In this document: piece after piece, positions 1 through 64,000 of the stretch | Layout: each line of letters starts with the position of its first letter | Numbering within the stretch: the first letter of the stretch is position 1 | Assembly (NCBI RefSeq): GCF_030547245.1 | Contig: NZ_JAUOQT010000006.1 | Span: forward strand, 124,001-188,000 | DNA from: Oceanihabitans sp. 2_MG-2023 | Lineage (GTDB): Bacteria > Bacteroidota > Bacteroidia > Flavobacteriales > Flavobacteriaceae | Direction: 5' to 3' | Length of the DNA: 64,000 nt | The notes under the pieces: generated by a model | The model's input: the letters and a program-made list of their open reading frames with translations, nothing else | What the model was told of the DNA's origin: nothing | The model's database searches: none | Translations under genes and position numbers: made by a program

Positions 1-333
1 ATCAACTAAGAGTCTTTTTTGAGGGAATCAAAAACACTTTGTTAAATTATAATTAGTTAAAAGTTATTAAAGAATTATCCAGTTTTTTAGGGATAGGATT
101 TAATTCTATTAAGGCAAAACTCAATAAAACAGATTTAATAAACTAATTAATGCGATTTAATGCATAAAAATTAGATAAAGTGAGCTTTTATTTTGGCATG
201 CTATATTTTAAAAGGCAAAACACTAATAATAAGGACAAATGGTATCCATTTTCACTCCTTAAAAAAGCCAAAATTTATAGTTATTTGTATTTTAGTTTCT
301 ATTTATAAGCAAATTTTTTCGGCAATAATATAC
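1..333. other. Non-coding left edge
   Basis: No gene is seen here. An open frame from 193 runs into argS, but the translated stretch upstream of 352 is AT-rich low-complexity sequence with no resemblance to the ArgS N-terminus, and a promoter element lies inside it. I see no convincing hairpin or RNA gene. Confidence 0.5.
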
Positions 334-341
334 TATATTTG
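334..341 (+). promoter_or_regulatory. argS promoter, -7 element
   Basis: TATATTTG matches the Bacteroidetes primary-sigma -7 consensus TAnnTTTG exactly. It lies 22 bases before the ATG at 364, so transcription would begin only a few bases before the gene. This rules out the in-frame start at 193. No clear TTG -33 element was seen at the expected distance. Confidence 0.55.
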
Positions 342-363
342 CATCCTTAAAATGAAAAGTAAA

Positions 364-2148
364 ATGAGCCTTCAAGACACTTTAACAAATCATATAAAAC
401 AAGCAATTAATTCTATTTATAAAGTTGCATTAGAAACTGTAGAATTTCAAGCAACTAGAAAAGAGTTTGCTGGAGATATTACTGTTGTAGTTTTTCCTAT
501 GTTACGCGTAATAAAAGGAAACCCTATGCAGATTGGTGAAGCTATAGGTAATTATTTGGTTGAAAATGTTGCAAATGTTAAAGCATTTAATGTGGTTAAA
601 GGCTTTTTAAATGTGGAAATTGAAGATGGATATTATAGAGAATTTTTTAATAGCATTAAAACGAATACTACTTTTGGTTTTGTAGCACCTTCTGTAAATG
701 AAAAAGCTGTTATGGTAGAATATTCTTCGCCTAACACAAATAAACCGTTGCATTTAGGTCATGTTCGAAATAACTTATTAGGATATAGTGTTGCCGAAAT
801 AATAAAAGCTGCTGGTAAAAAAGTGTACAAAACACAGATTATTAATGACAGAGGTATTCATATTTGTAAAAGTATGTTGGCTTGGCAACGTTTTGGTAAT
901 AATGAAACTCCAGAAAGTACTGGCTTAAAAGGGGATAAGTTAGTTGGTAATTATTATGTGAAATTTGATCAAGAATATAAAAAAGAAATTAAAGACTTAA
1001 TTGCTAAAGGGCAAACCGAAGACGAAGCCAAAAAGAATGCACCAATTTTATTAGAAGCGCAAGAAATGCTCATAAAATGGGAGGCAGGAGATGAAGAAGT
1101 GGTTGCGCTTTGGACCAAAATGAATACTTGGGTTTATGACGGTTTTAATATTACTTATAAAAATTTAGGAGTAGATTTTGATACACTTTACTATGAAAGT
1201 GAAACCTATTTATTAGGAAAAGAATTTGTTGCCGAAGGTTTGAAAACAGGAGTTTTCTTTAGTAAAGAAGATGGTTCTGTTTGGTGTGACTTAACAGACG
1301 ATGGTTTAGACGAAAAAATTGTATTGCGTAGTGATGGGACTGCCGTTTATATGACGCAAGATATTGGTACTGCTATACAACGTGTTAAAGACTACCCAGA
1401 TGTTGGAGGAATGGTTTATACGGTAGGTAACGAGCAAGATTATCACTTTCAAGTGTTGTTTTTAATTCTGAAAAAACTTGGGTTCGATTGGGCTAAAAAC
1501 CTTTTTCATTTAAGTTATGGAATGGTAGATTTACCTTCTGGAAAAATGAAAAGTAGAGAAGGAACTGTTGTGGATGCCGATGATTTAATCGTAGAAATGG
1601 CCACTACTGCAGGAGAAATATCTCAAGAGTTAGGAAAACTGGAAAACTATTCGGAAGCTGAAAAACAAGAGCTTTATAAAACTATCGGTCTTGGTGCATT
1701 AAAATATTATATCTTAAAAGTAGATCCTAAAAAACGAATTTTATTCGATCCAAAAAGTTCTATCGATTTTCAAGGTAACACAGGTCCTTTTATTCAATAT
1801 ACATACGCTAGAATACAATCTATTTTGCGTAAGGCAAACTTAGACGATGTTGTTTTATCGAGTACAGTAGAGGTCGCTCTGCACGATAAAGAAAAAGAGC
1901 TAGTAAAGCAATTACAATTGTTTCCAGAAGTTATACAAAATGCAGCAGACAATCATAGTCCGGCTTTAATTGCAAATTACACTTATGACTTAGTAAAAGA
2001 GTTTAACTCTTTTTACCAAAATGTATCTATTCTAGGAGCTAATACTCAAAATGAAAAAGTGTTTCGAGTACAACTAGCTTACGTAGTAGCAAATACGATT
2101 AAGAATGCATTTGGACTATTAGGTGTTCAGGTTCCTGAAAGAATGTAA
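364..2148 (+). CDS. argS: Arginyl-tRNA synthetase
   Basis: Class I aminoacyl-tRNA synthetase that charges tRNA-Arg with arginine in the cytoplasm; 594 residues from this start, the usual length. The N-terminal additional domain (about 1-105) is followed by the catalytic Rossmann fold with the HIGH-type motif HLGH (residues 130-133) and the KMSKS-type loop KMKS near residue 393. The C-terminal anticodon-binding helical domain ends in the typical PERM. The start was placed at the ATG at 364 (MSLQDTL), which fits the family N-terminus; the ATG at 352 is the alternative. The open frame continues upstream to 193 but crosses the promoter, so that extension is rejected. It converges with trmL across a 99-base gap. 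Confidence 0.95.
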   Translation: MSLQDTLTNHIKQAINSIYKVALETVEFQATRKEFAGDITVVVFPMLRVIKGNPMQIGEAIGNYLVENVANVKAFNVVKGFLNVEIEDGYYREFFNSIKTNTTFGFVAPSVNEKAVMVEYSSPNTNKPLHLGHVRNNLLGYSVAEIIKAAGKKVYKTQIINDRGIHICKSMLAWQRFGNNETPESTGLKGDKLVGNYYVKFDQEYKKEIKDLIAKGQTEDEAKKNAPILLEAQEMLIKWEAGDEEVVALWTKMNTWVYDGFNITYKNLGVDFDTLYYESETYLLGKEFVAEGLKTGVFFSKEDGSVWCDLTDDGLDEKIVLRSDGTAVYMTQDIGTAIQRVKDYPDVGGMVYTVGNEQDYHFQVLFLILKKLGFDWAKNLFHLSYGMVDLPSGKMKSREGTVVDADDLIVEMATTAGEISQELGKLENYSEAEKQELYKTIGLGALKYYILKVDPKKRILFDPKSSIDFQGNTGPFIQYTYARIQSILRKANLDDVVLSSTVEVALHDKEKELVKQLQLFPEVIQNAADNHSPALIANYTYDLVKEFNSFYQNVSILGANTQNEKVFRVQLAYVVANTIKNAFGLLGVQVPERM

Positions 2149-2247
2149 TAAATTGGCGAGAAAGCAAGAACCTAATGTTTTTAGAGTTTTTGTTTTATTG
2201 CTGATAAAGGCGTTTTAATATTTTTGTTAGAAAGTTAATATTCCAAA

Positions 2248-2700
2248 TTACTGCAAACCGCGTAAGCCTTCGTAAATAACAATACTTACCGCATTTGCTA
2301 AGTTTAAGCTTCTAACATGTTCGCTATATAACGGGATTTTAAAAAGCTTATCTTCATTCTTTTCTGTAAGTGCTTTTGGTAAGCCAGCAGATTCTTTTCC
2401 AAAGATCAAAAACATATTGTCTTTAAAGGTAATATCCCAATGCTTCTTTGTACCATGACTAGATAAAAAGACCATATTGGCATCTTTGTTTTTAGAGAGA
2501 AAATCGTCAATGTTCTCGTAATAATGAAGATTTAAATGTTGCCAATAATCTAATCCTGCACGTTTTAAACGAGTGTCTGTAATTTCGAAACCAAAAGGTT
2601 TTACTAAATGTAAATTAGATCCAGAAGCTAAGGCTAGTCGGCCAATATTTCCGGTATTATTTGGTATTTCGGGTTCTATGAGTACAATGTTAAGTGGCAT
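2248..2700 (-). CDS. trmL: tRNA (cytidine(34)-2'-O)-methyltransferase TrmL
   Basis: SPOUT-class methyltransferase, 150 residues, that 2'-O-methylates the wobble base of certain leucine tRNAs using S-adenosylmethionine. The N-terminus shows the family signature EPEIPNNTGNIGR. The C-terminal knotted region has GKESAGLP and IPLYSEHVRSLNLANAVSI, which form the SAM-binding trefoil knot. It is the last gene of the leftward trp transcription unit and its start overlaps the preceding small membrane gene by 11 bases, so it is probably co-transcribed. Its link to tryptophan synthesis is positional only. Confidence 0.93.
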   Translation of the reverse strand: MPLNIVLIEPEIPNNTGNIGRLALASGSNLHLVKPFGFEITDTRLKRAGLDYWQHLNLHYYENIDDFLSKNKDANMVFLSSHGTKKHWDITFKDNMFLIFGKESAGLPKALTEKNEDKLFKIPLYSEHVRSLNLANAVSIVIYEGLRGLQ

Positions 2701-2914
2701 TTTTTGAAACTAGTTTTAATATAATTAATCGTAAAAGTAATATAAAAGGAAATCCATGTAAAACAAGATCAAACCAGTCCATTGGTTGCATACTACTAGC
2801 GCCACCCAATAGCCATTTTATTTTACCAAAAAAATGCGGCTCTGGAAGAAATGGAGCTAAACCTAAAGTAAGGCATAGCATAATAATTATTTTCCAGTCG
2901 TTTAGTAGTTTCAT
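2690..2914 (-). CDS. Small two-helix membrane protein, unknown function
   Basis: 74 residues with two hydrophobic segments (about residues 8-24 and 50-68) separated by a short polar loop containing PEPHFFGK and a GGASSMQPMDW stretch. I do not recognise a named family. It begins 3 bases after the trpA stop and overlaps trmL by 11 bases, so it is translationally embedded in the operon and is very likely real. A plus-strand frame over the same bases (2694-2921) lacks context and is taken as a shadow. Confidence 0.7.
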   Translation of the reverse strand: MKLLNDWKIIIMLCLTLGLAPFLPEPHFFGKIKWLLGGASSMQPMDWFDLVLHGFPFILLLRLIILKLVSKNAT

Positions 2915-2917
2915 GAT

Positions 2918-3682
2918 TTAATTAAGAATATTTTTTACAAAACTGTCTATTTGTGAAACTCCTTTATTGGTTAGATGTTTTATAAATGCGGAACCAATAA
3001 TTGCTCCTTTTGCATGTGCAGTTGCTTGTATAAATGTTTCATTATTTGAAATACCAAAACCAATAACTTGCGGGTTGTTAAGTTGCATATCTGCAATGCG
3101 TTTAAAGTAGTTGGTTTGTTCTTCTCCAAAGCCAGAACTACTACCTGTTACGCTAGCGCTACTTACCATATATATAAAACCATTAGATATAGAATCTATA
3201 AAATGAATACGTTCCATACTAGTTTGCGGAGTAATTAGAAATACATTGATTATTCCGTATTTTTCAAAAATAGCTTTGTACTGTTCGTGGTATACATCAA
3301 CCGGTAAATCCGGAATTATTAATCCGTCAATTCCAATCTCTTGGCATTTTTTACAGAAATCTTCTACACCATATTGCAGCATTGGGTTAAAATACCCCAT
3401 GATTATTAACGGAATTGAAACTGTTTTACGAATATCTTTTAACTGATCGAAAAGCACTTCGGTAGTCATTCCGTTTTTTAGAGCTTGAGTTGAACTTGCT
3501 TGAATGGTTGGTCCATCTGCTAATGGATCACTAAAAGGCAAGCCAATTTCTATCATGTCTACACCACTTTTTTCTAGATTTTGAATAATGGTTGTAGTGT
3601 CGTCTAGACTTGGGTAACCAGCTGTGAAATATATAGAAAGTAACTTCTTGTCTTCTTTAAGTTTTGTTGGAATGCGATTCAT
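2918..3682 (-). CDS. trpA: Tryptophan synthase alpha chain
   Basis: Cleaves indole-3-glycerol phosphate to indole and glyceraldehyde-3-phosphate and channels the indole to TrpB; 254 residues, a TIM barrel of usual length. The catalytic glutamate lies in MIEIGLPFSDPLADGPTIQ and the catalytic aspartate in GLIIPDLP. The phosphate-binding glycines are near the C-terminus (GFGISN and GAIIGSAF). It is the last biosynthetic gene of the trp operon and lies 170 bases after trpB; that spacer carries a degenerate repeat. Confidence 0.96.
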   Translation of the reverse strand: MNRIPTKLKEDKKLLSIYFTAGYPSLDDTTTIIQNLEKSGVDMIEIGLPFSDPLADGPTIQASSTQALKNGMTTEVLFDQLKDIRKTVSIPLIIMGYFNPMLQYGVEDFCKKCQEIGIDGLIIPDLPVDVYHEQYKAIFEKYGIINVFLITPQTSMERIHFIDSISNGFIYMVSSASVTGSSSGFGEEQTNYFKRIADMQLNNPQVIGFGISNNETFIQATAHAKGAIIGSAFIKHLTNKGVSQIDSFVKNILN

Positions 3683-3756
3683 AATATTTTTTTATTTGTC
3701 ATTTTGTAAAACAAGGTGACTTGGTGTTCTTTTCGTTTGGGTTTTTATAATAAATG

Positions 3757-3842
3757 AGGTTGTTGCGTTAAGGATGGAAAGGTTTGTTTGAGCTCATCTT
3801 TGATAGCGAGCCTAGACAGCCTGACCCTTGTGGTAACGCCAT
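3757..3842 (-). repeat. Probable degenerate dispersed intergenic repeat in the trpB-trpA spacer
   Basis: On the minus strand this reads GGCGTTACC...GGGTCAGGCTGTC...GGCTCGCTATC and ends in CTTAACGC. The end-inverted GGCGTTA/TTAACGC and the GGGTCxGGCT core resemble a GC-richer intergenic repeat I recall from flavobacterial genomes. Its base composition differs clearly from the surrounding AT-rich sequence. The assignment rests on recollection and needs a genome-wide copy search. Confidence 0.35.
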
Positions 3843-3852
3843 AATTATTATT

Positions 3853-5034
3853 TTAAAATTTAAAATAGTCTATATAATTCTGTAAATCTTTATCGCCACG
3901 ACCCGAAAGACTTAGTACTACTACATCTTCTGGTTGAAACTTTTTTTGCTCGAAAACAGCTAAAGCATGTGAACTCTCAATGGCTGGGATAATCCCTTCT
4001 AACTTACATAATTCTAATCCTGCGTTCATGGCTTGGTCATCTGTAATGGCAATAAATTCTGCACGGCCTGTTTTGTATAAATGGGCATGCATTGGGCCAA
4101 CGCCTGGATAATCTAAGCCTGCAGAAATAGAGTAAGGCTCTGTAATTTGTCCGTCATTAGTTTGCATCAATAAGGTTTTACTACCATGAATAATACCTTC
4201 TTTTCCTAATACGGAAGTTGCGGCACTTTCGCCAGAATCTACTCCTAAACCAGCAGCTTCAATAGCAATAAGTTTTACATCTGTATTTTCTAAAAAATGA
4301 TAATATGCTCCAGCAGCATTACTGCCTCCTCCAACACAAGCGACTACATAATCTGGATTGGTTTTACCTTCGTGTTCTTGTAGTTGCCATTGTATTTCTT
4401 CGGAAACGACTGCTTGAAAACGGGCAACCATGTCTGGATAGGGGTGTGGTCCTACGACACTTCCAATAATATAATGCGTGTCTACGGGGTTGTTAATCCA
4501 ATCTCTTATCGCTTCGTTTGTTGCGTCTTTAAGTGTGCGGCTTCCGGATAATGCAGGAACTACAGTTGCGCCCAACATTTTCATTCTTGCAACATTAGGT
4601 GCTTGTCTGGCAATATCGATTTCACCCATATAAACAATACACTCTAGACCCATTAAAGCACAAACGGTTGCTGTGGCAACACCATGTTGTCCTGCACCAG
4701 TTTCGGCAATAATTCTATGTTTTCCTAAGCGTTTTGCCATTAAAATCTGACCAATAGTATTGTTGATTTTATGCGCTCCTGTATGATTTAAATCTTCACG
4801 TTTTAAATATACTTTCGTATTGTATTTTTTAGAAAGACGTTTGGCAAAATAGAGTGGAGAAGGTCTACCAACATAATCTTTTAAAAGTTGATTAAACTCT
4901 TTTTGAAATTCTGGTTCTGCCATCACCTTTAAATAGTTTTGACGTAACTCTTCTACATTTGGATACAACATTTCTGGAATGTATGCACCTCCAAATTCGC
5001 CGTAGTATCCTTTTTCGTTGATGTTATAATTCAT
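3853..5034 (-). CDS. trpB: Tryptophan synthase beta chain
   Basis: PLP enzyme condensing indole with L-serine to give L-tryptophan, in an alpha2beta2 complex with TrpA; 393 residues. The PLP lysine is in the motif HTGAHKINN, the phosphate-binding loop is CVGGGSNA, and the substrate loop is AETGAGQHG. The N-terminus [12 protein letters not shown] is typical of the TrpB1 class that partners with TrpA, which agrees with trpA being next in the operon. It begins 19 bases after the trpF stop. Confidence 0.97.
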
Positions 5035-5053
5035 GTTTTAAAATATTGTATCT

Positions 5054-5689
5054 CTAACGGATATAGTTGTTAATAGCCAATTGGTGTTTGAATTCTTTTA
5101 GTTTACGAAGGTCTTTTATTCCCGGTGAATTTTCAAATTTGCTATTTAAATCGAGTGTACAACATAAATCAGATTCTGGACGCTTTAGAAATAGTAGTAA
5201 TGCATCTATTTCGTCTGGACCAATTCCTCCGCTTAAAAAATATGGTTTTTTGGAAGGGTATTTTTTAAATACATTCCAATTAAAAGGATATCCATTTCCT
5301 CCAGGTTCTTTTCCTTTAGTATCAAAAAGAAAATATTTGCAAACATCTTCATAGGCTTCTAAGACACTAAAATCGAATTGATTTTTTACAGAAAAGACTT
5401 TGATAACTATTACGTCATATTCCTTTAACTGTTCGCAAAATTCTGGAGATTCATTTCCGTGTAATTGCACGCCTTGTAAATTATAAGTTTCTATTTTATC
5501 TACAATATAATTAAGTGAAGCATTTACAAAAACGCCTATTTTTTCAATGCTTTCCGGTATTTCTGGGATTTCTGTATTTAAGAATCTTGGTGATTTTTCA
5601 TAAAATATAAAACCAAGATAGTCTGGTTGTATTTCTGCAACATCTAAAATGTTGTTTTCGGATTTCATTCCGCATATTTTTAGTTTCAT
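5054..5689 (-). CDS. trpF: Phosphoribosylanthranilate isomerase
   Basis: Isomerises N-(5-phosphoribosyl)anthranilate to CdRP, the third committed step to tryptophan; about 211 residues as a TIM barrel. The catalytic cysteine is in KICGMK at the N-terminus and the catalytic aspartate in FDTKGKEPGGNG; FLSGGI binds phosphate. The frame is open up to 5767, but the first 26 extra codons translate palindromic repeat DNA, so I place the start at the ATG at 5689 (MKLKICGM), which is where the family begins. It is a free-standing gene, not fused to trpC. Confidence 0.94.
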   Translation of the reverse strand: MKLKICGMKSENNILDVAEIQPDYLGFIFYEKSPRFLNTEIPEIPESIEKIGVFVNASLNYIVDKIETYNLQGVQLHGNESPEFCEQLKEYDVIVIKVFSVKNQFDFSVLEAYEDVCKYFLFDTKGKEPGGNGYPFNWNVFKKYPSKKPYFLSGGIGPDEIDALLLFLKRPESDLCCTLDLNSKFENSPGIKDLRKLKEFKHQLAINNYIR

Positions 5690-5704
5690 TGAAAATCTTA
5701 TTTT

Positions 5705-5728
5705 CATTTCCGTGAAAACGGAAATCTT
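5705..5728. repeat. Short palindromic repeat (TTTCCG type), trpC-trpF spacer
   Basis: Hairpin with arms TTTCCGT (5707-5713) and ACGGAAA (5718-5724) and loop GAAA, flanked by CA and TCTT. It is the same design as the copy at 7657-7680, which has arms ATTTCCGC/GCGGAAAT and loop GAAG. It lies just upstream of the trpF start. Confidence 0.55.
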
Positions 5729-5753
5729 ATTCATACTTAGTTTTATATAGAAT

Positions 5754-5779
5754 GGATTCCGCATCAAGTACGGAATGAC
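5754..5779. repeat. Short palindromic repeat (ATTCCG type), trpC-trpF spacer
   Basis: Arms ATTCCG (5756-5761) and CGGAAT (5771-5776) around a 9-base loop, followed by GAC. It resembles dispersed palindromes of the form GTCATTCCG...CGGAAT that are frequent between bacterial genes. It sits 5 bases downstream of the trpC stop and could also protect the 3' end of an upstream mRNA fragment. Confidence 0.45.
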
Positions 5780-5783
5780 AAAC

Positions 5784-6569
5784 TTATTTGTTTAAATTAT
5801 TTATAAATGTCTTAGCACTTTTACCTGCGTTTTCTGTTTTCATAAAGTTCTCACCTATTAAAAAACCTTTGTAGCCATAAGGTTGTAATTGTTTAATAGC
5901 ATCTACAGAGCTAATACCACTTTCTGATACTTTTACAAAGTCGTTAGGAATTTGTTCACTTAGCAATTTACTGGTTTCAAGGTTGACTTCAAATGTTTTT
6001 AAATTTCTATTATTTACACCTAACATGTCTAAGCTTGGCATGATCGATTTTTGTAATTCTTCTACATTATGTACTTCTAAAAGGACATCTAAAGATAAGC
6101 TTTTTGCAAATTCTGAAAATTGCTTAATTTCTTTTTTTGAAAGAATGGCAGCTATTAATAAAATAACATCTGCTCCATAAGCTTTGGCTTCTAAAATTTG
6201 ATACATATCGATGATAAATTCTTTACGAAGTAACGGTAAATTACAACTTGCTCTTGCTGTAAGTAAATCGTCTAAGCTTCCTCCAAAATATTTGCCATCT
6301 GTTAAAACAGACATGCCACAAACTCCTGCGTTTTCATATCCTTTTGCTACATCAAAAACGTTTAAATCATGGTTTATTACTTGTTTGGAGGGCGAACGGC
6401 GTTTGTGTTCTGCAATGATTCCTGTGGTACTATTTTTTAATTTGCTTGCTAAGGAAATGGTTTGCCTTTTAAACAAAATAGATTGTTCTAATTGTTTGGT
6501 TGGTACGAGTTGCTTTCGAAGGTTTACTTCGATGCGTTTGTCGTTTGTTATTTTTGTTAATATGTCCAT
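5784..6569 (-). CDS. trpC: Indole-3-glycerol phosphate synthase
   Basis: Closes the indole ring: converts CdRP to indole-3-glycerol phosphate with loss of CO2 and water; 261 residues, a TIM barrel of normal length. The family motif GIIAEHKRRSPSK contains the catalytic lysine, and LLRKEFIID, LLEVHN, LGVNNRNLKTF and VSESGI follow in the expected order. The N-terminus MDILTKITNDKRIEV is standard. It is separated from trpD by 77 bases that hold an imperfect inverted repeat (arms CAGTGTTCC, about 6595-6603, and GGAACACAGACTG, about 6619-6631). Confidence 0.96.
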   Translation of the reverse strand: MDILTKITNDKRIEVNLRKQLVPTKQLEQSILFKRQTISLASKLKNSTTGIIAEHKRRSPSKQVINHDLNVFDVAKGYENAGVCGMSVLTDGKYFGGSLDDLLTARASCNLPLLRKEFIIDMYQILEAKAYGADVILLIAAILSKKEIKQFSEFAKSLSLDVLLEVHNVEELQKSIMPSLDMLGVNNRNLKTFEVNLETSKLLSEQIPNDFVKVSESGISSVDAIKQLQPYGYKGFLIGENFMKTENAGKSAKTFINNLNK

Positions 6570-6646
6570 TTATTAGTATTCAGTATTTGTTTTTCAGTGT
6601 TCCGTATAAGTAGGAATAGGGAACACAGACTGCGAGCAGTGAAAAG

Positions 6647-7639
6647 TTATTTGCTTAATTCTATTAATGCATCTAAACTCTTTTTTGCTTTTCCGCTTAA
6701 TAACGATTCTTTAGCTTGTTCAAATCCTGTTTTATGATCTATTTGTTTTGCAGTAGCAATTGCTAAACCTGCATTTGCACAAACCACATTGTTTTGAGCT
6801 TCAGTTCCTTTTCCTTTTATAACATTTAAAAATATTTTAGCGGAAGATTTAACTGTTTTTCCTCCAAAAATATCGCTTTGATTTATTTGTTCGACGTTTA
6901 AATCTTTTGGTCTTAACATGGTTTCTGAAGCATTTGAAATAATTTTAGTATTTCCCGTTAAAGAAATTTCATCATAACCATCTAATGCATGTACAATACT
7001 ATAGTTTTTGTCTGTTTCTTGGTATAAATAGCCATAAAGACGCTGTAATTCTAAATTAAAAACACCTACTAATTGGTTTTTAGGAAACGATGGATTTACC
7101 ATTGGTCCTAACATGTTAAAGAAGGTTTTAACACCAAGTTCTTTACGAATTGGAGCAACGTTTTTCATTGCAGGATGAAATAAAGGAGCATGTAAAACAC
7201 AAATTCCTGCTTCTTCAATAGACTGTTTTAAGAAGTTTTCTTTATTTGAAAATCTTATCCCTATAGCTTCCATTACATTAGAAGACCCAGAAGCAGATGA
7301 CACACCGTAATTACCATGTTTCGCAACGTGAACTCCAGCTCCAGCTGTTACAAAGGATGCTAAGGTTGAAATGTTGAAAGTGTTTTTTCCGTCTCCACCA
7401 GTACCACATAAATCGATAGCATTATAGTTTGATAAGTTTATAGGAATACATAACTCTAATAATGCATCTCTAAAACCTTTTAATTCTTCAAGAGTAATGC
7501 TTCGCATCATATAAACGGTTAAAAAAGATGCGATTTGACTTTGGTTATAATCGCCTTTAGAGATGTTAACTAAAACCTGTTTCGCCTCTTCTGTAGAGAT
7601 GTTTTCATGGTTTATTAGTCTGTTTAGTATTTGTTTCAT
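6647..7639 (-). CDS. trpD: Anthranilate phosphoribosyltransferase
   Basis: Transfers the phosphoribosyl group from PRPP to anthranilate; 330 residues from the chosen start. The PRPP-binding motif GTGGDGKNTFNIST is followed by KHGNYGVSSASGSSNVMEA and by NMLGPMVNP. The frame is open to an ATG at 7660, but that ATG is part of the palindromic repeat at 7657-7680, so I prefer the ATG at 7639 (MKQILNRL), which fits the family. The gene is a separate polypeptide, not fused with trpG. Confidence 0.95.
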   Translation of the reverse strand: MKQILNRLINHENISTEEAKQVLVNISKGDYNQSQIASFLTVYMMRSITLEELKGFRDALLELCIPINLSNYNAIDLCGTGGDGKNTFNISTLASFVTAGAGVHVAKHGNYGVSSASGSSNVMEAIGIRFSNKENFLKQSIEEAGICVLHAPLFHPAMKNVAPIRKELGVKTFFNMLGPMVNPSFPKNQLVGVFNLELQRLYGYLYQETDKNYSIVHALDGYDEISLTGNTKIISNASETMLRPKDLNVEQINQSDIFGGKTVKSSAKIFLNVIKGKGTEAQNNVVCANAGLAIATAKQIDHKTGFEQAKESLLSGKAKKSLDALIELSK

Positions 7640-7656
7640 TGATAAATTTTTATTTA

Positions 7657-7680
7657 TCATTTCCGCGAAGGCGGAAATCT
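7657..7680. repeat. Short palindromic repeat (TTTCCG type), trpG-trpD spacer
   Basis: Perfect hairpin with arms ATTTCCGC (7659-7666) and GCGGAAAT (7671-7678) and loop GAAG. The same unit in variant form occurs at 5705-5728. It supplies the spurious upstream ATG of trpD. Confidence 0.6.
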
Positions 7681-7710
7681 TTTAAATTGAATTTGTGTTA
7701 CTTTATTTTC

Positions 7711-7776
7711 GTCAGTTCGAGTGAAATTGAATTTGCTACAATTTTATATCTAGAACTTTGGATTTCTTCTCGATAC
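7711..7776. repeat. Possible degenerate GTCAGTTCGAG-type intergenic repeat
   Basis: The segment opens with GTCAGTTCGAGTG, passes TCTAGAAC and ends in TTCTCGATAC. This resembles a decayed long palindrome of the GTCAGTTCGAG...CTCGA class that I associate with flavobacterial spacers. The remaining symmetry is weak. Nothing else is seen in the 197-base trpG-trpD spacer. Confidence 0.28.
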
Positions 7777-7836
7777 TATTTTTTATTTCAAAATTCATAG
7801 GAGTAAGTACTACTTACTACATCCGAAAATCGCTTA

Positions 7837-8406
7837 CTAATTATTCACCCAATTCTCTAATATTTTTTTTCCGTTTGGTGTTAAAACAGATTCTGGATGG
7901 TATTGCACACCACGTACATCATATATTTTGTGACGAAGCGACATGATTTGTCCGTTTTCATCAAAGGAAGTAGCTTCTAATGTTTCAGGTAAATTTGTAT
8001 CTACAACCCAAGAATGATATCTGCCAACGTGGAATACCTTTTCTAATCCTTTAAATAGGGATTCATCATTTACGGTTATTTTTACTTCCGTAGCAACTCC
8101 GTGAAAAACATTATCAAGGTTAATTAAAGAACCTCCAAAGACCTCACCAATGGCTTGTTGGCCTAAGCAGACACCTAGAATGCTTTTTGTAGGCGCATAG
8201 GTTTTAATGATGTCTTTTAATAAACCGGCTTCTTCTGGAATTCCAGGCCCAGGAGAAAGTACAATTTTGTTATATGCATCCACTTCTTCTATCGTAAGTT
8301 TGTCGTTTCGTTTTACCGTTACTTCACAATTTAAATCTTCTAAATAGTGTACTAAATTGTAGGTAAAGCTATCGTAGTTATCTATTACTAATACTTTTAT
8401 TTTCAT
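7837..8406 (-). CDS. trpG: Anthranilate synthase component II, glutamine amidotransferase
   Basis: Class I glutamine amidotransferase that supplies ammonia to TrpE; 189 residues. The nucleophile cysteine is in GVCLGQQAIGE, the oxyanion region in LSPGPGIPEEAG, and the catalytic His-Glu pair in GVQYHPESVLT. The start codon overlaps the trpE stop by four bases (ATGA), a sign of translational coupling that keeps the two subunits equal. A pabA role cannot be excluded from sequence alone, but the operon fixes the main role. Confidence 0.95.
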   Translation of the reverse strand: MKIKVLVIDNYDSFTYNLVHYLEDLNCEVTVKRNDKLTIEEVDAYNKIVLSPGPGIPEEAGLLKDIIKTYAPTKSILGVCLGQQAIGEVFGGSLINLDNVFHGVATEVKITVNDESLFKGLEKVFHVGRYHSWVVDTNLPETLEATSFDENGQIMSLRHKIYDVRGVQYHPESVLTPNGKKILENWVNN

Positions 8407-9812
8407 CTGTCAATTCTTTCTGCTAATTCTATAGCTTTAGTTAATGCGCCTAGTTTATTATATACTTCTTGTAATTCGTTTTCTGCACTGGATTTAGAAA
8501 CTATTCCAGCGCCTGCTTGCCAATGTAATTCGTGGTCTTTACTTAAGAAAGTTCGAATCATAATTGCATGGTTAAAATTACCTTCAAAATCCATAAAGCC
8601 TATGGCTCCACCGTAGAAAGCTCGACTAGTTTTTTCATATTTTTCAATAAGTTGCATGGCTTTGTGTTTTGGAGCACCACTTAATGTTCCTGCAGGAAAA
8701 GTATCTGCAACCACTTGCATGGTAGAAACATGGTCGTGTTTTTTACCAATTACTTTACTTACTAAATGAATAACGTGAGAAAAAAATTGTACTTCTCTGT
8801 AGGTTTCTACTTTTACTTGGCTTCCGTTTCTACTTAAATCATTTCTAGCTAAATCGACTAGCATCACATGTTCTGCGTTTTCTTTATCATCTATAGCTAG
8901 TTTTTTTGCTAGTTCTGCATCTTTTTCATCGTTTCCAGTACGTTTAAAAGTTCCAGCAATTGGGTGTATTTCAGCTTTACCATTAGAAACGATTAATTGT
9001 GCTTCTGGCGAGCTTCCAAAAATTTTAAAGTCGCCATAATCAAAATAAAACAAGTAAGGGGAAGGGTTAACGTTTCGTAAAGCGCGATATACATTAAATT
9101 CATCACCTTTATATTTTTGTGAGAATTTTTTAGATAGTACCAATTGAAAAACATCTCCTCTTGCACAATGCTTTTTAGCTAATTCTACATGCGATTTATA
9201 TTCTTCGTCGCTAAGGTTTGATGTGATTTCTCCATTTTTTGAAAACTTATAAGAAGCAAAATTCTTTGCCTTTATAAGTTGAAGAATTTCATTTATGTTA
9301 TTTTGATTGTTATCAAAACAGTGCGCAAAAATATAAGCTTCGTTTTTATGATGATTGATAGCTATTATGTTTTGATAAACGGCATAATAGATCTCTGGAA
9401 TTTCAATGGAGTTTTCTTTTTTTGAAATCTCTACATCTTCAAAATACTTTACAGCATCATAAGCTGTATAGCCAAAAATACCATTGTTTATAAATTTGAA
9501 ATTTTCTTCAGAATTTACTTTAAAACGCTGTGTGAATTTGTGTATTTCTTCGGTTAAAGAAATGTTTTTTGTGTAGTTTTTTTTGAAACTTCCGTCTGGG
9601 AAATATTGTTCTATTTCGTTATTTTCTACTTTAATAGAAGCAATTGGGTTGAAACATATATAAGAGAAACTATTATCGTTGGCATGATAATCACTACTCT
9701 CTAATAAAATACTGTTAGGATATTTATCTCTTATTTTTAAGTAAATGCTAACAGGAGTAATTGTATCTGCTAATATTTTTTTATAATGTGTATAAAGACT
9801 GAATGTTTTCAT
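8403..9812 (-). CDS. trpE: Anthranilate synthase component I
   Basis: Converts chorismate to anthranilate with ammonia from TrpG; 469 residues, a chorismate-binding enzyme. The N-terminal regulatory half carries LLESSDY, the usual site of tryptophan feedback binding. The catalytic half has GSSPEAQLIV, HPIAGTFKRTGN, DLARNDLSR, FPAGTLSGAPKHKAM and GAGIVSKSSAENE, all diagnostic. It is the first structural gene of the trp operon and follows the leader peptide and attenuator hairpin, with its ATG 15 bases after the hairpin's poly-T tract. Confidence 0.97.
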   Translation of the reverse strand: MKTFSLYTHYKKILADTITPVSIYLKIRDKYPNSILLESSDYHANDNSFSYICFNPIASIKVENNEIEQYFPDGSFKKNYTKNISLTEEIHKFTQRFKVNSEENFKFINNGIFGYTAYDAVKYFEDVEISKKENSIEIPEIYYAVYQNIIAINHHKNEAYIFAHCFDNNQNNINEILQLIKAKNFASYKFSKNGEITSNLSDEEYKSHVELAKKHCARGDVFQLVLSKKFSQKYKGDEFNVYRALRNVNPSPYLFYFDYGDFKIFGSSPEAQLIVSNGKAEIHPIAGTFKRTGNDEKDAELAKKLAIDDKENAEHVMLVDLARNDLSRNGSQVKVETYREVQFFSHVIHLVSKVIGKKHDHVSTMQVVADTFPAGTLSGAPKHKAMQLIEKYEKTSRAFYGGAIGFMDFEGNFNHAIMIRTFLSKDHELHWQAGAGIVSKSSAENELQEVYNKLGALTKAIELAERIDR

Positions 9813-9826
9813 TGCTGTTATAAATT

Positions 9827-9861
9827 AAAAAAAGGCTTGTCGTGAATGACAAGCCTTTTTT
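9827..9861 (-). terminator. trp attenuator terminator hairpin
   Basis: On the minus strand an 8-bp perfect stem GGCTTGTC/GACAAGCC (9855-9848 with 9841-9834) has loop ATTCAC and is extended by A6/T7 tracts, giving a strong intrinsic terminator 15 bases before trpE. A stretch near the end of the leader peptide frame, TCGTGAA (9902-9896), is complementary over 7 bases to TTCACGA (9846-9840), covering the loop and the start of the 3' arm. That pairing would weaken the terminator and may be part of an antiterminator. Confidence 0.85.
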
Positions 9862-9891
9862 GATATTTTTAGTTAAATATACGGAATAGGA

Positions 9892-9954
9892 TTAGTTCAC
9901 GAATGTTGCGTTTCGAGAATTCCACCACCAAGTATTATTTAAAATTGTGTTCAA
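9892..9954 (-). CDS. trpL: trp operon leader peptide, 20 codons with Trp-Trp-Trp
   Basis: The open frame between the trp promoter and the attenuator hairpin encodes MNTILNNTWWWNSRNATFVN if initiated at TTG (9954-9952). It is closed upstream by a stop at 9963-9961, and no ATG or GTG lies in frame before the Trp codons, so TTG is the best start. Three consecutive TGG codons in 20 are diagnostic of ribosome-mediated attenuation: with scarce charged tRNA-Trp the ribosome stalls and the operon is read through. The stop codon lies 30 bases before the A-tract of the terminator. Confidence 0.8.
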   Translation of the reverse strand: MNTILNNTWWWNSRNATFVN

Positions 9955-9971
9955 TTGTTCTTAATTTATTT

Positions 9972-10002
9972 CAAAGATATAAATCTAAATATAAACTGGC
10001 AA
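9972..10002 (-). promoter_or_regulatory. trp operon promoter
   Basis: On the minus strand TATCTTTG (9979-9972) matches TAnnTTTG exactly, with TTG (10002-10000) 20 bases upstream as the -33 element. Transcription should start near 9965, about 11 bases before the leader TTG. The match in sequence, spacing and position relative to the leader peptide makes this one of the best-supported promoters in the window. Confidence 0.75.
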
Positions 10003-10010
10003 TCTTTTAT

Positions 10011-10040
10011 AAAAAAAAACTACCATTTTCATGGTAGTTT
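10011..10040 (-). terminator. Hairpin with poly-T tract read leftward, upstream of the trp promoter
   Basis: Arms AAACTACCAT (10017-10026) and ATGGTAGTTT (10031-10040) form a 10-bp perfect stem with a 4-base loop. Read on the minus strand it is followed by nine T residues, the form of an intrinsic terminator. No annotated leftward gene lies upstream (the next gene reads rightward), so it may end antisense transcription, insulate the trp promoter, or end a small RNA from 10041-10228. Confidence 0.6.
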
Positions 10041-10228
10041 GTGTTGTTACTAGTTTGTAAAGAGAAAATTGTTAGCTATTAATCGAATCTTAACTAGTAA
10101 TATTAGTGTTTATGTCTAAGTTAAATAAAATTTTTTGATTTTTAATGGTTTTAAAGAAGTATAAAAATCAAATTAAAGTTTTGTTAAACAAGTCTTACAC
10201 TTATTATATAATGTATAATTTTATAGTT

Positions 10229-10762
10229 ATGGATTTAAGAATTTTATTTATTGTATTTTTTGTGGTGGTTAGTTGTAAGCAAGAAAGCAAAGTTCAAGAG
10301 GTTTCTTCCAATCTAGTGCATGAAAATGCTTTAAAGGAAAAGCCTAATGTGGATGTGTATAATTTTGATGCATTTGAAAAGTTTTTAAATAGTACAGACG
10401 ATAAAGTTTATGTTATTAATTTCTGGGCAACTTGGTGTGCACCTTGCATTAAAGAATTGCCACATTTTGAAGAAATAAATAAAACCTATAAGGATAAAAA
10501 TGTAGAGGTACTGTTGGTTAGTTTAGATTTTCCGAAACAGTATGAGAAAAAACTAATACCTTTTATAGAAAAGCATCAATTGCAATCTAAAGTTGTTGCA
10601 TTAAATGATCCAGATTCTAATACATGGATTCCAAAAGTGAGTGAAGCATGGTCTGGTGCTTTGCCAGCAACTATTATTTACAATAAAGACAAACGTGAAT
10701 TTTACGAAAAATCTTTCAGTTACGAAGAACTGAAAATGGAAGTTAATAAATTTATTAAATAA
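10229..10762 (+). CDS. TlpA-like thioredoxin-fold lipoprotein
   Basis: Periplasm-facing thiol-disulfide oxidoreductase, 177 residues. A lipoprotein signal peptide (MDLRILFIVFFVVVSC, lipid-attached Cys16) is followed by a TlpA/ResA-type thioredoxin domain with active site WCAPC in NFWATWCAPCIKELP and the cis-proline region ALPATIIYN. The frame is open from 10145, but only the ATG at 10229 puts the signal peptide at the N-terminus; ATG 10211 is the alternative. It is followed 10 bases later by a second thioredoxin-fold gene, so the two probably form an operon for redox or metal-centre maturation in the envelope. The exact partner is unknown. Confidence 0.85.
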   Translation: MDLRILFIVFFVVVSCKQESKVQEVSSNLVHENALKEKPNVDVYNFDAFEKFLNSTDDKVYVINFWATWCAPCIKELPHFEEINKTYKDKNVEVLLVSLDFPKQYEKKLIPFIEKHQLQSKVVALNDPDSNTWIPKVSEAWSGALPATIIYNKDKREFYEKSFSYEELKMEVNKFIK

Positions 10763-10772
10763 AAAAACGATT

Positions 10773-11393
10773 ATGAAAAAGTCAATTAAAATAGTTTCTG
10801 CATTAGCAATTGTATTGCTTGTAAGTGCATTTACTCTAAACAAAAAAAATGTAAATTCTGGATATCAAGTTGGAGATATTGCAACAGATTTTTCTTTAAA
10901 AAACATAGATGGCAAGATGGTATCTTTAGCAGATTTTAAAGAAGCAAAAGGTTTTATTGTTGTTTTTACTTGTAATACTTGTCCTTATGCTGTTGCATAT
11001 GAAGATCGCGTAGAAGCATTAAATAAAAAATATGCAGGAAAAGGGTATCCTGTAATAGCAATTATGCCCAATAATACTGATGTGAAGCCAGGAGATAATT
11101 TAGAAGCTATGCAAGCTAGAGCAAAAGCAAAAGGATTTACATTTCCTTATTTAAAGGATGAAGGGCAAAAAATATATCCAGAATATGGAGCAACAAAAAC
11201 GCCACATGTTTATCTTTTACAGAAAACCAAAAAAGGAAATCAAGTAAAGTATATTGGAGCAATAGACGATAATTACCAAGACGAAGCTGCAGTAACTAAA
11301 AAGTACGTTGAAAATGCAGTAGATGCTTTATTAGCTGGTAAAGAAATTCAAGAGAAAGAAACAAGAGCAATAGGATGTTCTATTAAAGTGTAA
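10773..11393 (+). CDS. Secreted thioredoxin/redoxin family protein with CNTCPYA motif
   Basis: 206 residues with an N-terminal signal peptide or anchor (residues 1-22, cleavage uncertain) and a redoxin/AhpC-TSA-type fold: DIATDFSLKNIDGKMVSL is the characteristic N-terminal strand region. The active site VVFTCNTCPYA has a CxxC with an unusual Asn-Thr pair. The C-terminal part KTPHVYLL holds the cis-Pro loop. This kind of protein is widespread in Bacteroidetes as a thioredoxin-family protein of unproven substrate. It sits 10 bases after the TlpA-like gene and is followed by a strong terminator. Confidence 0.8.
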   Translation: MKKSIKIVSALAIVLLVSAFTLNKKNVNSGYQVGDIATDFSLKNIDGKMVSLADFKEAKGFIVVFTCNTCPYAVAYEDRVEALNKKYAGKGYPVIAIMPNNTDVKPGDNLEAMQARAKAKGFTFPYLKDEGQKIYPEYGATKTPHVYLLQKTKKGNQVKYIGAIDDNYQDEAAVTKKYVENAVDALLAGKEIQEKETRAIGCSIKV

Positions 11394-11411
11394 ATTGCAT
11401 ATAAAGTTTAT

Positions 11412-11449
11412 AAAAAAAAACCGAAGTAGTAATACTTCGGTTTTTTTTT
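11412..11449 (+). terminator. Intrinsic terminator after the thioredoxin pair
   Basis: Stem CCGAAGTA (11421-11428) / TACTTCGG (11433-11440) with loop GTAA, flanked by nine A and nine T residues. The flanks make it usable in both directions. It closes the two-gene thioredoxin unit. Confidence 0.9.
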
Positions 11450-11471
11450 CGTCTACTAACTAAAGAAATCC

Positions 11472-11479
11472 TAATTTTG
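11472..11479 (+). promoter_or_regulatory. Rhodanese operon promoter, -7 element
   Basis: TAATTTTG matches the TAnnTTTG consensus exactly and lies 15 bases before the ATG at 11495, just after the preceding terminator. No good -33 TTG was found at the usual distance. Confidence 0.55.
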
Positions 11480-11494
11480 TAAAAAAAAATAAGA

Positions 11495-11806
11495 ATGGCA
11501 GATTTAACACAACAACAATGGCAAGAAGAATTATTGCAAGATGAAAATGCAGTAATATTAGATGTTAGAACAGAAGATGAAGCAGCAGAAGGTATTATAC
11601 CTAATGCAACTGTAATAGATATTTATAAGCCGCAAGAATTTATGAGTACCGTAGAAGCGTTAGACAAAACCAAAACCTTTTATGTATATTGTAGATCTGG
11701 AGGGCGTAGTGCTCAAGCTTGTGCAATTATGAATCAACTAGGATTTGAAAACACAAAAAATCTATTAGGTGGATTTAGCGAGTGGACTGGAGAAGTAGCT
11801 AACTAA
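11495..11806 (+). CDS. Single-domain rhodanese, cytoplasmic
   Basis: 103-residue rhodanese (sulfurtransferase fold) without a signal peptide. The fold motif VILDVRTEDEAAEGII is followed by the active-site loop CRSGGRS, whose cysteine would carry the persulfide. Likely roles are sulfur transfer or cyanide/thiosulfate handling, but the partner is unknown. A secreted paralogue follows 11 bases later, so one transcript serves both compartments. Confidence 0.88.
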   Translation: MADLTQQQWQEELLQDENAVILDVRTEDEAAEGIIPNATVIDIYKPQEFMSTVEALDKTKTFYVYCRSGGRSAQACAIMNQLGFENTKNLLGGFSEWTGEVAN

Positions 11807-11817
11807 TTTAAAGAACC

Positions 11818-12207
11818 ATGAAACATTTATCGATAGTATTATTTGCAGTATTAACACTAATTATTGTTAGCTGTAAGGAAGAAAATTCAGGCGTAATACA
11901 AGTAGTTTCTACTCAAGAAATGCAAACGCTTTTAAAAATGGATCAAGTACAATTGGTAGATGTAAGAACTCCAAAAGAGTTTAAAACTGGTTATATTGAA
12001 ACAGCTCAAAATATAGACTTTTACTCGCCAACTTTTGATGCAGATATATTAAAATTAGATAAAAGAAAGCCTGTTTTGCTGTATTGTAAATCAGGAGGTA
12101 GAAGTGCTAAATGCGCAAAAAAACTTGAAGAAGCTGGTTTTACAAAAATATATGACTTAGAGGGTGGAATTTCTAGGTGGAAACATGAAGGGTTAGCTAT
12201 TCAATAA
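11818..12207 (+). CDS. Rhodanese-domain lipoprotein
   Basis: 129 residues with a lipoprotein signal (LIIVSC, Cys19) and one rhodanese domain: LVDVRTPKEFKTGYI and the active-site loop CKSGGRS with the catalytic cysteine. It is the envelope counterpart of the cytoplasmic rhodanese just upstream and probably arose from it by duplication. The gene ends in a bidirectional terminator shared with fbp. The physiological sulfur acceptor cannot be read from sequence. Confidence 0.87.
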   Translation: MKHLSIVLFAVLTLIIVSCKEENSGVIQVVSTQEMQTLLKMDQVQLVDVRTPKEFKTGYIETAQNIDFYSPTFDADILKLDKRKPVLLYCKSGGRSAKCAKKLEEAGFTKIYDLEGGISRWKHEGLAIQ

Positions 12208-12240
12208 AAAAAACCTCTCCAATTGGAGAGGCTTTTTTTA
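12206..12240. terminator. Bidirectional terminator between the rhodanese and fbp genes
   Basis: Perfect 18-base palindrome CCTCTCCAATTGGAGAGG (12214-12231) flanked by an A tract on the left and C plus seven T on the right. It lies between two convergent genes and should terminate both. Confidence 0.9.
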
Positions 12241-12270
12241 AAACTAATATCAATATTTTCTCACGCAGAA

Positions 12271-13269
12271 TTATTGGGAATAAAAAGATTCGAGTTTTTC
12301 TACCATTTTTGTACTTCCACAAAAGAAAGGAATGCGTTGGTGTATTTCAGATGGTACAATATCCATAATACGGTTATATCCATCACTTGCTTTTCCGTTA
12401 GCTTGTTCTGTTAAAAAAGCAATTGGATTAGCTTCATAAAGTAGTCTTAGTTTGCCTTTCTTGTTTTTTGTATCATTAGGATACATATAGATACCGCCCT
12501 TTAGCATATTTCGATGAAAATCGGATACCATAGAACCAATATATCTTAAACTATATGGACGACTCCCTTCTTCTTGTTGACAGTATTTTACATAATTTTT
12601 TACACCTTTTGGAAAATGTACATAATTTCCTAAGTTAACAGAGTAAATACTTCCAGATTCAGGTATTTTTATGTTTGGGTGCGATAAATAATAAGACCCA
12701 AGAGCAGGATTTATAGTAAAACCGTTTACTCCATTTCCTGTGGTATAGACTAACATGGTTGAGGTTCCGTAAACAATATAACCAGCAGCCACTTGAGCTG
12801 AACCTGGTTGTAAAAAATCTTTAAGTTCTACTGGTGTGCCTATTGGTGTTATCCTTCTGAAAATAGAAAAAATAGTACCAACAGATACGTTTACATCTAT
12901 ATTTGAAGAACCATCTAAAGGATCCATTAAAACAACATATTTTCCATTATTAGAGCTGTCACTACCATGTATAGTAATAAATTCTTCTACTTCTTCAGAT
13001 ACTATTCCACAGGCAATATCTCTGTTTTTTATGGCTTGAATAAATTTGTCATTCGCAAAAACATCTAATTTTTGTTGGCTTTCTCCTTGTACATTGACTT
13101 CGCCAGCACCACCAATAATATCAACTAATCCTGCTTTGTTGACTTCGTGATTCACCATTTTTCCAGCTAATCGTAAGCCGTTTAATAATTTAGATAGTTC
13201 GCCAGTTGCATAAGGAAAAGAAGATTCATTTTCAATAATAAATTCACCTAGAGTTATAAGTTTTTTCAT
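12271..13269 (-). CDS. fbp: Fructose-1,6-bisphosphatase class I
   Basis: Gluconeogenic enzyme hydrolysing fructose-1,6-bisphosphate to fructose-6-phosphate; 332 residues. The metal-binding motif [20 protein letters not shown] is diagnostic, as are [20 protein letters not shown] and [12 protein letters not shown]. It begins 18 bases after the sugar-kinase stop, as the last gene of the leftward fucose catabolic unit. That placement makes sense because aldol cleavage yields DHAP, which must enter gluconeogenesis when fucose is the sole sugar. Confidence 0.95.
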
Positions 13270-13286
13270 AATTTCTATAGTGTTTT

Positions 13287-14606
13287 TTATATGTTCAAAT
13301 AACCTTTCATTAATAATGCTGCACCTAAAGCACTTGCATTTTGTCCTTTTGGAAATTGAATTTTTTGCCCTGGCATCATTTGATGTAGATATTCTACAAA
13401 TATGTCATTTCTATTAAATCCACCAGAAATATAAACATCTTTAAGGTTATTGTTAGCATCTAATATACGGTTAATTCCTTCATGCACACGTTGTGAAATT
13501 TCGAAAATAAGTTGATAATAGGCGTGTTCGTAGCTTTCAAAGTTTTTAAGTTGTGTTAAATCGCCTTTAAAATCTTTGGCAATTTCTTTAGGGAAAAATA
13601 AATGTTTGTTTTTATGTAAAATTCTAGTGCACAATGGTTTATTGAGTGATAATTCTAAATAATGATTTTTTTCTGCACCAAAGAATTCACTAAGTGCAAT
13701 AGCATTAACTTCATGCACACGACCTAAAAACTGCATGGATGATTTTATTTGCTTTTTATCTGGAGTCATAAAACAAAGGCAATCGTTTTTTAATTGATTG
13801 GTTGTAAGTGTTTCTTTACTAAATGGATTCATACAAATAATCCAGGTGCCAGTAGATAGTAATATAAATTCGTTATCTGAATTTTCGTTTTCTTCTAACA
13901 AAGGAATAATAGATGAGGAGCTATCATGAAGTCCTTTTCCTATAGCTATTTCTTGTCCATTTACAGAAGCTAATGCAGCATTTTTTCCAGGTTTTGGTTC
14001 TGGTAATGTGATGCCTTCTTTTGCCAACCAATCGTGGTATTGCATAGTATCGAAATCCCAAATAGCAGTATGTGCACCAACAGAAGTAAAGTCGGCAGTA
14101 ATTTTATTAGAAAACAAATAACTAAGATATTGTGGGTAGTGTAAAATGGTTTTTACTTTATTCCAATACTGTGGTTTACTTTGTTTTAGCCAATACATTT
14201 GTAACCCCGAATTTAGCATGCCATAAGCAGGTGATGCTGTTTTTCTTGAAAATTCTGCAACACCACTATTCTTTTTATATAAAGGTTCAAAATCAATTTC
14301 TAAAGGTTTTAAATAATTGTAAAGTGGTGTAATTCTTTGTCCTGCTTCATCTAAATATACCAAGGTAGCACCATGTGTAGAAAAGTTAATGGCCTTAATG
14401 TTAAACTCCTTTTTTTCTTGAATGGTTTTAATTTCAGATTGTATCCATTTTTCAATCGCATCAATGTCATCACACGGGTAATTATCATCATCCATACATT
14501 CTTCAAAACGAACAGAATTTTTATAAACAACATTAAAATCTTTGTCAAATAAAAAGAGTTTTTTATTTGTTTTACCCATATCAAAAACGGCTATGACTTT
14601 TTTCAT
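13287..14606 (-). CDS. FGGY-family sugar kinase, probable L-fuculokinase
   Basis: 439-residue kinase of the FGGY/actin-ATPase superfamily. The N-terminal phosphate-binding strand is [10 protein letters not shown], the sugar-binding region contains NFSTHGATL, and the C-terminal adenosine region has YISGGFNRN followed by [12 protein letters not shown]. Position between fucI and fbp, in a cluster with an aldolase, indicates phosphorylation of L-fuculose to L-fuculose-1-phosphate. On sequence alone rhamnulokinase activity is equally possible, so I give no symbol. The 234 bases between fucI and this gene contain a hairpin. Confidence 0.82.
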
Positions 14607-14739
14607 AAGTTTAGTGTTTTATATTCGGATTGCTTTAACTCGGTTATAACAAGTTTTGGCATCCATGTAATCCTTGTTTGATTATATATTTTGGTTGCAG
14701 ATAGTATTGTAATTATTTGAATTCAAAAGAAAAAGTGTT

Positions 14740-14771
14740 CCCTTTAATTATATCTATAAGGAAAGGGAAAA
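14740..14771. other. Inverted repeat in the fucI-kinase spacer
   Basis: Arms TTCCCTTT (14740-14747) and AAAGGGAA (14764-14771) enclose a 16-base AT-rich loop. No T tract follows on the minus strand, so it is more likely an mRNA processing or stabilising structure than a terminator. No gene or clear promoter is seen in the rest of this 234-base spacer. Confidence 0.45.
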
Positions 14772-14840
14772 CTAAATCTTACTACTAATAAGAAGTTAAT
14801 AGTAATATAAGGACTAACTCAAATAATCTATTCATTTAAT

Positions 14841-16628
14841 TTAGGACTTAAAACCATAAAGCGGTCCATAAGTTTCACAAGCTTTATAATCTGCAGATTC
14901 TAAATTTTCGCCAAAAGCAGACCATGCGCTTGGGCGAAAAACATCATCATCAGAAACATTATGCATGTTTACTGGAATTCTTAATAAAGCAGCCAATGAA
15001 ATTAAATCGGCACCAATATGTCCTACAGAAATAGCGCCGTGATTTGCACCCCATTTAGCCATTACAGTGTAAGCATCTTTAAAGAAACCTTCTCCTGTTA
15101 CTCTAGGTACAAACCAAGTTGTTGGCCATGTTGGATTTGTTCTTTCGTCTAAAACCGTATGTATATCTTCTGGTAGCTCAACGCTCCAGCCTTCAACTAT
15201 TTGTAATACTGGCCCAATGCCTTTTACCAAGTTTATTCTGCACATAGTTAATGGCATAGTACCCTTGGTTTTAAATTGTGATGAGAATCCACCGCCTCTA
15301 AAATACTCAGCGATAGCTGCTGGCCATTTTGTATTGTCTAAACATTTTTGCGCTTCCTCTTCTGTAATATCCCAAAATGGCTTCATTGTTGGGTTGCCAT
15401 CCGCATCTGTTTGTTGTGCGGTTGCATCTAAAGTTGTAGAGCCAGAGTTGATTAAGTGAATTATACCATCTTTAGCAATACCCGTTAGTTTTTTTCCTGT
15501 AACACGTTCTACAGATTCTGGACTCCAATAGGTTCTTACATCTGAGAATATTTGAGCAGTATTGGTTAATAAATGCCCGAATAACATAGAAACCGCATTT
15601 AAACAGTCATTTTCTGTAGCGAAAACATATGCTTGACGAATACCATTCCAATCGAAAGAAGAGTTTAAAATAGATTCTGTAAAATCGGCATTTGGTTGGT
15701 AATCTGTCCATTGACGTTGCCCTTGGAAACCTCCCATGATAGCATTACGTCCTTTAGATTCTTCACCAAAACCAAGTTCTTTTAATTTAGGGTTTCCAAT
15801 CATTAAATCACGACAAATAAGCGTCATTTTAACGACTTTTTCCCATTCTTTTTCTTTTATTTCGGCAGATTTTTGCGCTTCAGGACTGTTCCAATCTTTA
15901 CCTTCTTCACAGTTTTCTTTAGTCCAAGCTAACGCTTTTTTAAATTCCTCTTTATCGTAAATACCTTCATCCATTCTACGTAATAATTCCACAGATTCTA
16001 CGAATTCAGCACGAACACCGAAATAATCTTGTAAGAAATTAACATCGACCATAGATCCAGCAATTCCCATAGAACTGTAACCAATAGATAGATACGATTT
16101 GCCTTTCATTTGTGCTACAGCTAATGCTGCTCTAGAAAAACGCAATAATTTTTCTTCAACATCTTTTGGAATGCTTGTATCTCCTGTGTCTTGTACTTCT
16201 CTTCCGTAAATTCCGAAAGCAGGCAATCCTTTTTGAGAATATCCTGCTAAAGCCGCAGCTAAATAAACAGCTCCTGGTCTTTCGGTTCCATTAAATCCCC
16301 AAACTGCCTTTGGCATTAAAGGATCTGTATCCATAACTTCTGTGCCATAACACCAACATGGAGTTACTGTTAAAGAGACTTCAACACCTTCTCTTTTAAA
16401 TTTGTCAGCACAAGCAGCAGCATCTGCAACACCACCAATAGTGGTGTCTGCAATAACGCATTCTACTTGTTCTCCACTAGGGAAACGCAAGTTGCTTTCT
16501 ATTAGTTTTGCAGCAGCTTTTGCCATATCCATACATTGAACCTCTAAAGATTCTCTTACACCAAGCTCACGTCCGTCAATTACAGGACGAATTCCTATTT
16601 TTGGTAATCTACCTATTAATCTATTCAT
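14841..16628 (-). CDS. fucI: L-fucose isomerase
   Basis: Mn-dependent ketol isomerase converting L-fucose to L-fuculose; 595 residues, matching the 591 of the E. coli enzyme. The N-terminus has [14 protein letters not shown], and conserved blocks include [15 protein letters not shown], the metal-site glutamate in ATENDCLN, the metal-site aspartate in [13 protein letters not shown], and the metal-site histidine region [13 protein letters not shown]. It lies 41 bases after the aldolase gene and is the second gene of the leftward unit. D-arabinose isomerisation is a known side activity of the family. Confidence 0.96.
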
Positions 16629-16669
16629 TATAATATGTCTTTAATTTTATTGTAAATGGTTAAGCTATT

Positions 16670-17464
16670 TTATGTGAATTGTTCTAATTCAACTAATTGC
16701 TCATTAGAAAGCCCTGCTGGTTTAAATCCTGCTGCCCAACACATCATTAACATTTTAGCGCCTTTATTTGCTACATCTAAAAAGTCCCAAGCTTGCATAA
16801 CATCAGGTGCAGTTGCTGTTGCGCCATGTTTTTCCCATAGGGATACATTTCTTGTTTTAAAAGCTTCCATGGTAACTTCAGCCAAAGCAGCTGTACTTGA
16901 TAAGGCATAAGGTGTACAGTGAATTCCTTTTGGAACAAATACTTTCACCTCCGGACACATCATCCAAATTTGTCTGTTTAATTCCTCTTCATTATCAAAT
17001 AATTCATGATGACTCATGCAAATTAATTCTAAGGGGTGTGTATGAACGACTGCTAAATTTTCTGGATTATGAATACTATTAAATAAGTGAATACTAGAAT
17101 GGGAAATCAACTCGCAAGTTGGACCAAAATTCTCTCTTTTACCTCCCCATACAATAGAGTAACCTGTCGCATCATCATTAATTAAAAGAATACAAGAAAC
17201 ATTTTCGATACTATCTACTAAATCTCTTAGATAACAACCAGTACCAGTTATAAAAAGTACAAAGCCTGCGGCTCCTTTTGGAAATTCAAAAGGTCTTTCT
17301 TCTCCTATTCCTTTTAAATCTTCTTTATTAAAGAAAGAGGTTAAGTTCATAGAAATATTTCCGGCATTTCTTTCCGCCCATTCACGTTGCCATAAATAGC
17401 CAGCAACTGTTGAGATTTTTTTTAATTCTTTTTGTACTTCAACAGGAAGTTTTATATCGCTCAT
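16670..17464 (-). CDS. Class II aldolase, RhaD type (probable L-fuculose-1-phosphate aldolase)
   Basis: 264-residue zinc aldolase of the class II aldolase/adducin family, longer than FucA (about 215) and closer in length and layout to rhamnulose-1-phosphate aldolase RhaD. The zinc ligands are in VVHTHPLEL (HxH) and in LWEKHGATA; NAGNIS and FITGTGCYLRD bind phosphate. In this cluster it would split L-fuculose-1-phosphate to DHAP and L-lactaldehyde. Using a RhaD-type enzyme with FucI is a mix of the two deoxysugar pathways. It is the first gene of the leftward unit, divergent from the AraC regulator across about 105 bases; TAACTTTA on the minus strand near 17500-17509 is a near-match -7 element. 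Confidence 0.83.
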   Translation of the reverse strand: MSDIKLPVEVQKELKKISTVAGYLWQREWAERNAGNISMNLTSFFNKEDLKGIGEERPFEFPKGAAGFVLFITGTGCYLRDLVDSIENVSCILLINDDATGYSIVWGGKRENFGPTCELISHSSIHLFNSIHNPENLAVVHTHPLELICMSHHELFDNEEELNRQIWMMCPEVKVFVPKGIHCTPYALSSTAALAEVTMEAFKTRNVSLWEKHGATATAPDVMQAWDFLDVANKGAKMLMMCWAAGFKPAGLSNEQLVELEQFT

Positions 17465-17537
17465 AAAAGATTTTTTTTAATTATTCTTGAAGTGTAAAGT
17501 TAGGATGCATATAGAAAAAATAAATATTTAAAATCTG

Positions 17538-17545
17538 TATATTTG
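17538..17545 (+). promoter_or_regulatory. Promoter of the AraC-type regulator, -7 element
   Basis: TATATTTG matches TAnnTTTG exactly, 24 bases before the ATG at 17570. The 105-base divergent spacer between the regulator and the aldolase gene should contain the regulator's binding sites, but I could not define them. Confidence 0.55.
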
Positions 17546-17569
17546 TGTATAATTTAAACATAGGTGCTC

Positions 17570-18475
17570 ATGACGAAGTTTATAAATAATATTGAATTAG
17601 GAGATCCTTCAACAAAAAATCAAAATTTTATAGATGTTAATTTAAAACTTTTATGCTGTAGATATTGGTATTTAGGTTTGTGGGATTGCCATGATATGGT
17701 ATATCCATTTTGGCGCATTTATTGGAATAAAAATGAAGGTGGAGAATTGACACTTCAGGAAAATGTTTATACTATGCAACCTGATTACTTATATATAATC
17801 TCCCCTTTTACATCCTTTTCTACAAGGTATTTACAAAATCATAAATATGATTCGGGTATCCACGTTTCGGGAAAAAATTTATCAGAAAGTCATAATGAAA
17901 CCTATTATGAAAAGAAATATCTTTTACATTTTTTTACTCATTTTAATTTAGGAGCTCCATTCGATAATGTGTATCCTGGAATTTATAAAGTAGAATTGAC
18001 AAATCATCTAAAAGAGCGATTAATATATTTAACCGAAAGATTAAAGATTGAAAATCACGATTTTAAGTTAACATTTAATTTGAAGTTGCAAGCTTTTATA
18101 AAAGAAGCAATATCGAATATAGGTCCAGAGTTGTGGAAGACTATTAATATAGATGACCGTGTGTTAAAGGCGCATCGTTTTATAGAAGCTAACATTGAAG
18201 AGAAATTGAGTAACTCCGAATTAGCTTCCATTGTAAGTATGGCGCCAAATTCTTTTGCAAGGCTATTTAAGGAAGAAATGAATATTACTTTACATAAGTT
18301 TATACAAAATCGAAAAATAGCTAAGGCTTGCGAAATTTTTGAATATACAAACGAAACCATAGAAAGTATTTCTTTTAAACTTGGTTTTTCAGATAGATAC
18401 CATTTTTCCAGGGTTTTTAAGTCTATTACAGGTATTTCTCCTGCGCTTTATAAATCGGGAAGGTATACCTCATAA
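17570..18475 (+). CDS. AraC-family transcriptional regulator, likely of the fucose catabolic genes
   Basis: 301 residues. The N-terminal half (about 1-190) is an effector-binding region without a clear family motif, rich in aromatic residues (CCRYWYLGLWDCHD). The C-terminal 100 residues are a double helix-turn-helix AraC domain: ELASIVSMAPNSFARLFKEEM and then SISFKLGFSDRYHFSRVFKSITGISPALYK. Divergent placement between the two catabolic units suggests it senses fucose or a fucose intermediate and activates both. The frame can begin at GTG 17564, but ATG 17570 is preferred. Confidence 0.85.
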   Translation: MTKFINNIELGDPSTKNQNFIDVNLKLLCCRYWYLGLWDCHDMVYPFWRIYWNKNEGGELTLQENVYTMQPDYLYIISPFTSFSTRYLQNHKYDSGIHVSGKNLSESHNETYYEKKYLLHFFTHFNLGAPFDNVYPGIYKVELTNHLKERLIYLTERLKIENHDFKLTFNLKLQAFIKEAISNIGPELWKTINIDDRVLKAHRFIEANIEEKLSNSELASIVSMAPNSFARLFKEEMNITLHKFIQNRKIAKACEIFEYTNETIESISFKLGFSDRYHFSRVFKSITGISPALYKSGRYTS

Positions 18476-18691
18476 ATTTATCTCTAGACAGTTTCTAATT
18501 ATTTATGTGTGATTTGTTAATGTTTAAATTATACATAAAGTAGCATATTATAGATAAATATTTTTTCTTTAGTATTTGGCAACTTTGTATGTGAACGGTT
18601 TTCCTTTGTTCAGAAACAATAATTATATTTTAAAAAAGCAATGCCTTTTTTAATACTATTAAGCTAAAAATAAAATCTAAAAACACTAATT

Positions 18692-20131
18692 ATGAAACAT
18701 TTTGATCAATACATCAACGGTAAATTTGTGAAATCAACTTCCACAGAAACTACAGAAGTTTTAAACCCATGTACTGAAGAAGTTTTATCACTAATACCTA
18801 AAGGGTCTGTGGCTGATGCTAATCAAGCCTTAGAAGCTGCGCAAGGAGCGCAACATGCTTGGAAATCACTTACAGCTATTGAAAGAGCAGGGTATTTACA
18901 TAAAATGGCTACTGTGATTCGTGAAAATAGAGTGTTTTTAGCCGAAACATTGGCAAGTGAACAAGCTAAGGTTATTGGATTAGCTCAGGTTGAGATTGAT
19001 GTTACAGCAGATTATTTCGATTATAATGCTGGATGGGCAAGAAGAATTGAAGGAGAAATTATTCAGAGTGATCGTAAAAAAGAGCATATATATTTGCACA
19101 AAGCTCCTATTGGAGTAGCTGTTGGTATTTGTCCATGGAACTTTCCGTTTTTTGTTGCAGCTCGCAAAATAGCACCATCTTTAGTTACAGGTAATACATG
19201 TGTTTTAAAGCCAAGTTGTATTGCGCCAAATACGATATTAGAATTCATTAAATTAATTGAAAAAATAGATCTTCCAGCTGGAGTTTTAAATGTAGTTTGT
19301 GGAACAGGACCAGTGGTTGGAAATGCGCTTACTTCAAGTTCTATTACTGGAATAATAAGTTTAACAGGAAGTGTGTTTGCAGGACAACAGGTAATGGCTG
19401 CAGCATCTAAAAACTTAACTAAAGTATCTTTAGAATTAGGAGGAAAAGCACCAGCAATTGTATGTGCAGATGCTAATTTAGATCTTGCTGTAAATGCAGT
19501 AGTTTCTTCTAGAGTTATTTATAGTGGTCAAGTTTGTAACTGTGCAGAACGTGTTTATGTAGAAGATTCTATATATGATGAATTTTTAGATAAAGTGACT
19601 AAAAAAATGGGAGAGCTAAAGGTGGAAGACGCTTTTTCAGATAATAATCCAGATATGAGTAGTATGGTGTCTAAGGCACAATATGATAAAGTTGCAGAAA
19701 TGGTCGAGTATGCAAAAAAAGAAGGAGCAGAAGTTGTATTAGGTGGCGGTCGTTCTACGAATTTTGATAAAGGTTATTTCTACCAACCAACTTTATTAAC
19801 TAACGTGACTCAAAATATGCAAATCATACAAGAAGAAGTTTTTGGACCTGTATTGCCTGTAATGAAATTTGCGACTTTAGATGAAGCTATTGCTTTAGCG
19901 AATGATAGCGAATATGGTTTAACTTCGTCTATTTTTTCAGAAAACATTAATAAAGTAATGCATGCCTGCGATCAATTAGAATACGGAGAAACGTATGTAA
20001 ATAGAGAGCATTTTGAAGCAATTCAAGGATTCCATGCAGGGTGGAAAAAATCTGGATTAGGTGGTGCAGATGGAAAACATGGAATGGAAGAGTATTTACA
20101 AACCAAAGTCATTTATACACAATACCAATAG
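18692..20131 (+). CDS. aldA: Lactaldehyde dehydrogenase (aldehyde dehydrogenase family)
   Basis: 479 residues, the same length as E. coli AldA, which oxidises L-lactaldehyde to L-lactate with NAD. The catalytic cysteine motif YSGQVCNCAERVYVE (Cys282 by the GQxC rule) matches the AldA signature closely; SLELGGKAPAIV holds the general-base glutamate and GICPWNFPFF binds the nucleotide. In this cluster it handles the lactaldehyde released by the aldolase. The 216 bases upstream contain CAACTTTG (18580-18587), a one-mismatch -7 element. A hairpin terminator follows, so fucP may need its own promoter or readthrough. Confidence 0.92.
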   Translation: MKHFDQYINGKFVKSTSTETTEVLNPCTEEVLSLIPKGSVADANQALEAAQGAQHAWKSLTAIERAGYLHKMATVIRENRVFLAETLASEQAKVIGLAQVEIDVTADYFDYNAGWARRIEGEIIQSDRKKEHIYLHKAPIGVAVGICPWNFPFFVAARKIAPSLVTGNTCVLKPSCIAPNTILEFIKLIEKIDLPAGVLNVVCGTGPVVGNALTSSSITGIISLTGSVFAGQQVMAAASKNLTKVSLELGGKAPAIVCADANLDLAVNAVVSSRVIYSGQVCNCAERVYVEDSIYDEFLDKVTKKMGELKVEDAFSDNNPDMSSMVSKAQYDKVAEMVEYAKKEGAEVVLGGGRSTNFDKGYFYQPTLLTNVTQNMQIIQEEVFGPVLPVMKFATLDEAIALANDSEYGLTSSIFSENINKVMHACDQLEYGETYVNREHFEAIQGFHAGWKKSGLGGADGKHGMEEYLQTKVIYTQYQ

Positions 20132-20165
20132 TAGATTGTAACTATTAAAAAGTTGATTAGTAGTG

Positions 20166-20217
20166 AAGCATGCTATTGTAAATGAAATTCATTTAAAAAA
20201 TAGTATGCTTTTTTTTT
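20166..20217 (+). terminator. Hairpin terminator or attenuator between aldA and fucP
   Basis: Arms AAGCATGCTATT (20166-20177) and AATAGTATGCTT (20199-20210) pair with a single G-T mismatch and are followed by seven further T residues. The loop contains a second small palindrome, AAATGAAATTCATTT. The structure would end most aldA transcripts and may set the lower or higher level of the downstream genes. Confidence 0.75.
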
Positions 20218-20251
20218 CTAAAAGAACCTATTTAAACACTAAAGCTAAAAC

Positions 20252-21553
20252 ATGAAAAGTATAGAAAAAGTACCAGTAGTATCCAAAGAAGTTTTGATTC
20301 CTTTTATATTAATAACATCTTTATTTGCGCTTTGGGGGTTTGCAAATGATATTACTAACCCCATGGTTGCAGCATTTGGTACGGTAATGGAAATTTCTAC
20401 GGCTAAAGCTGCTCTAGTGCAATTTGCGTTTTATGGCGGTTATGCTACCATGGCGATTCCAGCAGCTCTTTTTGTTAGAAAATATAGTTACAAAAAAGGT
20501 ATTCTATTAGGTCTTTCATTATATGCTTTTGGAGCACTATTGTTTTATCCTGCTGCAGAATTTGAAATTTTCGGATTCTTTTTAGGCTCCCTTTATATTT
20601 TGACCTTCGGTTTGGCTTTTTTAGAAACAACTGCAAATCCATATATTCTATCTATGGGAGATGAACGTACTGCTACACAACGTTTAAATTTGGCTCAGGC
20701 TTTCAATCCAATAGGTTCCCTTTTTGGAATGTTTGTGGCTTCAAAATTTATTCTTACTGCTTTAGATTCTGATAAAAGAAATGAAATGGGAGAATTGATT
20801 TTTTCTACCTTAGGTGAAGCAAAAAAAGCTGTCATTAGAACACACGATCTAGCTATTATTAGAAACCCTTATGTTATTCTTGGTGCTGTTGTAATTATCA
20901 TGTTGATTATAATTGCAGTGGCTAAAATGCCTAAACGTGCAATAAACGAAGAGCAAGGTTCTGCCAAAGATTCTTTTAAAAGATTGTTTCGCAATGGTAA
21001 GTACCGCGAAGGTGTTTTAGCGCAATTATTTTATGTAGCTGCACAAATTATGTGTTGGACATTTATCATTCAATACGCAGATAATTTAGGTATTGCAAAA
21101 GCAACAGCGCAAAACTATAATATTGTTGCAATGGGTATTTTTTTAACCAGTAGGTTTATTACCACTTTTTTAATGAAATATGTAAATGCTAAAAAGTTAC
21201 TTATGATTTTTGCTCTATGTGCTATGGCTACAATGCTTGGAGTTATTTTTATTGAAGGTATGATGGGGCTTTATTTACTAGTAGCAACTTCTGCATTTAT
21301 GTCCTTAATGTTTCCAACAATTTACGGTATTGCACTTAATGGTTTAAGTGAAGAGGATTCTACACTTGGTGCTGCAGGTCTAGTGATGGCAATTGTAGGA
21401 GGTGCTTTAATGCCAATCTTACAAGGTTCAATTATCGATATGGGTACTGTTGGTTCTTTTGCAGCGGTTAATGCCTCTTTTATATTGCCTTTTATATGCT
21501 TTTGCTTTATTGCATTTTATGGGTATAGAACACTAAAGGTTCATAAAGACTAA
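20252..21553 (+). CDS. fucP: L-fucose:H+ symporter
   Basis: 433-residue major facilitator superfamily permease with about 12 membrane helices, in the FHS (fucose-galactose-gluconate) family. Family marks are FALWGFANDITNPMVAAF in helix 1, a helix-4 region LAFLETTANPYIL with the conserved ETxxNPY and QRLNLAQAFNPIGSLFG. Later come FPTIYGIALNGL and GAAGLVMAIVGGALMP. It imports L-fucose from the periplasm, where the GH29 enzymes encoded to the right release it. It is followed by a small gene and the lactate dehydrogenase in the same direction. Confidence 0.94.
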   Translation: MKSIEKVPVVSKEVLIPFILITSLFALWGFANDITNPMVAAFGTVMEISTAKAALVQFAFYGGYATMAIPAALFVRKYSYKKGILLGLSLYAFGALLFYPAAEFEIFGFFLGSLYILTFGLAFLETTANPYILSMGDERTATQRLNLAQAFNPIGSLFGMFVASKFILTALDSDKRNEMGELIFSTLGEAKKAVIRTHDLAIIRNPYVILGAVVIIMLIIIAVAKMPKRAINEEQGSAKDSFKRLFRNGKYREGVLAQLFYVAAQIMCWTFIIQYADNLGIAKATAQNYNIVAMGIFLTSRFITTFLMKYVNAKKLLMIFALCAMATMLGVIFIEGMMGLYLLVATSAFMSLMFPTIYGIALNGLSEEDSTLGAAGLVMAIVGGALMPILQGSIIDMGTVGSFAAVNASFILPFICFCFIAFYGYRTLKVHKD

Positions 21554-21578
21554 ATCTTTTTTAAAAATTAAAACGATT

Positions 21579-21746
21579 ATGGAAGTGAATGGAAAAATTA
21601 TAGAAGAATTTGGATTTAAGGCTTCAAAAATGGGTTTTTTTCAAGAATGGCAATCTTTAGTAGATGTGCTTAAAAAGGAAAAAGATATATCTGTAAATGA
21701 AGCTTCCGAAATAGCTTTTCAAAGGTTATTAAACCAATCCAATTAA
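21579..21746 (+). CDS. 55-residue protein of unknown function between fucP and the lactate dehydrogenase
   Basis: ATG at 21579 begins MEVNGKIIEEFGF and the frame ends at TAA 21746. The product is soluble, mixed charged and amphipathic, with one tryptophan (FQEWQSLVDVLKKEK) and a predicted C-terminal helix (VNEASEIAFQRLL). It has no signal peptide or metal motif, and I do not recognise a family. Spacing (25 bases after fucP, 37 before the next ATG) and codon use like its neighbours support a real gene in the catabolic operon. A small regulatory subunit or an uncharacterised metabolic helper are guesses only. Confidence 0.65.
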   Translation: MEVNGKIIEEFGFKASKMGFFQEWQSLVDVLKKEKDISVNEASEIAFQRLLNQSN

Positions 21747-21783
21747 AAAAAAATAGATTATTATAAAAAAAACGATTCTCAAA

Positions 21784-22950
21784 ATGGCTGACCAAAAAAA
21801 AGAAATCAAAATTAACTCGAAATATCCTTCGGTTACAGATTTAAGAAATAGAGCTAAGAAAAAAATGCCAAAGTTTGCTTTTGAGTATTTAGATGGTGGA
21901 TGTAACGAAGATATTAATCTAGATAAAAATCGATCTGATATTCAGAAAGTAGAACTCATGCCTCAATATTTATCAAAATTTGATAAATCGGATTTGAGAA
22001 CGGAATTGTTTGGCCATACCTATGATGCGCCTTTTGGTATTGCACCTGTTGGTTTGCAAGGTTTAATGTGGCCTAATTCTCCAGAAATATTAGCAAAAGC
22101 TGCAGCAGAACACAATATACCCTTTATTTTAAGTACGGTAACAACCTCAAGTATTGAACGTATTGCAGAAATTACAGAAGGGAAGTCTTGGTTTCAATTA
22201 TACCATCCAGCTGAAGAAAAAGTAAAAAGAGATTTGTTAGATAGGTCTGCTGCAGCTGGAACAGATGTATTAGTTATTTTGGCTGATGTTCCAACTTTTG
22301 GATATAGACCTCGCGATGTTCGTAATGGGTTGGCAATGCCACCATCTATGAGTGTAAAAAATATTATTGAAGTTTTTAAGAAACCAGATTGGGCTATTCA
22401 AACCTTAATACACGGTCAGCCTGCTTTTAAAACCTTAGAACCGTATATGCCTAAAGGATTGAACTTAAAAAAACTTGGGGAATTTATGGATGCTACATTT
22501 TCTGGAAGATTAAATGAAGAAAGAATAGCCTCCATTAGAGAACAATGGAAAGGAAAATTAGTGATTAAAGGTGTTGTAAGTGAGGAAGATACTGAAAAAG
22601 CAATTAGTCTAGGTGTTGATGGTTTAATTGTATCTAATCATGGTGGGCGCCAATTAGATGCAGGACAATCTACTATTGTACCTATGACGCACTTAGCTAA
22701 AAAATATAAGGATAAAATAAAAATCATGGTAGACTCTGGTTTACGTGGTGGGCCAGATATTGCAAGAGCAATGGCTAGTGGTGCAGAGTTTACATTTATG
22801 GGACGCAGTTTTATGTATGGTGTTGGTGCTTTAGGAAAAGAAGGTGGTGATCATACTATTTCTTTAATGAAACGTGAGTTTCAACAAGTAATGGAACAGG
22901 TTTGTTGTGAAAAAGTAGGCGATTTACCTAATCACATTATAAATAAGTAG
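21784..22950 (+). CDS. lldD: FMN-dependent alpha-hydroxy acid dehydrogenase, probable L-lactate dehydrogenase
   Basis: 388-residue member of the LldD/glycolate oxidase family. The N-terminal SVTDLRNRAKKKMPKFAFEYLDGG, the FMN-binding PFGIAPVGLQGLMWP, the catalytic histidine in VSNHGGRQLD (His286) and the phosphate-binding DSGLRGGPDIARA are all present. It would oxidise L-lactate from the aldA step to pyruvate, passing electrons to quinone. This closes the route from fucose to central metabolism. Other 2-hydroxy acids are possible substrates, but the neighbourhood argues for lactate. Confidence 0.88.
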   Translation: MADQKKEIKINSKYPSVTDLRNRAKKKMPKFAFEYLDGGCNEDINLDKNRSDIQKVELMPQYLSKFDKSDLRTELFGHTYDAPFGIAPVGLQGLMWPNSPEILAKAAAEHNIPFILSTVTTSSIERIAEITEGKSWFQLYHPAEEKVKRDLLDRSAAAGTDVLVILADVPTFGYRPRDVRNGLAMPPSMSVKNIIEVFKKPDWAIQTLIHGQPAFKTLEPYMPKGLNLKKLGEFMDATFSGRLNEERIASIREQWKGKLVIKGVVSEEDTEKAISLGVDGLIVSNHGGRQLDAGQSTIVPMTHLAKKYKDKIKIMVDSGLRGGPDIARAMASGAEFTFMGRSFMYGVGALGKEGGDHTISLMKREFQQVMEQVCCEKVGDLPNHIINK

Positions 22951-23211
22951 CCTTAGAATTATTGGTGTTTTGTATAAGGTAATAAAAATGTATTGTTAAG
23001 TGTTGATTTTTAGTAAATAAAGCCTAAAGTTGCATATTAAATTCTTTTTTCAATAGAGTATACTAATAACATTGTTTATCTTTTGAGAGAGAATTTGTAT
23101 AAGAGTGATACATGAGAATAAGTTAATTGTTCTTTTCTTTTTTGGTTTTAAAAACCAATATCATTTGTAAATATAATTAGCAAACAATTATTTTTTAATG
23201 CACAATATTAT

Positions 23212-26200
23212 ATGAAAATAAAACTAATCTATCTCTTGACATTTTTATCAGTGAGTTTTAGTTATGCTCAAATTAAAAATGTTCAACCCAGTAACCAAAG
23301 AATAGAATCTTTTAATAGTGAACAAGGTTTTAATCAAAATACGGTTAGTGCTATTATTTCCGATTCTAAAGGGTATCTATGGGTAGCTACGCCAAATGGA
23401 TTAGTGCGTTATGATGGTTATTCTTTTGAATACTATTATCATGATCATGAAAATAAACAGTCTTTAATTAATAATTATGTATCCCATCTTTTAAGCGATT
23501 CTAAAGGCAGAATCTGGATTGCAACAAGAGAAGGAATAAATATATATTTAACAGATAAGGAGCAATTTCTGCCAATAAAAAACTCAACAAATAAGGCTGT
23601 TTGTATAAAAGAAGATGGTAGAAATCGTGTTTTTGTAGGTGATAGTAAAAAGATTGAAGTTTATTATTCAGGAGGTGAAGACTTAGAAGAAATAAATAAA
23701 ATCACCGAAATTAATTTAGAAAAAGTATTAGGCGATAATACCATTACAGATATAGAGTTTTATTCCGATTCCGAATTGTTAGTAGCTACCAATACTAAAA
23801 TTTATAAAATAGATTTTAATGAAAAAGCAAATTATACAATTGGAGTTTTAGAACTTCAGTTGGATAAAAAGATAAATGCTATAAAAAAAATAATAAAGGT
23901 AGATAATTCTTTGTGGATAGGAACTAGTACTGGTCTTTATCAAACATTTCATGAAAATAGTCGATTAATTACAGTAGGTACTCATTTTACATCTAGTAAC
24001 GAAAATATTGATACTCAATATGATATTCTATCTCTATATTTAGATACAGAAAAGAAATTATGGATTGGTACAAGAAAAAATGGTATTGTTTGTTACGATG
24101 CTAATACCTCTAATTTTAGATCCTTTAAATTTGATTCAAAATATAATAACGGTTTAACCAGTAACCGAATTAATTGTTTTTTTGAAGATGCTTTTGGGGT
24201 TTTATGGATAGGAACTGCCCAAGGAGGATTGAATAAATTTGATAAAAATCAAAAACCTTTTCAAAATTATTCGCATAATCCGTATGATGATAAATCCTTA
24301 TCAGGAAACTTGATTACAGATATAACGGAAGCTTCTGATGGTACAATTTGGATGTCTTTTTTTGAAAGTTCTATATGTAGAACCGATGAAAAGTTAAACA
24401 TTAAAACGGTAAATCAAATTCATTTTAATCGACTTGAAAAACAATTGAGTATGTTAAAGGAGCAATGGGTTTTACGTTTGTACCAAGATGATAATGGGTA
24501 TTGGTGGATTAGCACCAGCGAAGGGATTTACTTGTATGATGAAAAAAAGGATAATCTACATAAAATACAAATACTAGTAGAAGGGCAACTAATCAATCCC
24601 ATTTTTTATCGCCTCATCGAACAAATGAATGCAGATCAAATTATTTTAGGAGGTTCTAAAATTTTGATGCTTAATAATCCTTGGGAATCAATTTTAAATG
24701 ACAAACCTATTGAAACGGTACAGGTTTTATTTGATATAGGTGCTAATAATCAAATTAATGAATACTTAAAAGATGATTTTGGTAACTATTGGTTTGCAAC
24801 AATTAATGGGATTTATAGAGTAATTAAAAATAATGAAGAATGGTTGATAAAAAACCACATATCCACAAACTCTGATGATGGTTTAAAGCTTAGTAATAAC
24901 CGTGTATTTTCAATGCATAAAGACCTTAATAAAAATATTTGGTTAGGAACATTTGGAGGCGGTTTAATGAAAATTAAATTAAATGTTTTAGGGGAACCTT
25001 TAGAAATTAAAGGTTATCATAAAAAAGAAGGACTTCGTGATGAAGCGATTTATGGAATTTTAGAAGATGATAAAGAACAACTGTGGTTAAGTACAGATAT
25101 GGGAATTGGTCATTTTGATCCTATAAATGAAACATTTGATTTTTATGATGTAAATAATGGGATTTTAAGTAATAATTTTCGACAATCTGCGTATCTAAAA
25201 ACCAAAAACGGTACTATGTTAATGGGGGGCGTTGGTGGTTTAACAATCTTTGATCCGAATGATATCAATAAAAATGAAATTTCGCCAAAAATTTTAATCT
25301 CGCGATTAAAAATAAATAATCAGCCAATCGTAGTTGGTAAGAAAATTAATAATAAGGTTGTTCTGGAGCGTTCCATTTCAGAAACCAAACAACTTGTAGT
25401 TGGTAATAATAGTAGAAATATTTCATTAGATATTATAGTGCAACATAGTGCTACTCCAAATAAAAATAAATTAGCGTATAAGTTAGAAGGTGTAAATAAC
25501 GACTGGATAGAAATTGATGGAGGAAAAACGACAGCTACATATACTAATCTAAGTCCTGGGAATTATATTTTTTTATATAAAGGCGCCAATGGCGATGGAA
25601 TTTGGACAACTAAAACGGAAAGTTTTTCTATAGAAGTATTAGCACCTTGGTATTCGAGAAATTGGAGCATAGCGTTATGGGTGTTATTAGTAAGCTTAAT
25701 AACTTATGGTGTTTTTAAGTACTTAGTTAAAGTCGAGAAATTAAACCAAAAACTAAAGTTTGAACAATTAGACAAAGAAAGAGTTAGAGATATGAATCAA
25801 GCAAAATTGCGCTTCTTTACTAACATATCACACGATTTTAAAACACCGCTGTCATTAATTATTGGCCCATTAGAAAAAATAGCAGAGCAAAATAAAGATA
25901 TAGGAAATCAAAAATATTTTTCTATCATTCAAAATAATATTTCAAGACTTCAACGATTAATCGATCAGCTAATTTCTTATAGAAAAGCCGAAACGGGGCA
26001 TCTGGAACTAAACTATTCAAAAATTACTTTAGGTAATTTTATTTATCCTTTAATGGAAGCTTTTGAAGAATATTCTCAAAAAACACTTCTTAATTTTTAT
26101 TATAAAGTAGACGAGCCTAATAAACTTATCTCTTTAGATTTAAATAAAACAGAACGTGTTCTTTTAAACTTGTTTTCTAATGCGGTTAAATATTCTAATT

Positions 26201-27345
26201 TAAATAGAGAAGTAAATATTGAAGCAGGATTTGTTACAAATAAGGAAAAGGAATGTTTGTTTATTCAAGTAACAAATACTAGTGAAGGTATACCTTCTGA
26301 TAAAATTGACAGAGTCTTCGATCGTTATTATCGTGGAGTAGATGAAAAAAATGATTGGAGCGGTACAGGTATTGGTTTAGCACTATGTAAATCATTAATA
26401 GAATTAATGAAAGGTTCTATTGAGGTGACTAGTGAAATAGATAAGAAAACAACATTTAGAATAGAGCTTCCCGTTGTAGATAAAGGAAATTATTTAGAAG
26501 AAGGGGAATTTAATAAATATCAAAAGCTAGTAACAGATTGGTTACCTGCAGAATTAGATAATCCGCAAGATGAAACCTTAGACATTCTTCGGCCTACTAT
26601 TTTAGTAATTGATGATGAGCAAGACGTACGTTCTTTTCTTTATGAATCTTTTAAAAGTAAGTATAATGTTTTAGTAGCAGCAGATGGTGAAGAAGGATTA
26701 ATGAAAATACAAGAAAATCCACCACAACTAGTCATTAGCGATGTAATGATGCCAAAATTAAACGGTTATGACCTTTGTGAAAAAATCAAGTCTAGTATAG
26801 AGTTTTGTCATATTCCAGTGATCCTATTAACAGCAATGGGTGATGATCTAAAGGAAATTAAGGGTTTAGAATTAGGTGCAGATGATTATATTGTTAAACC
26901 ATTTTCTATTAAATATTTAGAAGTTAGGGTGAAAACACTCATAGAAAATAAACAACGCATATTTACTCATTTTTCTAGAAATAGTTCCATCCCTAAAGAT
27001 TCATTAATGACTTCTAGTAGGGATAAACAATTTTTGGAAAAAATCAATATATCAATAGAGAGAAATATGTCCAATTCGGCATTTGGCGTCGAAGAGTTAG
27101 CAACAGATATAGGTATGAGTACTTCTCATTTTTATAGAAAACTAAAAGAACTTACTGGTCAAGCCCCTAATGTTTATCTTAGGAACTTTCGTTTACAAAA
27201 AGCAGCACAATTATTAACGGCAAATAAAAATTTAACTGCCGCGGATATTATGTTTGAAATTGGTATAGAGTCAAAGTCTTATTTTTCTTCCGCTTTTAAA
27301 AAAATACATGGAGTTTCTCCATCAGAATTTGTTAAGAAATTATAA
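23212..27345 (+). CDS. Hybrid two-component system sensor-regulator (HTCS) of the polysaccharide locus
   Basis: 1377-residue one-protein signalling system. Order: signal peptide (1-19); periplasmic two-component propeller repeats (about 25-720, with recurring WIGT and GLxxYD units) and a Y_Y_Y domain (about 725-810); a membrane helix (about 818-840); histidine kinase with His874 in NISHDFKTPLS and a HATPase domain (NLFSNAVKYS, GTGIGLALCKS); receiver with Asp1177 in VISDVMMPK; and a C-terminal AraC helix-turn-helix (about 1275-1377). Such proteins bind an oligosaccharide in the periplasm and directly activate the adjacent locus. It precedes the enzyme genes, so it is the likely activator. The 261-base upstream spacer showed no exact TAnnTTTG. 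Confidence 0.95.
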   Translation: MKIKLIYLLTFLSVSFSYAQIKNVQPSNQRIESFNSEQGFNQNTVSAIISDSKGYLWVATPNGLVRYDGYSFEYYYHDHENKQSLINNYVSHLLSDSKGRIWIATREGINIYLTDKEQFLPIKNSTNKAVCIKEDGRNRVFVGDSKKIEVYYSGGEDLEEINKITEINLEKVLGDNTITDIEFYSDSELLVATNTKIYKIDFNEKANYTIGVLELQLDKKINAIKKIIKVDNSLWIGTSTGLYQTFHENSRLITVGTHFTSSNENIDTQYDILSLYLDTEKKLWIGTRKNGIVCYDANTSNFRSFKFDSKYNNGLTSNRINCFFEDAFGVLWIGTAQGGLNKFDKNQKPFQNYSHNPYDDKSLSGNLITDITEASDGTIWMSFFESSICRTDEKLNIKTVNQIHFNRLEKQLSMLKEQWVLRLYQDDNGYWWISTSEGIYLYDEKKDNLHKIQILVEGQLINPIFYRLIEQMNADQIILGGSKILMLNNPWESILNDKPIETVQVLFDIGANNQINEYLKDDFGNYWFATINGIYRVIKNNEEWLIKNHISTNSDDGLKLSNNRVFSMHKDLNKNIWLGTFGGGLMKIKLNVLGEPLEIKGYHKKEGLRDEAIYGILEDDKEQLWLSTDMGIGHFDPINETFDFYDVNNGILSNNFRQSAYLKTKNGTMLMGGVGGLTIFDPNDINKNEISPKILISRLKINNQPIVVGKKINNKVVLERSISETKQLVVGNNSRNISLDIIVQHSATPNKNKLAYKLEGVNNDWIEIDGGKTTATYTNLSPGNYIFLYKGANGDGIWTTKTESFSIEVLAPWYSRNWSIALWVLLVSLITYGVFKYLVKVEKLNQKLKFEQLDKERVRDMNQAKLRFFTNISHDFKTPLSLIIGPLEKIAEQNKDIGNQKYFSIIQNNISRLQRLIDQLISYRKAETGHLELNYSKITLGNFIYPLMEAFEEYSQKTLLNFYYKVDEPNKLISLDLNKTERVLLNLFSNAVKYSNLNREVNIEAGFVTNKEKECLFIQVTNTSEGIPSDKIDRVFDRYYRGVDEKNDWSGTGIGLALCKSLIELMKGSIEVTSEIDKKTTFRIELPVVDKGNYLEEGEFNKYQKLVTDWLPAELDNPQDETLDILRPTILVIDDEQDVRSFLYESFKSKYNVLVAADGEEGLMKIQENPPQLVISDVMMPKLNGYDLCEKIKSSIEFCHIPVILLTAMGDDLKEIKGLELGADDYIVKPFSIKYLEVRVKTLIENKQRIFTHFSRNSSIPKDSLMTSSRDKQFLEKINISIERNMSNSAFGVEELATDIGMSTSHFYRKLKELTGQAPNVYLRNFRLQKAAQLLTANKNLTAADIMFEIGIESKSYFSSAFKKIHGVSPSEFVKKL

Positions 27346-27410
27346 TAAGTATTATTTCAATATCTCATTATATCTTTTTTTGTAATATATAGGTTTTTTC
27401 TTACAATAAT

Positions 27411-27476
27411 GATTGAACTCAGTAATATTATGAAGGATATGAGTAAGCCTCTTTTAGTCTGATAATTGCATATTTG
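27411..27476 (+). promoter_or_regulatory. Operator and promoter block of enzyme unit 1 (copy 1)
   Basis: GATTGAACTCAGTAATA (27411-27427), GAGTAAG (27441-27447), TTAGT (27454-27458) and GCATATTTGT (27468-27477) recur in the same order before the second enzyme unit at 40274-40340, with nearly identical spacing. CATATTTG is a one-mismatch -7 element and is followed by about 29 bases of leader before the ATG at 27506. The upstream blocks would be the regulator site. Confidence 0.65.
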
Positions 27477-27505
27477 TGATAATACTTAGGTGAAAATTAA
27501 GATTA

Positions 27506-28987
27506 ATGAAAAATAAACTACGCTTTTTTGCAATAATATTGTTTGTGTCAATGGGTAACGTGTCGGCCCAAAATAAATTTCTTAAAAATACCAAACCAAA
27601 CATTATTCTAGTAATGACCGATGATCAGGGTATGGGAGATTTATCCTGTATGGGAAATCAAGTTTTAAAAACACCAAATATTGATGCCTTCTATAAAAAA
27701 TCGACGCGATTTACCGATTTTCAAGTCAGTCCAACATGTGCACCTACAAGAGCTGCTTTAATGAGTGGAAATCGCCCGTTTGAAGTTGGTGTAACACACA
27801 CCATTTTACAACGAGAACGTCTGGATTTAGATGTTTTTACTATGCCACAAGCCTTACAATCTGCAGGATATGAAACAGCGCTTTTTGGAAAATGGCATTT
27901 AGGAGACGATGAAGATTATTTACCTATTAATCGAGGGTTTAATGAAGTCTTAATGCATGGAGCAGGAGGTATTGGACAAACTAGGTATGGCGATTTTCCA
28001 CCGAATGAAGAAAACTTATATTTCAATAATGTTTTACTGCATAATAATACCATTGTAAAAACAGAAGGTTTCTGTACCGATGTGTTTTTCGATGCAGCAA
28101 TGGCTTGGATTAAAGAAAAAAATAGCACCAATAAACCGTACTTCGCTTATGTCGCTTTAAATGCACCACATGCACCATTGGTAGCACCAGAAAATTACAA
28201 AAAACGTTTTTTAGACTTAGGTTACGATAAAGGTACAGCTGGGCGTTACGGCATGATTGAAAACATCGATGATAATTTTGGTAAAATGATGCAAAAATTA
28301 GAGTCTTGGAATGCCTTAGAAAATACGCTTGTTATTTTCATGACAGATAATGGAGCAACACATTTAAAAGGATCACTTAACGGAGAAAAAATCACACATT
28401 TTAATGCCAATTTAAGAGGTGGAAAGAATTCGCCTTTTGAAGGAGGAACACATGTACCTGCCTTTTGGTATTGGAAAGGAAAATTAGGAACAGGAGTGGA
28501 TATTGATAAACTTGTTTCTCATATCGATTTATACCAAACTTTTTGTGAAATAGCAGGAGTTACACTGCCCGAAAAAATGCAAGACTTAAGTGGTCGCTCT
28601 TTGCTTCCACTTTTAGAGAACCCCAATGAAGAATGGGAAGATAGAGAATTGTTTATTCACTGTGGTCGTTGGGCCGAAGGTAAACGCGAAGAATTTAAAT
28701 ACCAAAAAGCAGCGGTAAGAACACAACAATGGCGATTGGATAATAATACCCAATTGTATAATATACCAAATGATCCTTCAGAAGAAAATGACGTATCTGC
28801 GCAACATCCCGAAGTTATTGCCCAGCTTCGAGAAGCATATAACCAATGGTGGGAAAATACCAAACCTTTAATGGTAAATGAAGGCTTACCAAAAGTAAAA
28901 CCAGAAGATCAGCCACTTGCAAAGCGCTATTACAAGCAATTAAAAGAGTCTGGAATTCCTAATTGGGCACCAGAAAACAATAATTAA
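27506..28987 (+). CDS. Secreted S1-family sulfatase
   Basis: 493 residues with a signal peptide (1-22). The alkaline-phosphatase-like fold has the metal aspartates in IILVMTDDQG, the formylglycine site CAPTR (Cys78, in SPTCAPTRAALMSG), the LFGKWHLGD lysine-histidine motif, APHAPL and IFMTDNGA. It should remove a sulfate ester from the algal polysaccharide in the periplasm after Cys78 is matured to formylglycine by FGE, which is not in this window. It is the first gene of unit 1, 14 bases before a GH29 gene. Regiospecificity cannot be read from the sequence. Confidence 0.9.
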   Translation: MKNKLRFFAIILFVSMGNVSAQNKFLKNTKPNIILVMTDDQGMGDLSCMGNQVLKTPNIDAFYKKSTRFTDFQVSPTCAPTRAALMSGNRPFEVGVTHTILQRERLDLDVFTMPQALQSAGYETALFGKWHLGDDEDYLPINRGFNEVLMHGAGGIGQTRYGDFPPNEENLYFNNVLLHNNTIVKTEGFCTDVFFDAAMAWIKEKNSTNKPYFAYVALNAPHAPLVAPENYKKRFLDLGYDKGTAGRYGMIENIDDNFGKMMQKLESWNALENTLVIFMTDNGATHLKGSLNGEKITHFNANLRGGKNSPFEGGTHVPAFWYWKGKLGTGVDIDKLVSHIDLYQTFCEIAGVTLPEKMQDLSGRSLLPLLENPNEEWEDRELFIHCGRWAEGKREEFKYQKAAVRTQQWRLDNNTQLYNIPNDPSEENDVSAQHPEVIAQLREAYNQWWENTKPLMVNEGLPKVKPEDQPLAKRYYKQLKESGIPNWAPENNN

Positions 28988-29000
28988 TAAATTAAATAAA

Positions 29001-30755
29001 ATGATTAAAAGAAATCTTTTTATACTATCCTTTCTTTTGTTTTTAATTGGTGTTTTATCGGCCCAAGAGCCAATATCTAAAGTCGACAGCACGGTAGGTT
29101 GGTATAAGGATACAAAATTTGGCATGTTTGTTCATTTTGATGTGCGAGGTGATAAGAGTAAATTTAATCCTAATAATCTGGATACAGATGAATGGGTGCG
29201 CATTGCTAAAGAGGCTGGAATGAAATATATCGTTCCAACAACACATCAGTCCTCACACATTATTATGTGGGACTCTAAGGTCTCAACCATGGACGTCACG
29301 GATGTAACACCATTTAGACAGCCTTACTTGAAAGAGTTGTCCGAATCCTGTAAAGCTGAAGGTCTTAAAATGGGTGCGTATTTTGCCATTGCAGATCCAG
29401 GAAATCCTCTTTATAACGAACCAGATGTTGGAGGTGAGATAAGACCTTATGTAGATTATTTGCATGCTGTGATTAAGGAACTTTGTGAAATGCATGAACC
29501 AATCCTATTGTGGTTTGATGCTTCACGTAGGTTCAGAGCAGCAGAGGCCAAACCGCTGCTGCGTCAACAAGATATGATAGATATGCTTCATACTTACGGA
29601 ACCATTTCTAATAGTAGATTAGGAGACGATGATGCACAGCAGTATGTGGATTATTTAACTATGAATGATAACATGGCTCCAGATTTTAATTTAGGTATGC
29701 TTTGGGAATCTGCAGTAACAATTACTAAGGATGGATCTTGGCATTTTAAGTCTAAAGATGCCGCGTTGAGGTCTACTAAAGATCTTTTACATAGATTGAT
29801 TAATGCCGCAGGAAACGGTGGAAATTTATTATTAAATGTTGGGCCCGACCAAAATGGTGTCATTCCAAAGAATATGCAAGATAGATTGAAAGAAGTGGGA
29901 GATTGGCTTGCTATAAATGGGGAAGCAATTTATGGTACTCAAGCTGGTCCTTATCCGCATCAAATTAGTTGGGGTTCTATTTCACAAAGAAAGGATAAAG
30001 AAAATACAATTCTTTATTTAAATGTTGTGGACTGGCCACAATCGGGGAAATTTACGTTATACGGATTGCATAATAAGGTGCTCAAAGCTTCTCTTTTGGC
30101 AACAGACCAAGAAATAAGCTTTAAATCTATTCAGGAAAACAATATTATTACATTCGATATCCCAAAAAAACAACCCGGAAAGTTTGTTTCAGTAATTAAA
30201 GTAGTTATAGAAAACGAACCAATTATGGATCAAGACTTTGTTCAGCTTACCGATGGCAAGGTTTTAATGGAAGCTTATAATGCGCAAATTCATGATTTGG
30301 AGCTCATACAAAACAAACCAAGCAAAGCTATAGACATGAAAATGGTAACTGTTCCTCAAAAAGGCGAAGGTATTATGCCGGGAAGAGGTATGACGGTTAT
30401 AGGTTTTGATAAAAAAGGACAGGCTTTAAGTTGGGATTTAAAAGTATATCAACCAGGAGATTATGATGTAATGGTTGTTAGTCATGTCACTAAAGGGGAA
30501 GCATGGAAAGTGGATGGTAAACTAAAAGCAACTATTGCAGGCCAATCTGTAGAGAGTCAATTGTCCGATTTTAAACGGTTGGAAACCATTACCATGCCAC
30601 ATTATTTAGAATTATACTCGAAAATTGGAAAGGTAAAATTAGAGAATGCTGGAGCTTATACCTTAAACCTGGAGGTAGCCTCTGATTTTTTAAGTGAAAA
30701 GCCAAAAATTAAAGGTGTTGTTTTAATTCCGACAAAAGATAGAGGCAAGCAATAA
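29001..30755 (+). CDS. GH29-family protein lacking the active-site His pair
   Basis: 584 residues: signal peptide (1-20), GH29 barrel (about 28-330) and C-terminal beta-sandwich domains. The nucleophile aspartate is kept (LLWFDAS, Asp173), as is WES near the acid/base position. The conserved KHHDGF loop is replaced by HQSSHI (His82-Gln83-Ser84), so both substrate-binding histidines are gone, and the usual FGMFIHxG reads FGMFVHFD. It is closely related along its whole length to the next gene, which has intact motifs, so it arose by duplication. It may be a fucosidase with altered specificity or a non-catalytic binding protein. Confidence 0.85.
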   Translation: MIKRNLFILSFLLFLIGVLSAQEPISKVDSTVGWYKDTKFGMFVHFDVRGDKSKFNPNNLDTDEWVRIAKEAGMKYIVPTTHQSSHIIMWDSKVSTMDVTDVTPFRQPYLKELSESCKAEGLKMGAYFAIADPGNPLYNEPDVGGEIRPYVDYLHAVIKELCEMHEPILLWFDASRRFRAAEAKPLLRQQDMIDMLHTYGTISNSRLGDDDAQQYVDYLTMNDNMAPDFNLGMLWESAVTITKDGSWHFKSKDAALRSTKDLLHRLINAAGNGGNLLLNVGPDQNGVIPKNMQDRLKEVGDWLAINGEAIYGTQAGPYPHQISWGSISQRKDKENTILYLNVVDWPQSGKFTLYGLHNKVLKASLLATDQEISFKSIQENNIITFDIPKKQPGKFVSVIKVVIENEPIMDQDFVQLTDGKVLMEAYNAQIHDLELIQNKPSKAIDMKMVTVPQKGEGIMPGRGMTVIGFDKKGQALSWDLKVYQPGDYDVMVVSHVTKGEAWKVDGKLKATIAGQSVESQLSDFKRLETITMPHYLELYSKIGKVKLENAGAYTLNLEVASDFLSEKPKIKGVVLIPTKDRGKQ

Positions 30756-30796
30756 TTAAGGCCATAAGTTTCACTTCTAATAAAAAAATATAGAAA

Positions 30797-32638
30797 ATGA
30801 AAAATAAATGTTGTTTTATTTTACTATCAGTTTTGATGCTATCAACAAGCATGTTGTCTGCTCAAAACATAGGAACAGCGAATACATCTAATGAAGATTT
30901 AATGGGCTGGTTTAGAGACGCACGATTTGGGATGTTCATTCATTTTGGAGCATCCACTTCTGAAGATTTTTTAGAAGAAGGTCTTAACAAAACAGAACGT
31001 TACGAAAAGTCCGTTAAAAACTTTAATCCTGTTGATTTTGATGCTAAAGAATGGGTACGCATTGCTAAAGATGCTGGTATGAAATATATCGTTTTTACCA
31101 CCAAGCACCATGATGGATTTTGTAAATGGGATTCTAAATTAACCGATTGGGATGTAATGGATGCAACACCATTTAAAAGAGACATCGTTGGCGAATTGGC
31201 AGAGGCTTGCAAGGAAGCAGGTATTGAGCTGGGCTTTTATTATTCTATTGCAGACTGGCATCACCCAGAATATGATGCGACTTATAGTAACCGTAGAGGT
31301 TTCCATTTTAACCCAAATCCAGATGCAGATATTACAAAGTACATGGAGTTTATGTATGGTCAAATAAAGGAACTTTGCGAAAATTATCAGCCTAAATTAT
31401 TTTGGTTCGATGGTTCAGCAGGTTTCAGAAATCCAAATAAAAAACGATTGTTAGGACAACAAGAAATGGTCGATTTACTAAATTCTTACGGAGCAATCTC
31501 AAATAGCCGTTTGGGTGATGATGATAGTTTAGAATATGTCAATTATCTTTCTATGGGTGATAATATGACACCTTCAGGAAACATTGGTGTAGATTTCGAA
31601 TCTGCGCAAACCATGAACGATAATTGGCATTTTAAAAAAGGTGATGATAATTGGAAATCGGCAAAAACCATGCTTGGAAAGTTAATTGATATTGCAGGTA
31701 ATGGAGGGAATTATTTACTCAATGTTGGCCCAAATAGTAAAGGAGTTATTCCTGAAGCATCACAATTGCGACTTAAAATTATGGGGGAATGGCTTCAAAA
31801 AAATGGAAAAGCAATTTACGGAACAATTGCAGGTCCTTATCCTTATGAGTTAAATTGGGGAGCTATCACACAACGCATAGAAGCTGGAGTCACAACCTTA
31901 TATCTAAATGTGGTCGATTGGCCAAAAGATGGCAATTTTGAATTGTACGGACTCAACAATAGTATAGAAAAAGCATCACTTTTAGCAAATGGAAATGTAC
32001 TTTCTCATAATTCTGAATTTAATCTAGCTGCAGGAACCAACATCCTTTCCATTAAAGTGCCTAAAACAGCACCAGATCCGTATGTTTCTGTGATTGCTTT
32101 ACAATTAAAAGGACATCCAATAATGGATCAAGCGTTTTTGCAACAACAAGATGGAACAGTCATTTTAGACGCATTTCGTTCTACAATTCATGATGAAGAA
32201 TTTGTAGCAAACAAACCACAACGTCCACTAGATCAAAGAATATTTACTGTATTAAAAAAAGAAAAAGGCATTATGCCAACAAGAGGAATGACGGTTGGTC
32301 TTGATAAAAAAGGTCAAGCGTTACGTTGGGATTTTAGAATACTATCACCAGGAAAATATAAAGTCGCTATAATAAGTAGTGTTAAAGAGGAGTATTCATG
32401 GAAAACAGATGGAAGTATGCGTGTTACTGTAGCTGAAGAATCGGTTGAAAATAAATTAACAGAAAAGGAACGTTATAATAATGAAAGAATGGCAACAGAA
32501 ATGAAGTGTTCTGTAGCTGTTTTAGGAACTATTAACATGAAGACGGTAGGTATGAAAACACTTATACTTGAGGTTACTTCAGATTTTACAAATACTACAC
32601 CTAATATTATAAGTGTACAACTTTTACCAGTAGATTAG
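30797..32638 (+). CDS. GH29 alpha-L-fucosidase
   Basis: 613 residues: signal peptide (1-22), GH29 barrel and a long C-terminal region with two beta-rich parts. Motifs are intact: FGMFIHFG, TTKHHDGFCKWDS, nucleophile LFWFDGS (Asp205), NGGNYLLNVGP. It should release L-fucose from oligosaccharides in the periplasm with retention of configuration, feeding fucP. It lies 41 bases after its altered paralogue and 16 bases before the beta-helix gene. Linkage preference is not predictable here. Confidence 0.92.
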   Translation: MKNKCCFILLSVLMLSTSMLSAQNIGTANTSNEDLMGWFRDARFGMFIHFGASTSEDFLEEGLNKTERYEKSVKNFNPVDFDAKEWVRIAKDAGMKYIVFTTKHHDGFCKWDSKLTDWDVMDATPFKRDIVGELAEACKEAGIELGFYYSIADWHHPEYDATYSNRRGFHFNPNPDADITKYMEFMYGQIKELCENYQPKLFWFDGSAGFRNPNKKRLLGQQEMVDLLNSYGAISNSRLGDDDSLEYVNYLSMGDNMTPSGNIGVDFESAQTMNDNWHFKKGDDNWKSAKTMLGKLIDIAGNGGNYLLNVGPNSKGVIPEASQLRLKIMGEWLQKNGKAIYGTIAGPYPYELNWGAITQRIEAGVTTLYLNVVDWPKDGNFELYGLNNSIEKASLLANGNVLSHNSEFNLAAGTNILSIKVPKTAPDPYVSVIALQLKGHPIMDQAFLQQQDGTVILDAFRSTIHDEEFVANKPQRPLDQRIFTVLKKEKGIMPTRGMTVGLDKKGQALRWDFRILSPGKYKVAIISSVKEEYSWKTDGSMRVTVAEESVENKLTEKERYNNERMATEMKCSVAVLGTINMKTVGMKTLILEVTSDFTNTTPNIISVQLLPVD

Positions 32639-32654
32639 TAAATACTAGTTATCC

Positions 32655-35024
32655 ATGAAGCAGTTTTCATTTCTTTTTCTTTATTTTTTATTCGGAACCA
32701 TGCTAGTTTCTGGACAATCTGTAGAAATTTATGTTAGTTCCGAAGGTTCAGATTCTAATATTGGATCTATAAATCAACCATTAGCAACATTTGCTGCTGC
32801 ACAATTTAAAGCACGAACTTATGTCGGTAAAGAGGCTGTCACTATTTATTTTGCTGACGGTATCTATTATTTAGATGAAAGTCTAGTTTTTAAACCTGAA
32901 GATTCGGGTACCAAGAAGTTTCCTGTTGTGTATCGTGCTCAAAACGAAGGTAGCGCAGTATTAAGTGGTGGGAGGAAACTAAACTTAAAATGGAAATCGT
33001 TTCGTGATGGTATATTTCAAGCGAAAACACCTGAAGGTATCAAAATTGACCAAATTTTTGTAAACGGATTAAATCAACACATGGCTAGATATCCTAATTA
33101 CAATGTTAGTAAGAAAACAGATGCTTATCAGGGTTATGCTGCAGATGCGTTTTCTAAAGAAAGAACTACCACATGGAATAATCCAAAAGGAGGTTATATA
33201 CATGCTATGCATTCTAAAGAATGGGGAGGATATCATTATATCATTACTGGTAAAAATGAAGAAGGAGAAATAACTTATGAAGGAGGCTGGCAAAACAACA
33301 GACAAATGGGTATGCATCTAGAATACCGCATGGTCGAGAATATATTTGAAGAATTAGATGCTGTTGGAGAGTGGTTTCATGATGAAAAGACATACACGTT
33401 GTATTACAAGCCAGAAGAAACCACAGATCTAAACAAAGCAACAATTGAAGTTGTTCGATTAAAACAATTAATAGATTTTCAAGGTTCCATAGAAAAACCA
33501 GTAAAACATATAGCTTTACAAGGTTTTGTAGTAAAACACGCAGCAAGAACGTTTATGCAAACCAAAGAACCTATGGTGCGTTCCGATTGGACGATTTTTA
33601 GAGGTGGTGCTTTTATGTTAACGGGAACAGAAGATATTCAGATTTTAGATTGTGAGTTCGATCAAGTTGGTGGAAATGCTATTTTTGTAAACAACTATAA
33701 TAGGAATACCTTAATCAAAGGAAATTACATTCATCATACAGGAGCTAGTGGAGTTTGTTTTGTAGGTGATCCAAATGCGTTACGTGATCCGTTGTTTGAA
33801 TATGGCGAGAAAAATGATATGCTAACCGTAGATAAAACACCTGGCCCAAAAACTGAGAATTATCCTGCATTGGGAGCCGTTGAAGATTGTTTAATTCATA
33901 ATATTGGAACCGTAGAACGTCAACCTGCTGGAATACAAATTACCATGGCAATGGATATTATAGTTAGAGATTGTTCTATTTACAATTGTACACGTTCAGG
34001 AATTAATATCGGTGATGGTGCTTTTGGAGGTCATTTAATTGAACGTTGCGATGTTTTTAGTACCGTATTGGAAACACATGATCATGGGTCTTTTAATTCT
34101 TGGGGAAGAGACCGCTATTGGCGACTTAAAAACTCAGATTTAAGTAAATATCCAGAATTACCATTTGCTGATGCCATAAAAACAACGACCATTCGTAACA
34201 GCCGTTGGCGTTGTGATCATGGTTGGGATATCGACTTAGACGATGGTTCTACCAACTATGATATTTATAATAATCTAATGTTGTCAGGTGGTTTAAAACT
34301 TCGCGAAGGGTTTAGAAGACGTGCTTGGAATAATATTACCATAAATAATACCTTTCATCCACATGTGTGGTATGAAAACAGTGGAGATGAGGTGTTTTCA
34401 AATATTTTCATGTTTGTATATCAAGGTGTAAAAGTACCAACGGAAAAGAATTCTGGCAAACTAGTCGACAGAAATCTTATTTATGATTCAGAACTAACAC
34501 AAGAGTTTGGATGGGACCAAAACTCCATTATAGCCGATCCACAATTTATTAATCCTGCTAACGGAGATTTTAGAGTAAAAGAAGGGTCGCCAGCTTTTGA
34601 TATTGGATTTAAGAACTTCCCTATGGATCAGTTTGGTGTTAAAAAGCCAGCTTTAAAAGCCATTGCAAAAACACCAATAATACCTGATTTAGGTGTTTCA
34701 GAAAATCTTAAGAATAAACGAGCAGCAAAAAAAGGTTCAAAACCAACTTGGTTAGGGGCAACTGTTAGTGGTTTATCAGGAATGGAATTTTCGGCTTACG
34801 GTGTTTCCAAAGAGGATGGAGGTATTGCTTTAATAAAAGTGCCTAAAAATTCTAAAGCAGCGAAAGCAGAATTATTAGAAGGGGACTTAATTTTAGCAGT
34901 AAACGGGCAAAAAACAGTTAATTTGAAACAGTTTTTCCGATACATGAAAAAAATAAGAGTTTCAGAAGTCACTTTAAAAATTGTAAGAGAACAGAAAGAA
35001 ATGGAATTAAAAACTACATTATGA
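32655..35024 (+). CDS. Right-handed beta-helix glycosidase-like protein with C-terminal PDZ domain
   Basis: 789 residues: signal peptide (1-20), a right-handed parallel beta-helix body opening with IYVSSEGSDSNIGSINQPLATF, and many short turn repeats such as IRDCSIYNCTRSGINIGDGA. This layout resembles GH141-like enzymes, a family including a fucosidase. The last 98 residues (about 692-789) form a PDZ-like domain with GLSGMEF, LLEGDLILAVNGQKTVN and VTLKIVREQ. A PDZ tail on a beta-helix polysaccharide enzyme is unusual and suggests docking to a protein C-terminus. Its stop overlaps the next start by four bases (ATGA). The exact family is uncertain. Confidence 0.75.
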   Translation: MKQFSFLFLYFLFGTMLVSGQSVEIYVSSEGSDSNIGSINQPLATFAAAQFKARTYVGKEAVTIYFADGIYYLDESLVFKPEDSGTKKFPVVYRAQNEGSAVLSGGRKLNLKWKSFRDGIFQAKTPEGIKIDQIFVNGLNQHMARYPNYNVSKKTDAYQGYAADAFSKERTTTWNNPKGGYIHAMHSKEWGGYHYIITGKNEEGEITYEGGWQNNRQMGMHLEYRMVENIFEELDAVGEWFHDEKTYTLYYKPEETTDLNKATIEVVRLKQLIDFQGSIEKPVKHIALQGFVVKHAARTFMQTKEPMVRSDWTIFRGGAFMLTGTEDIQILDCEFDQVGGNAIFVNNYNRNTLIKGNYIHHTGASGVCFVGDPNALRDPLFEYGEKNDMLTVDKTPGPKTENYPALGAVEDCLIHNIGTVERQPAGIQITMAMDIIVRDCSIYNCTRSGINIGDGAFGGHLIERCDVFSTVLETHDHGSFNSWGRDRYWRLKNSDLSKYPELPFADAIKTTTIRNSRWRCDHGWDIDLDDGSTNYDIYNNLMLSGGLKLREGFRRRAWNNITINNTFHPHVWYENSGDEVFSNIFMFVYQGVKVPTEKNSGKLVDRNLIYDSELTQEFGWDQNSIIADPQFINPANGDFRVKEGSPAFDIGFKNFPMDQFGVKKPALKAIAKTPIIPDLGVSENLKNKRAAKKGSKPTWLGATVSGLSGMEFSAYGVSKEDGGIALIKVPKNSKAAKAELLEGDLILAVNGQKTVNLKQFFRYMKKIRVSEVTLKIVREQKEMELKTTL

Positions 35025-36661
35025 AGATAAAGAATAGTATTTTATATATAGTATTTTTGTTTTTTGGAGTATTTCAAATACATGCACAGAACAGACGTTC
35101 CAATCCTTTTGTAAGCCACATGTTTACGGCAGATCCTTCAGCACATGTATGGGAAGATGGTCGATTATACGTCTATCCTTCAACAGACAACACACCACCA
35201 AGAGGTTATAAAACCATGGATGGTTATCACGTATTTTCTACCGACGATATGATTACTTGGAAAGATCATGGAGAGATACTTCATTCAAGTCAAGTAGAAT
35301 GGGGACGGGAAGAAGGCGGTTTTATGTGGGCACCTGATTGCGTCTATAAAGATGGCACCTATTACTACTATTTTCCGCATCCAACAGGCACGGATTTTCG
35401 AAAGACATGGAAAATTGGCGTAGCAACCAGCACAAAACCTGATTCAGATTTTAAAGAACAAGGTTACATTAAAGGATTGGAAGCGTACATCGATCCTTGT
35501 GTGTTTATTGACGATGATGGTCAGGCGTATCTCTACATAGCTGGACATAACCAATGCTACGGAGTTAAGCTAAAGGAAAACATGATGGAACTTGATGGCG
35601 AACTTATTTTACAAACAGGTCTCGATGGTCTTCGTGAAGGCCCTTTTGTGTTCAAACGAAATGACATTTATTATATGATTTACCCAGATGATTTTCCTAA
35701 ATTCAACAAAATGCGTTATGCCATGAGTAAAAGTCCATTAGGACCTTGGGAAAACAATGAAGTCTTTTTAAGCAGTACAGATGTCATTACAACGCATGGT
35801 TCGGTAGTAGAATATAAAGATCAATGGTACATCTTTTATCACAACGGAAATTTATCAGGAGGTATAGGGCCAAATCGTTCAATTTGTTTTGATCCTATTT
35901 ATTTTAATAAAGACGGCACTATTCAAATGGTAAAACAAACCTTAGGTGTTACGTTACCAACCTTTCATAAGAACGTTAATTTTAATGGTATGATGGGCAC
36001 ATTGTCCGTTGGAAATTATAATCAAGATGAATTGGAAAAACTAGGCATTCAGCCAAATAGTATATCATCTATTGAAATTCCGAAAGGCTATAGAGTTGAA
36101 GGTTTTGAAAAGGATAATTTCAAAGGGGAATCTTGGACGTTTGAAGAAAATAGAATCAATATCAATGAACTCGGTTGTAATAATGATTTCAAGTCATTGA
36201 AAATTTCAAAATTCACAAATGAAAACCTCGTTAAAAACCCATCTTTTGAATTGGCAACCCAAGAACAGATAAAACATTGGCGAAGTCGTCGTTCTTCACA
36301 ATTATATAAAAGGGCTTTAGATAATCCGGCAGCGGGTTATTATGCAATGCAATACAAAGGAAACGGAAAGGCGCAACCAATTACGCAAATTGTAGATTTG
36401 ATTCCAAATACTAACTATAAACTTAGTGTGAAATTAAAAGTCAATACTGGTACCAAAGGCAAAGTGATTTTTGATACCAACGGTAGTTTTGACAACACTT
36501 GTAAATTTGAACTTGATGCGGATAAAAAGACGGATGAATGGGTGGAAATTAAAAATGAATTTAATAGTGGGAGTTTATTAAAAGTAGAGTTACGTTGTTT
36601 AGTTTCTGAAGATTTCCAAGGAACTGCAAATTGGGATAATGTCGTGTTAAAAGTGAAATAG
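35021..36661 (+). CDS. GH43-like five-bladed propeller glycosidase with C-terminal carbohydrate-binding region
   Basis: 546 residues: signal peptide (1-23), then a GH43-type propeller with the expected acidic triad: Asp38 in TADPSAHVW (general base), Asp158 in YIDPCVFID (pKa modulator) and Glu206 in REGPFVFK (general acid). The C-terminal 150 residues include NLVKNPSFELATQEQIKHW and look like a CBM-type jelly roll. Substrate could be xylose, arabinose, galactose or a related branch sugar. Start overlaps the previous stop by four bases, so it is translationally coupled to the PDZ beta-helix gene. Confidence 0.8.
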   Translation: MKIKNSILYIVFLFFGVFQIHAQNRRSNPFVSHMFTADPSAHVWEDGRLYVYPSTDNTPPRGYKTMDGYHVFSTDDMITWKDHGEILHSSQVEWGREEGGFMWAPDCVYKDGTYYYYFPHPTGTDFRKTWKIGVATSTKPDSDFKEQGYIKGLEAYIDPCVFIDDDGQAYLYIAGHNQCYGVKLKENMMELDGELILQTGLDGLREGPFVFKRNDIYYMIYPDDFPKFNKMRYAMSKSPLGPWENNEVFLSSTDVITTHGSVVEYKDQWYIFYHNGNLSGGIGPNRSICFDPIYFNKDGTIQMVKQTLGVTLPTFHKNVNFNGMMGTLSVGNYNQDELEKLGIQPNSISSIEIPKGYRVEGFEKDNFKGESWTFEENRININELGCNNDFKSLKISKFTNENLVKNPSFELATQEQIKHWRSRRSSQLYKRALDNPAAGYYAMQYKGNGKAQPITQIVDLIPNTNYKLSVKLKVNTGTKGKVIFDTNGSFDNTCKFELDADKKTDEWVEIKNEFNSGSLLKVELRCLVSEDFQGTANWDNVVLKVK

Positions 36662-36673
36662 AAAAATAGTATT

Positions 36674-37849
36674 ATGAAAAAAACACTTCTATATATATTA
36701 CTTATTACTGTAAGCGTATTGCAGGCACAAGACAAAGAAAGTGAAAATCAATCTTTAATGATTAGTGACGGAAGCAATTTTACATCTAAGGATTTCTTTC
36801 CTAAATTTAGTTGGGATACCACACCTATGTATTATATGTTTCAGCACAAGAAACGCTTGTTAAAGCCAGAAGAAGTGGGGTTTATAGCAGCACGAACAGG
36901 TTTTTTATGTATTGAAAAGTCACACGGAAAAGCAGAACTCGGCGCTGCAGAATTGGGAGCAAAGCATGAGTCTGCAGCATTTAAAGAAGCGAAGTCAGAT
37001 GCAAAAGTCTTGTTCTATTTCAATTCGGCATACGCTTGGCCTTATACGTCATATAGCGAGAATTTCACAAAAGAGCGTATTGAAGATTACCCTGAATTGA
37101 AAAAATTTCTATTAACCAACCCAAAAACTGGAAAACTTTACGAGCATTATGGTGCGTTTTGCTTTGATATTTTAAATCCTGATTTCCGTGCATGGTGGGT
37201 AGAAACTGTTGTTAAAGGTGTAAAAGAATCGGGTTGCGATGGAGTATTTATTGACCAAATGCATGGTAATAATAGATTTATTAAGGATAAAAAGGAAGAG
37301 ATTGCGGTAGCAATGGGAGAGATGATGGGCGCACTTAAAGAAAAAATGGGTGCAGACAAAATTCTATTGGGAAATAATGCTAATAATAAGGATGCAAAAT
37401 ATGTATATCCTGTTTGTGATGCTGTGATGTTTGAGAATTATGCTACGGTTAGATCGAAAAAAGAGAACTTATTAAGCGAATGGCAGGATATGCTGAAAAA
37501 TGCTAAAAATGGAAAGATATCTGTATTTCGCTTGGGTGTTGAAGGAGCAGGTCGTGGCAATTTAAAACCTAAAGGTGAGATGCCAAATTTTTCTCAAAAG
37601 CAGTTAGAGTTTGCGCTCGCTTGCTACTTAATTGGTGCGCAACCTTATTCCTATTTTATGTATAGTTGGGGATGGACTTTAGCTACGGGATCTTTGGTAA
37701 ACTATCCAGAATTGCAAAAACCATTAGGAGCACCAAAAGGAGCTTATAAAAGAACAACACCAGAAGGTTGGGAGTTCACTCGCGAGTTTGAACATGCTAG
37801 CGTTTGGGTAGACACAGAAAACAGAAAGGCTAAGATTACTTGGCATTAA
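36674..37849 (+). CDS. Putative glycoside hydrolase, TIM-barrel-like (GHL15- or GH168-like?)
   Basis: 391 residues with a signal peptide (1-18). The body reads as a (beta/alpha)8 hydrolase: KVLFYFNSAYAWP, GAFCFDILNPDFRAWWVETV, CDGVFIDQMHGNN and DAVMFENYA. Asp194 and Glu254 lie at strand ends and are candidate catalytic residues. The pattern resembles hypothetical glycosyl hydrolase family 15. The length and acidic pair would also suit GH168 endo-1,3-fucanases, an idea I cannot test here. It sits between a GH43-like and a beta-helix enzyme in unit 1. Confidence 0.6.
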   Translation: MKKTLLYILLITVSVLQAQDKESENQSLMISDGSNFTSKDFFPKFSWDTTPMYYMFQHKKRLLKPEEVGFIAARTGFLCIEKSHGKAELGAAELGAKHESAAFKEAKSDAKVLFYFNSAYAWPYTSYSENFTKERIEDYPELKKFLLTNPKTGKLYEHYGAFCFDILNPDFRAWWVETVVKGVKESGCDGVFIDQMHGNNRFIKDKKEEIAVAMGEMMGALKEKMGADKILLGNNANNKDAKYVYPVCDAVMFENYATVRSKKENLLSEWQDMLKNAKNGKISVFRLGVEGAGRGNLKPKGEMPNFSQKQLEFALACYLIGAQPYSYFMYSWGWTLATGSLVNYPELQKPLGAPKGAYKRTTPEGWEFTREFEHASVWVDTENRKAKITWH

Positions 37850-37869
37850 AAAAGAATTTAACTAAGACT

Positions 37870-40026
37870 ATGAAACGACAATTTATTTTAACGCTATCGC
37901 TAATCATTAGCTATGCATGCAGTAGTTCGGATATTATCGGACAAAGCAAAGCTGATTTTTATGTATCAACTCAGGGATCGGACAATTGGTCTGGAACATT
38001 AGAGCAACCAAATCCAGAAAGAACAGATGGTCCATTTGCTACGTTAGAACGTGCACGTGATGCCGTGCGAAAATTGAAAAAGAATAAATCTGAAGATATT
38101 GTCGTGCTTATTAGAGAAGGCGTATATCAACTCAGAGAGACTGTGGTATTTGGATTGAGGGATTCAGGGGAAGGCAACGCTACCATTACCTATGAAGCCT
38201 ATCCAGGCGAAACACCAATATTCAGTTCTGGGCAAGAGATTAAGGGTTGGCAAAAAGTGACCGAGGAAATTCCAGGTCTGCCCAAAGAAGCTGTCGGAAA
38301 TATTATGGTCGCCAATGTTTCCAATAAATTTCTGACTCTATACGATGAAGAAGGCATGTTGCCGCGTGCACAGTCGGTAAAGTTTATGCCTTTAGAGGGA
38401 AGCAAAAAGAATAAACTCAATTTTCCTGAAGGAACATTAAAAAACTGGTCTAACATTAAAGATGTTGAAATATTAGTGCGTCCAACACGTGAATGGATAG
38501 TGAATATGCTGCCATTGGAATCCGTTGATGAGAAAAAGGGAGTTGCGCATACAGCAATTGACGCTACTTATGCTATGACCAAAAAAGGATTTTGGGTAGA
38601 GAACGTTATCGAAGCGCTTGATGAGCAAGGTGAATGGGTGTTAAATACAAAAGAAGGAAAAGTATACCTATGGCCAAGGAACCAATCGCAAGTGGTTGTA
38701 CCAACTTTGATTGAATTTATAAAAGTAGAAGGAAAAATTGATATACAAGGGCCAACGGATGTTCCTGTAAAAAATCTTCATTTTCGTGGTTTGACTTTTA
38801 AACATGGAGAACGCTATACTTTAACAAAAGACGATGCTGGTTTACAACACGATTGGGACATGCTTGATAAAAATAATGCCCTAATACGTTTTCGTGGTGT
38901 AGAAAATAGTAGTATTGAAAACTGTCATTTTTTATATAGTGGAAGTGGTGCTATTCGAGTAGATTTATACGGAATAAATAACACCATTTCTAGTAATCAT
39001 ATTGAACACTTAGGAGGAGGTGGAATTCTACTTTGCGGTTATGGTCCTGGTACCAAAGATGTTAATAAAAACAATACCGTTTATAATAATAAGGTGCATC
39101 ACGTAGGTGAAATTTATTGGCAATCACCAGGTGTTTTTCTATGGAATAGTGGAGATAACCGAGTAGCGAATAATCTAATTCACGATACAAATTATTGCGG
39201 TTTAATAGTTTCAGGTTGTGTGATTCGTTTTTTTAATCATTCTAATAGACGCGAACAATCTAGAGCCATCCGTTGGGATGAAATAGGAGAGTTGCCTGAT
39301 GTAAAAGAATTAACGCCAGATGATGTCCGTCCATATTGGCACAGTCGTAATAATATTATAGAATATAATGAGATTCATAATGTTATGAATAAGTTAGGAG
39401 ATGGTAATGGTATTTACATTCGTGCTGCAGGTGCTGGAAATATAATTCGTCGAAATTATGTACATCATTTAGAAGCAAAAACAGGAAAACAAAGTGCAAT
39501 TAGAACCGATGGTGGACAAATGGATGTTTTAATCTCAGAAAACCTAATTTATAAATGTAGATCACAGGGCATGACTTTAAAGCTAAACAATCGCTTTGAA
39601 AATAATATTATTGCAGATATTATTCCTCCAGGTGGCACTTATTTAAAACTCGTTGAAGGTCCATCCAATGGAGCGACCAATAAAAAAAATATCTTTTATT
39701 CTACAACAGAATCTGTGACGTTCTTAACTGAACCAAAAGCAGGAAAAGGGTTGGTAGGTGAAGATAGTAGAGGTAGAGTACCTGCACGAATAAAAGATGT
39801 AGACTCCGACTATAATATTTATTTCTGTAAAGCAGATAATAGTATAGCAGAAGAACGACTTAAAAAATCACAGACTAATGGTGTTGATTATAATAGTAAA
39901 GCGGTAGACCCAATGTTTGTAGATCCAGAAAATGGAGATTTTAGATTTAAACCTAATTCTCCTGCAATTAAAATGAATATTCTTCCAATAGATTTGTCTA
40001 AGATTGGTTTGCGTAATCAAGATTAA
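37870..40026 (+). CDS. Right-handed beta-helix protein, GH141-like
   Basis: 718 residues from the ATG at 37870. The N-terminus MKRQFILTLSLIISYAC is a signal peptide, possibly of lipoprotein type although the lipobox is imperfect. It is followed by FYVSTQGSDNWSGTLEQPN and GPFATLERARDAVRKLK, the typical opening of GH141-like beta-helix enzymes, then a long helix region with HHVGEIYWQSPGVFLWNSGDNRV and GGGILLCGYGPG. GH141 includes alpha-L-fucosidase and xylanase activities. The frame is open from 37840 but would overlap the previous gene by 10 bases and hide the signal peptide. It is the last gene of unit 1 and lacks the PDZ tail of its relative at 32655. Confidence 0.78.
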   Translation: MKRQFILTLSLIISYACSSSDIIGQSKADFYVSTQGSDNWSGTLEQPNPERTDGPFATLERARDAVRKLKKNKSEDIVVLIREGVYQLRETVVFGLRDSGEGNATITYEAYPGETPIFSSGQEIKGWQKVTEEIPGLPKEAVGNIMVANVSNKFLTLYDEEGMLPRAQSVKFMPLEGSKKNKLNFPEGTLKNWSNIKDVEILVRPTREWIVNMLPLESVDEKKGVAHTAIDATYAMTKKGFWVENVIEALDEQGEWVLNTKEGKVYLWPRNQSQVVVPTLIEFIKVEGKIDIQGPTDVPVKNLHFRGLTFKHGERYTLTKDDAGLQHDWDMLDKNNALIRFRGVENSSIENCHFLYSGSGAIRVDLYGINNTISSNHIEHLGGGGILLCGYGPGTKDVNKNNTVYNNKVHHVGEIYWQSPGVFLWNSGDNRVANNLIHDTNYCGLIVSGCVIRFFNHSNRREQSRAIRWDEIGELPDVKELTPDDVRPYWHSRNNIIEYNEIHNVMNKLGDGNGIYIRAAGAGNIIRRNYVHHLEAKTGKQSAIRTDGGQMDVLISENLIYKCRSQGMTLKLNNRFENNIIADIIPPGGTYLKLVEGPSNGATNKKNIFYSTTESVTFLTEPKAGKGLVGEDSRGRVPARIKDVDSDYNIYFCKADNSIAEERLKKSQTNGVDYNSKAVDPMFVDPENGDFRFKPNSPAIKMNILPIDLSKIGLRNQD

Positions 40027-40273
40027 AAAGTCTGAAATCGTATAAAATTTAACTTATAAGACACTTTAAAATAACGTATTATTCATATACGAAATTCCTA
40101 AATTCAATCCGTGATTTGTAAGAATTAGTAAATATTTAAAGTTTTATTTTCTGTTTGTTTCAAAAAAAACGCTTAAAATTTTAGAATTTATTATAAAAAT
40201 CATGATTGATTAGAGTAATCATCACTCTTGAATCCCTTTAAAAATAAGAGAAACATGTTGTTCAAATCAACTT
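40027..40273. other. Spacer between the two enzyme units, left part
   Basis: AT-rich non-coding stretch after the last gene of unit 1. No strong terminator hairpin and no convincing small gene were seen. The right part of the 518-base spacer (40274 onward) holds the operator and promoter of unit 2. Confidence 0.4.
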
Positions 40274-40340
40274 GATTGAATTCAGCAATAAAAAAGCATG
40301 ACACGAGCAAGTCTATTAGTGTCTTCTCATCGCATATTTG
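40274..40340 (+). promoter_or_regulatory. Operator and promoter block of enzyme unit 2 (copy 2)
   Basis: GATTGAATTCAGCAATA (40274-40290), GAGCAAG (40305-40311), TTAGT (40316-40320) and GCATATTTGT (40332-40341) repeat the blocks of copy 1 at 27411-27476. The first block starts 59 bases before the -7 element here and 58 bases there. An imperfect palindrome TTCAAATCAACTTGATTGAA (40261-40280) overlaps the first block. The leader to the ATG at 40545 is about 200 bases long, much longer than for unit 1. Confidence 0.65.
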
Positions 40341-40544
40341 TATATCATCACGAATATCGAATTTCGCATTATTGAAAGTGTTTTGTTGTTTAATTCATAT
40401 TAATTGAATTGAAATTTTATTTAATTGATATTTTAAGGGTTTGTAATTTATTTTATGTCAATTTAAAAAACAGCAAATAGTAGTGTAAATATTATGTAAA
40501 TCTGAAAACGCATAATGTGCCATATATTTTTAAAGATAACCTAT

Positions 40545-42338
40545 ATGTTAAGAAAAAGAAATCAAGTTTTATCGATAATAGCAATAGTGCTATGTGTACT
40601 AAATAGTTTCTCGCAAGAACCTAAAAAGAGTCAAGAAGGTATGGATAAGATGTGGGGAGAGGCTTCTACATCCGGAGGTGATATTAGAGGAGGTAAAGGT
40701 AAGTTTTTCGATCAAAGTAACTTCGGGATGTTTATTCATTGGGGTTTGTATTCTGACTTAGCAGGAAAGTGGAATGGTAAAACTTATTATGGTATTGGTG
40801 AGTGGTTGATGAATCCTAAAGTAGCAAATATTAGACCTAAAGATTACATGGGGGTTGCAAAAGACTTTAATCCAACAGAATTTGATGCTAAAGCTATAGC
40901 AAGATTAGCCAAGGATGCAGGTATGAAATATATTGTCATTACTAGTAAGCATCATGAAGGCTTCGCTATGTTTGATACTAAAGTAAGCGAATTTAATATT
41001 GTAGATGCTACACCATTTGGTCGAGATCCAATGAAAGAGTTATCTGCTGCATGTCATGAATTAGGATTAGGATTTGGATTTTATTATTCTCACTATCAAG
41101 ATTGGACAACTCCTGGTGCTGCAAACGGACCAACAACCAATGCAGATGGAAGTAAAGCATCATTTACAGATTATTTCTATAATAAATGTAAACCGCAAGT
41201 AGAGGAAATCTGTACAAATTATGGAGATATTGATTTTGTATGGTTTGATACACCTGGAGGAATGCCAAAAGAATTAGTTATAGAGTTGGCAAATACAGTT
41301 AGAAAATTGCAGCCAAATGCGATGATGAGCAGTAGAATAGGACACGGTATGGGGGATTATGTAACACATGGGGACATGGAGGTTCCTCCCGTAAACTTAG
41401 ATGTTTTATGGGAAAGTGTTGATACCAATAATGATTCATGGTCTTTTGCTTGGTATGACAATAACTTTAAAAGTCCAAAAGAAATTTTACACAGATTAAT
41501 CTCAACTGTTGGTAGGGGTGGTACGTACATGTTTAATGTTGGCCCTAATGGAGATGGTGTAGTTCCTGAAATCGGAACTAAGTTTTTAGAACAAACAGGT
41601 AAATGGATAAAGAAATATCCACAAGTTATCTATAATGCAGGCAGTTCTCCTTGGGGACATGCTCTTCCATGGGGAGATGTTACAACTCAAGGCAATTCAT
41701 TATTTCTTTCGGTCTTCGATTGGCCTCAAGATGGGAAACTATATTTGCCTGGTTTAAAAAGTGAAATAACTTCTGCTAGTATTATTGGAAACAATAAGCA
41801 GATGAAATTGAATTATAAAAAAGAGAACGATTGGATCCTTTTTGAAGTTCCTTATAAAAAACCAGATGCTCCAGTTGCTGTAATTGAGGTTAAATTGAGC
41901 AAGGAGCCTGTGGCAAATCAAACACATGGTATTTACCCTAATATAGCAACTACAATATTAACCGATTTTGCTAAAGTTTCTAATGCTGAAAAAAAATCTA
42001 TTCGTTGGATGGAGAAGTTTGGAGAATGGAAAAAAACAACACAAGTATCTAAATGGGAAAAAGATGGAATAGCAGAATGGGAAGTGAATGTGTTAGTACC
42101 TGGTTATTATTATTTAGACTTAAATTATAAAGGGGAAGGTCGTTTGGTTTGGAAAACCATAACAGATGAAGGCGTCATGGTGCAAAATGAACAAGCAGCT
42201 ACAAAAAAATACAATGCTTACCCAATGGGAATTATAGAGTTTAAAACAGCTGGTAAACATACGGTATCGGTTTCGTTAGTTAGCGGGGATTTAGAAACTT
42301 CTAGTTTAAAATCAATTGTCATTAAACCAATTCAATAA
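40545..42338 (+). CDS. GH29 alpha-L-fucosidase
   Basis: 597 residues from the ATG at 40545: signal peptide (about 1-24), GH29 barrel and C-terminal beta domain. Motifs: [26 protein letters not shown] (Glu in place of the usual Asp after the His pair), nucleophile FVWFDTPGG (Asp235), VLWESVDTNNDSWSF and GGTYMFNVGPNGDG. It releases L-fucose in the periplasm. The upstream start at 40515 would put 10 extra residues before the signal peptide and is rejected. First gene of unit 2. Confidence 0.92.
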   Translation: MLRKRNQVLSIIAIVLCVLNSFSQEPKKSQEGMDKMWGEASTSGGDIRGGKGKFFDQSNFGMFIHWGLYSDLAGKWNGKTYYGIGEWLMNPKVANIRPKDYMGVAKDFNPTEFDAKAIARLAKDAGMKYIVITSKHHEGFAMFDTKVSEFNIVDATPFGRDPMKELSAACHELGLGFGFYYSHYQDWTTPGAANGPTTNADGSKASFTDYFYNKCKPQVEEICTNYGDIDFVWFDTPGGMPKELVIELANTVRKLQPNAMMSSRIGHGMGDYVTHGDMEVPPVNLDVLWESVDTNNDSWSFAWYDNNFKSPKEILHRLISTVGRGGTYMFNVGPNGDGVVPEIGTKFLEQTGKWIKKYPQVIYNAGSSPWGHALPWGDVTTQGNSLFLSVFDWPQDGKLYLPGLKSEITSASIIGNNKQMKLNYKKENDWILFEVPYKKPDAPVAVIEVKLSKEPVANQTHGIYPNIATTILTDFAKVSNAEKKSIRWMEKFGEWKKTTQVSKWEKDGIAEWEVNVLVPGYYYLDLNYKGEGRLVWKTITDEGVMVQNEQAATKKYNAYPMGIIEFKTAGKHTVSVSLVSGDLETSSLKSIVIKPIQ

Positions 42339-42373
42339 AAAAATTAACATTACTAAAAGTAAGACCTACAAGA

Positions 42374-44188
42374 ATGAAAAAAATGAATAAATACATAGGA
42401 ATAATAGCACTGTTTTCTGTTTTCATTTCTTGCAAATCAAAAATGCAAGAAAAAGAAACACCAAAACAACCTAATGTTATTATTGTAATTACAGACGATC
42501 AAGGGTATGGTGATGTAGGTCATAATGGAAATACCATTATTAAAACACCTGCTATCGATAATTTTGCAACACAAGGGGTGCGTTTAACAAATTATCATGT
42601 GGGAACAACATGTGCGCCTACAAGAGCAGGTTTATTAACTGGTAGAAATTGTAATAGAAATGGGGTGTGGCATACTATTATGGGGGCATCGATGTTAAAT
42701 AGAGAAGAGGTTACTTTGGCAGACGTTTTTAAAAATAATGGATACAAAACAGGAATGTTTGGTAAATGGCATTTAGGCGATAATCATCCTTTTACTCCAA
42801 ATGATAGAGGTTTTGAAGAAGCATTTTACCATGGTGGTGGAGGTATAGGTCAAACCCCAGATTATTGGAATAACGATTATTTTGATGGTACTTACTTAAG
42901 AAATGGTAATCCTGAAAAAACGGAAGGATATTGTACTGATGTTTGGTTTGATGAGGCTATTAAATTTGTTGAGAATAAAAAAGATAGTCCGTTTTTGTGT
43001 TATTTAAGTTTAAATGCTCCGCATTCACCATTCAATGTGCCGCAAGAATATTACGACATGTATAAAGATGAAGAAAGTTTATTAGAAACTCAAAAGCGTT
43101 TTTACGGAATGATTACTAATATAGATGACAATTTTTCTAAACTACTAAAAAAATTAGACGAACTAGAAATAGCAGACAATACTATTGTCATTTTTACTAC
43201 AGATAATGGAACCTCAAATGGTTATAAAATAGATAAAGAAACAGGAGTTATTCATGGATATAATGCAAGTATGCGTGGTACAAAAGCAAGTGAATATGAA
43301 GGAGGACATCGTGTGCCTTTTATTATTAGATGGCCAAATGGAAAATTAAATACAGGAAAATCATTATCAGATTTAACTGCACATGTAGATCTACTGCCTA
43401 CATTAAGCACTTTAGCAAACATACCATATACTTCAGATAAAGTTATGGATGGTACAGATATTAGTGCCTATTTAACAGATAGTACACCTATAAAAGATAG
43501 ATACTTAGTTACAGATACACAACGAATTTCTTGGCCGGAGAAAGGAAAAAATAGTTCTGTAATGGATGGAGATTGGAGATTGATAAATGGGGCTGAATTG
43601 TACAATACGGCTAACGACCCTGGGCAAACTAATAATGTAGCAGAACAACACCCAGAAAGAGTATCAAATATGAATGCTTTTTATGAAACTTGGTGGGAAA
43701 GTGTTATTAAAGAAGTTAAATATTCCACAATTGATTTAGGAGTAGATGAGGAAGAAGTGATTACTTGTCATGATGCAAGAACGGTAGATTATTACCCTCC
43801 ATGGAATCAAACAATGATTAGAACGGGAAAACCAATGAAACCAGCCTCCTTCTTTGTCAATTTTGTGAAACCTGGAAAGTATACATTCCAACTAAGACGT
43901 TGGCCATTAGAAAGTGGTATGTCTTTAGGTGCTGAAATTTTAGATGAAATTCCAGCAACAGCTACAACAGATGCTAGAATTAGAGGAAAGGCAATGAAAT
44001 TTGTAAAGGCTTTTGTGAAAATTGGAGATAAAGAAATTATAACTGTAGATGTCGATAATGCATCGCAATCTGCAGACTTAAGTGTCGCTGTTGAACAAGG
44101 GAAAACGGAACTATTGGCTTGGTTTGAAATGGAAAATGGCGAATTAACAAATGCTTTTTATATCAATGTAAAAAAGAATATTAATTAA
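42374..44188 (+). CDS. S1-family sulfatase lipoprotein
   Basis: 604 residues with a lipoprotein signal (SVFISC, Cys20). The fold shows VIIVITDDQGYGD, formylglycine site CAPTR (Cys80), MFGKWHLGD, APHSPF and IFTTDNGT. A C-terminal region of about 130 residues (from TIDLGVDEEE) is extra compared with a minimal sulfatase and contains a beta-rich stretch. Close in motif style to the sulfatase at 27506. Desulfation of fucosyl units would precede cleavage by the GH29 enzymes. Confidence 0.9.
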   Translation: MKKMNKYIGIIALFSVFISCKSKMQEKETPKQPNVIIVITDDQGYGDVGHNGNTIIKTPAIDNFATQGVRLTNYHVGTTCAPTRAGLLTGRNCNRNGVWHTIMGASMLNREEVTLADVFKNNGYKTGMFGKWHLGDNHPFTPNDRGFEEAFYHGGGGIGQTPDYWNNDYFDGTYLRNGNPEKTEGYCTDVWFDEAIKFVENKKDSPFLCYLSLNAPHSPFNVPQEYYDMYKDEESLLETQKRFYGMITNIDDNFSKLLKKLDELEIADNTIVIFTTDNGTSNGYKIDKETGVIHGYNASMRGTKASEYEGGHRVPFIIRWPNGKLNTGKSLSDLTAHVDLLPTLSTLANIPYTSDKVMDGTDISAYLTDSTPIKDRYLVTDTQRISWPEKGKNSSVMDGDWRLINGAELYNTANDPGQTNNVAEQHPERVSNMNAFYETWWESVIKEVKYSTIDLGVDEEEVITCHDARTVDYYPPWNQTMIRTGKPMKPASFFVNFVKPGKYTFQLRRWPLESGMSLGAEILDEIPATATTDARIRGKAMKFVKAFVKIGDKEIITVDVDNASQSADLSVAVEQGKTELLAWFEMENGELTNAFYINVKKNIN

Positions 44189-44201
44189 AAAAAACAATAA
44201 A

Positions 44202-44552
44202 ATGAAGAAAATTATAACACTAGTTGCCATTATGTTAATAACGTTTTCGGCAACGTCACAAAACAAAAAAGCAAAGGGAAACAACAACGATTGTTATATA
44301 GAAACTGCCGTAACCACTTTTAAATTATCCGAAGAAAATAAAACAAAATTAAGTGATCTATTAACTGAGCGATTAGAACAACGTGCTGCTGTTAGAAGAA
44401 AGATTAAAAGATCTGAGGTTTCTAAAGAAGAGGGTAAATCAAAAACCAAAACAATTAATCAAACCTATTTTAAAAGTTTTGCTGATTTAACGGGAAAGCC
44501 TAAAAAAGAGATCATGAGTTTTGAAAAAGAAACCAAAAAGAAGTGTAATTAA
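44202..44552 (+). CDS. Small secreted lysine-rich protein, unknown function
   Basis: 116 residues: signal peptide (1-19, ending TSQ), then a helical, Lys/Glu-rich mature part with two cysteines (CYIET and the C-terminal CN). The pattern FKLSEENKTKLSDLLTERLEQRAAVRRKIK resembles periplasmic helical proteins of the Spy/LTXXQ kind, but I cannot assign it. It lies 13 bases after a sulfatase and 46 bases before an esterase, so it belongs to the operon. Possible roles are chaperone or binding protein; these are guesses. Confidence 0.65.
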   Translation: MKKIITLVAIMLITFSATSQNKKAKGNNNDCYIETAVTTFKLSEENKTKLSDLLTERLEQRAAVRRKIKRSEVSKEEGKSKTKTINQTYFKSFADLTGKPKKEIMSFEKETKKKCN

Positions 44553-44598
44553 CAACGGTTAACTGATTTCAATTTATTGAACATTATTTCAAAAAAAA

Positions 44599-45729
44599 AT
44601 GAAGACTAAATTTTTTCATATTAAAAATCGTCGCACATATGTAATGATTTTCTCTAGCTTTTTATTACTAGGAAAACTCTCGGCACAAGTAGAACCAACC
44701 CGTTCTAAAGTAAATGCCAAGTGTGAATTTTCTAAATTAGATAGGAATAAAAATGGACTGCTTGAAGTAGCTGAGATAAACCAAATATGGAAACTTATTA
44801 GGAAGCATGATACCGACAATAATAAGAAACTTACACTAGAAGAATATTCGGATTTTGAAATTCCTTACCTAAAAACGAAAGGCGATATTCAACTAAACAT
44901 AAAGTATAAAACAACAAAAGAAGAAGATTTATACTTAGATATTTATTATCCAAGCGAAAAAATAAAAGGTGAAAAATATCCAATTATGCTATATACGCAT
45001 GGAGGAGGTTGGTTTAACGGGAGTAAAGAAAATATTGTTAAATCGCCTATGGAAGATCCTTTCTTAGAATTCGTAGAACAAGGATTTGCAGTGGTTTCCA
45101 TCAATTACCGTCTTACCAGACATAAAACTGTTTTAATGAGAGACTGTGTTATAGATGCTATGGATGCACTGCGTTATTTATCAAAAAATAGCGATGCCCT
45201 ACAAGTGGATGCGAACCAGGTGTATGTTATGGGAGATTCTGCTGGTGGACATATCGCCCAAATGATCACCCTTGCAGATCCAGAGAAATTTAAAGGAGAT
45301 AAAAAACTTGCAGGAAATACTTATAAAGTCATTGCAGGAGTTTCTTGGTATGGACCATCCGATTTTACCATAAAAGAATTATTTGAAACAGACGATCCAA
45401 CAAAAGATGCCGATCGCTTTAGTACGCGAATAACAAAAAAAGAAAAGAATCCTTCTAAAATGGCATCGATGTATAAAGAGATGAGTCCGATTTTTTATCT
45501 AACCAAAAACAGTCCCCCATTATTTATGATGGCTGCTAACAACGATACTACAATACCGGTTGCACATGCATATCACATGAAAAAAAAGGCAGATAGTATT
45601 GGAGCAAATGTAGATATGTTTATTGTGAAAAATGCAGGGCATAATTGGCGAAAAGCTGGAGGAGATATTGACCCAAGTTTAGACGTAATAACCAAAACAA
45701 CAGTCGACTTCATATTAAAGTACAAATAA
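44599..45729 (+). CDS. Secreted alpha/beta-hydrolase esterase with N-terminal EF-hand pair
   Basis: 376 residues: signal peptide (about 1-30), an EF-hand-like pair (DRNKNGLLEVAE and DTDNNKKLTLEE, about residues 48-80), then a carboxylesterase-like fold. The oxyanion motif is HGGGWF, the nucleophile motif GDSAGGH, the acid probably in NNDTTIP and the base in NAGHNW. It probably removes acetyl groups, which occur on fucoidans. Calcium binding by the EF-hand loops could depend on sea-water calcium. The ATG at 44644 is an alternative start that keeps the signal peptide. Confidence 0.82.
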   Translation: MKTKFFHIKNRRTYVMIFSSFLLLGKLSAQVEPTRSKVNAKCEFSKLDRNKNGLLEVAEINQIWKLIRKHDTDNNKKLTLEEYSDFEIPYLKTKGDIQLNIKYKTTKEEDLYLDIYYPSEKIKGEKYPIMLYTHGGGWFNGSKENIVKSPMEDPFLEFVEQGFAVVSINYRLTRHKTVLMRDCVIDAMDALRYLSKNSDALQVDANQVYVMGDSAGGHIAQMITLADPEKFKGDKKLAGNTYKVIAGVSWYGPSDFTIKELFETDDPTKDADRFSTRITKKEKNPSKMASMYKEMSPIFYLTKNSPPLFMMAANNDTTIPVAHAYHMKKKADSIGANVDMFIVKNAGHNWRKAGGDIDPSLDVITKTTVDFILKYK

Positions 45730-45761
45730 CAAATGTTTATTAATTAAAAACCATAATTATT

Positions 45762-46703
45762 ATGAAAACAAATTACACAATTAAAGGAATTAGAAATGCA
45801 TTAGCAATATCAGCTTTTGTTTTTGGATCTTCATTTGTCTCTGCACAAGTCGCAACAGAATACACTACAAATGTAAGATCAGATGCTACAATTACAGAAT
45901 ATCCAGATGGAGCAGCTATCATGGTTTCAGATGAGCTTACTCATGAAGGTACAACCTTTAAAATTCAGATGACAGTGACTCCGGGGGGAAGTGGTACTTT
46001 TGTTGGTGCTACAGGAGCTAATAGAAGATGGGGTATTGGTAACAGTAATGATGATGACAGCTCTAACAACTCTTCGCTATTTGAAGGTGATGAGGGGGAG
46101 TCTGCAATAATAGACGGTATTAGTATTGTAGATTTTGATGCTAATGGAACTGGTTACGATGTTGGTGCTATTTCAAATTTACATTTTGACGCACTTACTA
46201 TTAGAGGAGCTCAAGGTAATGCTGATAATCCAAGTATAACTGTTGATGTTGCACCAGTTGGCCCTTTTGAATTAGGAACATTAAGTACTACAACTACTAC
46301 TTTTGAGTTTGGCGTTGAGTTCAGTAATCTTGGTGGAGATCTTTTTACTATTGGTGATACCGATAATGTTAATTCTATTGCTTTGACTGCACCTTCAAAT
46401 TTTCAAAATACTTGGCAAATTATAGGAACTAACATATCCTACACATTTACAACAAACCCTTTATCTATAGAAGATAATGAATTAGATAATGCTTTTGCTA
46501 TTTATCCAACAGTAGTAGAAAATACGTTTTCAGTAAATAAAGAGTTTAAAACATTACAGCTTTTTGATATTACAGGTAAAATAGTAAAAACGTTCCATGC
46601 ATCTGATGCTTTAAATATATCAGGAATGCATTCTGGATTATATATTGCTAGAATTCAGTCTGAAACTGGTGGTGTAGCTACTAGTAAATTAATCATTAAG
46701 TAA
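45762..46703 (+). CDS. T9SS-secreted stand-alone beta-rich domain protein (possible carbohydrate-binding protein)
   Basis: 313 residues: signal peptide (1-29), one beta-rich acidic domain (about 35-235) and a type IX secretion sorting domain (about 236-313, with FAIYPTVVENTFSV and GLYIARIQSE...KLIIK). The central domain has FKIQMTVTP, RRWGIGNSNDDDSSNN, EGDEGESAIIDGISI and FELGTL, which align in order with residues 562-680 of the next gene product. It has no catalytic motif. I infer a cell-surface or released carbohydrate-binding protein. The sorting domain places it outside the outer membrane. Confidence 0.7.
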   Translation: MKTNYTIKGIRNALAISAFVFGSSFVSAQVATEYTTNVRSDATITEYPDGAAIMVSDELTHEGTTFKIQMTVTPGGSGTFVGATGANRRWGIGNSNDDDSSNNSSLFEGDEGESAIIDGISIVDFDANGTGYDVGAISNLHFDALTIRGAQGNADNPSITVDVAPVGPFELGTLSTTTTTFEFGVEFSNLGGDLFTIGDTDNVNSIALTAPSNFQNTWQIIGTNISYTFTTNPLSIEDNELDNAFAIYPTVVENTFSVNKEFKTLQLFDITGKIVKTFHASDALNISGMHSGLYIARIQSETGGVATSKLIIK

Positions 46704-46760
46704 TCATTTAATTTCCTAACTCCATATCTACCATAAATACCTATTGTCATTATCATAATT

Positions 46761-49199
46761 ATGAAAAAAATACCATACAAACATATTAAAAAGAGAGATA
46801 CTACTTTGTGGTTCGTTATAGTATGCTTTTTACTTTCTATTTTTAATTTAAAAGCACAGGTTCCAGATCCAGAACAAGGGTTAAGAGCAGAGTGGATGAA
46901 AGGTGCTGTTGGTATGTTATGGTTGCCTGAACGTAACTATAACGGTAATATTGAAGGGATTTCTATAGACGATTTTATTGCTCAAATTAACGACCTTAGA
47001 GCGATTGATTACGTACAACTTCCTTTAACTAGTCCAAATATTTTTTCTCCCGTACATGTTGGTCCTCATCCAATAATTGAAAGTTTATGGCAAGGGGATA
47101 CAGATACAAACGGAGACCCAATTAATTTGGTAGTACCTCGTGCATCAGAAGATGACCCTCTTTTAAGCTGGCTTCTAGCATTAAGGGCAGCAGGTTTGAA
47201 AACCGAGATATATGTAAATTCTTATAATTTACTGGCAAGAAATCCTGAAGATGTTCAAGAAGACTACCCGGACGTGTCCGATCGTTGGATGGAATGGTGC
47301 GATACCAATACCGAAGCACAAACCTTTATTAATAGTCAATCGTACCATAATGGAGATGGTAGACGTCAGTATATGTTTTGCTATGCAGAGTTTATTCTTA
47401 AAGAATATGCAATGCGTTATGGCGATTTAATCGATGCTTGGTGCTTTGATTCGGCAGATAATATTATGGAAGATGAATGTGGAGATGATCCTGCTTCAAG
47501 CGTTTTAAACGATCAGAGAATCTACCAGGCTTTCGCCGATGCTTGTCATGCGGGAAATCCGAATGCAGCAATTTCATTTAATAATAGCGTTGGAGATAGA
47601 AATGGAAACCCATTTACTACAGCAACTTATTTTGATGATTATACTTTTGGTCATCCATTTGGTGGGGCAGGTAATATGGTGGTTCCTGAAGCTCTTTATA
47701 CATATAATCATGATCTAGTCGAATTTATGAGTAATAACAATGGATTTGCTTTTAGAGATGATACAAGAACTTGGAACGACAATGTGGTTGCGCATTTCTT
47801 CCCTAAACAAAGTGCTACATCTTGGAATGCTGGTAATACACCCTGTTTAACCGATGCGCAATTTGTAGAATGGACTAGTACCGGAATCGTTAATGGAGGA
47901 GCCATTACTTGGGGAACACCTTTAGTTAGAACAAATTTAGAGAATAATCCTGTTCTTACCCTGCAACCTTATGCACTAACACAGTTTGAACTTACTGATG
48001 CCTATCTAAAAGAATTTCAATACCCTGGAGAGCCAAATTGGTCCAGGCAATATACGATTTTACCTAATGCTTATGTAGGAATACCTTATTCGCATACATT
48101 AACGGAAGGCTTTGATTTTTGGGATCCAGAAGGTAATGCAATCACTTCCTTGATAGCGCTAGATAGTTTTCCTTCTTGGTTAACGATTACGGAAACAACT
48201 ACAGGTGTTTGGACATTAAGTGGTACACCTACAGAAACAATAAATACTGATTATGAATTTACTTTACAAGTGGTAAATGACGCGTCTATAGCAACCAATA
48301 GAGAAGTAGAATTAAGTGTTCTTGAAGATTTTGTTGCTGTGCCAAGTACAATAGATGTACAAATACAAGCCACAGAAAACACAACGTATTCTTCTGGAGC
48401 AGTGACCATGACAGGTATTGGTACTGTTCCTGGGTATGATACTACTTTTGAAATTAATATCACTGTTACTCCAAATGGAGATTTTACAACCTATCCAAAT
48501 GCAGTAATAGTTTCTGGTTTAAGTGATGCAAACGGTAATTCTTCTTTAAAAAGTTGGGGGATTAGTGATGACGGTACAAATAATGAATCTGGAGACAGAG
48601 TCATACAAGGGGATCAAGGATTTTCTGCAACAATAAGTGATGCTCGTGTTGGTGCTATTAACGGTACTAGTGGTCTAACAACGGAGAATATTATTATAGA
48701 TACTTTCAAATCCATTACTATCGTAAATGCGCATAGTGTTGGTGACCGATTTGTATTCTCTGCCGATGGGTCAGCAGATTTTGAACTTGGAAGATTTAAT
48801 AATGAGCCAACTAAGGTGGTTGACTTAGTTTTAGAGGCAGCAGATACGCAAATAGAAAGTTTTACAATTAAAAATGGATTAATAGCTTCTAACGATAAAT
48901 GGTCTGTGGAAGGAATAACGGTTACCGTAGTTTTAGATGAAAGCAGTTTGTCAATAGCGAATCCAGAAGTAAATAATATAGAGCCTTTTCAATTATTTCC
49001 TAACCCTGCAAAGCACAAAATTTCATTAAATAGAAAACCAGCAATAACCCAAATTTTTGATATAACTGGTAAATCGATACGAGTAGATATAGAAGGGAAA
49101 AAAGAGCAAGATATTTCCACTTTAAATTCGGGATTATATATATTAAAAATCCAATCTATGGAAGGTAATGTTTTTTATAAAAAATTTATAAAAAAATAA
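46761..49199 (+). CDS. Large T9SS-secreted multidomain protein, candidate extracellular endo-acting glycosidase
   Basis: 812 residues: signal peptide (1-33); an N-terminal region (35-430) that reads as a TIM-barrel glycosidase, with VGMLWLPE, GLKTEIYVNSYNLLARNPEDV, GDLIDAWCFDSADN (Asp230 a candidate catalytic residue), NAAISFNN and TGIVNGGAITWGTP; an Ig-like domain (432-522, PSWLTITE...WTLSGTPTE); a beta-rich domain (530-730) homologous to the preceding gene product; and a T9SS sorting domain (740-812). No known family was recognised, although the WCFDS strand recalls GH29 or GH107 nucleophile strands. It is one of two products with secretion to the outside, so it is the best candidate for first attack on the polymer. 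Confidence 0.65.
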   Translation: MKKIPYKHIKKRDTTLWFVIVCFLLSIFNLKAQVPDPEQGLRAEWMKGAVGMLWLPERNYNGNIEGISIDDFIAQINDLRAIDYVQLPLTSPNIFSPVHVGPHPIIESLWQGDTDTNGDPINLVVPRASEDDPLLSWLLALRAAGLKTEIYVNSYNLLARNPEDVQEDYPDVSDRWMEWCDTNTEAQTFINSQSYHNGDGRRQYMFCYAEFILKEYAMRYGDLIDAWCFDSADNIMEDECGDDPASSVLNDQRIYQAFADACHAGNPNAAISFNNSVGDRNGNPFTTATYFDDYTFGHPFGGAGNMVVPEALYTYNHDLVEFMSNNNGFAFRDDTRTWNDNVVAHFFPKQSATSWNAGNTPCLTDAQFVEWTSTGIVNGGAITWGTPLVRTNLENNPVLTLQPYALTQFELTDAYLKEFQYPGEPNWSRQYTILPNAYVGIPYSHTLTEGFDFWDPEGNAITSLIALDSFPSWLTITETTTGVWTLSGTPTETINTDYEFTLQVVNDASIATNREVELSVLEDFVAVPSTIDVQIQATENTTYSSGAVTMTGIGTVPGYDTTFEINITVTPNGDFTTYPNAVIVSGLSDANGNSSLKSWGISDDGTNNESGDRVIQGDQGFSATISDARVGAINGTSGLTTENIIIDTFKSITIVNAHSVGDRFVFSADGSADFELGRFNNEPTKVVDLVLEAADTQIESFTIKNGLIASNDKWSVEGITVTVVLDESSLSIANPEVNNIEPFQLFPNPAKHKISLNRKPAITQIFDITGKSIRVDIEGKKEQDISTLNSGLYILKIQSMEGNVFYKKFIKK

Positions 49200-49211
49200 A
49201 GAGTATACATT

Positions 49212-50645
49212 ATGAAAATAAAATTAAGCGCATTTATATACATCCTGTTAACTGTAAGTTGCATTTCAACAAAAGCACAGCAAAAAATGGAAAAACCAAA
49301 TATCATCTTCATTTTTGCTGATGATTGGGGGTATGGTGATATTAGTGCACATGGTAGTACTTGGATTGAGACACCAAATATTGATAAAATGATTAGTGAA
49401 GGTATGGACTTTGCAGACTTTACAGTAAATAGTCCTGTGTGTTCTCCTAGTAGAGTTGCTGTAATGACAGGACAATTCCCAGCTAGACAAAGTATTCATC
49501 AACATTTTCAAGGCTGGAAAGCACATGAAAAAAGAGGCATGCCAGATTGGATGGATCCTAATGGGATGTCTTTTCCTAAAGAGTTTCAAAAAGCAGGTTA
49601 TGTAACTGGACATTTTGGGAAATGGCATTTAGGATGGAGAGCAAAAGATGCGCCAATTGAATCGGATTATGGTTACGATGCGTATGCTACTTTTAATGGG
49701 TCTAAAACTATTGATATTCCAAAAGGAGGATCTGTAGGTGTAGATTACGCTGAAGATTTTATTAAAAAACATAAAGAGAAACCTTTCTTTATTAATTTAT
49801 GGCTACATGAAGCACATACAGCACATTACCCTCAAGAACGATTTATGGATCAGTTTGGTAATCTAGACGAGCAAAAACAAGTATATGCCTCTATAATTGC
49901 AGAAGGAGATGAGGCCGTTGGAAGAATAATGAAATTATTAAAAGAATTAAACTTAGACGAAAATACATTAGTAGTTTTTTCTACAGATAATGGACCAGAA
50001 TGGGAAGGTTCAGAAAAAGAAAAACTGCATAAAGGGGATGTGGAAAACGGAGTAGAAGGTCTTGGGAAGTACTATTCTGTTGGAGAAACAGGAGGTTTAA
50101 AAGGTCAGAAAAGATCATTATTTTCAGGAGGAATTAGAGTGCCTTTTGTAGCGAAATGGCCAAAAGTTATACCAGCAGGTGTAGAGGACAAAACATCGGC
50201 TGTAACTGCAGTTGATTTATTACCTACGTTTTTTGAAGCAGCAAATATTGAAATGCCTAAAGATTATGAGCCAGATGGTGAAAGCATGATGTCAGCTTTT
50301 AAAGGGAAAGGTTTAGAACGAACCAAGCCAATTTTTTGGGAATGGAGAGGAGGAACAAGTAAAGATTATACTTGGCCAACGTTGGGAGTTCAGGATGGAG
50401 ATTATAAATTGGTTGTTGATGTAACAGGTGATAAATATGAATTGTTCAACATTAAAGACGATTGGAAAGAAGAGAACAATTTAGCTGAGAATAATCCTGA
50501 AAAAGCTAATGAATTATTAAAGATGGTTCATGATTGGAAAGCATCTTTACCTAAAGAACCAAACCCATCTAGTTTGTCAGTGGTAAGAAATAAAGCCGCT
50601 AAATCAAAGAATAAGAAAAAAGGCAAGAAAAAGAATAAAGACTAA
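49212..50645 (+). CDS. S1-family sulfatase
   Basis: 477 residues with a signal peptide (about 1-22; a lipoprotein reading at Cys17 is possible). Motifs: IIFIFADDWGYGD, formylglycine site CSPSR (Cys77 in SPVCSPSRVAVMTG, the classical consensus), HFGKWHLGW, LHEAH and VFSTDNGPEW. The tail is strongly basic (KSKNKKKGKKKNKD), which could bind anionic polysaccharide. It differs from the CAPTR sulfatases of the locus and probably acts on another sulfate position. Confidence 0.9.
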   Translation: MKIKLSAFIYILLTVSCISTKAQQKMEKPNIIFIFADDWGYGDISAHGSTWIETPNIDKMISEGMDFADFTVNSPVCSPSRVAVMTGQFPARQSIHQHFQGWKAHEKRGMPDWMDPNGMSFPKEFQKAGYVTGHFGKWHLGWRAKDAPIESDYGYDAYATFNGSKTIDIPKGGSVGVDYAEDFIKKHKEKPFFINLWLHEAHTAHYPQERFMDQFGNLDEQKQVYASIIAEGDEAVGRIMKLLKELNLDENTLVVFSTDNGPEWEGSEKEKLHKGDVENGVEGLGKYYSVGETGGLKGQKRSLFSGGIRVPFVAKWPKVIPAGVEDKTSAVTAVDLLPTFFEAANIEMPKDYEPDGESMMSAFKGKGLERTKPIFWEWRGGTSKDYTWPTLGVQDGDYKLVVDVTGDKYELFNIKDDWKEENNLAENNPEKANELLKMVHDWKASLPKEPNPSSLSVVRNKAAKSKNKKKGKKKNKD

Positions 50646-50701
50646 ACTATTTAAACTAGATTTTTAGAGCTTCCGACTATTAGATAATAAAGAAAAGTTT
50701 C

Positions 50702-52183
50702 ATGATAAAAAATATTAAAATAACGCTACTTGTATTCATTTTTGCCTTGGTAAGTTGTAAGCAAAAAGAAACCAAAGTTGTAGAGGAAACGGCTTCGCTT
50801 ACTTATGACCAAATGACGGAATCAAAAGAAGCTTCAAAAGAAGCTTTTAATGATGCTAAATATGGAATGTTCATCCATTGGGGGTTGTATTCCATTCCCG
50901 GAGGTATCTGGAAAGGAAAAAAAATGGAAGAGCTAAGAGGTCCTAAAGTTGCTGAGTGGATTCAATTTGGAGCTCAAATTCCAAGAGAGGAATATGCAGA
51001 GTTAGCACCTCAATTTAACCCAACTAGTTTTGATGCAGATGCCATTGCAAAATTAGCCAAAGATGCAGGTATGAAATATTTAGTAATTACCTCAAAGCAT
51101 CATGATGGTTTTGCTATGTACGATTCTAAAGTAAGTGAGTATGACATAGTAGATGCAAGTCCGTATCCTAAAGATATTGTTCAAGAACTGTATGATGCTT
51201 GTCAAAAATATGATATCGATTTTGGTTTGTATTATTCGCATAATATCGATTGGATGGATGGTAATGATTGTGGACTTTCAGAGTATTTAGCATCTGGAGG
51301 AGAAGAGCATGCAAGAGTTAAACGTAAAGCAGGAATTAATACTTGGGACCCAAGTCCAAATACGTTTACGGAATACTTAGAAAATAAAGCCTATCCGCAG
51401 GTAGAGGAAATATTAACAAAATTTCCAAATATGACTACTTTATGGTATGATTTTGCTCACTACGTAACACCAGAAGAAAGTGCTAAATTTTACAAATTAG
51501 CATACGATTTACAACCTAAAATGTTGGTGAATTCAAGAGTAGGAAATGGATTGGGGGATTTCGATATTCCTGGAGATAATAAAATCCCTAAAGATCATCT
51601 GTCTATTACTAAACCTTGGCAAACGGTTGGTACTACAAATAACTCTTGGGGTTACAAGTCTTATGATAACGACTGGAAATCTCCAAAGGAACTTTTGTTT
51701 TGGCTTACTGAAATAGTAAGTAAAGGAGGGAACTATATGTTGAATATTGGGCCAAAAGCTTCGGGCGAAGTACCTCAAGAATCTATAGTTAATTTATTAA
51801 CTGTAGGGAAGTGGTTGCGTGTAAATGGGGAAGCTATTTATAACACGCGTAAGTGGAATGTAACACACGAAGGGCCAACCAAATTAAACATGGATGGAAC
51901 AGGAGATAGAGAAAAACATGGATTCGTTGCAGCGTTTACACCTCAAGATTTTTGGTTTACACAAAAAGGAAATAGCATTTATGCGATTGCTTTTCAATAT
52001 CCAGAAAACCAAGTAATAATTAAAAGTTTAAGTAGCAAAAATACTACTAAAATAGAAGATGTCGAGTTGCTAGGTACAACTTCAAAAATTTCATGGAAAC
52101 AAACTAATGAAGGATTAGAGGTAGATTTAAAAGGAGAGCAAGTAGATAAAAGTGGGTATGCCCTTAAAATAATTTTAAAGTAA
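50702..52183 (+). CDS. GH29 alpha-L-fucosidase lipoprotein
   Basis: 493 residues with lipoprotein signal (FALVSC, Cys19). GH29 motifs: [30 protein letters not shown], nucleophile TLWYDFA (Asp250), [13 protein letters not shown] and [14 protein letters not shown]. The barrel is followed by a C-terminal beta domain. It is shorter than the other locus members. Anchoring in the outer or inner membrane places it in the periplasm. The SGNH gene follows after 4 bases. Confidence 0.92.
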
Positions 52184-52187
52184 AAGC

Positions 52188-53057
52188 ATGAAAACAATTA
52201 GTAGAAGACAATCCATTAAAATGATTTCGACTTTTGGCTTAGCATCTTTGTTTCCAACAAAAATATTAAGTCAGGTGTTTACTTCGAATTGTACTATTTG
52301 TAAAAATGCTTGGGAAAGCCTAGGTCGATTTACTAAAACAAGATATCAGTTTAGATATATAACACCAATTGCAACTTTGCCAAAGGTTTTTATTTATGGC
52401 GATTCTATCTCAATTGGTTATACTGAATATGTTAGAGAATCACTAAAAGATAAAGCTTGCGTATATCGTTTGCATATTAACGGTCAATCTAGCAATGCGT
52501 TTATAGAACGTATGGAGAAAATGAGACAAACCATGTTTCAACCTTACTTAAAAGGCGGCTGGGATTTTCAATGGGATGTGATTCATTTCAATGTGGGCTT
52601 ACACGATCTAAAATATTTACAAGGCAAGGAACTAAATAAAAAGAATGGAATTCAAGTGTCCTCCTTAAAAGTGTACGAAAAAAACCTTAGAGATATTATT
52701 TCATATTTAAAAAACACCTATCCAAAAGCAAAATTAATTTTTGCTACAACAACTCCAGTTCCAGAAGGAGAACCAGGAAGAGTTGCAGGGGATGCCATTA
52801 AATACAATGCAGTTGCAATAAAGGTTATGAAAGATTATCCTGAAGTGATAGTGAATGATTTATATACATTCTCTGTTCCAATATTAAAAGAATATGCCAA
52901 GAAACCAGGAGATGTGCATTATAAAGCAGAAGGTTCTAGATTACAAGGGATTCAAGTAGCAGAAAAGATTGCTAATGCTATAGCAATAACAGCAACAAAA
53001 TGTCCTTCAGTAGAAGTGATTTCAGCTAAATTTAAAGAATATGAATCTAAGAGATAA
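52188..53057 (+). CDS. SGNH/GDSL-family hydrolase with Tat-like signal
   Basis: 289 residues. The N-terminus SRRQSIKMISTFGLASLF is a twin-arginine type signal. Catalytic blocks: IYGDSISIGY (block I serine), INGQSSN (block II glycine), FNVGLHDLK (block III asparagine-like) and GDVHYKAEG (block V Asp-His). It is probably a carbohydrate esterase, for example an acetylesterase on the same glycan as the esterase at 44599. Two cysteines near the N-terminus (CTICKNA) are extra. It is closely packed between a GH29 and a sulfatase gene. Confidence 0.8.
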   Translation: MKTISRRQSIKMISTFGLASLFPTKILSQVFTSNCTICKNAWESLGRFTKTRYQFRYITPIATLPKVFIYGDSISIGYTEYVRESLKDKACVYRLHINGQSSNAFIERMEKMRQTMFQPYLKGGWDFQWDVIHFNVGLHDLKYLQGKELNKKNGIQVSSLKVYEKNLRDIISYLKNTYPKAKLIFATTTPVPEGEPGRVAGDAIKYNAVAIKVMKDYPEVIVNDLYTFSVPILKEYAKKPGDVHYKAEGSRLQGIQVAEKIANAIAITATKCPSVEVISAKFKEYESKR

Positions 53058-53064
53058 TAAAAAT

Positions 53065-54567
53065 ATGATGTATAAATATGTTTTAGGCTTGTTATTAATA
53101 GTTGGCTTTTTAAGCTTGCAATCTTGCAAAGCTCAAAAAGAAAAAATAGAAGCGAAAAAACCAAATATTATTTTCTTTTTTACAGATGATCAATCTTATG
53201 ATTCTCATAAAAGTTATGGAAACAATGTAGTGAAAACTCCAAATATTGATGGCTTAGCAGCGAATGGTGTTTTGTTTAACCGTCATTATAATACCACAGC
53301 AATTTGTATGGCTAGTAGAGCTAATGTAATGACTGGTTTGTACGAATATAAAACAGGATGTAATTTCGATCATGGTTCCTTAGGAACAAAACAATGGTCA
53401 ACCTCATATCCTGTATTACTTAAAGAAGCTGGTTATAAAGTTGGGTTTGCTGGTAAATTTGGTTTTTCTGTTTCCGATACCAATGAAGGTTGGAAAAAAG
53501 AAGGGGAAGTTGCTAAAAAGGACTTCGATTTCTGGGCTGGAAGTCCACATCAAACATCTTATAAAACCATTGAAAATAAATCGATGGCTAAATATGCAGA
53601 ACAATATCCACATAGTACACGAGCTTATGGAGCTGCAACAATCGATTTTATAAACGAATCAGTATCCAATAAGGAGCCATTTTGTATGAGTGTATATTTT
53701 AAAGCACCGCACAGACCTGTAGAACCAGACCCAATGTTTGATGAGGTGTATAAAAATACGGTATTTAATAAACTACCTAATTATGGTCGTGAAGCGGGAA
53801 AGCATTTGGCAGAACAATCTAGAATGGGAAGACAATACCCGAGATTTGAAGAATGGGGTTATGATAAAGAAGATAGCTATCAAGAAGCCTTACGCAAATA
53901 TCACCAACTTATTTATGGTGTTGACTATTCTATCGGAATGGTATTGGAAGAGCTTAAAAGATTAAAAATAGAAGATAACACTATTATTGTTTTCTCTTCT
54001 GATAATGGATATTTTAATGGTTCTCATGGCTTAGGCTCTAAGGTGTTACCATATGAGGAAGGGGCTAGAACACCACTCATTATTGTTGATCCTCGTAACG
54101 ATAAAATTAAAATAGGAAGTAAAACGGCTTCCTTATCTGGTAATGTAGATATTACTGCAACCATTCTCGATTTTGCCGGAGTAGAAATTCCTTCTAATTA
54201 TGATGGTAAAAGTTTACGTCCTATTATAGAAAACCCAAATACTCAAGTGAGAGAATCACTTCCTATAGTACAAGTTTGGGGTCCAAAAGCTACGCACTGT
54301 TTAACCGTTATGGATGACCAGTATAAATATGTTTACTGGTATTATAAAGATGATAAACTTGGAATTAAACCTACCGAAGAATTATTTGATATCCTTAACG
54401 ATCCTTATGAACTGGTAAACATTGCCACTCAAAAGGAATATAAACCTCAACTAGATAAATTAAGAAAATTATACGATGAACAATTAGTTCATTGGAAAAA
54501 CGAAGCTGTAAAATACAATGGGTATATAGAATACACTTCTATTTTTAAAAGAGAACAGACCAATTAA
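53065..54567 (+). CDS. S1-family sulfatase lipoprotein with CMASR active site
   Basis: 500 residues from ATG 53065; lipoprotein signal LSLQSC (Cys21). Motifs: IIFFFTDDQSYDS, formylglycine site CMASR (Cys81 in TTAICMASRANVMTG) with Ala where the consensus CxPxR has Pro, AGKFGFS in place of the usual GKWHLG, KAPHRPV and VFSSDNGYF. The serine after Ala and the arginine are kept. The alternative start at 53041 overlaps the SGNH gene by 17 bases and is rejected. It is the gene directly before the SusC homologue. Confidence 0.87.
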   Translation: MMYKYVLGLLLIVGFLSLQSCKAQKEKIEAKKPNIIFFFTDDQSYDSHKSYGNNVVKTPNIDGLAANGVLFNRHYNTTAICMASRANVMTGLYEYKTGCNFDHGSLGTKQWSTSYPVLLKEAGYKVGFAGKFGFSVSDTNEGWKKEGEVAKKDFDFWAGSPHQTSYKTIENKSMAKYAEQYPHSTRAYGAATIDFINESVSNKEPFCMSVYFKAPHRPVEPDPMFDEVYKNTVFNKLPNYGREAGKHLAEQSRMGRQYPRFEEWGYDKEDSYQEALRKYHQLIYGVDYSIGMVLEELKRLKIEDNTIIVFSSDNGYFNGSHGLGSKVLPYEEGARTPLIIVDPRNDKIKIGSKTASLSGNVDITATILDFAGVEIPSNYDGKSLRPIIENPNTQVRESLPIVQVWGPKATHCLTVMDDQYKYVYWYYKDDKLGIKPTEELFDILNDPYELVNIATQKEYKPQLDKLRKLYDEQLVHWKNEAVKYNGYIEYTSIFKREQTN

Positions 54568-54592
54568 ACTAATTATATTAAAACCAACAATT

Positions 54593-57500
54593 ATGAAACA
54601 AATTTTAACAGTATTCATTATCATGATATCGATATCGGCCTTTTCTCAGGAAAGAACGATTACTGGTACGGTATCCGATGAATCCGGAATTCCTTTATTA
54701 GGAGCTACCATATTTATTAAAGCTAAAAATAGTGGTACAGTAACCGATTTTGATGGAAACTTCACAATCAAAGCGGCAACAGGTGATGTTATTTCTTTTT
54801 CCTATTTAGGTACAGAAAGTAAAGATGTTGCAGTAACCCAATCGAATACCTTAAATGTCGCATTAAAAAATACAGATGAAGTATTAGACGAGGTTGTAGT
54901 AGTTGGGTATGGAACAGTTAAAAAAAGCGACTTAACAGGTTCAATATCTTCCATTAAAGCAAAAGAATTAACAAAAACAGGAACCATAGCAATCGATCAA
55001 GCTTTAGCTGGTAGGTCATCTGGTGTTATTGTAACTCAAAATTCGGGAACACCTGGTGCAGGTGTATCTATTAATATTAGAGGTATTAGTACTATTTCTA
55101 GTAGCCAGCCTTTATACGTGATTGATGGTATTCCTATGGAAAATGAAAGTGAAGCAGATTTAAATTCAGATTCAACAGGAGGTTCTTATTTAAGCCCGCT
55201 GTCTTTAATTAATCCTTCTGATATTGAGTCTATAGAAATACTAAAAGATGCTTCTGCAACAGCAATATATGGGTCTAGAGCTTCAAACGGAGTAGTGTTA
55301 ATTACGACTAAACAAGGAGAAGTTGGTAAAGGTGTTATTAGTGTTACACAGGATTATTCTATGGGGTCGGTTCCAAATACTATTGATGTAATGGACGCCA
55401 ACCAATATTGGATTAGTAGAAATGAAGCACGTATTAATGGAGGAGAAACGCCTATAGATCCAGAAATATTAGCTGCAGCAGAAGCAGGAGCGATTCCAAC
55501 ACAAGATTGGTTAAGTATTTTATTAAGACCTGCGACAACTTCTAATACAAACGTTAGTTTTAGTGGAGGGAATAAAGACTTACGTTATTTACTATCTACT
55601 AATTTATTAAACAATACTGGTGTTATTGAAAAAACTAATTTTAAACGTATTCAAACAAGACTTAATTTGGATGCAAATATTAATAAAAGTTTAAAAGTAG
55701 GTACTAGAATAACATATTCTTATGTAGATACAGATACACAAGCAACTACAACTTCCAATTTTACAACACGTGGTACTTCTAGTGTAATACGAAGAGCGTT
55801 ACTTTCAAATCCTTCAGTGATTTATATTCAAAATGATGATGACGATATTGAAGGGGAAGAAGATATTGATCAAATTACACCACTATCCTTTTTAAATAAT
55901 AATGATTGGAACACAAAACAGTATCAAATATTAGGAAGTTTATATGCTAGTTTAAAATTAAGTGAAGCATTTTCTTTTAAATCTACTTTTACATATCAAA
56001 ACAGAATCTCTAATCAGCGTTTTTATCAAAATGACTTAGAAAATATTATAGATAACCCAGCAAATAATAGACATGGTTGGGCAAGAACTAGTGATGCTAA
56101 ATTTAATAGTGGTACCATTACAAACCAATTAAATTACAACCAAAAATTTGGAAATCATAAATTGAATGCAGTATTAGGTCAGTCTGCTGAATGGCGTGAT
56201 AGTGAGTCTGTTAGAACCTCAAATTATGGTTTTGCTAACGATTTACTTGGTTGGTATAATATTGGATTAGCAGAAACTTCAGAACCAGATATTGTTAATT
56301 TTACAGATTCTAAATTACTATCGTATTTTGGAAGAATCAATTACTCCTTTAAAAACAAATTCTTATTTACCTTAACAGGTCGTTATGATGGTTCTTCAAA
56401 GTTTGCTGAAAATAATAAGTATGCATTTTTTCCAGCAGCGGCGATAGCTTATAAGATTTCTAAAGAAAAATTTATTAGAGATATAAGAGCTATTTCTGAA
56501 GCTAAAATACGTTTAAGTTATGGTTTAACGGGTAACCAGGCAATTAGAGAATATCAGTCTTTAGCAGTTTTAAGCCCAGATCAATATGTAACTAGTGACG
56601 GTTCAGGAGGAGAAGCTGTTAATTCTATTTACTATTCTACTCAAATTCCAAACTTAAATTTAAAATGGGAAACCACGCGTCAATTTGATGCCGGTTTAGA
56701 TTTAGGTTTCTTTAAAAATAAGTACACATTAACTTTAGACTATTATAAGAAGAAAACAACAGATCTTTTATTTGCAAATAATGAAATCCCTTCTCAATCT
56801 GGTCAAAGTACATACACGCAAAACTACGGTGAAATTGACTCCCAAGGATTTGAAGTGTCTTTAGGAGCCAAAATTATTAGTACATCAAAAGTTAATTGGG
56901 ACTTAAATGCTACTTTTTCTACAGGGAAATCTAAAATTGGAGGTTTAGTTACAGATTATATTAATGCCGGTAGCCAAGTTAATGGACGTGTGTCTGGCGG
57001 AACACAGCGTTTAATTAATGGAGAGGCGATTGGTACATTCTATGGATGGCAAACAGCAGGAGTTACACAGTTTGATGATTTTCAGGAGTTTCAAGGCTTA
57101 TCTAACGAGCAACAAGTAGCACTATATAATTCTGATAGATTGGCTACGTTTACATATATCCCACGAGCAGATGGATCTATCCCTCAAAATGAATCGTTAC
57201 ATAGACCAGGAGAGCAACTATATGCAAATTTAAATGGTGATGGTATTATTGATAATGATGATAGAAAGACAATTGGAAGCGCACAACCAGATTTTATGGT
57301 TGGTTTAAACAATACATTTCGTTTTGGAAATGTTGACTTTAGCTTCTTTTTCGATGGACAATTTGGTCAAGAAGTTGCAAATATTCTTAATATTAACCTC
57401 TTAACCTTCGCCGATGGTCAACAATTAGAATTAGTCGAAGGAGCTTGGACTCCAGAAAATCAAAGTTCTAGTTTACCAAAAGTAAGAAGTGCAGGTGGTG

Positions 57501-57781
57501 GAGATTTCTTATTTAGCGATCGCTATGTAGAAGATGCTTCATTTGTTAGATTACAGAATGTTACCATAGGGTTTACTTTACCAGACGATGTAACTAAAAA
57601 GCTAGGACTAGCTTCCTTAAGAGTATATGCTTCTGGTAGTAATCTTTACACTTTTACAGATTACTCAGGGTTTAATCCAGATGTAAGTTCATTTGGTAGA
57701 AATAATTTATCCATAGGTCATGATACTGGAGTGTATCCAGCGGTAAGAACGTTAAGTATGGGACTAAATTTAAGATTTTAA
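54593..57781 (+). CDS. SusC-like TonB-dependent outer-membrane oligosaccharide transporter
   Basis: 1062 residues: signal peptide (1-20), carboxypeptidase-like regulatory domain (about 21-100, RTITGTVSDESGIPLLGA), TonB box region (DEVVVVGYGT), plug (about 115-230, with IRGISTISSSQPLYVIDGIP), and a 22-strand barrel ending in LSMGLNLRF with the C-terminal Phe. It imports oligosaccharides released outside the cell, with the SusD-like lid protein encoded next, using TonB-ExbBD energy. Only one SusC/D pair is seen in the window. Confidence 0.96.
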   Translation: MKQILTVFIIMISISAFSQERTITGTVSDESGIPLLGATIFIKAKNSGTVTDFDGNFTIKAATGDVISFSYLGTESKDVAVTQSNTLNVALKNTDEVLDEVVVVGYGTVKKSDLTGSISSIKAKELTKTGTIAIDQALAGRSSGVIVTQNSGTPGAGVSINIRGISTISSSQPLYVIDGIPMENESEADLNSDSTGGSYLSPLSLINPSDIESIEILKDASATAIYGSRASNGVVLITTKQGEVGKGVISVTQDYSMGSVPNTIDVMDANQYWISRNEARINGGETPIDPEILAAAEAGAIPTQDWLSILLRPATTSNTNVSFSGGNKDLRYLLSTNLLNNTGVIEKTNFKRIQTRLNLDANINKSLKVGTRITYSYVDTDTQATTTSNFTTRGTSSVIRRALLSNPSVIYIQNDDDDIEGEEDIDQITPLSFLNNNDWNTKQYQILGSLYASLKLSEAFSFKSTFTYQNRISNQRFYQNDLENIIDNPANNRHGWARTSDAKFNSGTITNQLNYNQKFGNHKLNAVLGQSAEWRDSESVRTSNYGFANDLLGWYNIGLAETSEPDIVNFTDSKLLSYFGRINYSFKNKFLFTLTGRYDGSSKFAENNKYAFFPAAAIAYKISKEKFIRDIRAISEAKIRLSYGLTGNQAIREYQSLAVLSPDQYVTSDGSGGEAVNSIYYSTQIPNLNLKWETTRQFDAGLDLGFFKNKYTLTLDYYKKKTTDLLFANNEIPSQSGQSTYTQNYGEIDSQGFEVSLGAKIISTSKVNWDLNATFSTGKSKIGGLVTDYINAGSQVNGRVSGGTQRLINGEAIGTFYGWQTAGVTQFDDFQEFQGLSNEQQVALYNSDRLATFTYIPRADGSIPQNESLHRPGEQLYANLNGDGIIDNDDRKTIGSAQPDFMVGLNNTFRFGNVDFSFFFDGQFGQEVANILNINLLTFADGQQLELVEGAWTPENQSSSLPKVRSAGGGDFLFSDRYVEDASFVRLQNVTIGFTLPDDVTKKLGLASLRVYASGSNLYTFTDYSGFNPDVSSFGRNNLSIGHDTGVYPAVRTLSMGLNLRF

Positions 57782-57804
57782 AAAATTAATAAAAACAACA
57801 AATT

Positions 57805-59466
57805 ATGAAAAAATCACTTATAATAGGATTGTTCTTCATTGCAATATTCTCTGTGTCTTGTGAGGATTATTTAGTAGAAGAACCTAGAACGTTAGTCTCA
57901 ATATCCAATTTTTATCAAACAGAATCGGATGCACGTACAGCTGCAGATGCGATGTATCATGCACTTCACGATGGAACAGCAACATCTATTTATGGTCGTT
58001 ATTGGCCTCAAATCGATTTAGCTACAGATGACGCCATCAATAGAAGGTTTTATCCAAATTGGGCAACGCACCAAGTAACATCTATTGATGAATGGTTAGA
58101 GAATAATAAACAATATCAAGGTTTATGGGTAGGTGTCGCTAGAGCTAATGATGTTTTAAAATATGTTCCGCAAGTGGACATGGATGAAGATGGAAAAAAT
58201 GCTATTCTAGCCGAAGCACATGCTTTAAGAGCTTTCTGTTATTTTCAGTTAGCAAGAGTTTGGGGAGATTTGCCATTAGTGGTTAACTCTGTAACAACAG
58301 AAACAGATTATAATTTACCACGCTCTAGTGTAGATGAGGTGTATAACCAAATTATTATTCCAGATTTACAGTTTGCTGAAGAATTTGGAGCAGATGAATT
58401 ACAAGCAGGACGCTTAACAAAATGGTCAGCGAAAGTTATTCTTGCAGATGTGTATTTAACACGAGCAGGATGGAGCAGGACTTCACAAGGTGATAAGGTG
58501 CAAGGAGATGCTTCCAATTGGGCTTTAGCAAGTGCAAAAGCTAAAGAAGTATTAGACAGTTCACCACATTCCTTAATAACTGTAGATTTTGTAGATGGAG
58601 AACATACTACACCAGCTTGTGGTGTGCCATGGTTAGAGGATTACCCATTTTCAGTAGAGTCTATGTTTGAATTAGCATCTACAAACCTTGGTGGTTTAGG
58701 TTCGTATTTGTCTAGAGAATGTGTTAATAGAGTAAATGGAAGGTTTTATTGGGGAGCAGGTAATAATAACACGCCTTTAATAGATGAAGGGATTGAGTTA
58801 ACCATTGTAGAAATGGGATGGACCGGAGGAACAACAAATGGTGGGACCCTTTTAGTGTCTCCCGATTTATATTCTGCATTTGACGAACCAGGAGATAAAA
58901 GAAGAGATTGGGGAATTGTTACTAGATATAACGCGCCAGATGGAAGAGTGTTTTTATCGCAACCTCAATTTAGAAAGTACATGGATATGGGCTTTTTTAC
59001 AGATGATGGAAATGGAGATGTCGCTTTTCAACGTACCAATAATAACTTCATATTATATAGATATGCCGATGCATTGTTAATTTTTGCGGAAGCAGAAAAT
59101 GAAGCAAATGGGCCAACAATACAAGCACATGATGCATTAAATGAAATTAGAAACAGAGCTGGTTTACCAAGTTTAACTGGTTTGTCTCAGAGTGAGTTTA
59201 GAACAGCAGTGCTAAAAGAACGTCGTCTAGAATTACATGCAGAAGCAAAAAGACGTTTCGATTTAATTAGAACTGATGGTTTTACAGAAATGGAAACCGA
59301 TTTAATTACTGTTTGGGGAATAGATCAAGGATCTCAAACTGATATTATTCTTAATTCTAATTATGGTTCTGCTCCATGGCCAGATCGCGAATGGTTATTA
59401 CCAATTCCTGAATCTGAAATGAATTTAAATAGTGTAAATGGTTGGGAGCAAAATGAAGGGTATTAG
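57805..59466 (+). CDS. SusD-like surface glycan-binding lipoprotein
   Basis: 553 residues with lipoprotein signal FSVSC (Cys19). The TPR-rich RagB/SusD fold shows the N-terminal motif (TESDARTAADAMYHAL), LAEAHALRAFCYFQLARVWGDLPLV and the C-terminal LKERRLELHAEAKRRFDLIR with EWLLPIPESEMNLN, all typical. It forms the lid of the SusC transporter and binds oligosaccharides at the cell surface. It begins 24 bases after the SusC gene. A 117-base spacer with an imperfect hairpin follows. Confidence 0.96.
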   Translation: MKKSLIIGLFFIAIFSVSCEDYLVEEPRTLVSISNFYQTESDARTAADAMYHALHDGTATSIYGRYWPQIDLATDDAINRRFYPNWATHQVTSIDEWLENNKQYQGLWVGVARANDVLKYVPQVDMDEDGKNAILAEAHALRAFCYFQLARVWGDLPLVVNSVTTETDYNLPRSSVDEVYNQIIIPDLQFAEEFGADELQAGRLTKWSAKVILADVYLTRAGWSRTSQGDKVQGDASNWALASAKAKEVLDSSPHSLITVDFVDGEHTTPACGVPWLEDYPFSVESMFELASTNLGGLGSYLSRECVNRVNGRFYWGAGNNNTPLIDEGIELTIVEMGWTGGTTNGGTLLVSPDLYSAFDEPGDKRRDWGIVTRYNAPDGRVFLSQPQFRKYMDMGFFTDDGNGDVAFQRTNNNFILYRYADALLIFAEAENEANGPTIQAHDALNEIRNRAGLPSLTGLSQSEFRTAVLKERRLELHAEAKRRFDLIRTDGFTEMETDLITVWGIDQGSQTDIILNSNYGSAPWPDREWLLPIPESEMNLNSVNGWEQNEGY

Positions 59467-59508
59467 CATAGAATAGTGATTTCTATATAAATTTAGTATG
59501 CATCAGTA

Positions 59509-59559
59509 AAAATCTGTGGGAAGTAATTTTTTTCTAAAGAATTCTTTTCTACAGATTTT
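59509..59559 (+). other. Imperfect hairpin after the SusD gene
   Basis: Arms AAAATCTGT (59509-59517) and ACAGATTTT (59551-59559) enclose a T-rich loop that contains its own palindrome AAAGAATTCTTT. There is no clear T tract after the second arm, so it is more likely an mRNA processing or stability element that sets SusC/D above the downstream enzymes than a full terminator. Confidence 0.4.
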
Positions 59560-59583
59560 AATCCATAAAATTACGCATAGCTC

Positions 59584-61119
59584 ATGAAATATATTCAGTA
59601 TACTTTAGTGTTTGTAATTGTCTTGTTTCAACTTCAAATGAACGGGCAGGAAGTAGTAACAGAAAAGGTCAAAAAATCCGCACAGCTAGATGGGGAGATT
59701 GCACCAAATTGGGAATCCATGTCTAAAAATTATCATGTACCTAAATGGTTAGAAGATGGTAAATTAGGAGTTTGGTTTCATTGGGGAATTCCTTCTGCAG
59801 TAGATGAAGATCGTCCGCTGGATGGGTCATGGTATGGTAGAAACATGTATGGTGGTGGAAAAAAAATGGCACAAGTATTATCGGAGTGGCATACACAACG
59901 TTATGGGTCAATTGAAGAGTTCGGCTACGAAAAACTGATTCCTTTATTTAAAGGTGAAAATTGGAATCCAGAAGCTTTAGTTGCTTTTGTAAAAGATAAT
60001 GGAGCACGTTTTATTATGCCAGTTGCAACGCATCACGATAATTTTGATATGTATGATTCGTCTTTAAATCCATGGAACGCCGTAGATATGGGACCAAAAC
60101 GGGATGTTCTTGGCGAATGGAAAGCAGCTGCAAAAAAGTATGATGTAAAATTTGGTATTTCAACGCATCTGTATTGGTCACCAGGCTGGTGGCGACCTGC
60201 TCGTAAATACCAAAAAGAAGGTACGCTAGAGTGGAAACTTTTTAATATGGACTACGATACCAAAGATTTTGCCAGTCAAGATAGTTGGAACGAACATTGG
60301 TATGCGCGTTGTTGGGAGATTATAGAAAAATATGACCCAGATATGTTTAATAATGATGCGCCTTTTCCAAAAATAGGACCAGGCAAAGGACTTGGTGTTA
60401 AATTATTCTCTGATTATTTAAATCGAGATTTAAAGGAGAACAATGGAAAACAAACTGTTGTACTTTCTTTAAAAGATAAAACTGTAGATCGAACTGCTTT
60501 TACTTATAACTTAGAACGAGGTGGTGCAGGAGAAATTAAGCATGAGGCTTGGTTATGGGCAACCGATCTTTCAGGAGATTGGTTTTATAATAAAAATTCC
60601 ATTAACAAGATGAGTATTCCAGTAATGGTGAGTAATGCTGTTGATGCTATTAGTAAAAACGGTATTGTGATGCTAAACGTGGCGCTTAAAGGAGATGGGA
60701 CTATCCCAGAAAAACAGATTGGTTACCTCACTGCTTTTGGTGATTTCCTAAAAATTAATGGAGGCGGGATTTATAGTTCTCGTCCTTGGAAAACTTTTGG
60801 TGAAGGTCCTCTAGAAGTTAAAGATGGTCGTCAAGGAGAAAATCATAGTGATTATTCGCAGGAAGATATACGTTTTACAACTAAAGATAATATGCTCTAT
60901 GCTTTTGTATTGGCTGTGCCTACTAAAGATATTGTTATAAAAACTTTAGCTGAAGGAGGATTACTGACTCAGAAAATTGAAAGTATTGAGTTAATGGGAA
61001 GCACTGAAAAAATAAAATGGATACGTAATAAGGAAGGACTTACTATTGAACTTCCAAAAAGCTTACCAGGAGAAATAGTAAATGGATTTAGAATAGTGAT
61101 TTCAAATATTAATAATTAA
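59584..61119 (+). CDS. Divergent GH29 alpha-L-fucosidase
   Basis: 511 residues with signal peptide (about 1-22). GH29 marks are altered but recognisable: LGVWFHWGIPS, VATHHDNFDMYDSS (THHDNF for KHHDGF, His pair kept), candidate nucleophile MFNNDAPFP (Asp258) in place of LWFDG, and GIVMLNVALKGDG. The barrel is followed by a short C-terminal beta domain. This sequence style differs from the four other GH29 genes here and suggests a different linkage or substituent pattern. It lies 11 bases before a sulfatase gene. Confidence 0.85.
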   Translation: MKYIQYTLVFVIVLFQLQMNGQEVVTEKVKKSAQLDGEIAPNWESMSKNYHVPKWLEDGKLGVWFHWGIPSAVDEDRPLDGSWYGRNMYGGGKKMAQVLSEWHTQRYGSIEEFGYEKLIPLFKGENWNPEALVAFVKDNGARFIMPVATHHDNFDMYDSSLNPWNAVDMGPKRDVLGEWKAAAKKYDVKFGISTHLYWSPGWWRPARKYQKEGTLEWKLFNMDYDTKDFASQDSWNEHWYARCWEIIEKYDPDMFNNDAPFPKIGPGKGLGVKLFSDYLNRDLKENNGKQTVVLSLKDKTVDRTAFTYNLERGGAGEIKHEAWLWATDLSGDWFYNKNSINKMSIPVMVSNAVDAISKNGIVMLNVALKGDGTIPEKQIGYLTAFGDFLKINGGGIYSSRPWKTFGEGPLEVKDGRQGENHSDYSQEDIRFTTKDNMLYAFVLAVPTKDIVIKTLAEGGLLTQKIESIELMGSTEKIKWIRNKEGLTIELPKSLPGEIVNGFRIVISNINN

Positions 61120-61130
61120 TCGTTGAAATT

Positions 61131-62741
61131 ATGTTTACTAATAGCACATTAAACTGTAGGTTTTACAAAAAAAATAGCATCACTTTTTTATTGTTAATTA
61201 TTGGTGTGTTAAATGGGTTTTCACAATCGAATACTTCTAAAAGTAAACCTCCAAATATAATCTACATTTTAGCAGATGATTTAGGGATTGGTGATTTGAG
61301 TATTTACAATGAAAACAGTAAAATAAACACGCCTAATTTAGATCAAATGGGTAAAGAAGGTATGCAGTTTACCGATGCACATACATCTTCTTCCGTTTGT
61401 ACACCTACTAGATATGGTATTTTAACGGGACGTTATAACTGGCGAACACCATTAAAACAATTTGTGCTTTGGGGAAATTCTCCGATGTTAATAAAAGACA
61501 ACAGATTGACAGTTGCACAATTGTTGAAAAACAAAGGATATCAAACAGCAAATATTGGAAAATGGCATTTAGGATTAAATTGGGCAATGAAAGATAGCGC
61601 TCAAGAAATGGAATTTTTTTCAAGTATTAAGGATAGATATGATGCAGACAGTATGGACTATTCAGCACCATTAAAAAAAGGTGTTTTAGATGTAGGTTTT
61701 GATTATTCGTACGCCATTTCAGCATCCTTAAATATGCCTCCGTATGTCTATCTTGAAAATGACAAAGTCGTACAATTACCTAATAATATTTCTGTTCAGA
61801 AAAGAAAAACTAATCCTTACAGTCATTGGATAAAAGGTGCTATTTCTAATGATTTTAAACACGAGCAAGTGTTGCCAGTTATCGTTAACAAAGCAAACAG
61901 TTACATTCAAGAAAAAGCAAAGGAGGACAAACCATTCTTCCTTTATATGCCTTTACCAGCACCTCATAACCCTATTGTTCCTATCGAACCTTGGAAAGGA
62001 AAAAGTAACATTAATCCGTATGCAGATTTTGTAATTATGATTGATGATTTAATGGGAGAACTTTTTAAAACGATTAAAGAAAGCGGTATAGAAGAGAATA
62101 CGCTAATCATTTTTACCAGCGATAATGGTTGTGCATCCAATGCAAATTTTTCGGTATTAAAAGAAAAAGGACATAACCCAAGTTATGTGTATAGTGGGGA
62201 AAAAGGAAGTTATTTAGAAGGAGGTCATCGGGTACCTTTTCTAGTAAAATGGCCTACAAAAATTAAAGCCAATACCGTTTCAGATGCCACAATTTGTACG
62301 ACAGATTTTATGGCGACTTGTGCGGATATTGTAGAATACAATTTAAAAGATACCGAAGCAGAAGATAGTTATTCCATGCTGCCTTTACTGTTGCAAGAAA
62401 AGGGTTTTCAGCGTGAAGCAACCATTCATCACAGCAAAACTGGAATTTTTGCCATTAGAAAAGGGGATTGGAAACTAATTGTGTCGCCCAATTCGGGGCT
62501 AAACGCGAATGGAAAACCAGAAAAATTAGAGAAGGAACTCCCTGAAAATATTCTGTATAATCTAAAATTAGATATCGAAGAGCACGTAAATGTCGCAGAG
62601 AAATATCCAGATAAAGTTACAGAATTGAAAAAATTATTGATAAAGCTAATTAATGAAGGTAGAAGTACTCCTGGTGCAGTACAAAAGAATGATGTTGTTA
62701 GCTCTCCATGGGTTCAAACAGATTTTTTAACAGAAGAATAA
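61131..62741 (+). CDS. Secreted S1-family sulfatase
   Basis: 536 residues with a signal peptide (about 1-32). Motifs: IIYILADDLGIGD, formylglycine site CTPTR (Cys90 in SSVCTPTRYGILTGRYNWRT), NIGKWHLGL, APHNPIVP and IFTSDNGC. The NWRT stretch after the active site and the inserted region around 150-220 match the longer arylsulfatase-like sulfatases. It is paired with the divergent GH29 gene just upstream. Sulfate position is unknown. Confidence 0.9.
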   Translation: MFTNSTLNCRFYKKNSITFLLLIIGVLNGFSQSNTSKSKPPNIIYILADDLGIGDLSIYNENSKINTPNLDQMGKEGMQFTDAHTSSSVCTPTRYGILTGRYNWRTPLKQFVLWGNSPMLIKDNRLTVAQLLKNKGYQTANIGKWHLGLNWAMKDSAQEMEFFSSIKDRYDADSMDYSAPLKKGVLDVGFDYSYAISASLNMPPYVYLENDKVVQLPNNISVQKRKTNPYSHWIKGAISNDFKHEQVLPVIVNKANSYIQEKAKEDKPFFLYMPLPAPHNPIVPIEPWKGKSNINPYADFVIMIDDLMGELFKTIKESGIEENTLIIFTSDNGCASNANFSVLKEKGHNPSYVYSGEKGSYLEGGHRVPFLVKWPTKIKANTVSDATICTTDFMATCADIVEYNLKDTEAEDSYSMLPLLLQEKGFQREATIHHSKTGIFAIRKGDWKLIVSPNSGLNANGKPEKLEKELPENILYNLKLDIEEHVNVAEKYPDKVTELKKLLIKLINEGRSTPGAVQKNDVVSSPWVQTDFLTEE

Positions 62742-62771
62742 TGATGCTTCATAATACACACGCTAAATAGT

Positions 62772-64000
62772 ATGACGCAAATTAAAACTTTAATATGCAC
62801 TGTTTTTTTAATTGTTGGACCATTAGGCTTTTCGCAAAACCCTATTCTTAGAGAATCTGATGCTGATTTTCTATATGTATGCGATCCTGCAGCTGAAGTT
62901 TTTGAAGGGAAAGTTTACGTCTATTGTTCACACGATCAACCAGATGCAGTTAATTATGAATCGATGAAGGATTATGTAATTCTGGAATCATCAGATATGA
63001 AAACATGGATTAATCATGGCGTTGCACTGGATCCTCAATTAAATAAAGGATTCGAATATGCACAATCCAACATGAATGCTCCTGATGCAGCGTATAAAAA
63101 TGGTTGGTACTATTGGTATTTTCCAAGTGATATCACCTATGTTGGTGTCGCAAAAAGTCGCACTCCAATTGGTCCATGGGAATCTGCGGTAACCAATGAG
63201 TTTACTGCAATTTTCGATCCAACCGTATTCGTAGATGATGACGGGCAAGCTTATATTTATGGCAATGATCATTGGGTGGATTTGGGCGAGCAAGGTTCAC
63301 ATATTATGGGAGCCAAATTAAAAGATAATATGGTAGAATTAGATGGTCCATGGATTCGTTTAAGTAAAGAAATTGTAAATGAAGCTGTACATGTTTTTAA
63401 ACGTGATGGCATTTACTATTTCAGTGCAAGAGTTGGTGGTGTCACTAAGTATTGGATGGCAGATTCACCTTTGCCAGAGTATGCGGATTTCAAAGGTGAA
63501 TTAGCACCGAATTCTCCTGAATCACCAAACCACACATCAGCAATAGAATTTAATAATCAATGGTACCTTTTTTATCATCGTGGAGATGTTAATCATGGTA
63601 GTCGTTATAAACGTTCGGTTTGCTTCGATAAAATGAATTTTCGTGAAGATGGAACCATAGAACCCATTGTTTACACCCTTGATGACGATGTGGAAATAAC
63701 CAAACCCAATTATCCTCCTCGTAAAAGAAAAAAAACAGTTGCGAAGGACATGGTGCCTAATGAAGATGGAAGCATTCGGCATCAAGCTCAAGACTTTTTA
63801 GAACAGTCAGGAATTACAATAGAAGACCAGAAAGATGGTGAAAAAAGTCAAGGTCTTAGAGGGATTTCTAACGGAGATTGGACAAGCTATGCTAATATCG
63901 ATTTTGGTAATAGTGCGGATCCATTTCCTTTTCGAGTAAGCGTGTCAACTCCAGAAGATGGCGGGAGAATTGTTTTGCGTTTAAATGATCCTAAAGGCAC
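62772..64000 (+). CDS. GH43-like glycosidase with C-terminal CBM6-like domain, partial at window end
   Basis: 409 codons visible; the gene runs off the right edge. Signal peptide (1-22), then a GH43-type propeller with Asp38 in YVCDPAAEVF, Asp149 in IFDPTVFVDDDG and Glu204 in NEAVHVFKRDG as the catalytic triad. From about residue 335 a CBM6-like region begins (HQAQDF, GDWTSYANIDFG, FRVSVSTPEDGGRIVLRL). It belongs to the same family type as the gene at 35021 but with a different C-terminal module. It shows that the locus continues beyond the window. Confidence 0.82.
   Translation, partial: MTQIKTLICTVFLIVGPLGFSQNPILRESDADFLYVCDPAAEVFEGKVYVYCSHDQPDAVNYESMKDYVILESSDMKTWINHGVALDPQLNKGFEYAQSNMNAPDAAYKNGWYYWYFPSDITYVGVAKSRTPIGPWESAVTNEFTAIFDPTVFVDDDGQAYIYGNDHWVDLGEQGSHIMGAKLKDNMVELDGPWIRLSKEIVNEAVHVFKRDGIYYFSARVGGVTKYWMADSPLPEYADFKGELAPNSPESPNHTSAIEFNNQWYLFYHRGDVNHGSRYKRSVCFDKMNFREDGTIEPIVYTLDDDVEITKPNYPPRKRKKTVAKDMVPNEDGSIRHQAQDFLEQSGITIEDQKDGEKSQGLRGISNGDWTSYANIDFGNSADPFPFRVSVSTPEDGGRIVLRLNDPKG

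Follow-up and report, generated by a model that had tools for sequence, protein, structure and literature searches.

Putative promoter-linked operators of a hybrid two-component system before two enzyme units of a probable flavobacterial fucan locus

Hybrid two-component systems (HTCSs) are a major class of glycan-gene switches in Bacteroides (PMC11253607), and in the open-licence literature, as far as its available excerpts extend, HTCS operator motifs were found from gut Bacteroides only. The 64,000-nucleotide stretch of DNA analysed here (the window) carries an HTCS gene followed by two units of enzyme genes, with similar sequence blocks upstream of each unit. Are these blocks the operators through which the HTCS controls the two units? 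A sequence-only reading had suggested so, describing four blocks in the same order before the genes at 27506 and 40545 (GATTGAAYTCAGYAATA, GAGYAAG, TTAGT and CATATTTG) and naming the HTCS as their regulator and the two units as its regulon.

The locus and its two upstream sites

The source genome is 3.69 Mb in size and belongs to the same genus as Lacinutrix sp. C3R15. The protein encoded at 23212 (1377 aa) has Reg_prop, Y_Y_Y, HisKA, HATPase_c, Response_reg and HTH_18 domains, all above the Pfam cut-off, and is an HTCS by definition, uniting a propeller sensor, a histidine kinase, a receiver and an AraC-type HTH in a single chain. A by-eye reading of the translation shows CHIP in the receiver, which fits the S/CHIP motif described as typical of most HTCSs (PMC11253607). 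Genes for an AraC-type regulator, an aldehyde dehydrogenase, an MFS permease and an FMN-dependent dehydrogenase (Pfam) lie 5' of the HTCS gene.

Judging from spacing and strand, unit 1 is probably co-transcribed; one of its beta-helix proteins has a GH141 match below the cut-off. Unit 2 begins with a GH29 gene whose ATG is at 40515 or 40545, and it contains a gap of about 410 nt before 44599, at which its transcript may be split. The SusC/SusD pair together with GH29, GH43 and sulfatase genes marks a polysaccharide utilization locus (PUL), and its enzymes, along with the name of the relative M. fucanivorans, point to sulfated fucan as the likely substrate. Also encoded in the window is a large secreted T9SS-tailed protein that matches no Pfam enzyme family and has 73-81% identical stretches in all three relatives introduced below; it is possibly a novel fucan enzyme. 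A Bacteroid-trp leader RNA was found just 5' of a minus-strand gene starting at 9812. The features are collected in Table 1, in which W1 denotes the window copy before 27506 and W2 the copy before 40545.

Table 1. Positions of genes, half-sites and promoter boxes (window coordinates, except where a locus L105, L107 or L108 is named)
Feature	Position	Strand	Basis or remark
Bacteroid-trp leader RNA, RF01692	9848-9974	-	64.8 bits
AraC-type regulator (17564)	17564-18475		AraC-type DNA-binding domain (Pfam); beside aldehyde dehydrogenase and MFS permease genes
HTCS, proposed activator of units 1 and 2	23212..27345	+	Pfam; close orthologues in three genomes
W1 inner half-site (block 1 of the earlier reading)	27411..27427	+	21 bp 5' of proximal half-site
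W1 proximal half-site GAAGGATATGAGTAAGC	27432..27448	+	Contains GAGTAAG (GAG from 27441); held-out score 18.2 bits
W1 -7-like box CATATTTG	27469..27476	+	Direct reading
Unit 1: sulfatase, two GH29-type fucosidases, two beta-helix proteins, GH43, GHL15	27506..40026	+	Pfam, gene reading
W2 distal direct half-site	40204..40220	+	92 bp 5' of proximal; held-out score 13.7 bits
CCCTTTAAA..AAG block	40234-40248		Between W2 distal and inverted half-sites
W2 outer inverted half-site	40256..40272	-	40 bp 5' of proximal; held-out score 14.4 bits
W2 inner half-site (block 1 of the earlier reading)	40274..40290	+	22 bp 5' of proximal half-site
W2 proximal half-site GCATGACACGAGCAAGT	40296..40312	+	Contains GAGCAAG (GAG from 40305); held-out score 16.8 bits
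W2 -7-like box CATATTTG	40333..40340	+	Direct reading
Unit 2: GH29, sulfatases, esterase, T9SS-tailed proteins, more GH29, SusC, SusD	40515..62741	+	Some by eye
Large secreted T9SS-tailed protein	46761-49199		No Pfam enzyme family match
SusC	54593-57781	+	Within unit 2
SusD	57805-59466	+	Within unit 2
21 bp repeat near a distant HTCS	L105 ~73	-	Box at 27
21 bp repeat near a distant HTCS	L105 ~18279	+	Box at 27
21 bp repeat near a distant HTCS	L107 ~17203	-	Box at 27
21 bp repeat near a distant HTCS	L108 ~9447	+	Box at 27

The blocks and distances first described were borne out: GAG stands 28 nt from CATATTTG in both copies, and block 1 stands 58 and 59 nt from it. What the blocks represent had to be revised. 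Block 1 (GATTGAAYTCAGYAATA) and GAGYAAG are present but are not separate elements, since both are half-sites of one direct repeat with a period of 21 bp in W1 and 22 bp in W2. The inner half-site of W1 is weak (-0.7 bits), yet it ranks first of 338 positions when the proximal half-site is excluded; that of W2 scores 3.5 bits and ranks second of 337 once the strong half-sites are left out. TTAGT was dropped as an element, because its spacing varies (13 nt past GAG in copy 1, 11 nt in copy 2) and it is not conserved in the relatives. The second operator proved to be present but larger than first drawn, as it adds the inverted and distal half-sites listed in Table 1. Between these two half-sites, the CCCTTTAAA..AAG block may be the site of a second factor; it recurs in the C3R15 site 299b and, less exactly, in the AS56 sites 300a and 300b. 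In both window copies CATATTTG is one base off TAnnTTTG. With the box placed at -12 to -5, as reported for Flavobacteriaceae (PMC9723704), transcripts would start near 27481 and 40345, so that unit 1 would have a leader of about 25 nt and unit 2 one of 170-200 nt.

Taken alone, the likeness of W1 and W2 is suggestive rather than compelling. Exact matches to block 1 in the whole genome are confined to the two window places, from which the pattern was derived; if two mismatches are allowed, the count rises to 6, while a reversed-pattern control gives 3, and with up to three mismatches the window alone holds 5 (shuffle average 1.58). The best 17-mer common to both upstream regions has 2 mismatches, a level reached against copy 1 by none of 291 random 300-nt windows on the plus strand, while 43 of them had 3. 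When the pair was scored by gapped local alignment, 8 of 2924 random windows equalled or beat it, and in this AT-rich DNA the pair came fifth of 253 among 23 window upstream regions, with 4 pairs scoring higher. A genome search with the fixed-spacing pattern, which had been proposed as a check, was unspecific (16 matches with up to three mismatches against 8 for the control), and copy 2 was absent from its matches because its spacing is 1 nt longer. It is through sites in relatives that the window pair becomes firm.

Sites in relatives and genome searches

Close orthologues of the HTCS are encoded by Lacinutrix sp. C3R15 (87% identical), M. fucanivorans (78%) and Mariniflexile sp. AS56 (73%). 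In two samples that partly overlap, one of 299 and one of 395 genomes, C3R15 (G305) was the only genome besides that of the window with a close orthologue; the other HTCS relatives at E <= 1e-200 were 37-44% identical. Homologous clusters in the three relatives yielded seven further sites: 299a and 299b in C3R15, 300a and 300b in AS56, and 301a, 301b and 301c in M. fucanivorans. Together with W1 and W2 they form the nine-site set. Counts of the pattern TCAAATC..GAGYAA in the four genomes (11, 5, 10 and 9) were hardly above those of the control (7, 5, 7 and 7), yet this pattern pointed the way to the relatives' sites.

Six of the seven lie directly 5' of an enzyme or SusC-like gene. Sites 299b, 300a and 301a precede orthologues of 40545, 301b an orthologue of the sulfatase gene 42374, 299a a SusC-like gene, and 301c a GH43-like gene, whose Pfam match barely passes the cut-off, along with a sulfatase gene. 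The exception is 300b, which precedes a gene for a T9SS-tailed protein without known function and then a sulfatase gene. In all four genomes the HTCS gene directly adjoins one site, which stands before the 40545 orthologue in AS56 and M. fucanivorans and before other genes in the window and C3R15. Because gene order has been rearranged while the operator stays beside the HTCS, the operator is kept as an independent unit. At the level of bases, conservation of the operator within the genus is only modestly above that of its flanks: W2 and 299b agree in 109 of 138 alignment columns in the operator, 129 of 180 upstream and 148 of 220 downstream.

None of the ten best half-sites of the window falls in the upstream gap of 23212, so that the window gives no sign of HTCS autoregulation there. 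In M. fucanivorans, 301c stands 5' of GH43-like, sulfatase and GH29-like genes (L062 ~1386-10231, minus strand), which leave about 140 nt between their end and the HTCS gene. Since 301c precedes a gene run that ends at the HTCS gene, autoregulation is possible in that species.

The half-site consensus is approximately GCATGATTTGAGYAAG. Half-sites were scored held-out, with matrices trained without the scored genome and site places chosen with all genomes in view. A proximal half-site was found in all nine sites (13.6 to 25.5 bits). An inverted half-site is present in seven (14.4 to 22.8 bits), 40 bp 5' of the proximal one in W2, 299b, 300a and 300b and 26 bp 5' of it in 299a, 301a and 301b; W1 and 301c have none of comparable strength. 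W2, 299b, 300a and 300b also carry a distal direct half-site, 90 or 92 bp 5' of the proximal one (13.7 to 18.9 bits). The inner direct half-site, 21 or 22 bp 5' of the proximal one, scores weakly (-0.7 to 4.6 bits) and occupies ranks 1-3 of 337-338 positions in all nine sites, with strong half-sites set aside in the ranking and inner half-sites excluded from training. In 299a, 301a and 301b it overlaps the inverted half-site, and these three sites are therefore not independent evidence for a direct repeat.

The distance from GAG to the -7-like box is nearly constant, being 28 in W1, W2, 299b and 300b and 27 in 300a, 301a, 301b and 301c; 299a has an imperfect box, TACTTTG, 26-27 from GAG. No box is a perfect TAnnTTTG. 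The C at the first base, pointed out earlier for both window copies, stands in six of the nine boxes, with an A in 301c and a T in 300b, whose box ends in TTTA. The possible dependence on an activator that had been suggested from this C is consistent with these boxes. A TTG -33 box 20-26 nt 5' of the -7 box occurs in none of the nine sites, although by our estimate most sites would lack one by chance alone.

A model built from the seven relatives' sites alone ranked W2 (19.4 bits) and W1 (18.9 bits) first and second in the window genome, with third place at 15.9 bits. The margin of about 3 bits over the third-best place is small, yet both top ranks are the predicted places. The nine-site model gave 34.2 and 32.4 bits for the two window sites and 14.9 bits for the next place, and thus found no third strong site in this genome. 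Over 12 genomes its other strong sites were three in M. fucanivorans and two each in C3R15 and AS56, so that all nine strong sites are training sites; in the other eight genomes nothing exceeded 19 bits. Across 299 family genomes, searched with stricter filters, matches above 23 bits occurred in the window genome only, which was also the one genome of this sample to encode a close HTCS orthologue, and six others had one match each at E <= 0.01 (17.4 to 22.6 bits). The best of these six, in G141, was the one inspected; it was rejected, as it lies inside a gene on the opposite strand.

The proposal of an operator plus promoter before each unit, regulated by the HTCS, is thus supported at the sequence level by both models and by the co-occurrence of sites with the HTCS, and a two-unit HTCS regulon is well supported because the relatives' sites, the nearly fixed spacing and the model searches agree. 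We consider it very probable that both window blocks are operators of the 23212 HTCS and that each forms one piece with the promoter of its enzyme unit. This reading rests on sites that stand before enzyme units, are regularly spaced and conserved, and, in the genomes searched, occur together with the HTCS.

Similar repeats were found near distant HTCSs that are 41-42% identical to that of the window and share 67-71 of 109 residues with its DNA-binding domain. At four places less than 28 kb from such HTCS genes (Table 1), a half-site of this kind is repeated directly at 21 bp, and TAnnTTTG or TAnnTTTA follows at exactly 27. In G207, GATTTGAGCAA and GATATGAGTAA form a repeat with a spacing of 21 bp, and TATGTTTG follows at 27; a second, weaker repeat, whose box is TATTTTTG, also at 27, stands 5' of a sulfatase-like gene (by eye). 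In G304 and G305, which are near copies of each other here, a 21 bp repeat has TATATTTA at 27; in G305 it stands 5' of a gene for a secreted-looking protein. When any spacing from 10 to 35 was allowed, ten repeats scored at least 14; four of them were spaced 21, and no others of the ten were spaced so or had a box at 26-28. The reversed-sequence control gave five repeats, none spaced 20-22 and none with a box. These neighbourhoods are 7 of the 11 listed, with repeats in three and none in four. AS56 also carries a 42% identical HTCS paralogue. We tentatively suggest a rule for flavobacterial HTCSs of this group, namely half-site, 21-22 bp, half-site, with the -7 box 27-28 nt from the GAG of the latter. 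Operators of the fucan clade might then have grown to as many as four half-sites, with direct and inverted HTCS pairs, perhaps a higher oligomer or a loop, and promoters kept weak by the C of the -7 box.

Other explanations for the sites

A different regulator could bind the sites, the simplest candidate being the AraC-type protein of 17564, whose gene lies 4.7 kb from the HTCS gene; we regard this as unlikely. Its presence alone does not speak against it, because orthologues occur in all four genomes with strong sites. Relatives of 17564 also have a 41-44% identical HTCS encoded some 5 kb away in G173:C32, G002:C8, G207:C1 and C3R15 contig C4, and G207 is one of the genomes that carry the distant 21 bp repeats. 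The recurrence of this pairing across genomes suggests that the two types of regulator tend to travel together. Position separates them: the HTCS is beside one site in every one of the four genomes, whereas the 17564 orthologue is separated from the strong sites by about 86 kb in AS56 and sits on a different contig in the other two relatives, C3R15 and M. fucanivorans. Of the window region's ten best half-sites, none is near 17564. Moreover, seven of 298 other family genomes encode a 54-77% identical relative of 17564, and none of the seven has a nine-site match at E <= 0.01; two genomes with such a relative, G014 and G121, have no HTCS relative at E <= 1e-200.

It is quite improbable that the elements are terminators or mRNA hairpins of the upstream gene rather than operators. 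The element after the HTCS gene can fold in two relatives, with 19 pairs (z -8.6) and a T run in M. fucanivorans and 24 pairs (z -7.0) in C3R15. The window copies, however, do not fold clearly better than shuffles (z +1.7 and -0.4), copy 1 has no terminator-like match on the plus strand, and no Rfam family matches at either copy. Half-sites occur also where no such fold forms, their distance from the -7 box stays the same, and the upstream genes differ. With the same z values, the operator just past the HTCS stop codon in L009 and L007 is a long palindrome able to form a strong hairpin, which may also end the HTCS transcript.

That the two copies are a chance likeness or the remnant of a duplicated upstream region would fit the unexceptional alignment rank of the pair in AT-rich DNA, but is scarcely credible given that a model blind to the window sites recovers both at the top of the genome and that half-sites stand at equivalent places in three other genomes.

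Proposed mechanism and comparison with known systems

If the 23212 HTCS does act at both operators, the following course of events would fit the positions of the elements. A periplasmic fucan oligosaccharide would activate the HTCS, its receiver domain would be phosphorylated, and its AraC-type domains would bind the half-sites as a dimer. The direct copies, 21 or 22 bp apart, would be separated by two helix turns, with the downstream copy centred near -41. The proximal half-site would thereby cover about -49 to -33, the place of the -33 box, in the fashion of a class II activator, and the bound HTCS could recruit the primary sigma factor to the off-consensus -7 box, by which promoter activity would stay low as long as the activator is absent. 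In W2, further subunits could sit on the inverted and distal half-sites. Binding, activation, ligand and transcript starts are all predictions here, and the mechanism is read from position.

For B. thetaiotaomicron, all 16 of 16 predicted HTCS motifs are reported as direct repeats, with an average distance of 21 bp (Ravcheev et al. 2013, PMC3878776). The window resembles these operators in having an AraC-type HTCS in a PUL, a direct repeat of about 21 bp (two direct half-sites 21 and 22 bp apart in the two window sites) before the regulated units and a small local regulon; this likeness is one of architecture (PMC3878776). It differs from the B. thetaiotaomicron motifs, as excerpted from that source, in that the sites are not direct repeats only: an inverted half-site is added in seven of nine sites and a distal one in four of nine. 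Because inverted and distal half-sites fall outside the direct-repeat scheme, we regard the sites as a variant on the published one. The direct-repeat scheme was already known, and what is new here are the inverted half-sites (26 or 40 bp) and the distal ones (90-92 bp), for which we found no report for HTCSs in the available excerpts of the open-licence literature. Compared with B. thetaiotaomicron, the present sites also document a nearly fixed distance of 27-28 nt to a -7-like box, in a marine flavobacterial fucan locus.

Promoters of the primary sigma factor in Flavobacteriaceae are described as having a TAnnTTTG -7 box at -12 to -5 and a median leader of 24 (PMC9723704). The sites resemble these promoters in a -7-like box and, for unit 1, in a predicted leader of 25 nt, while the longer leader predicted for unit 2 departs from the median (PMC9723704). 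They differ in the frequent C at the first base of the box, in the lack of any perfect box and in the half-site that replaces the -33 box. Half-site, spacing and distance to the -7 box together would allow regulons to be predicted for marine fucan degraders.

A parallel to the placement of the proximal half-site is found in E. coli, where the half-sites of RhaS/RhaR and AraC are about 17 bp long, with the promoter-proximal one beside the core promoter. Inverted or distant half-sites also occur in that family. RhaS/RhaR and AraC are soluble one-component proteins, whereas the regulator in the window is a membrane-bound hybrid two-component protein, and the mixture of direct and inverted half-sites described here makes it a testable question how a membrane-anchored AraC-type regulator pairs on DNA.
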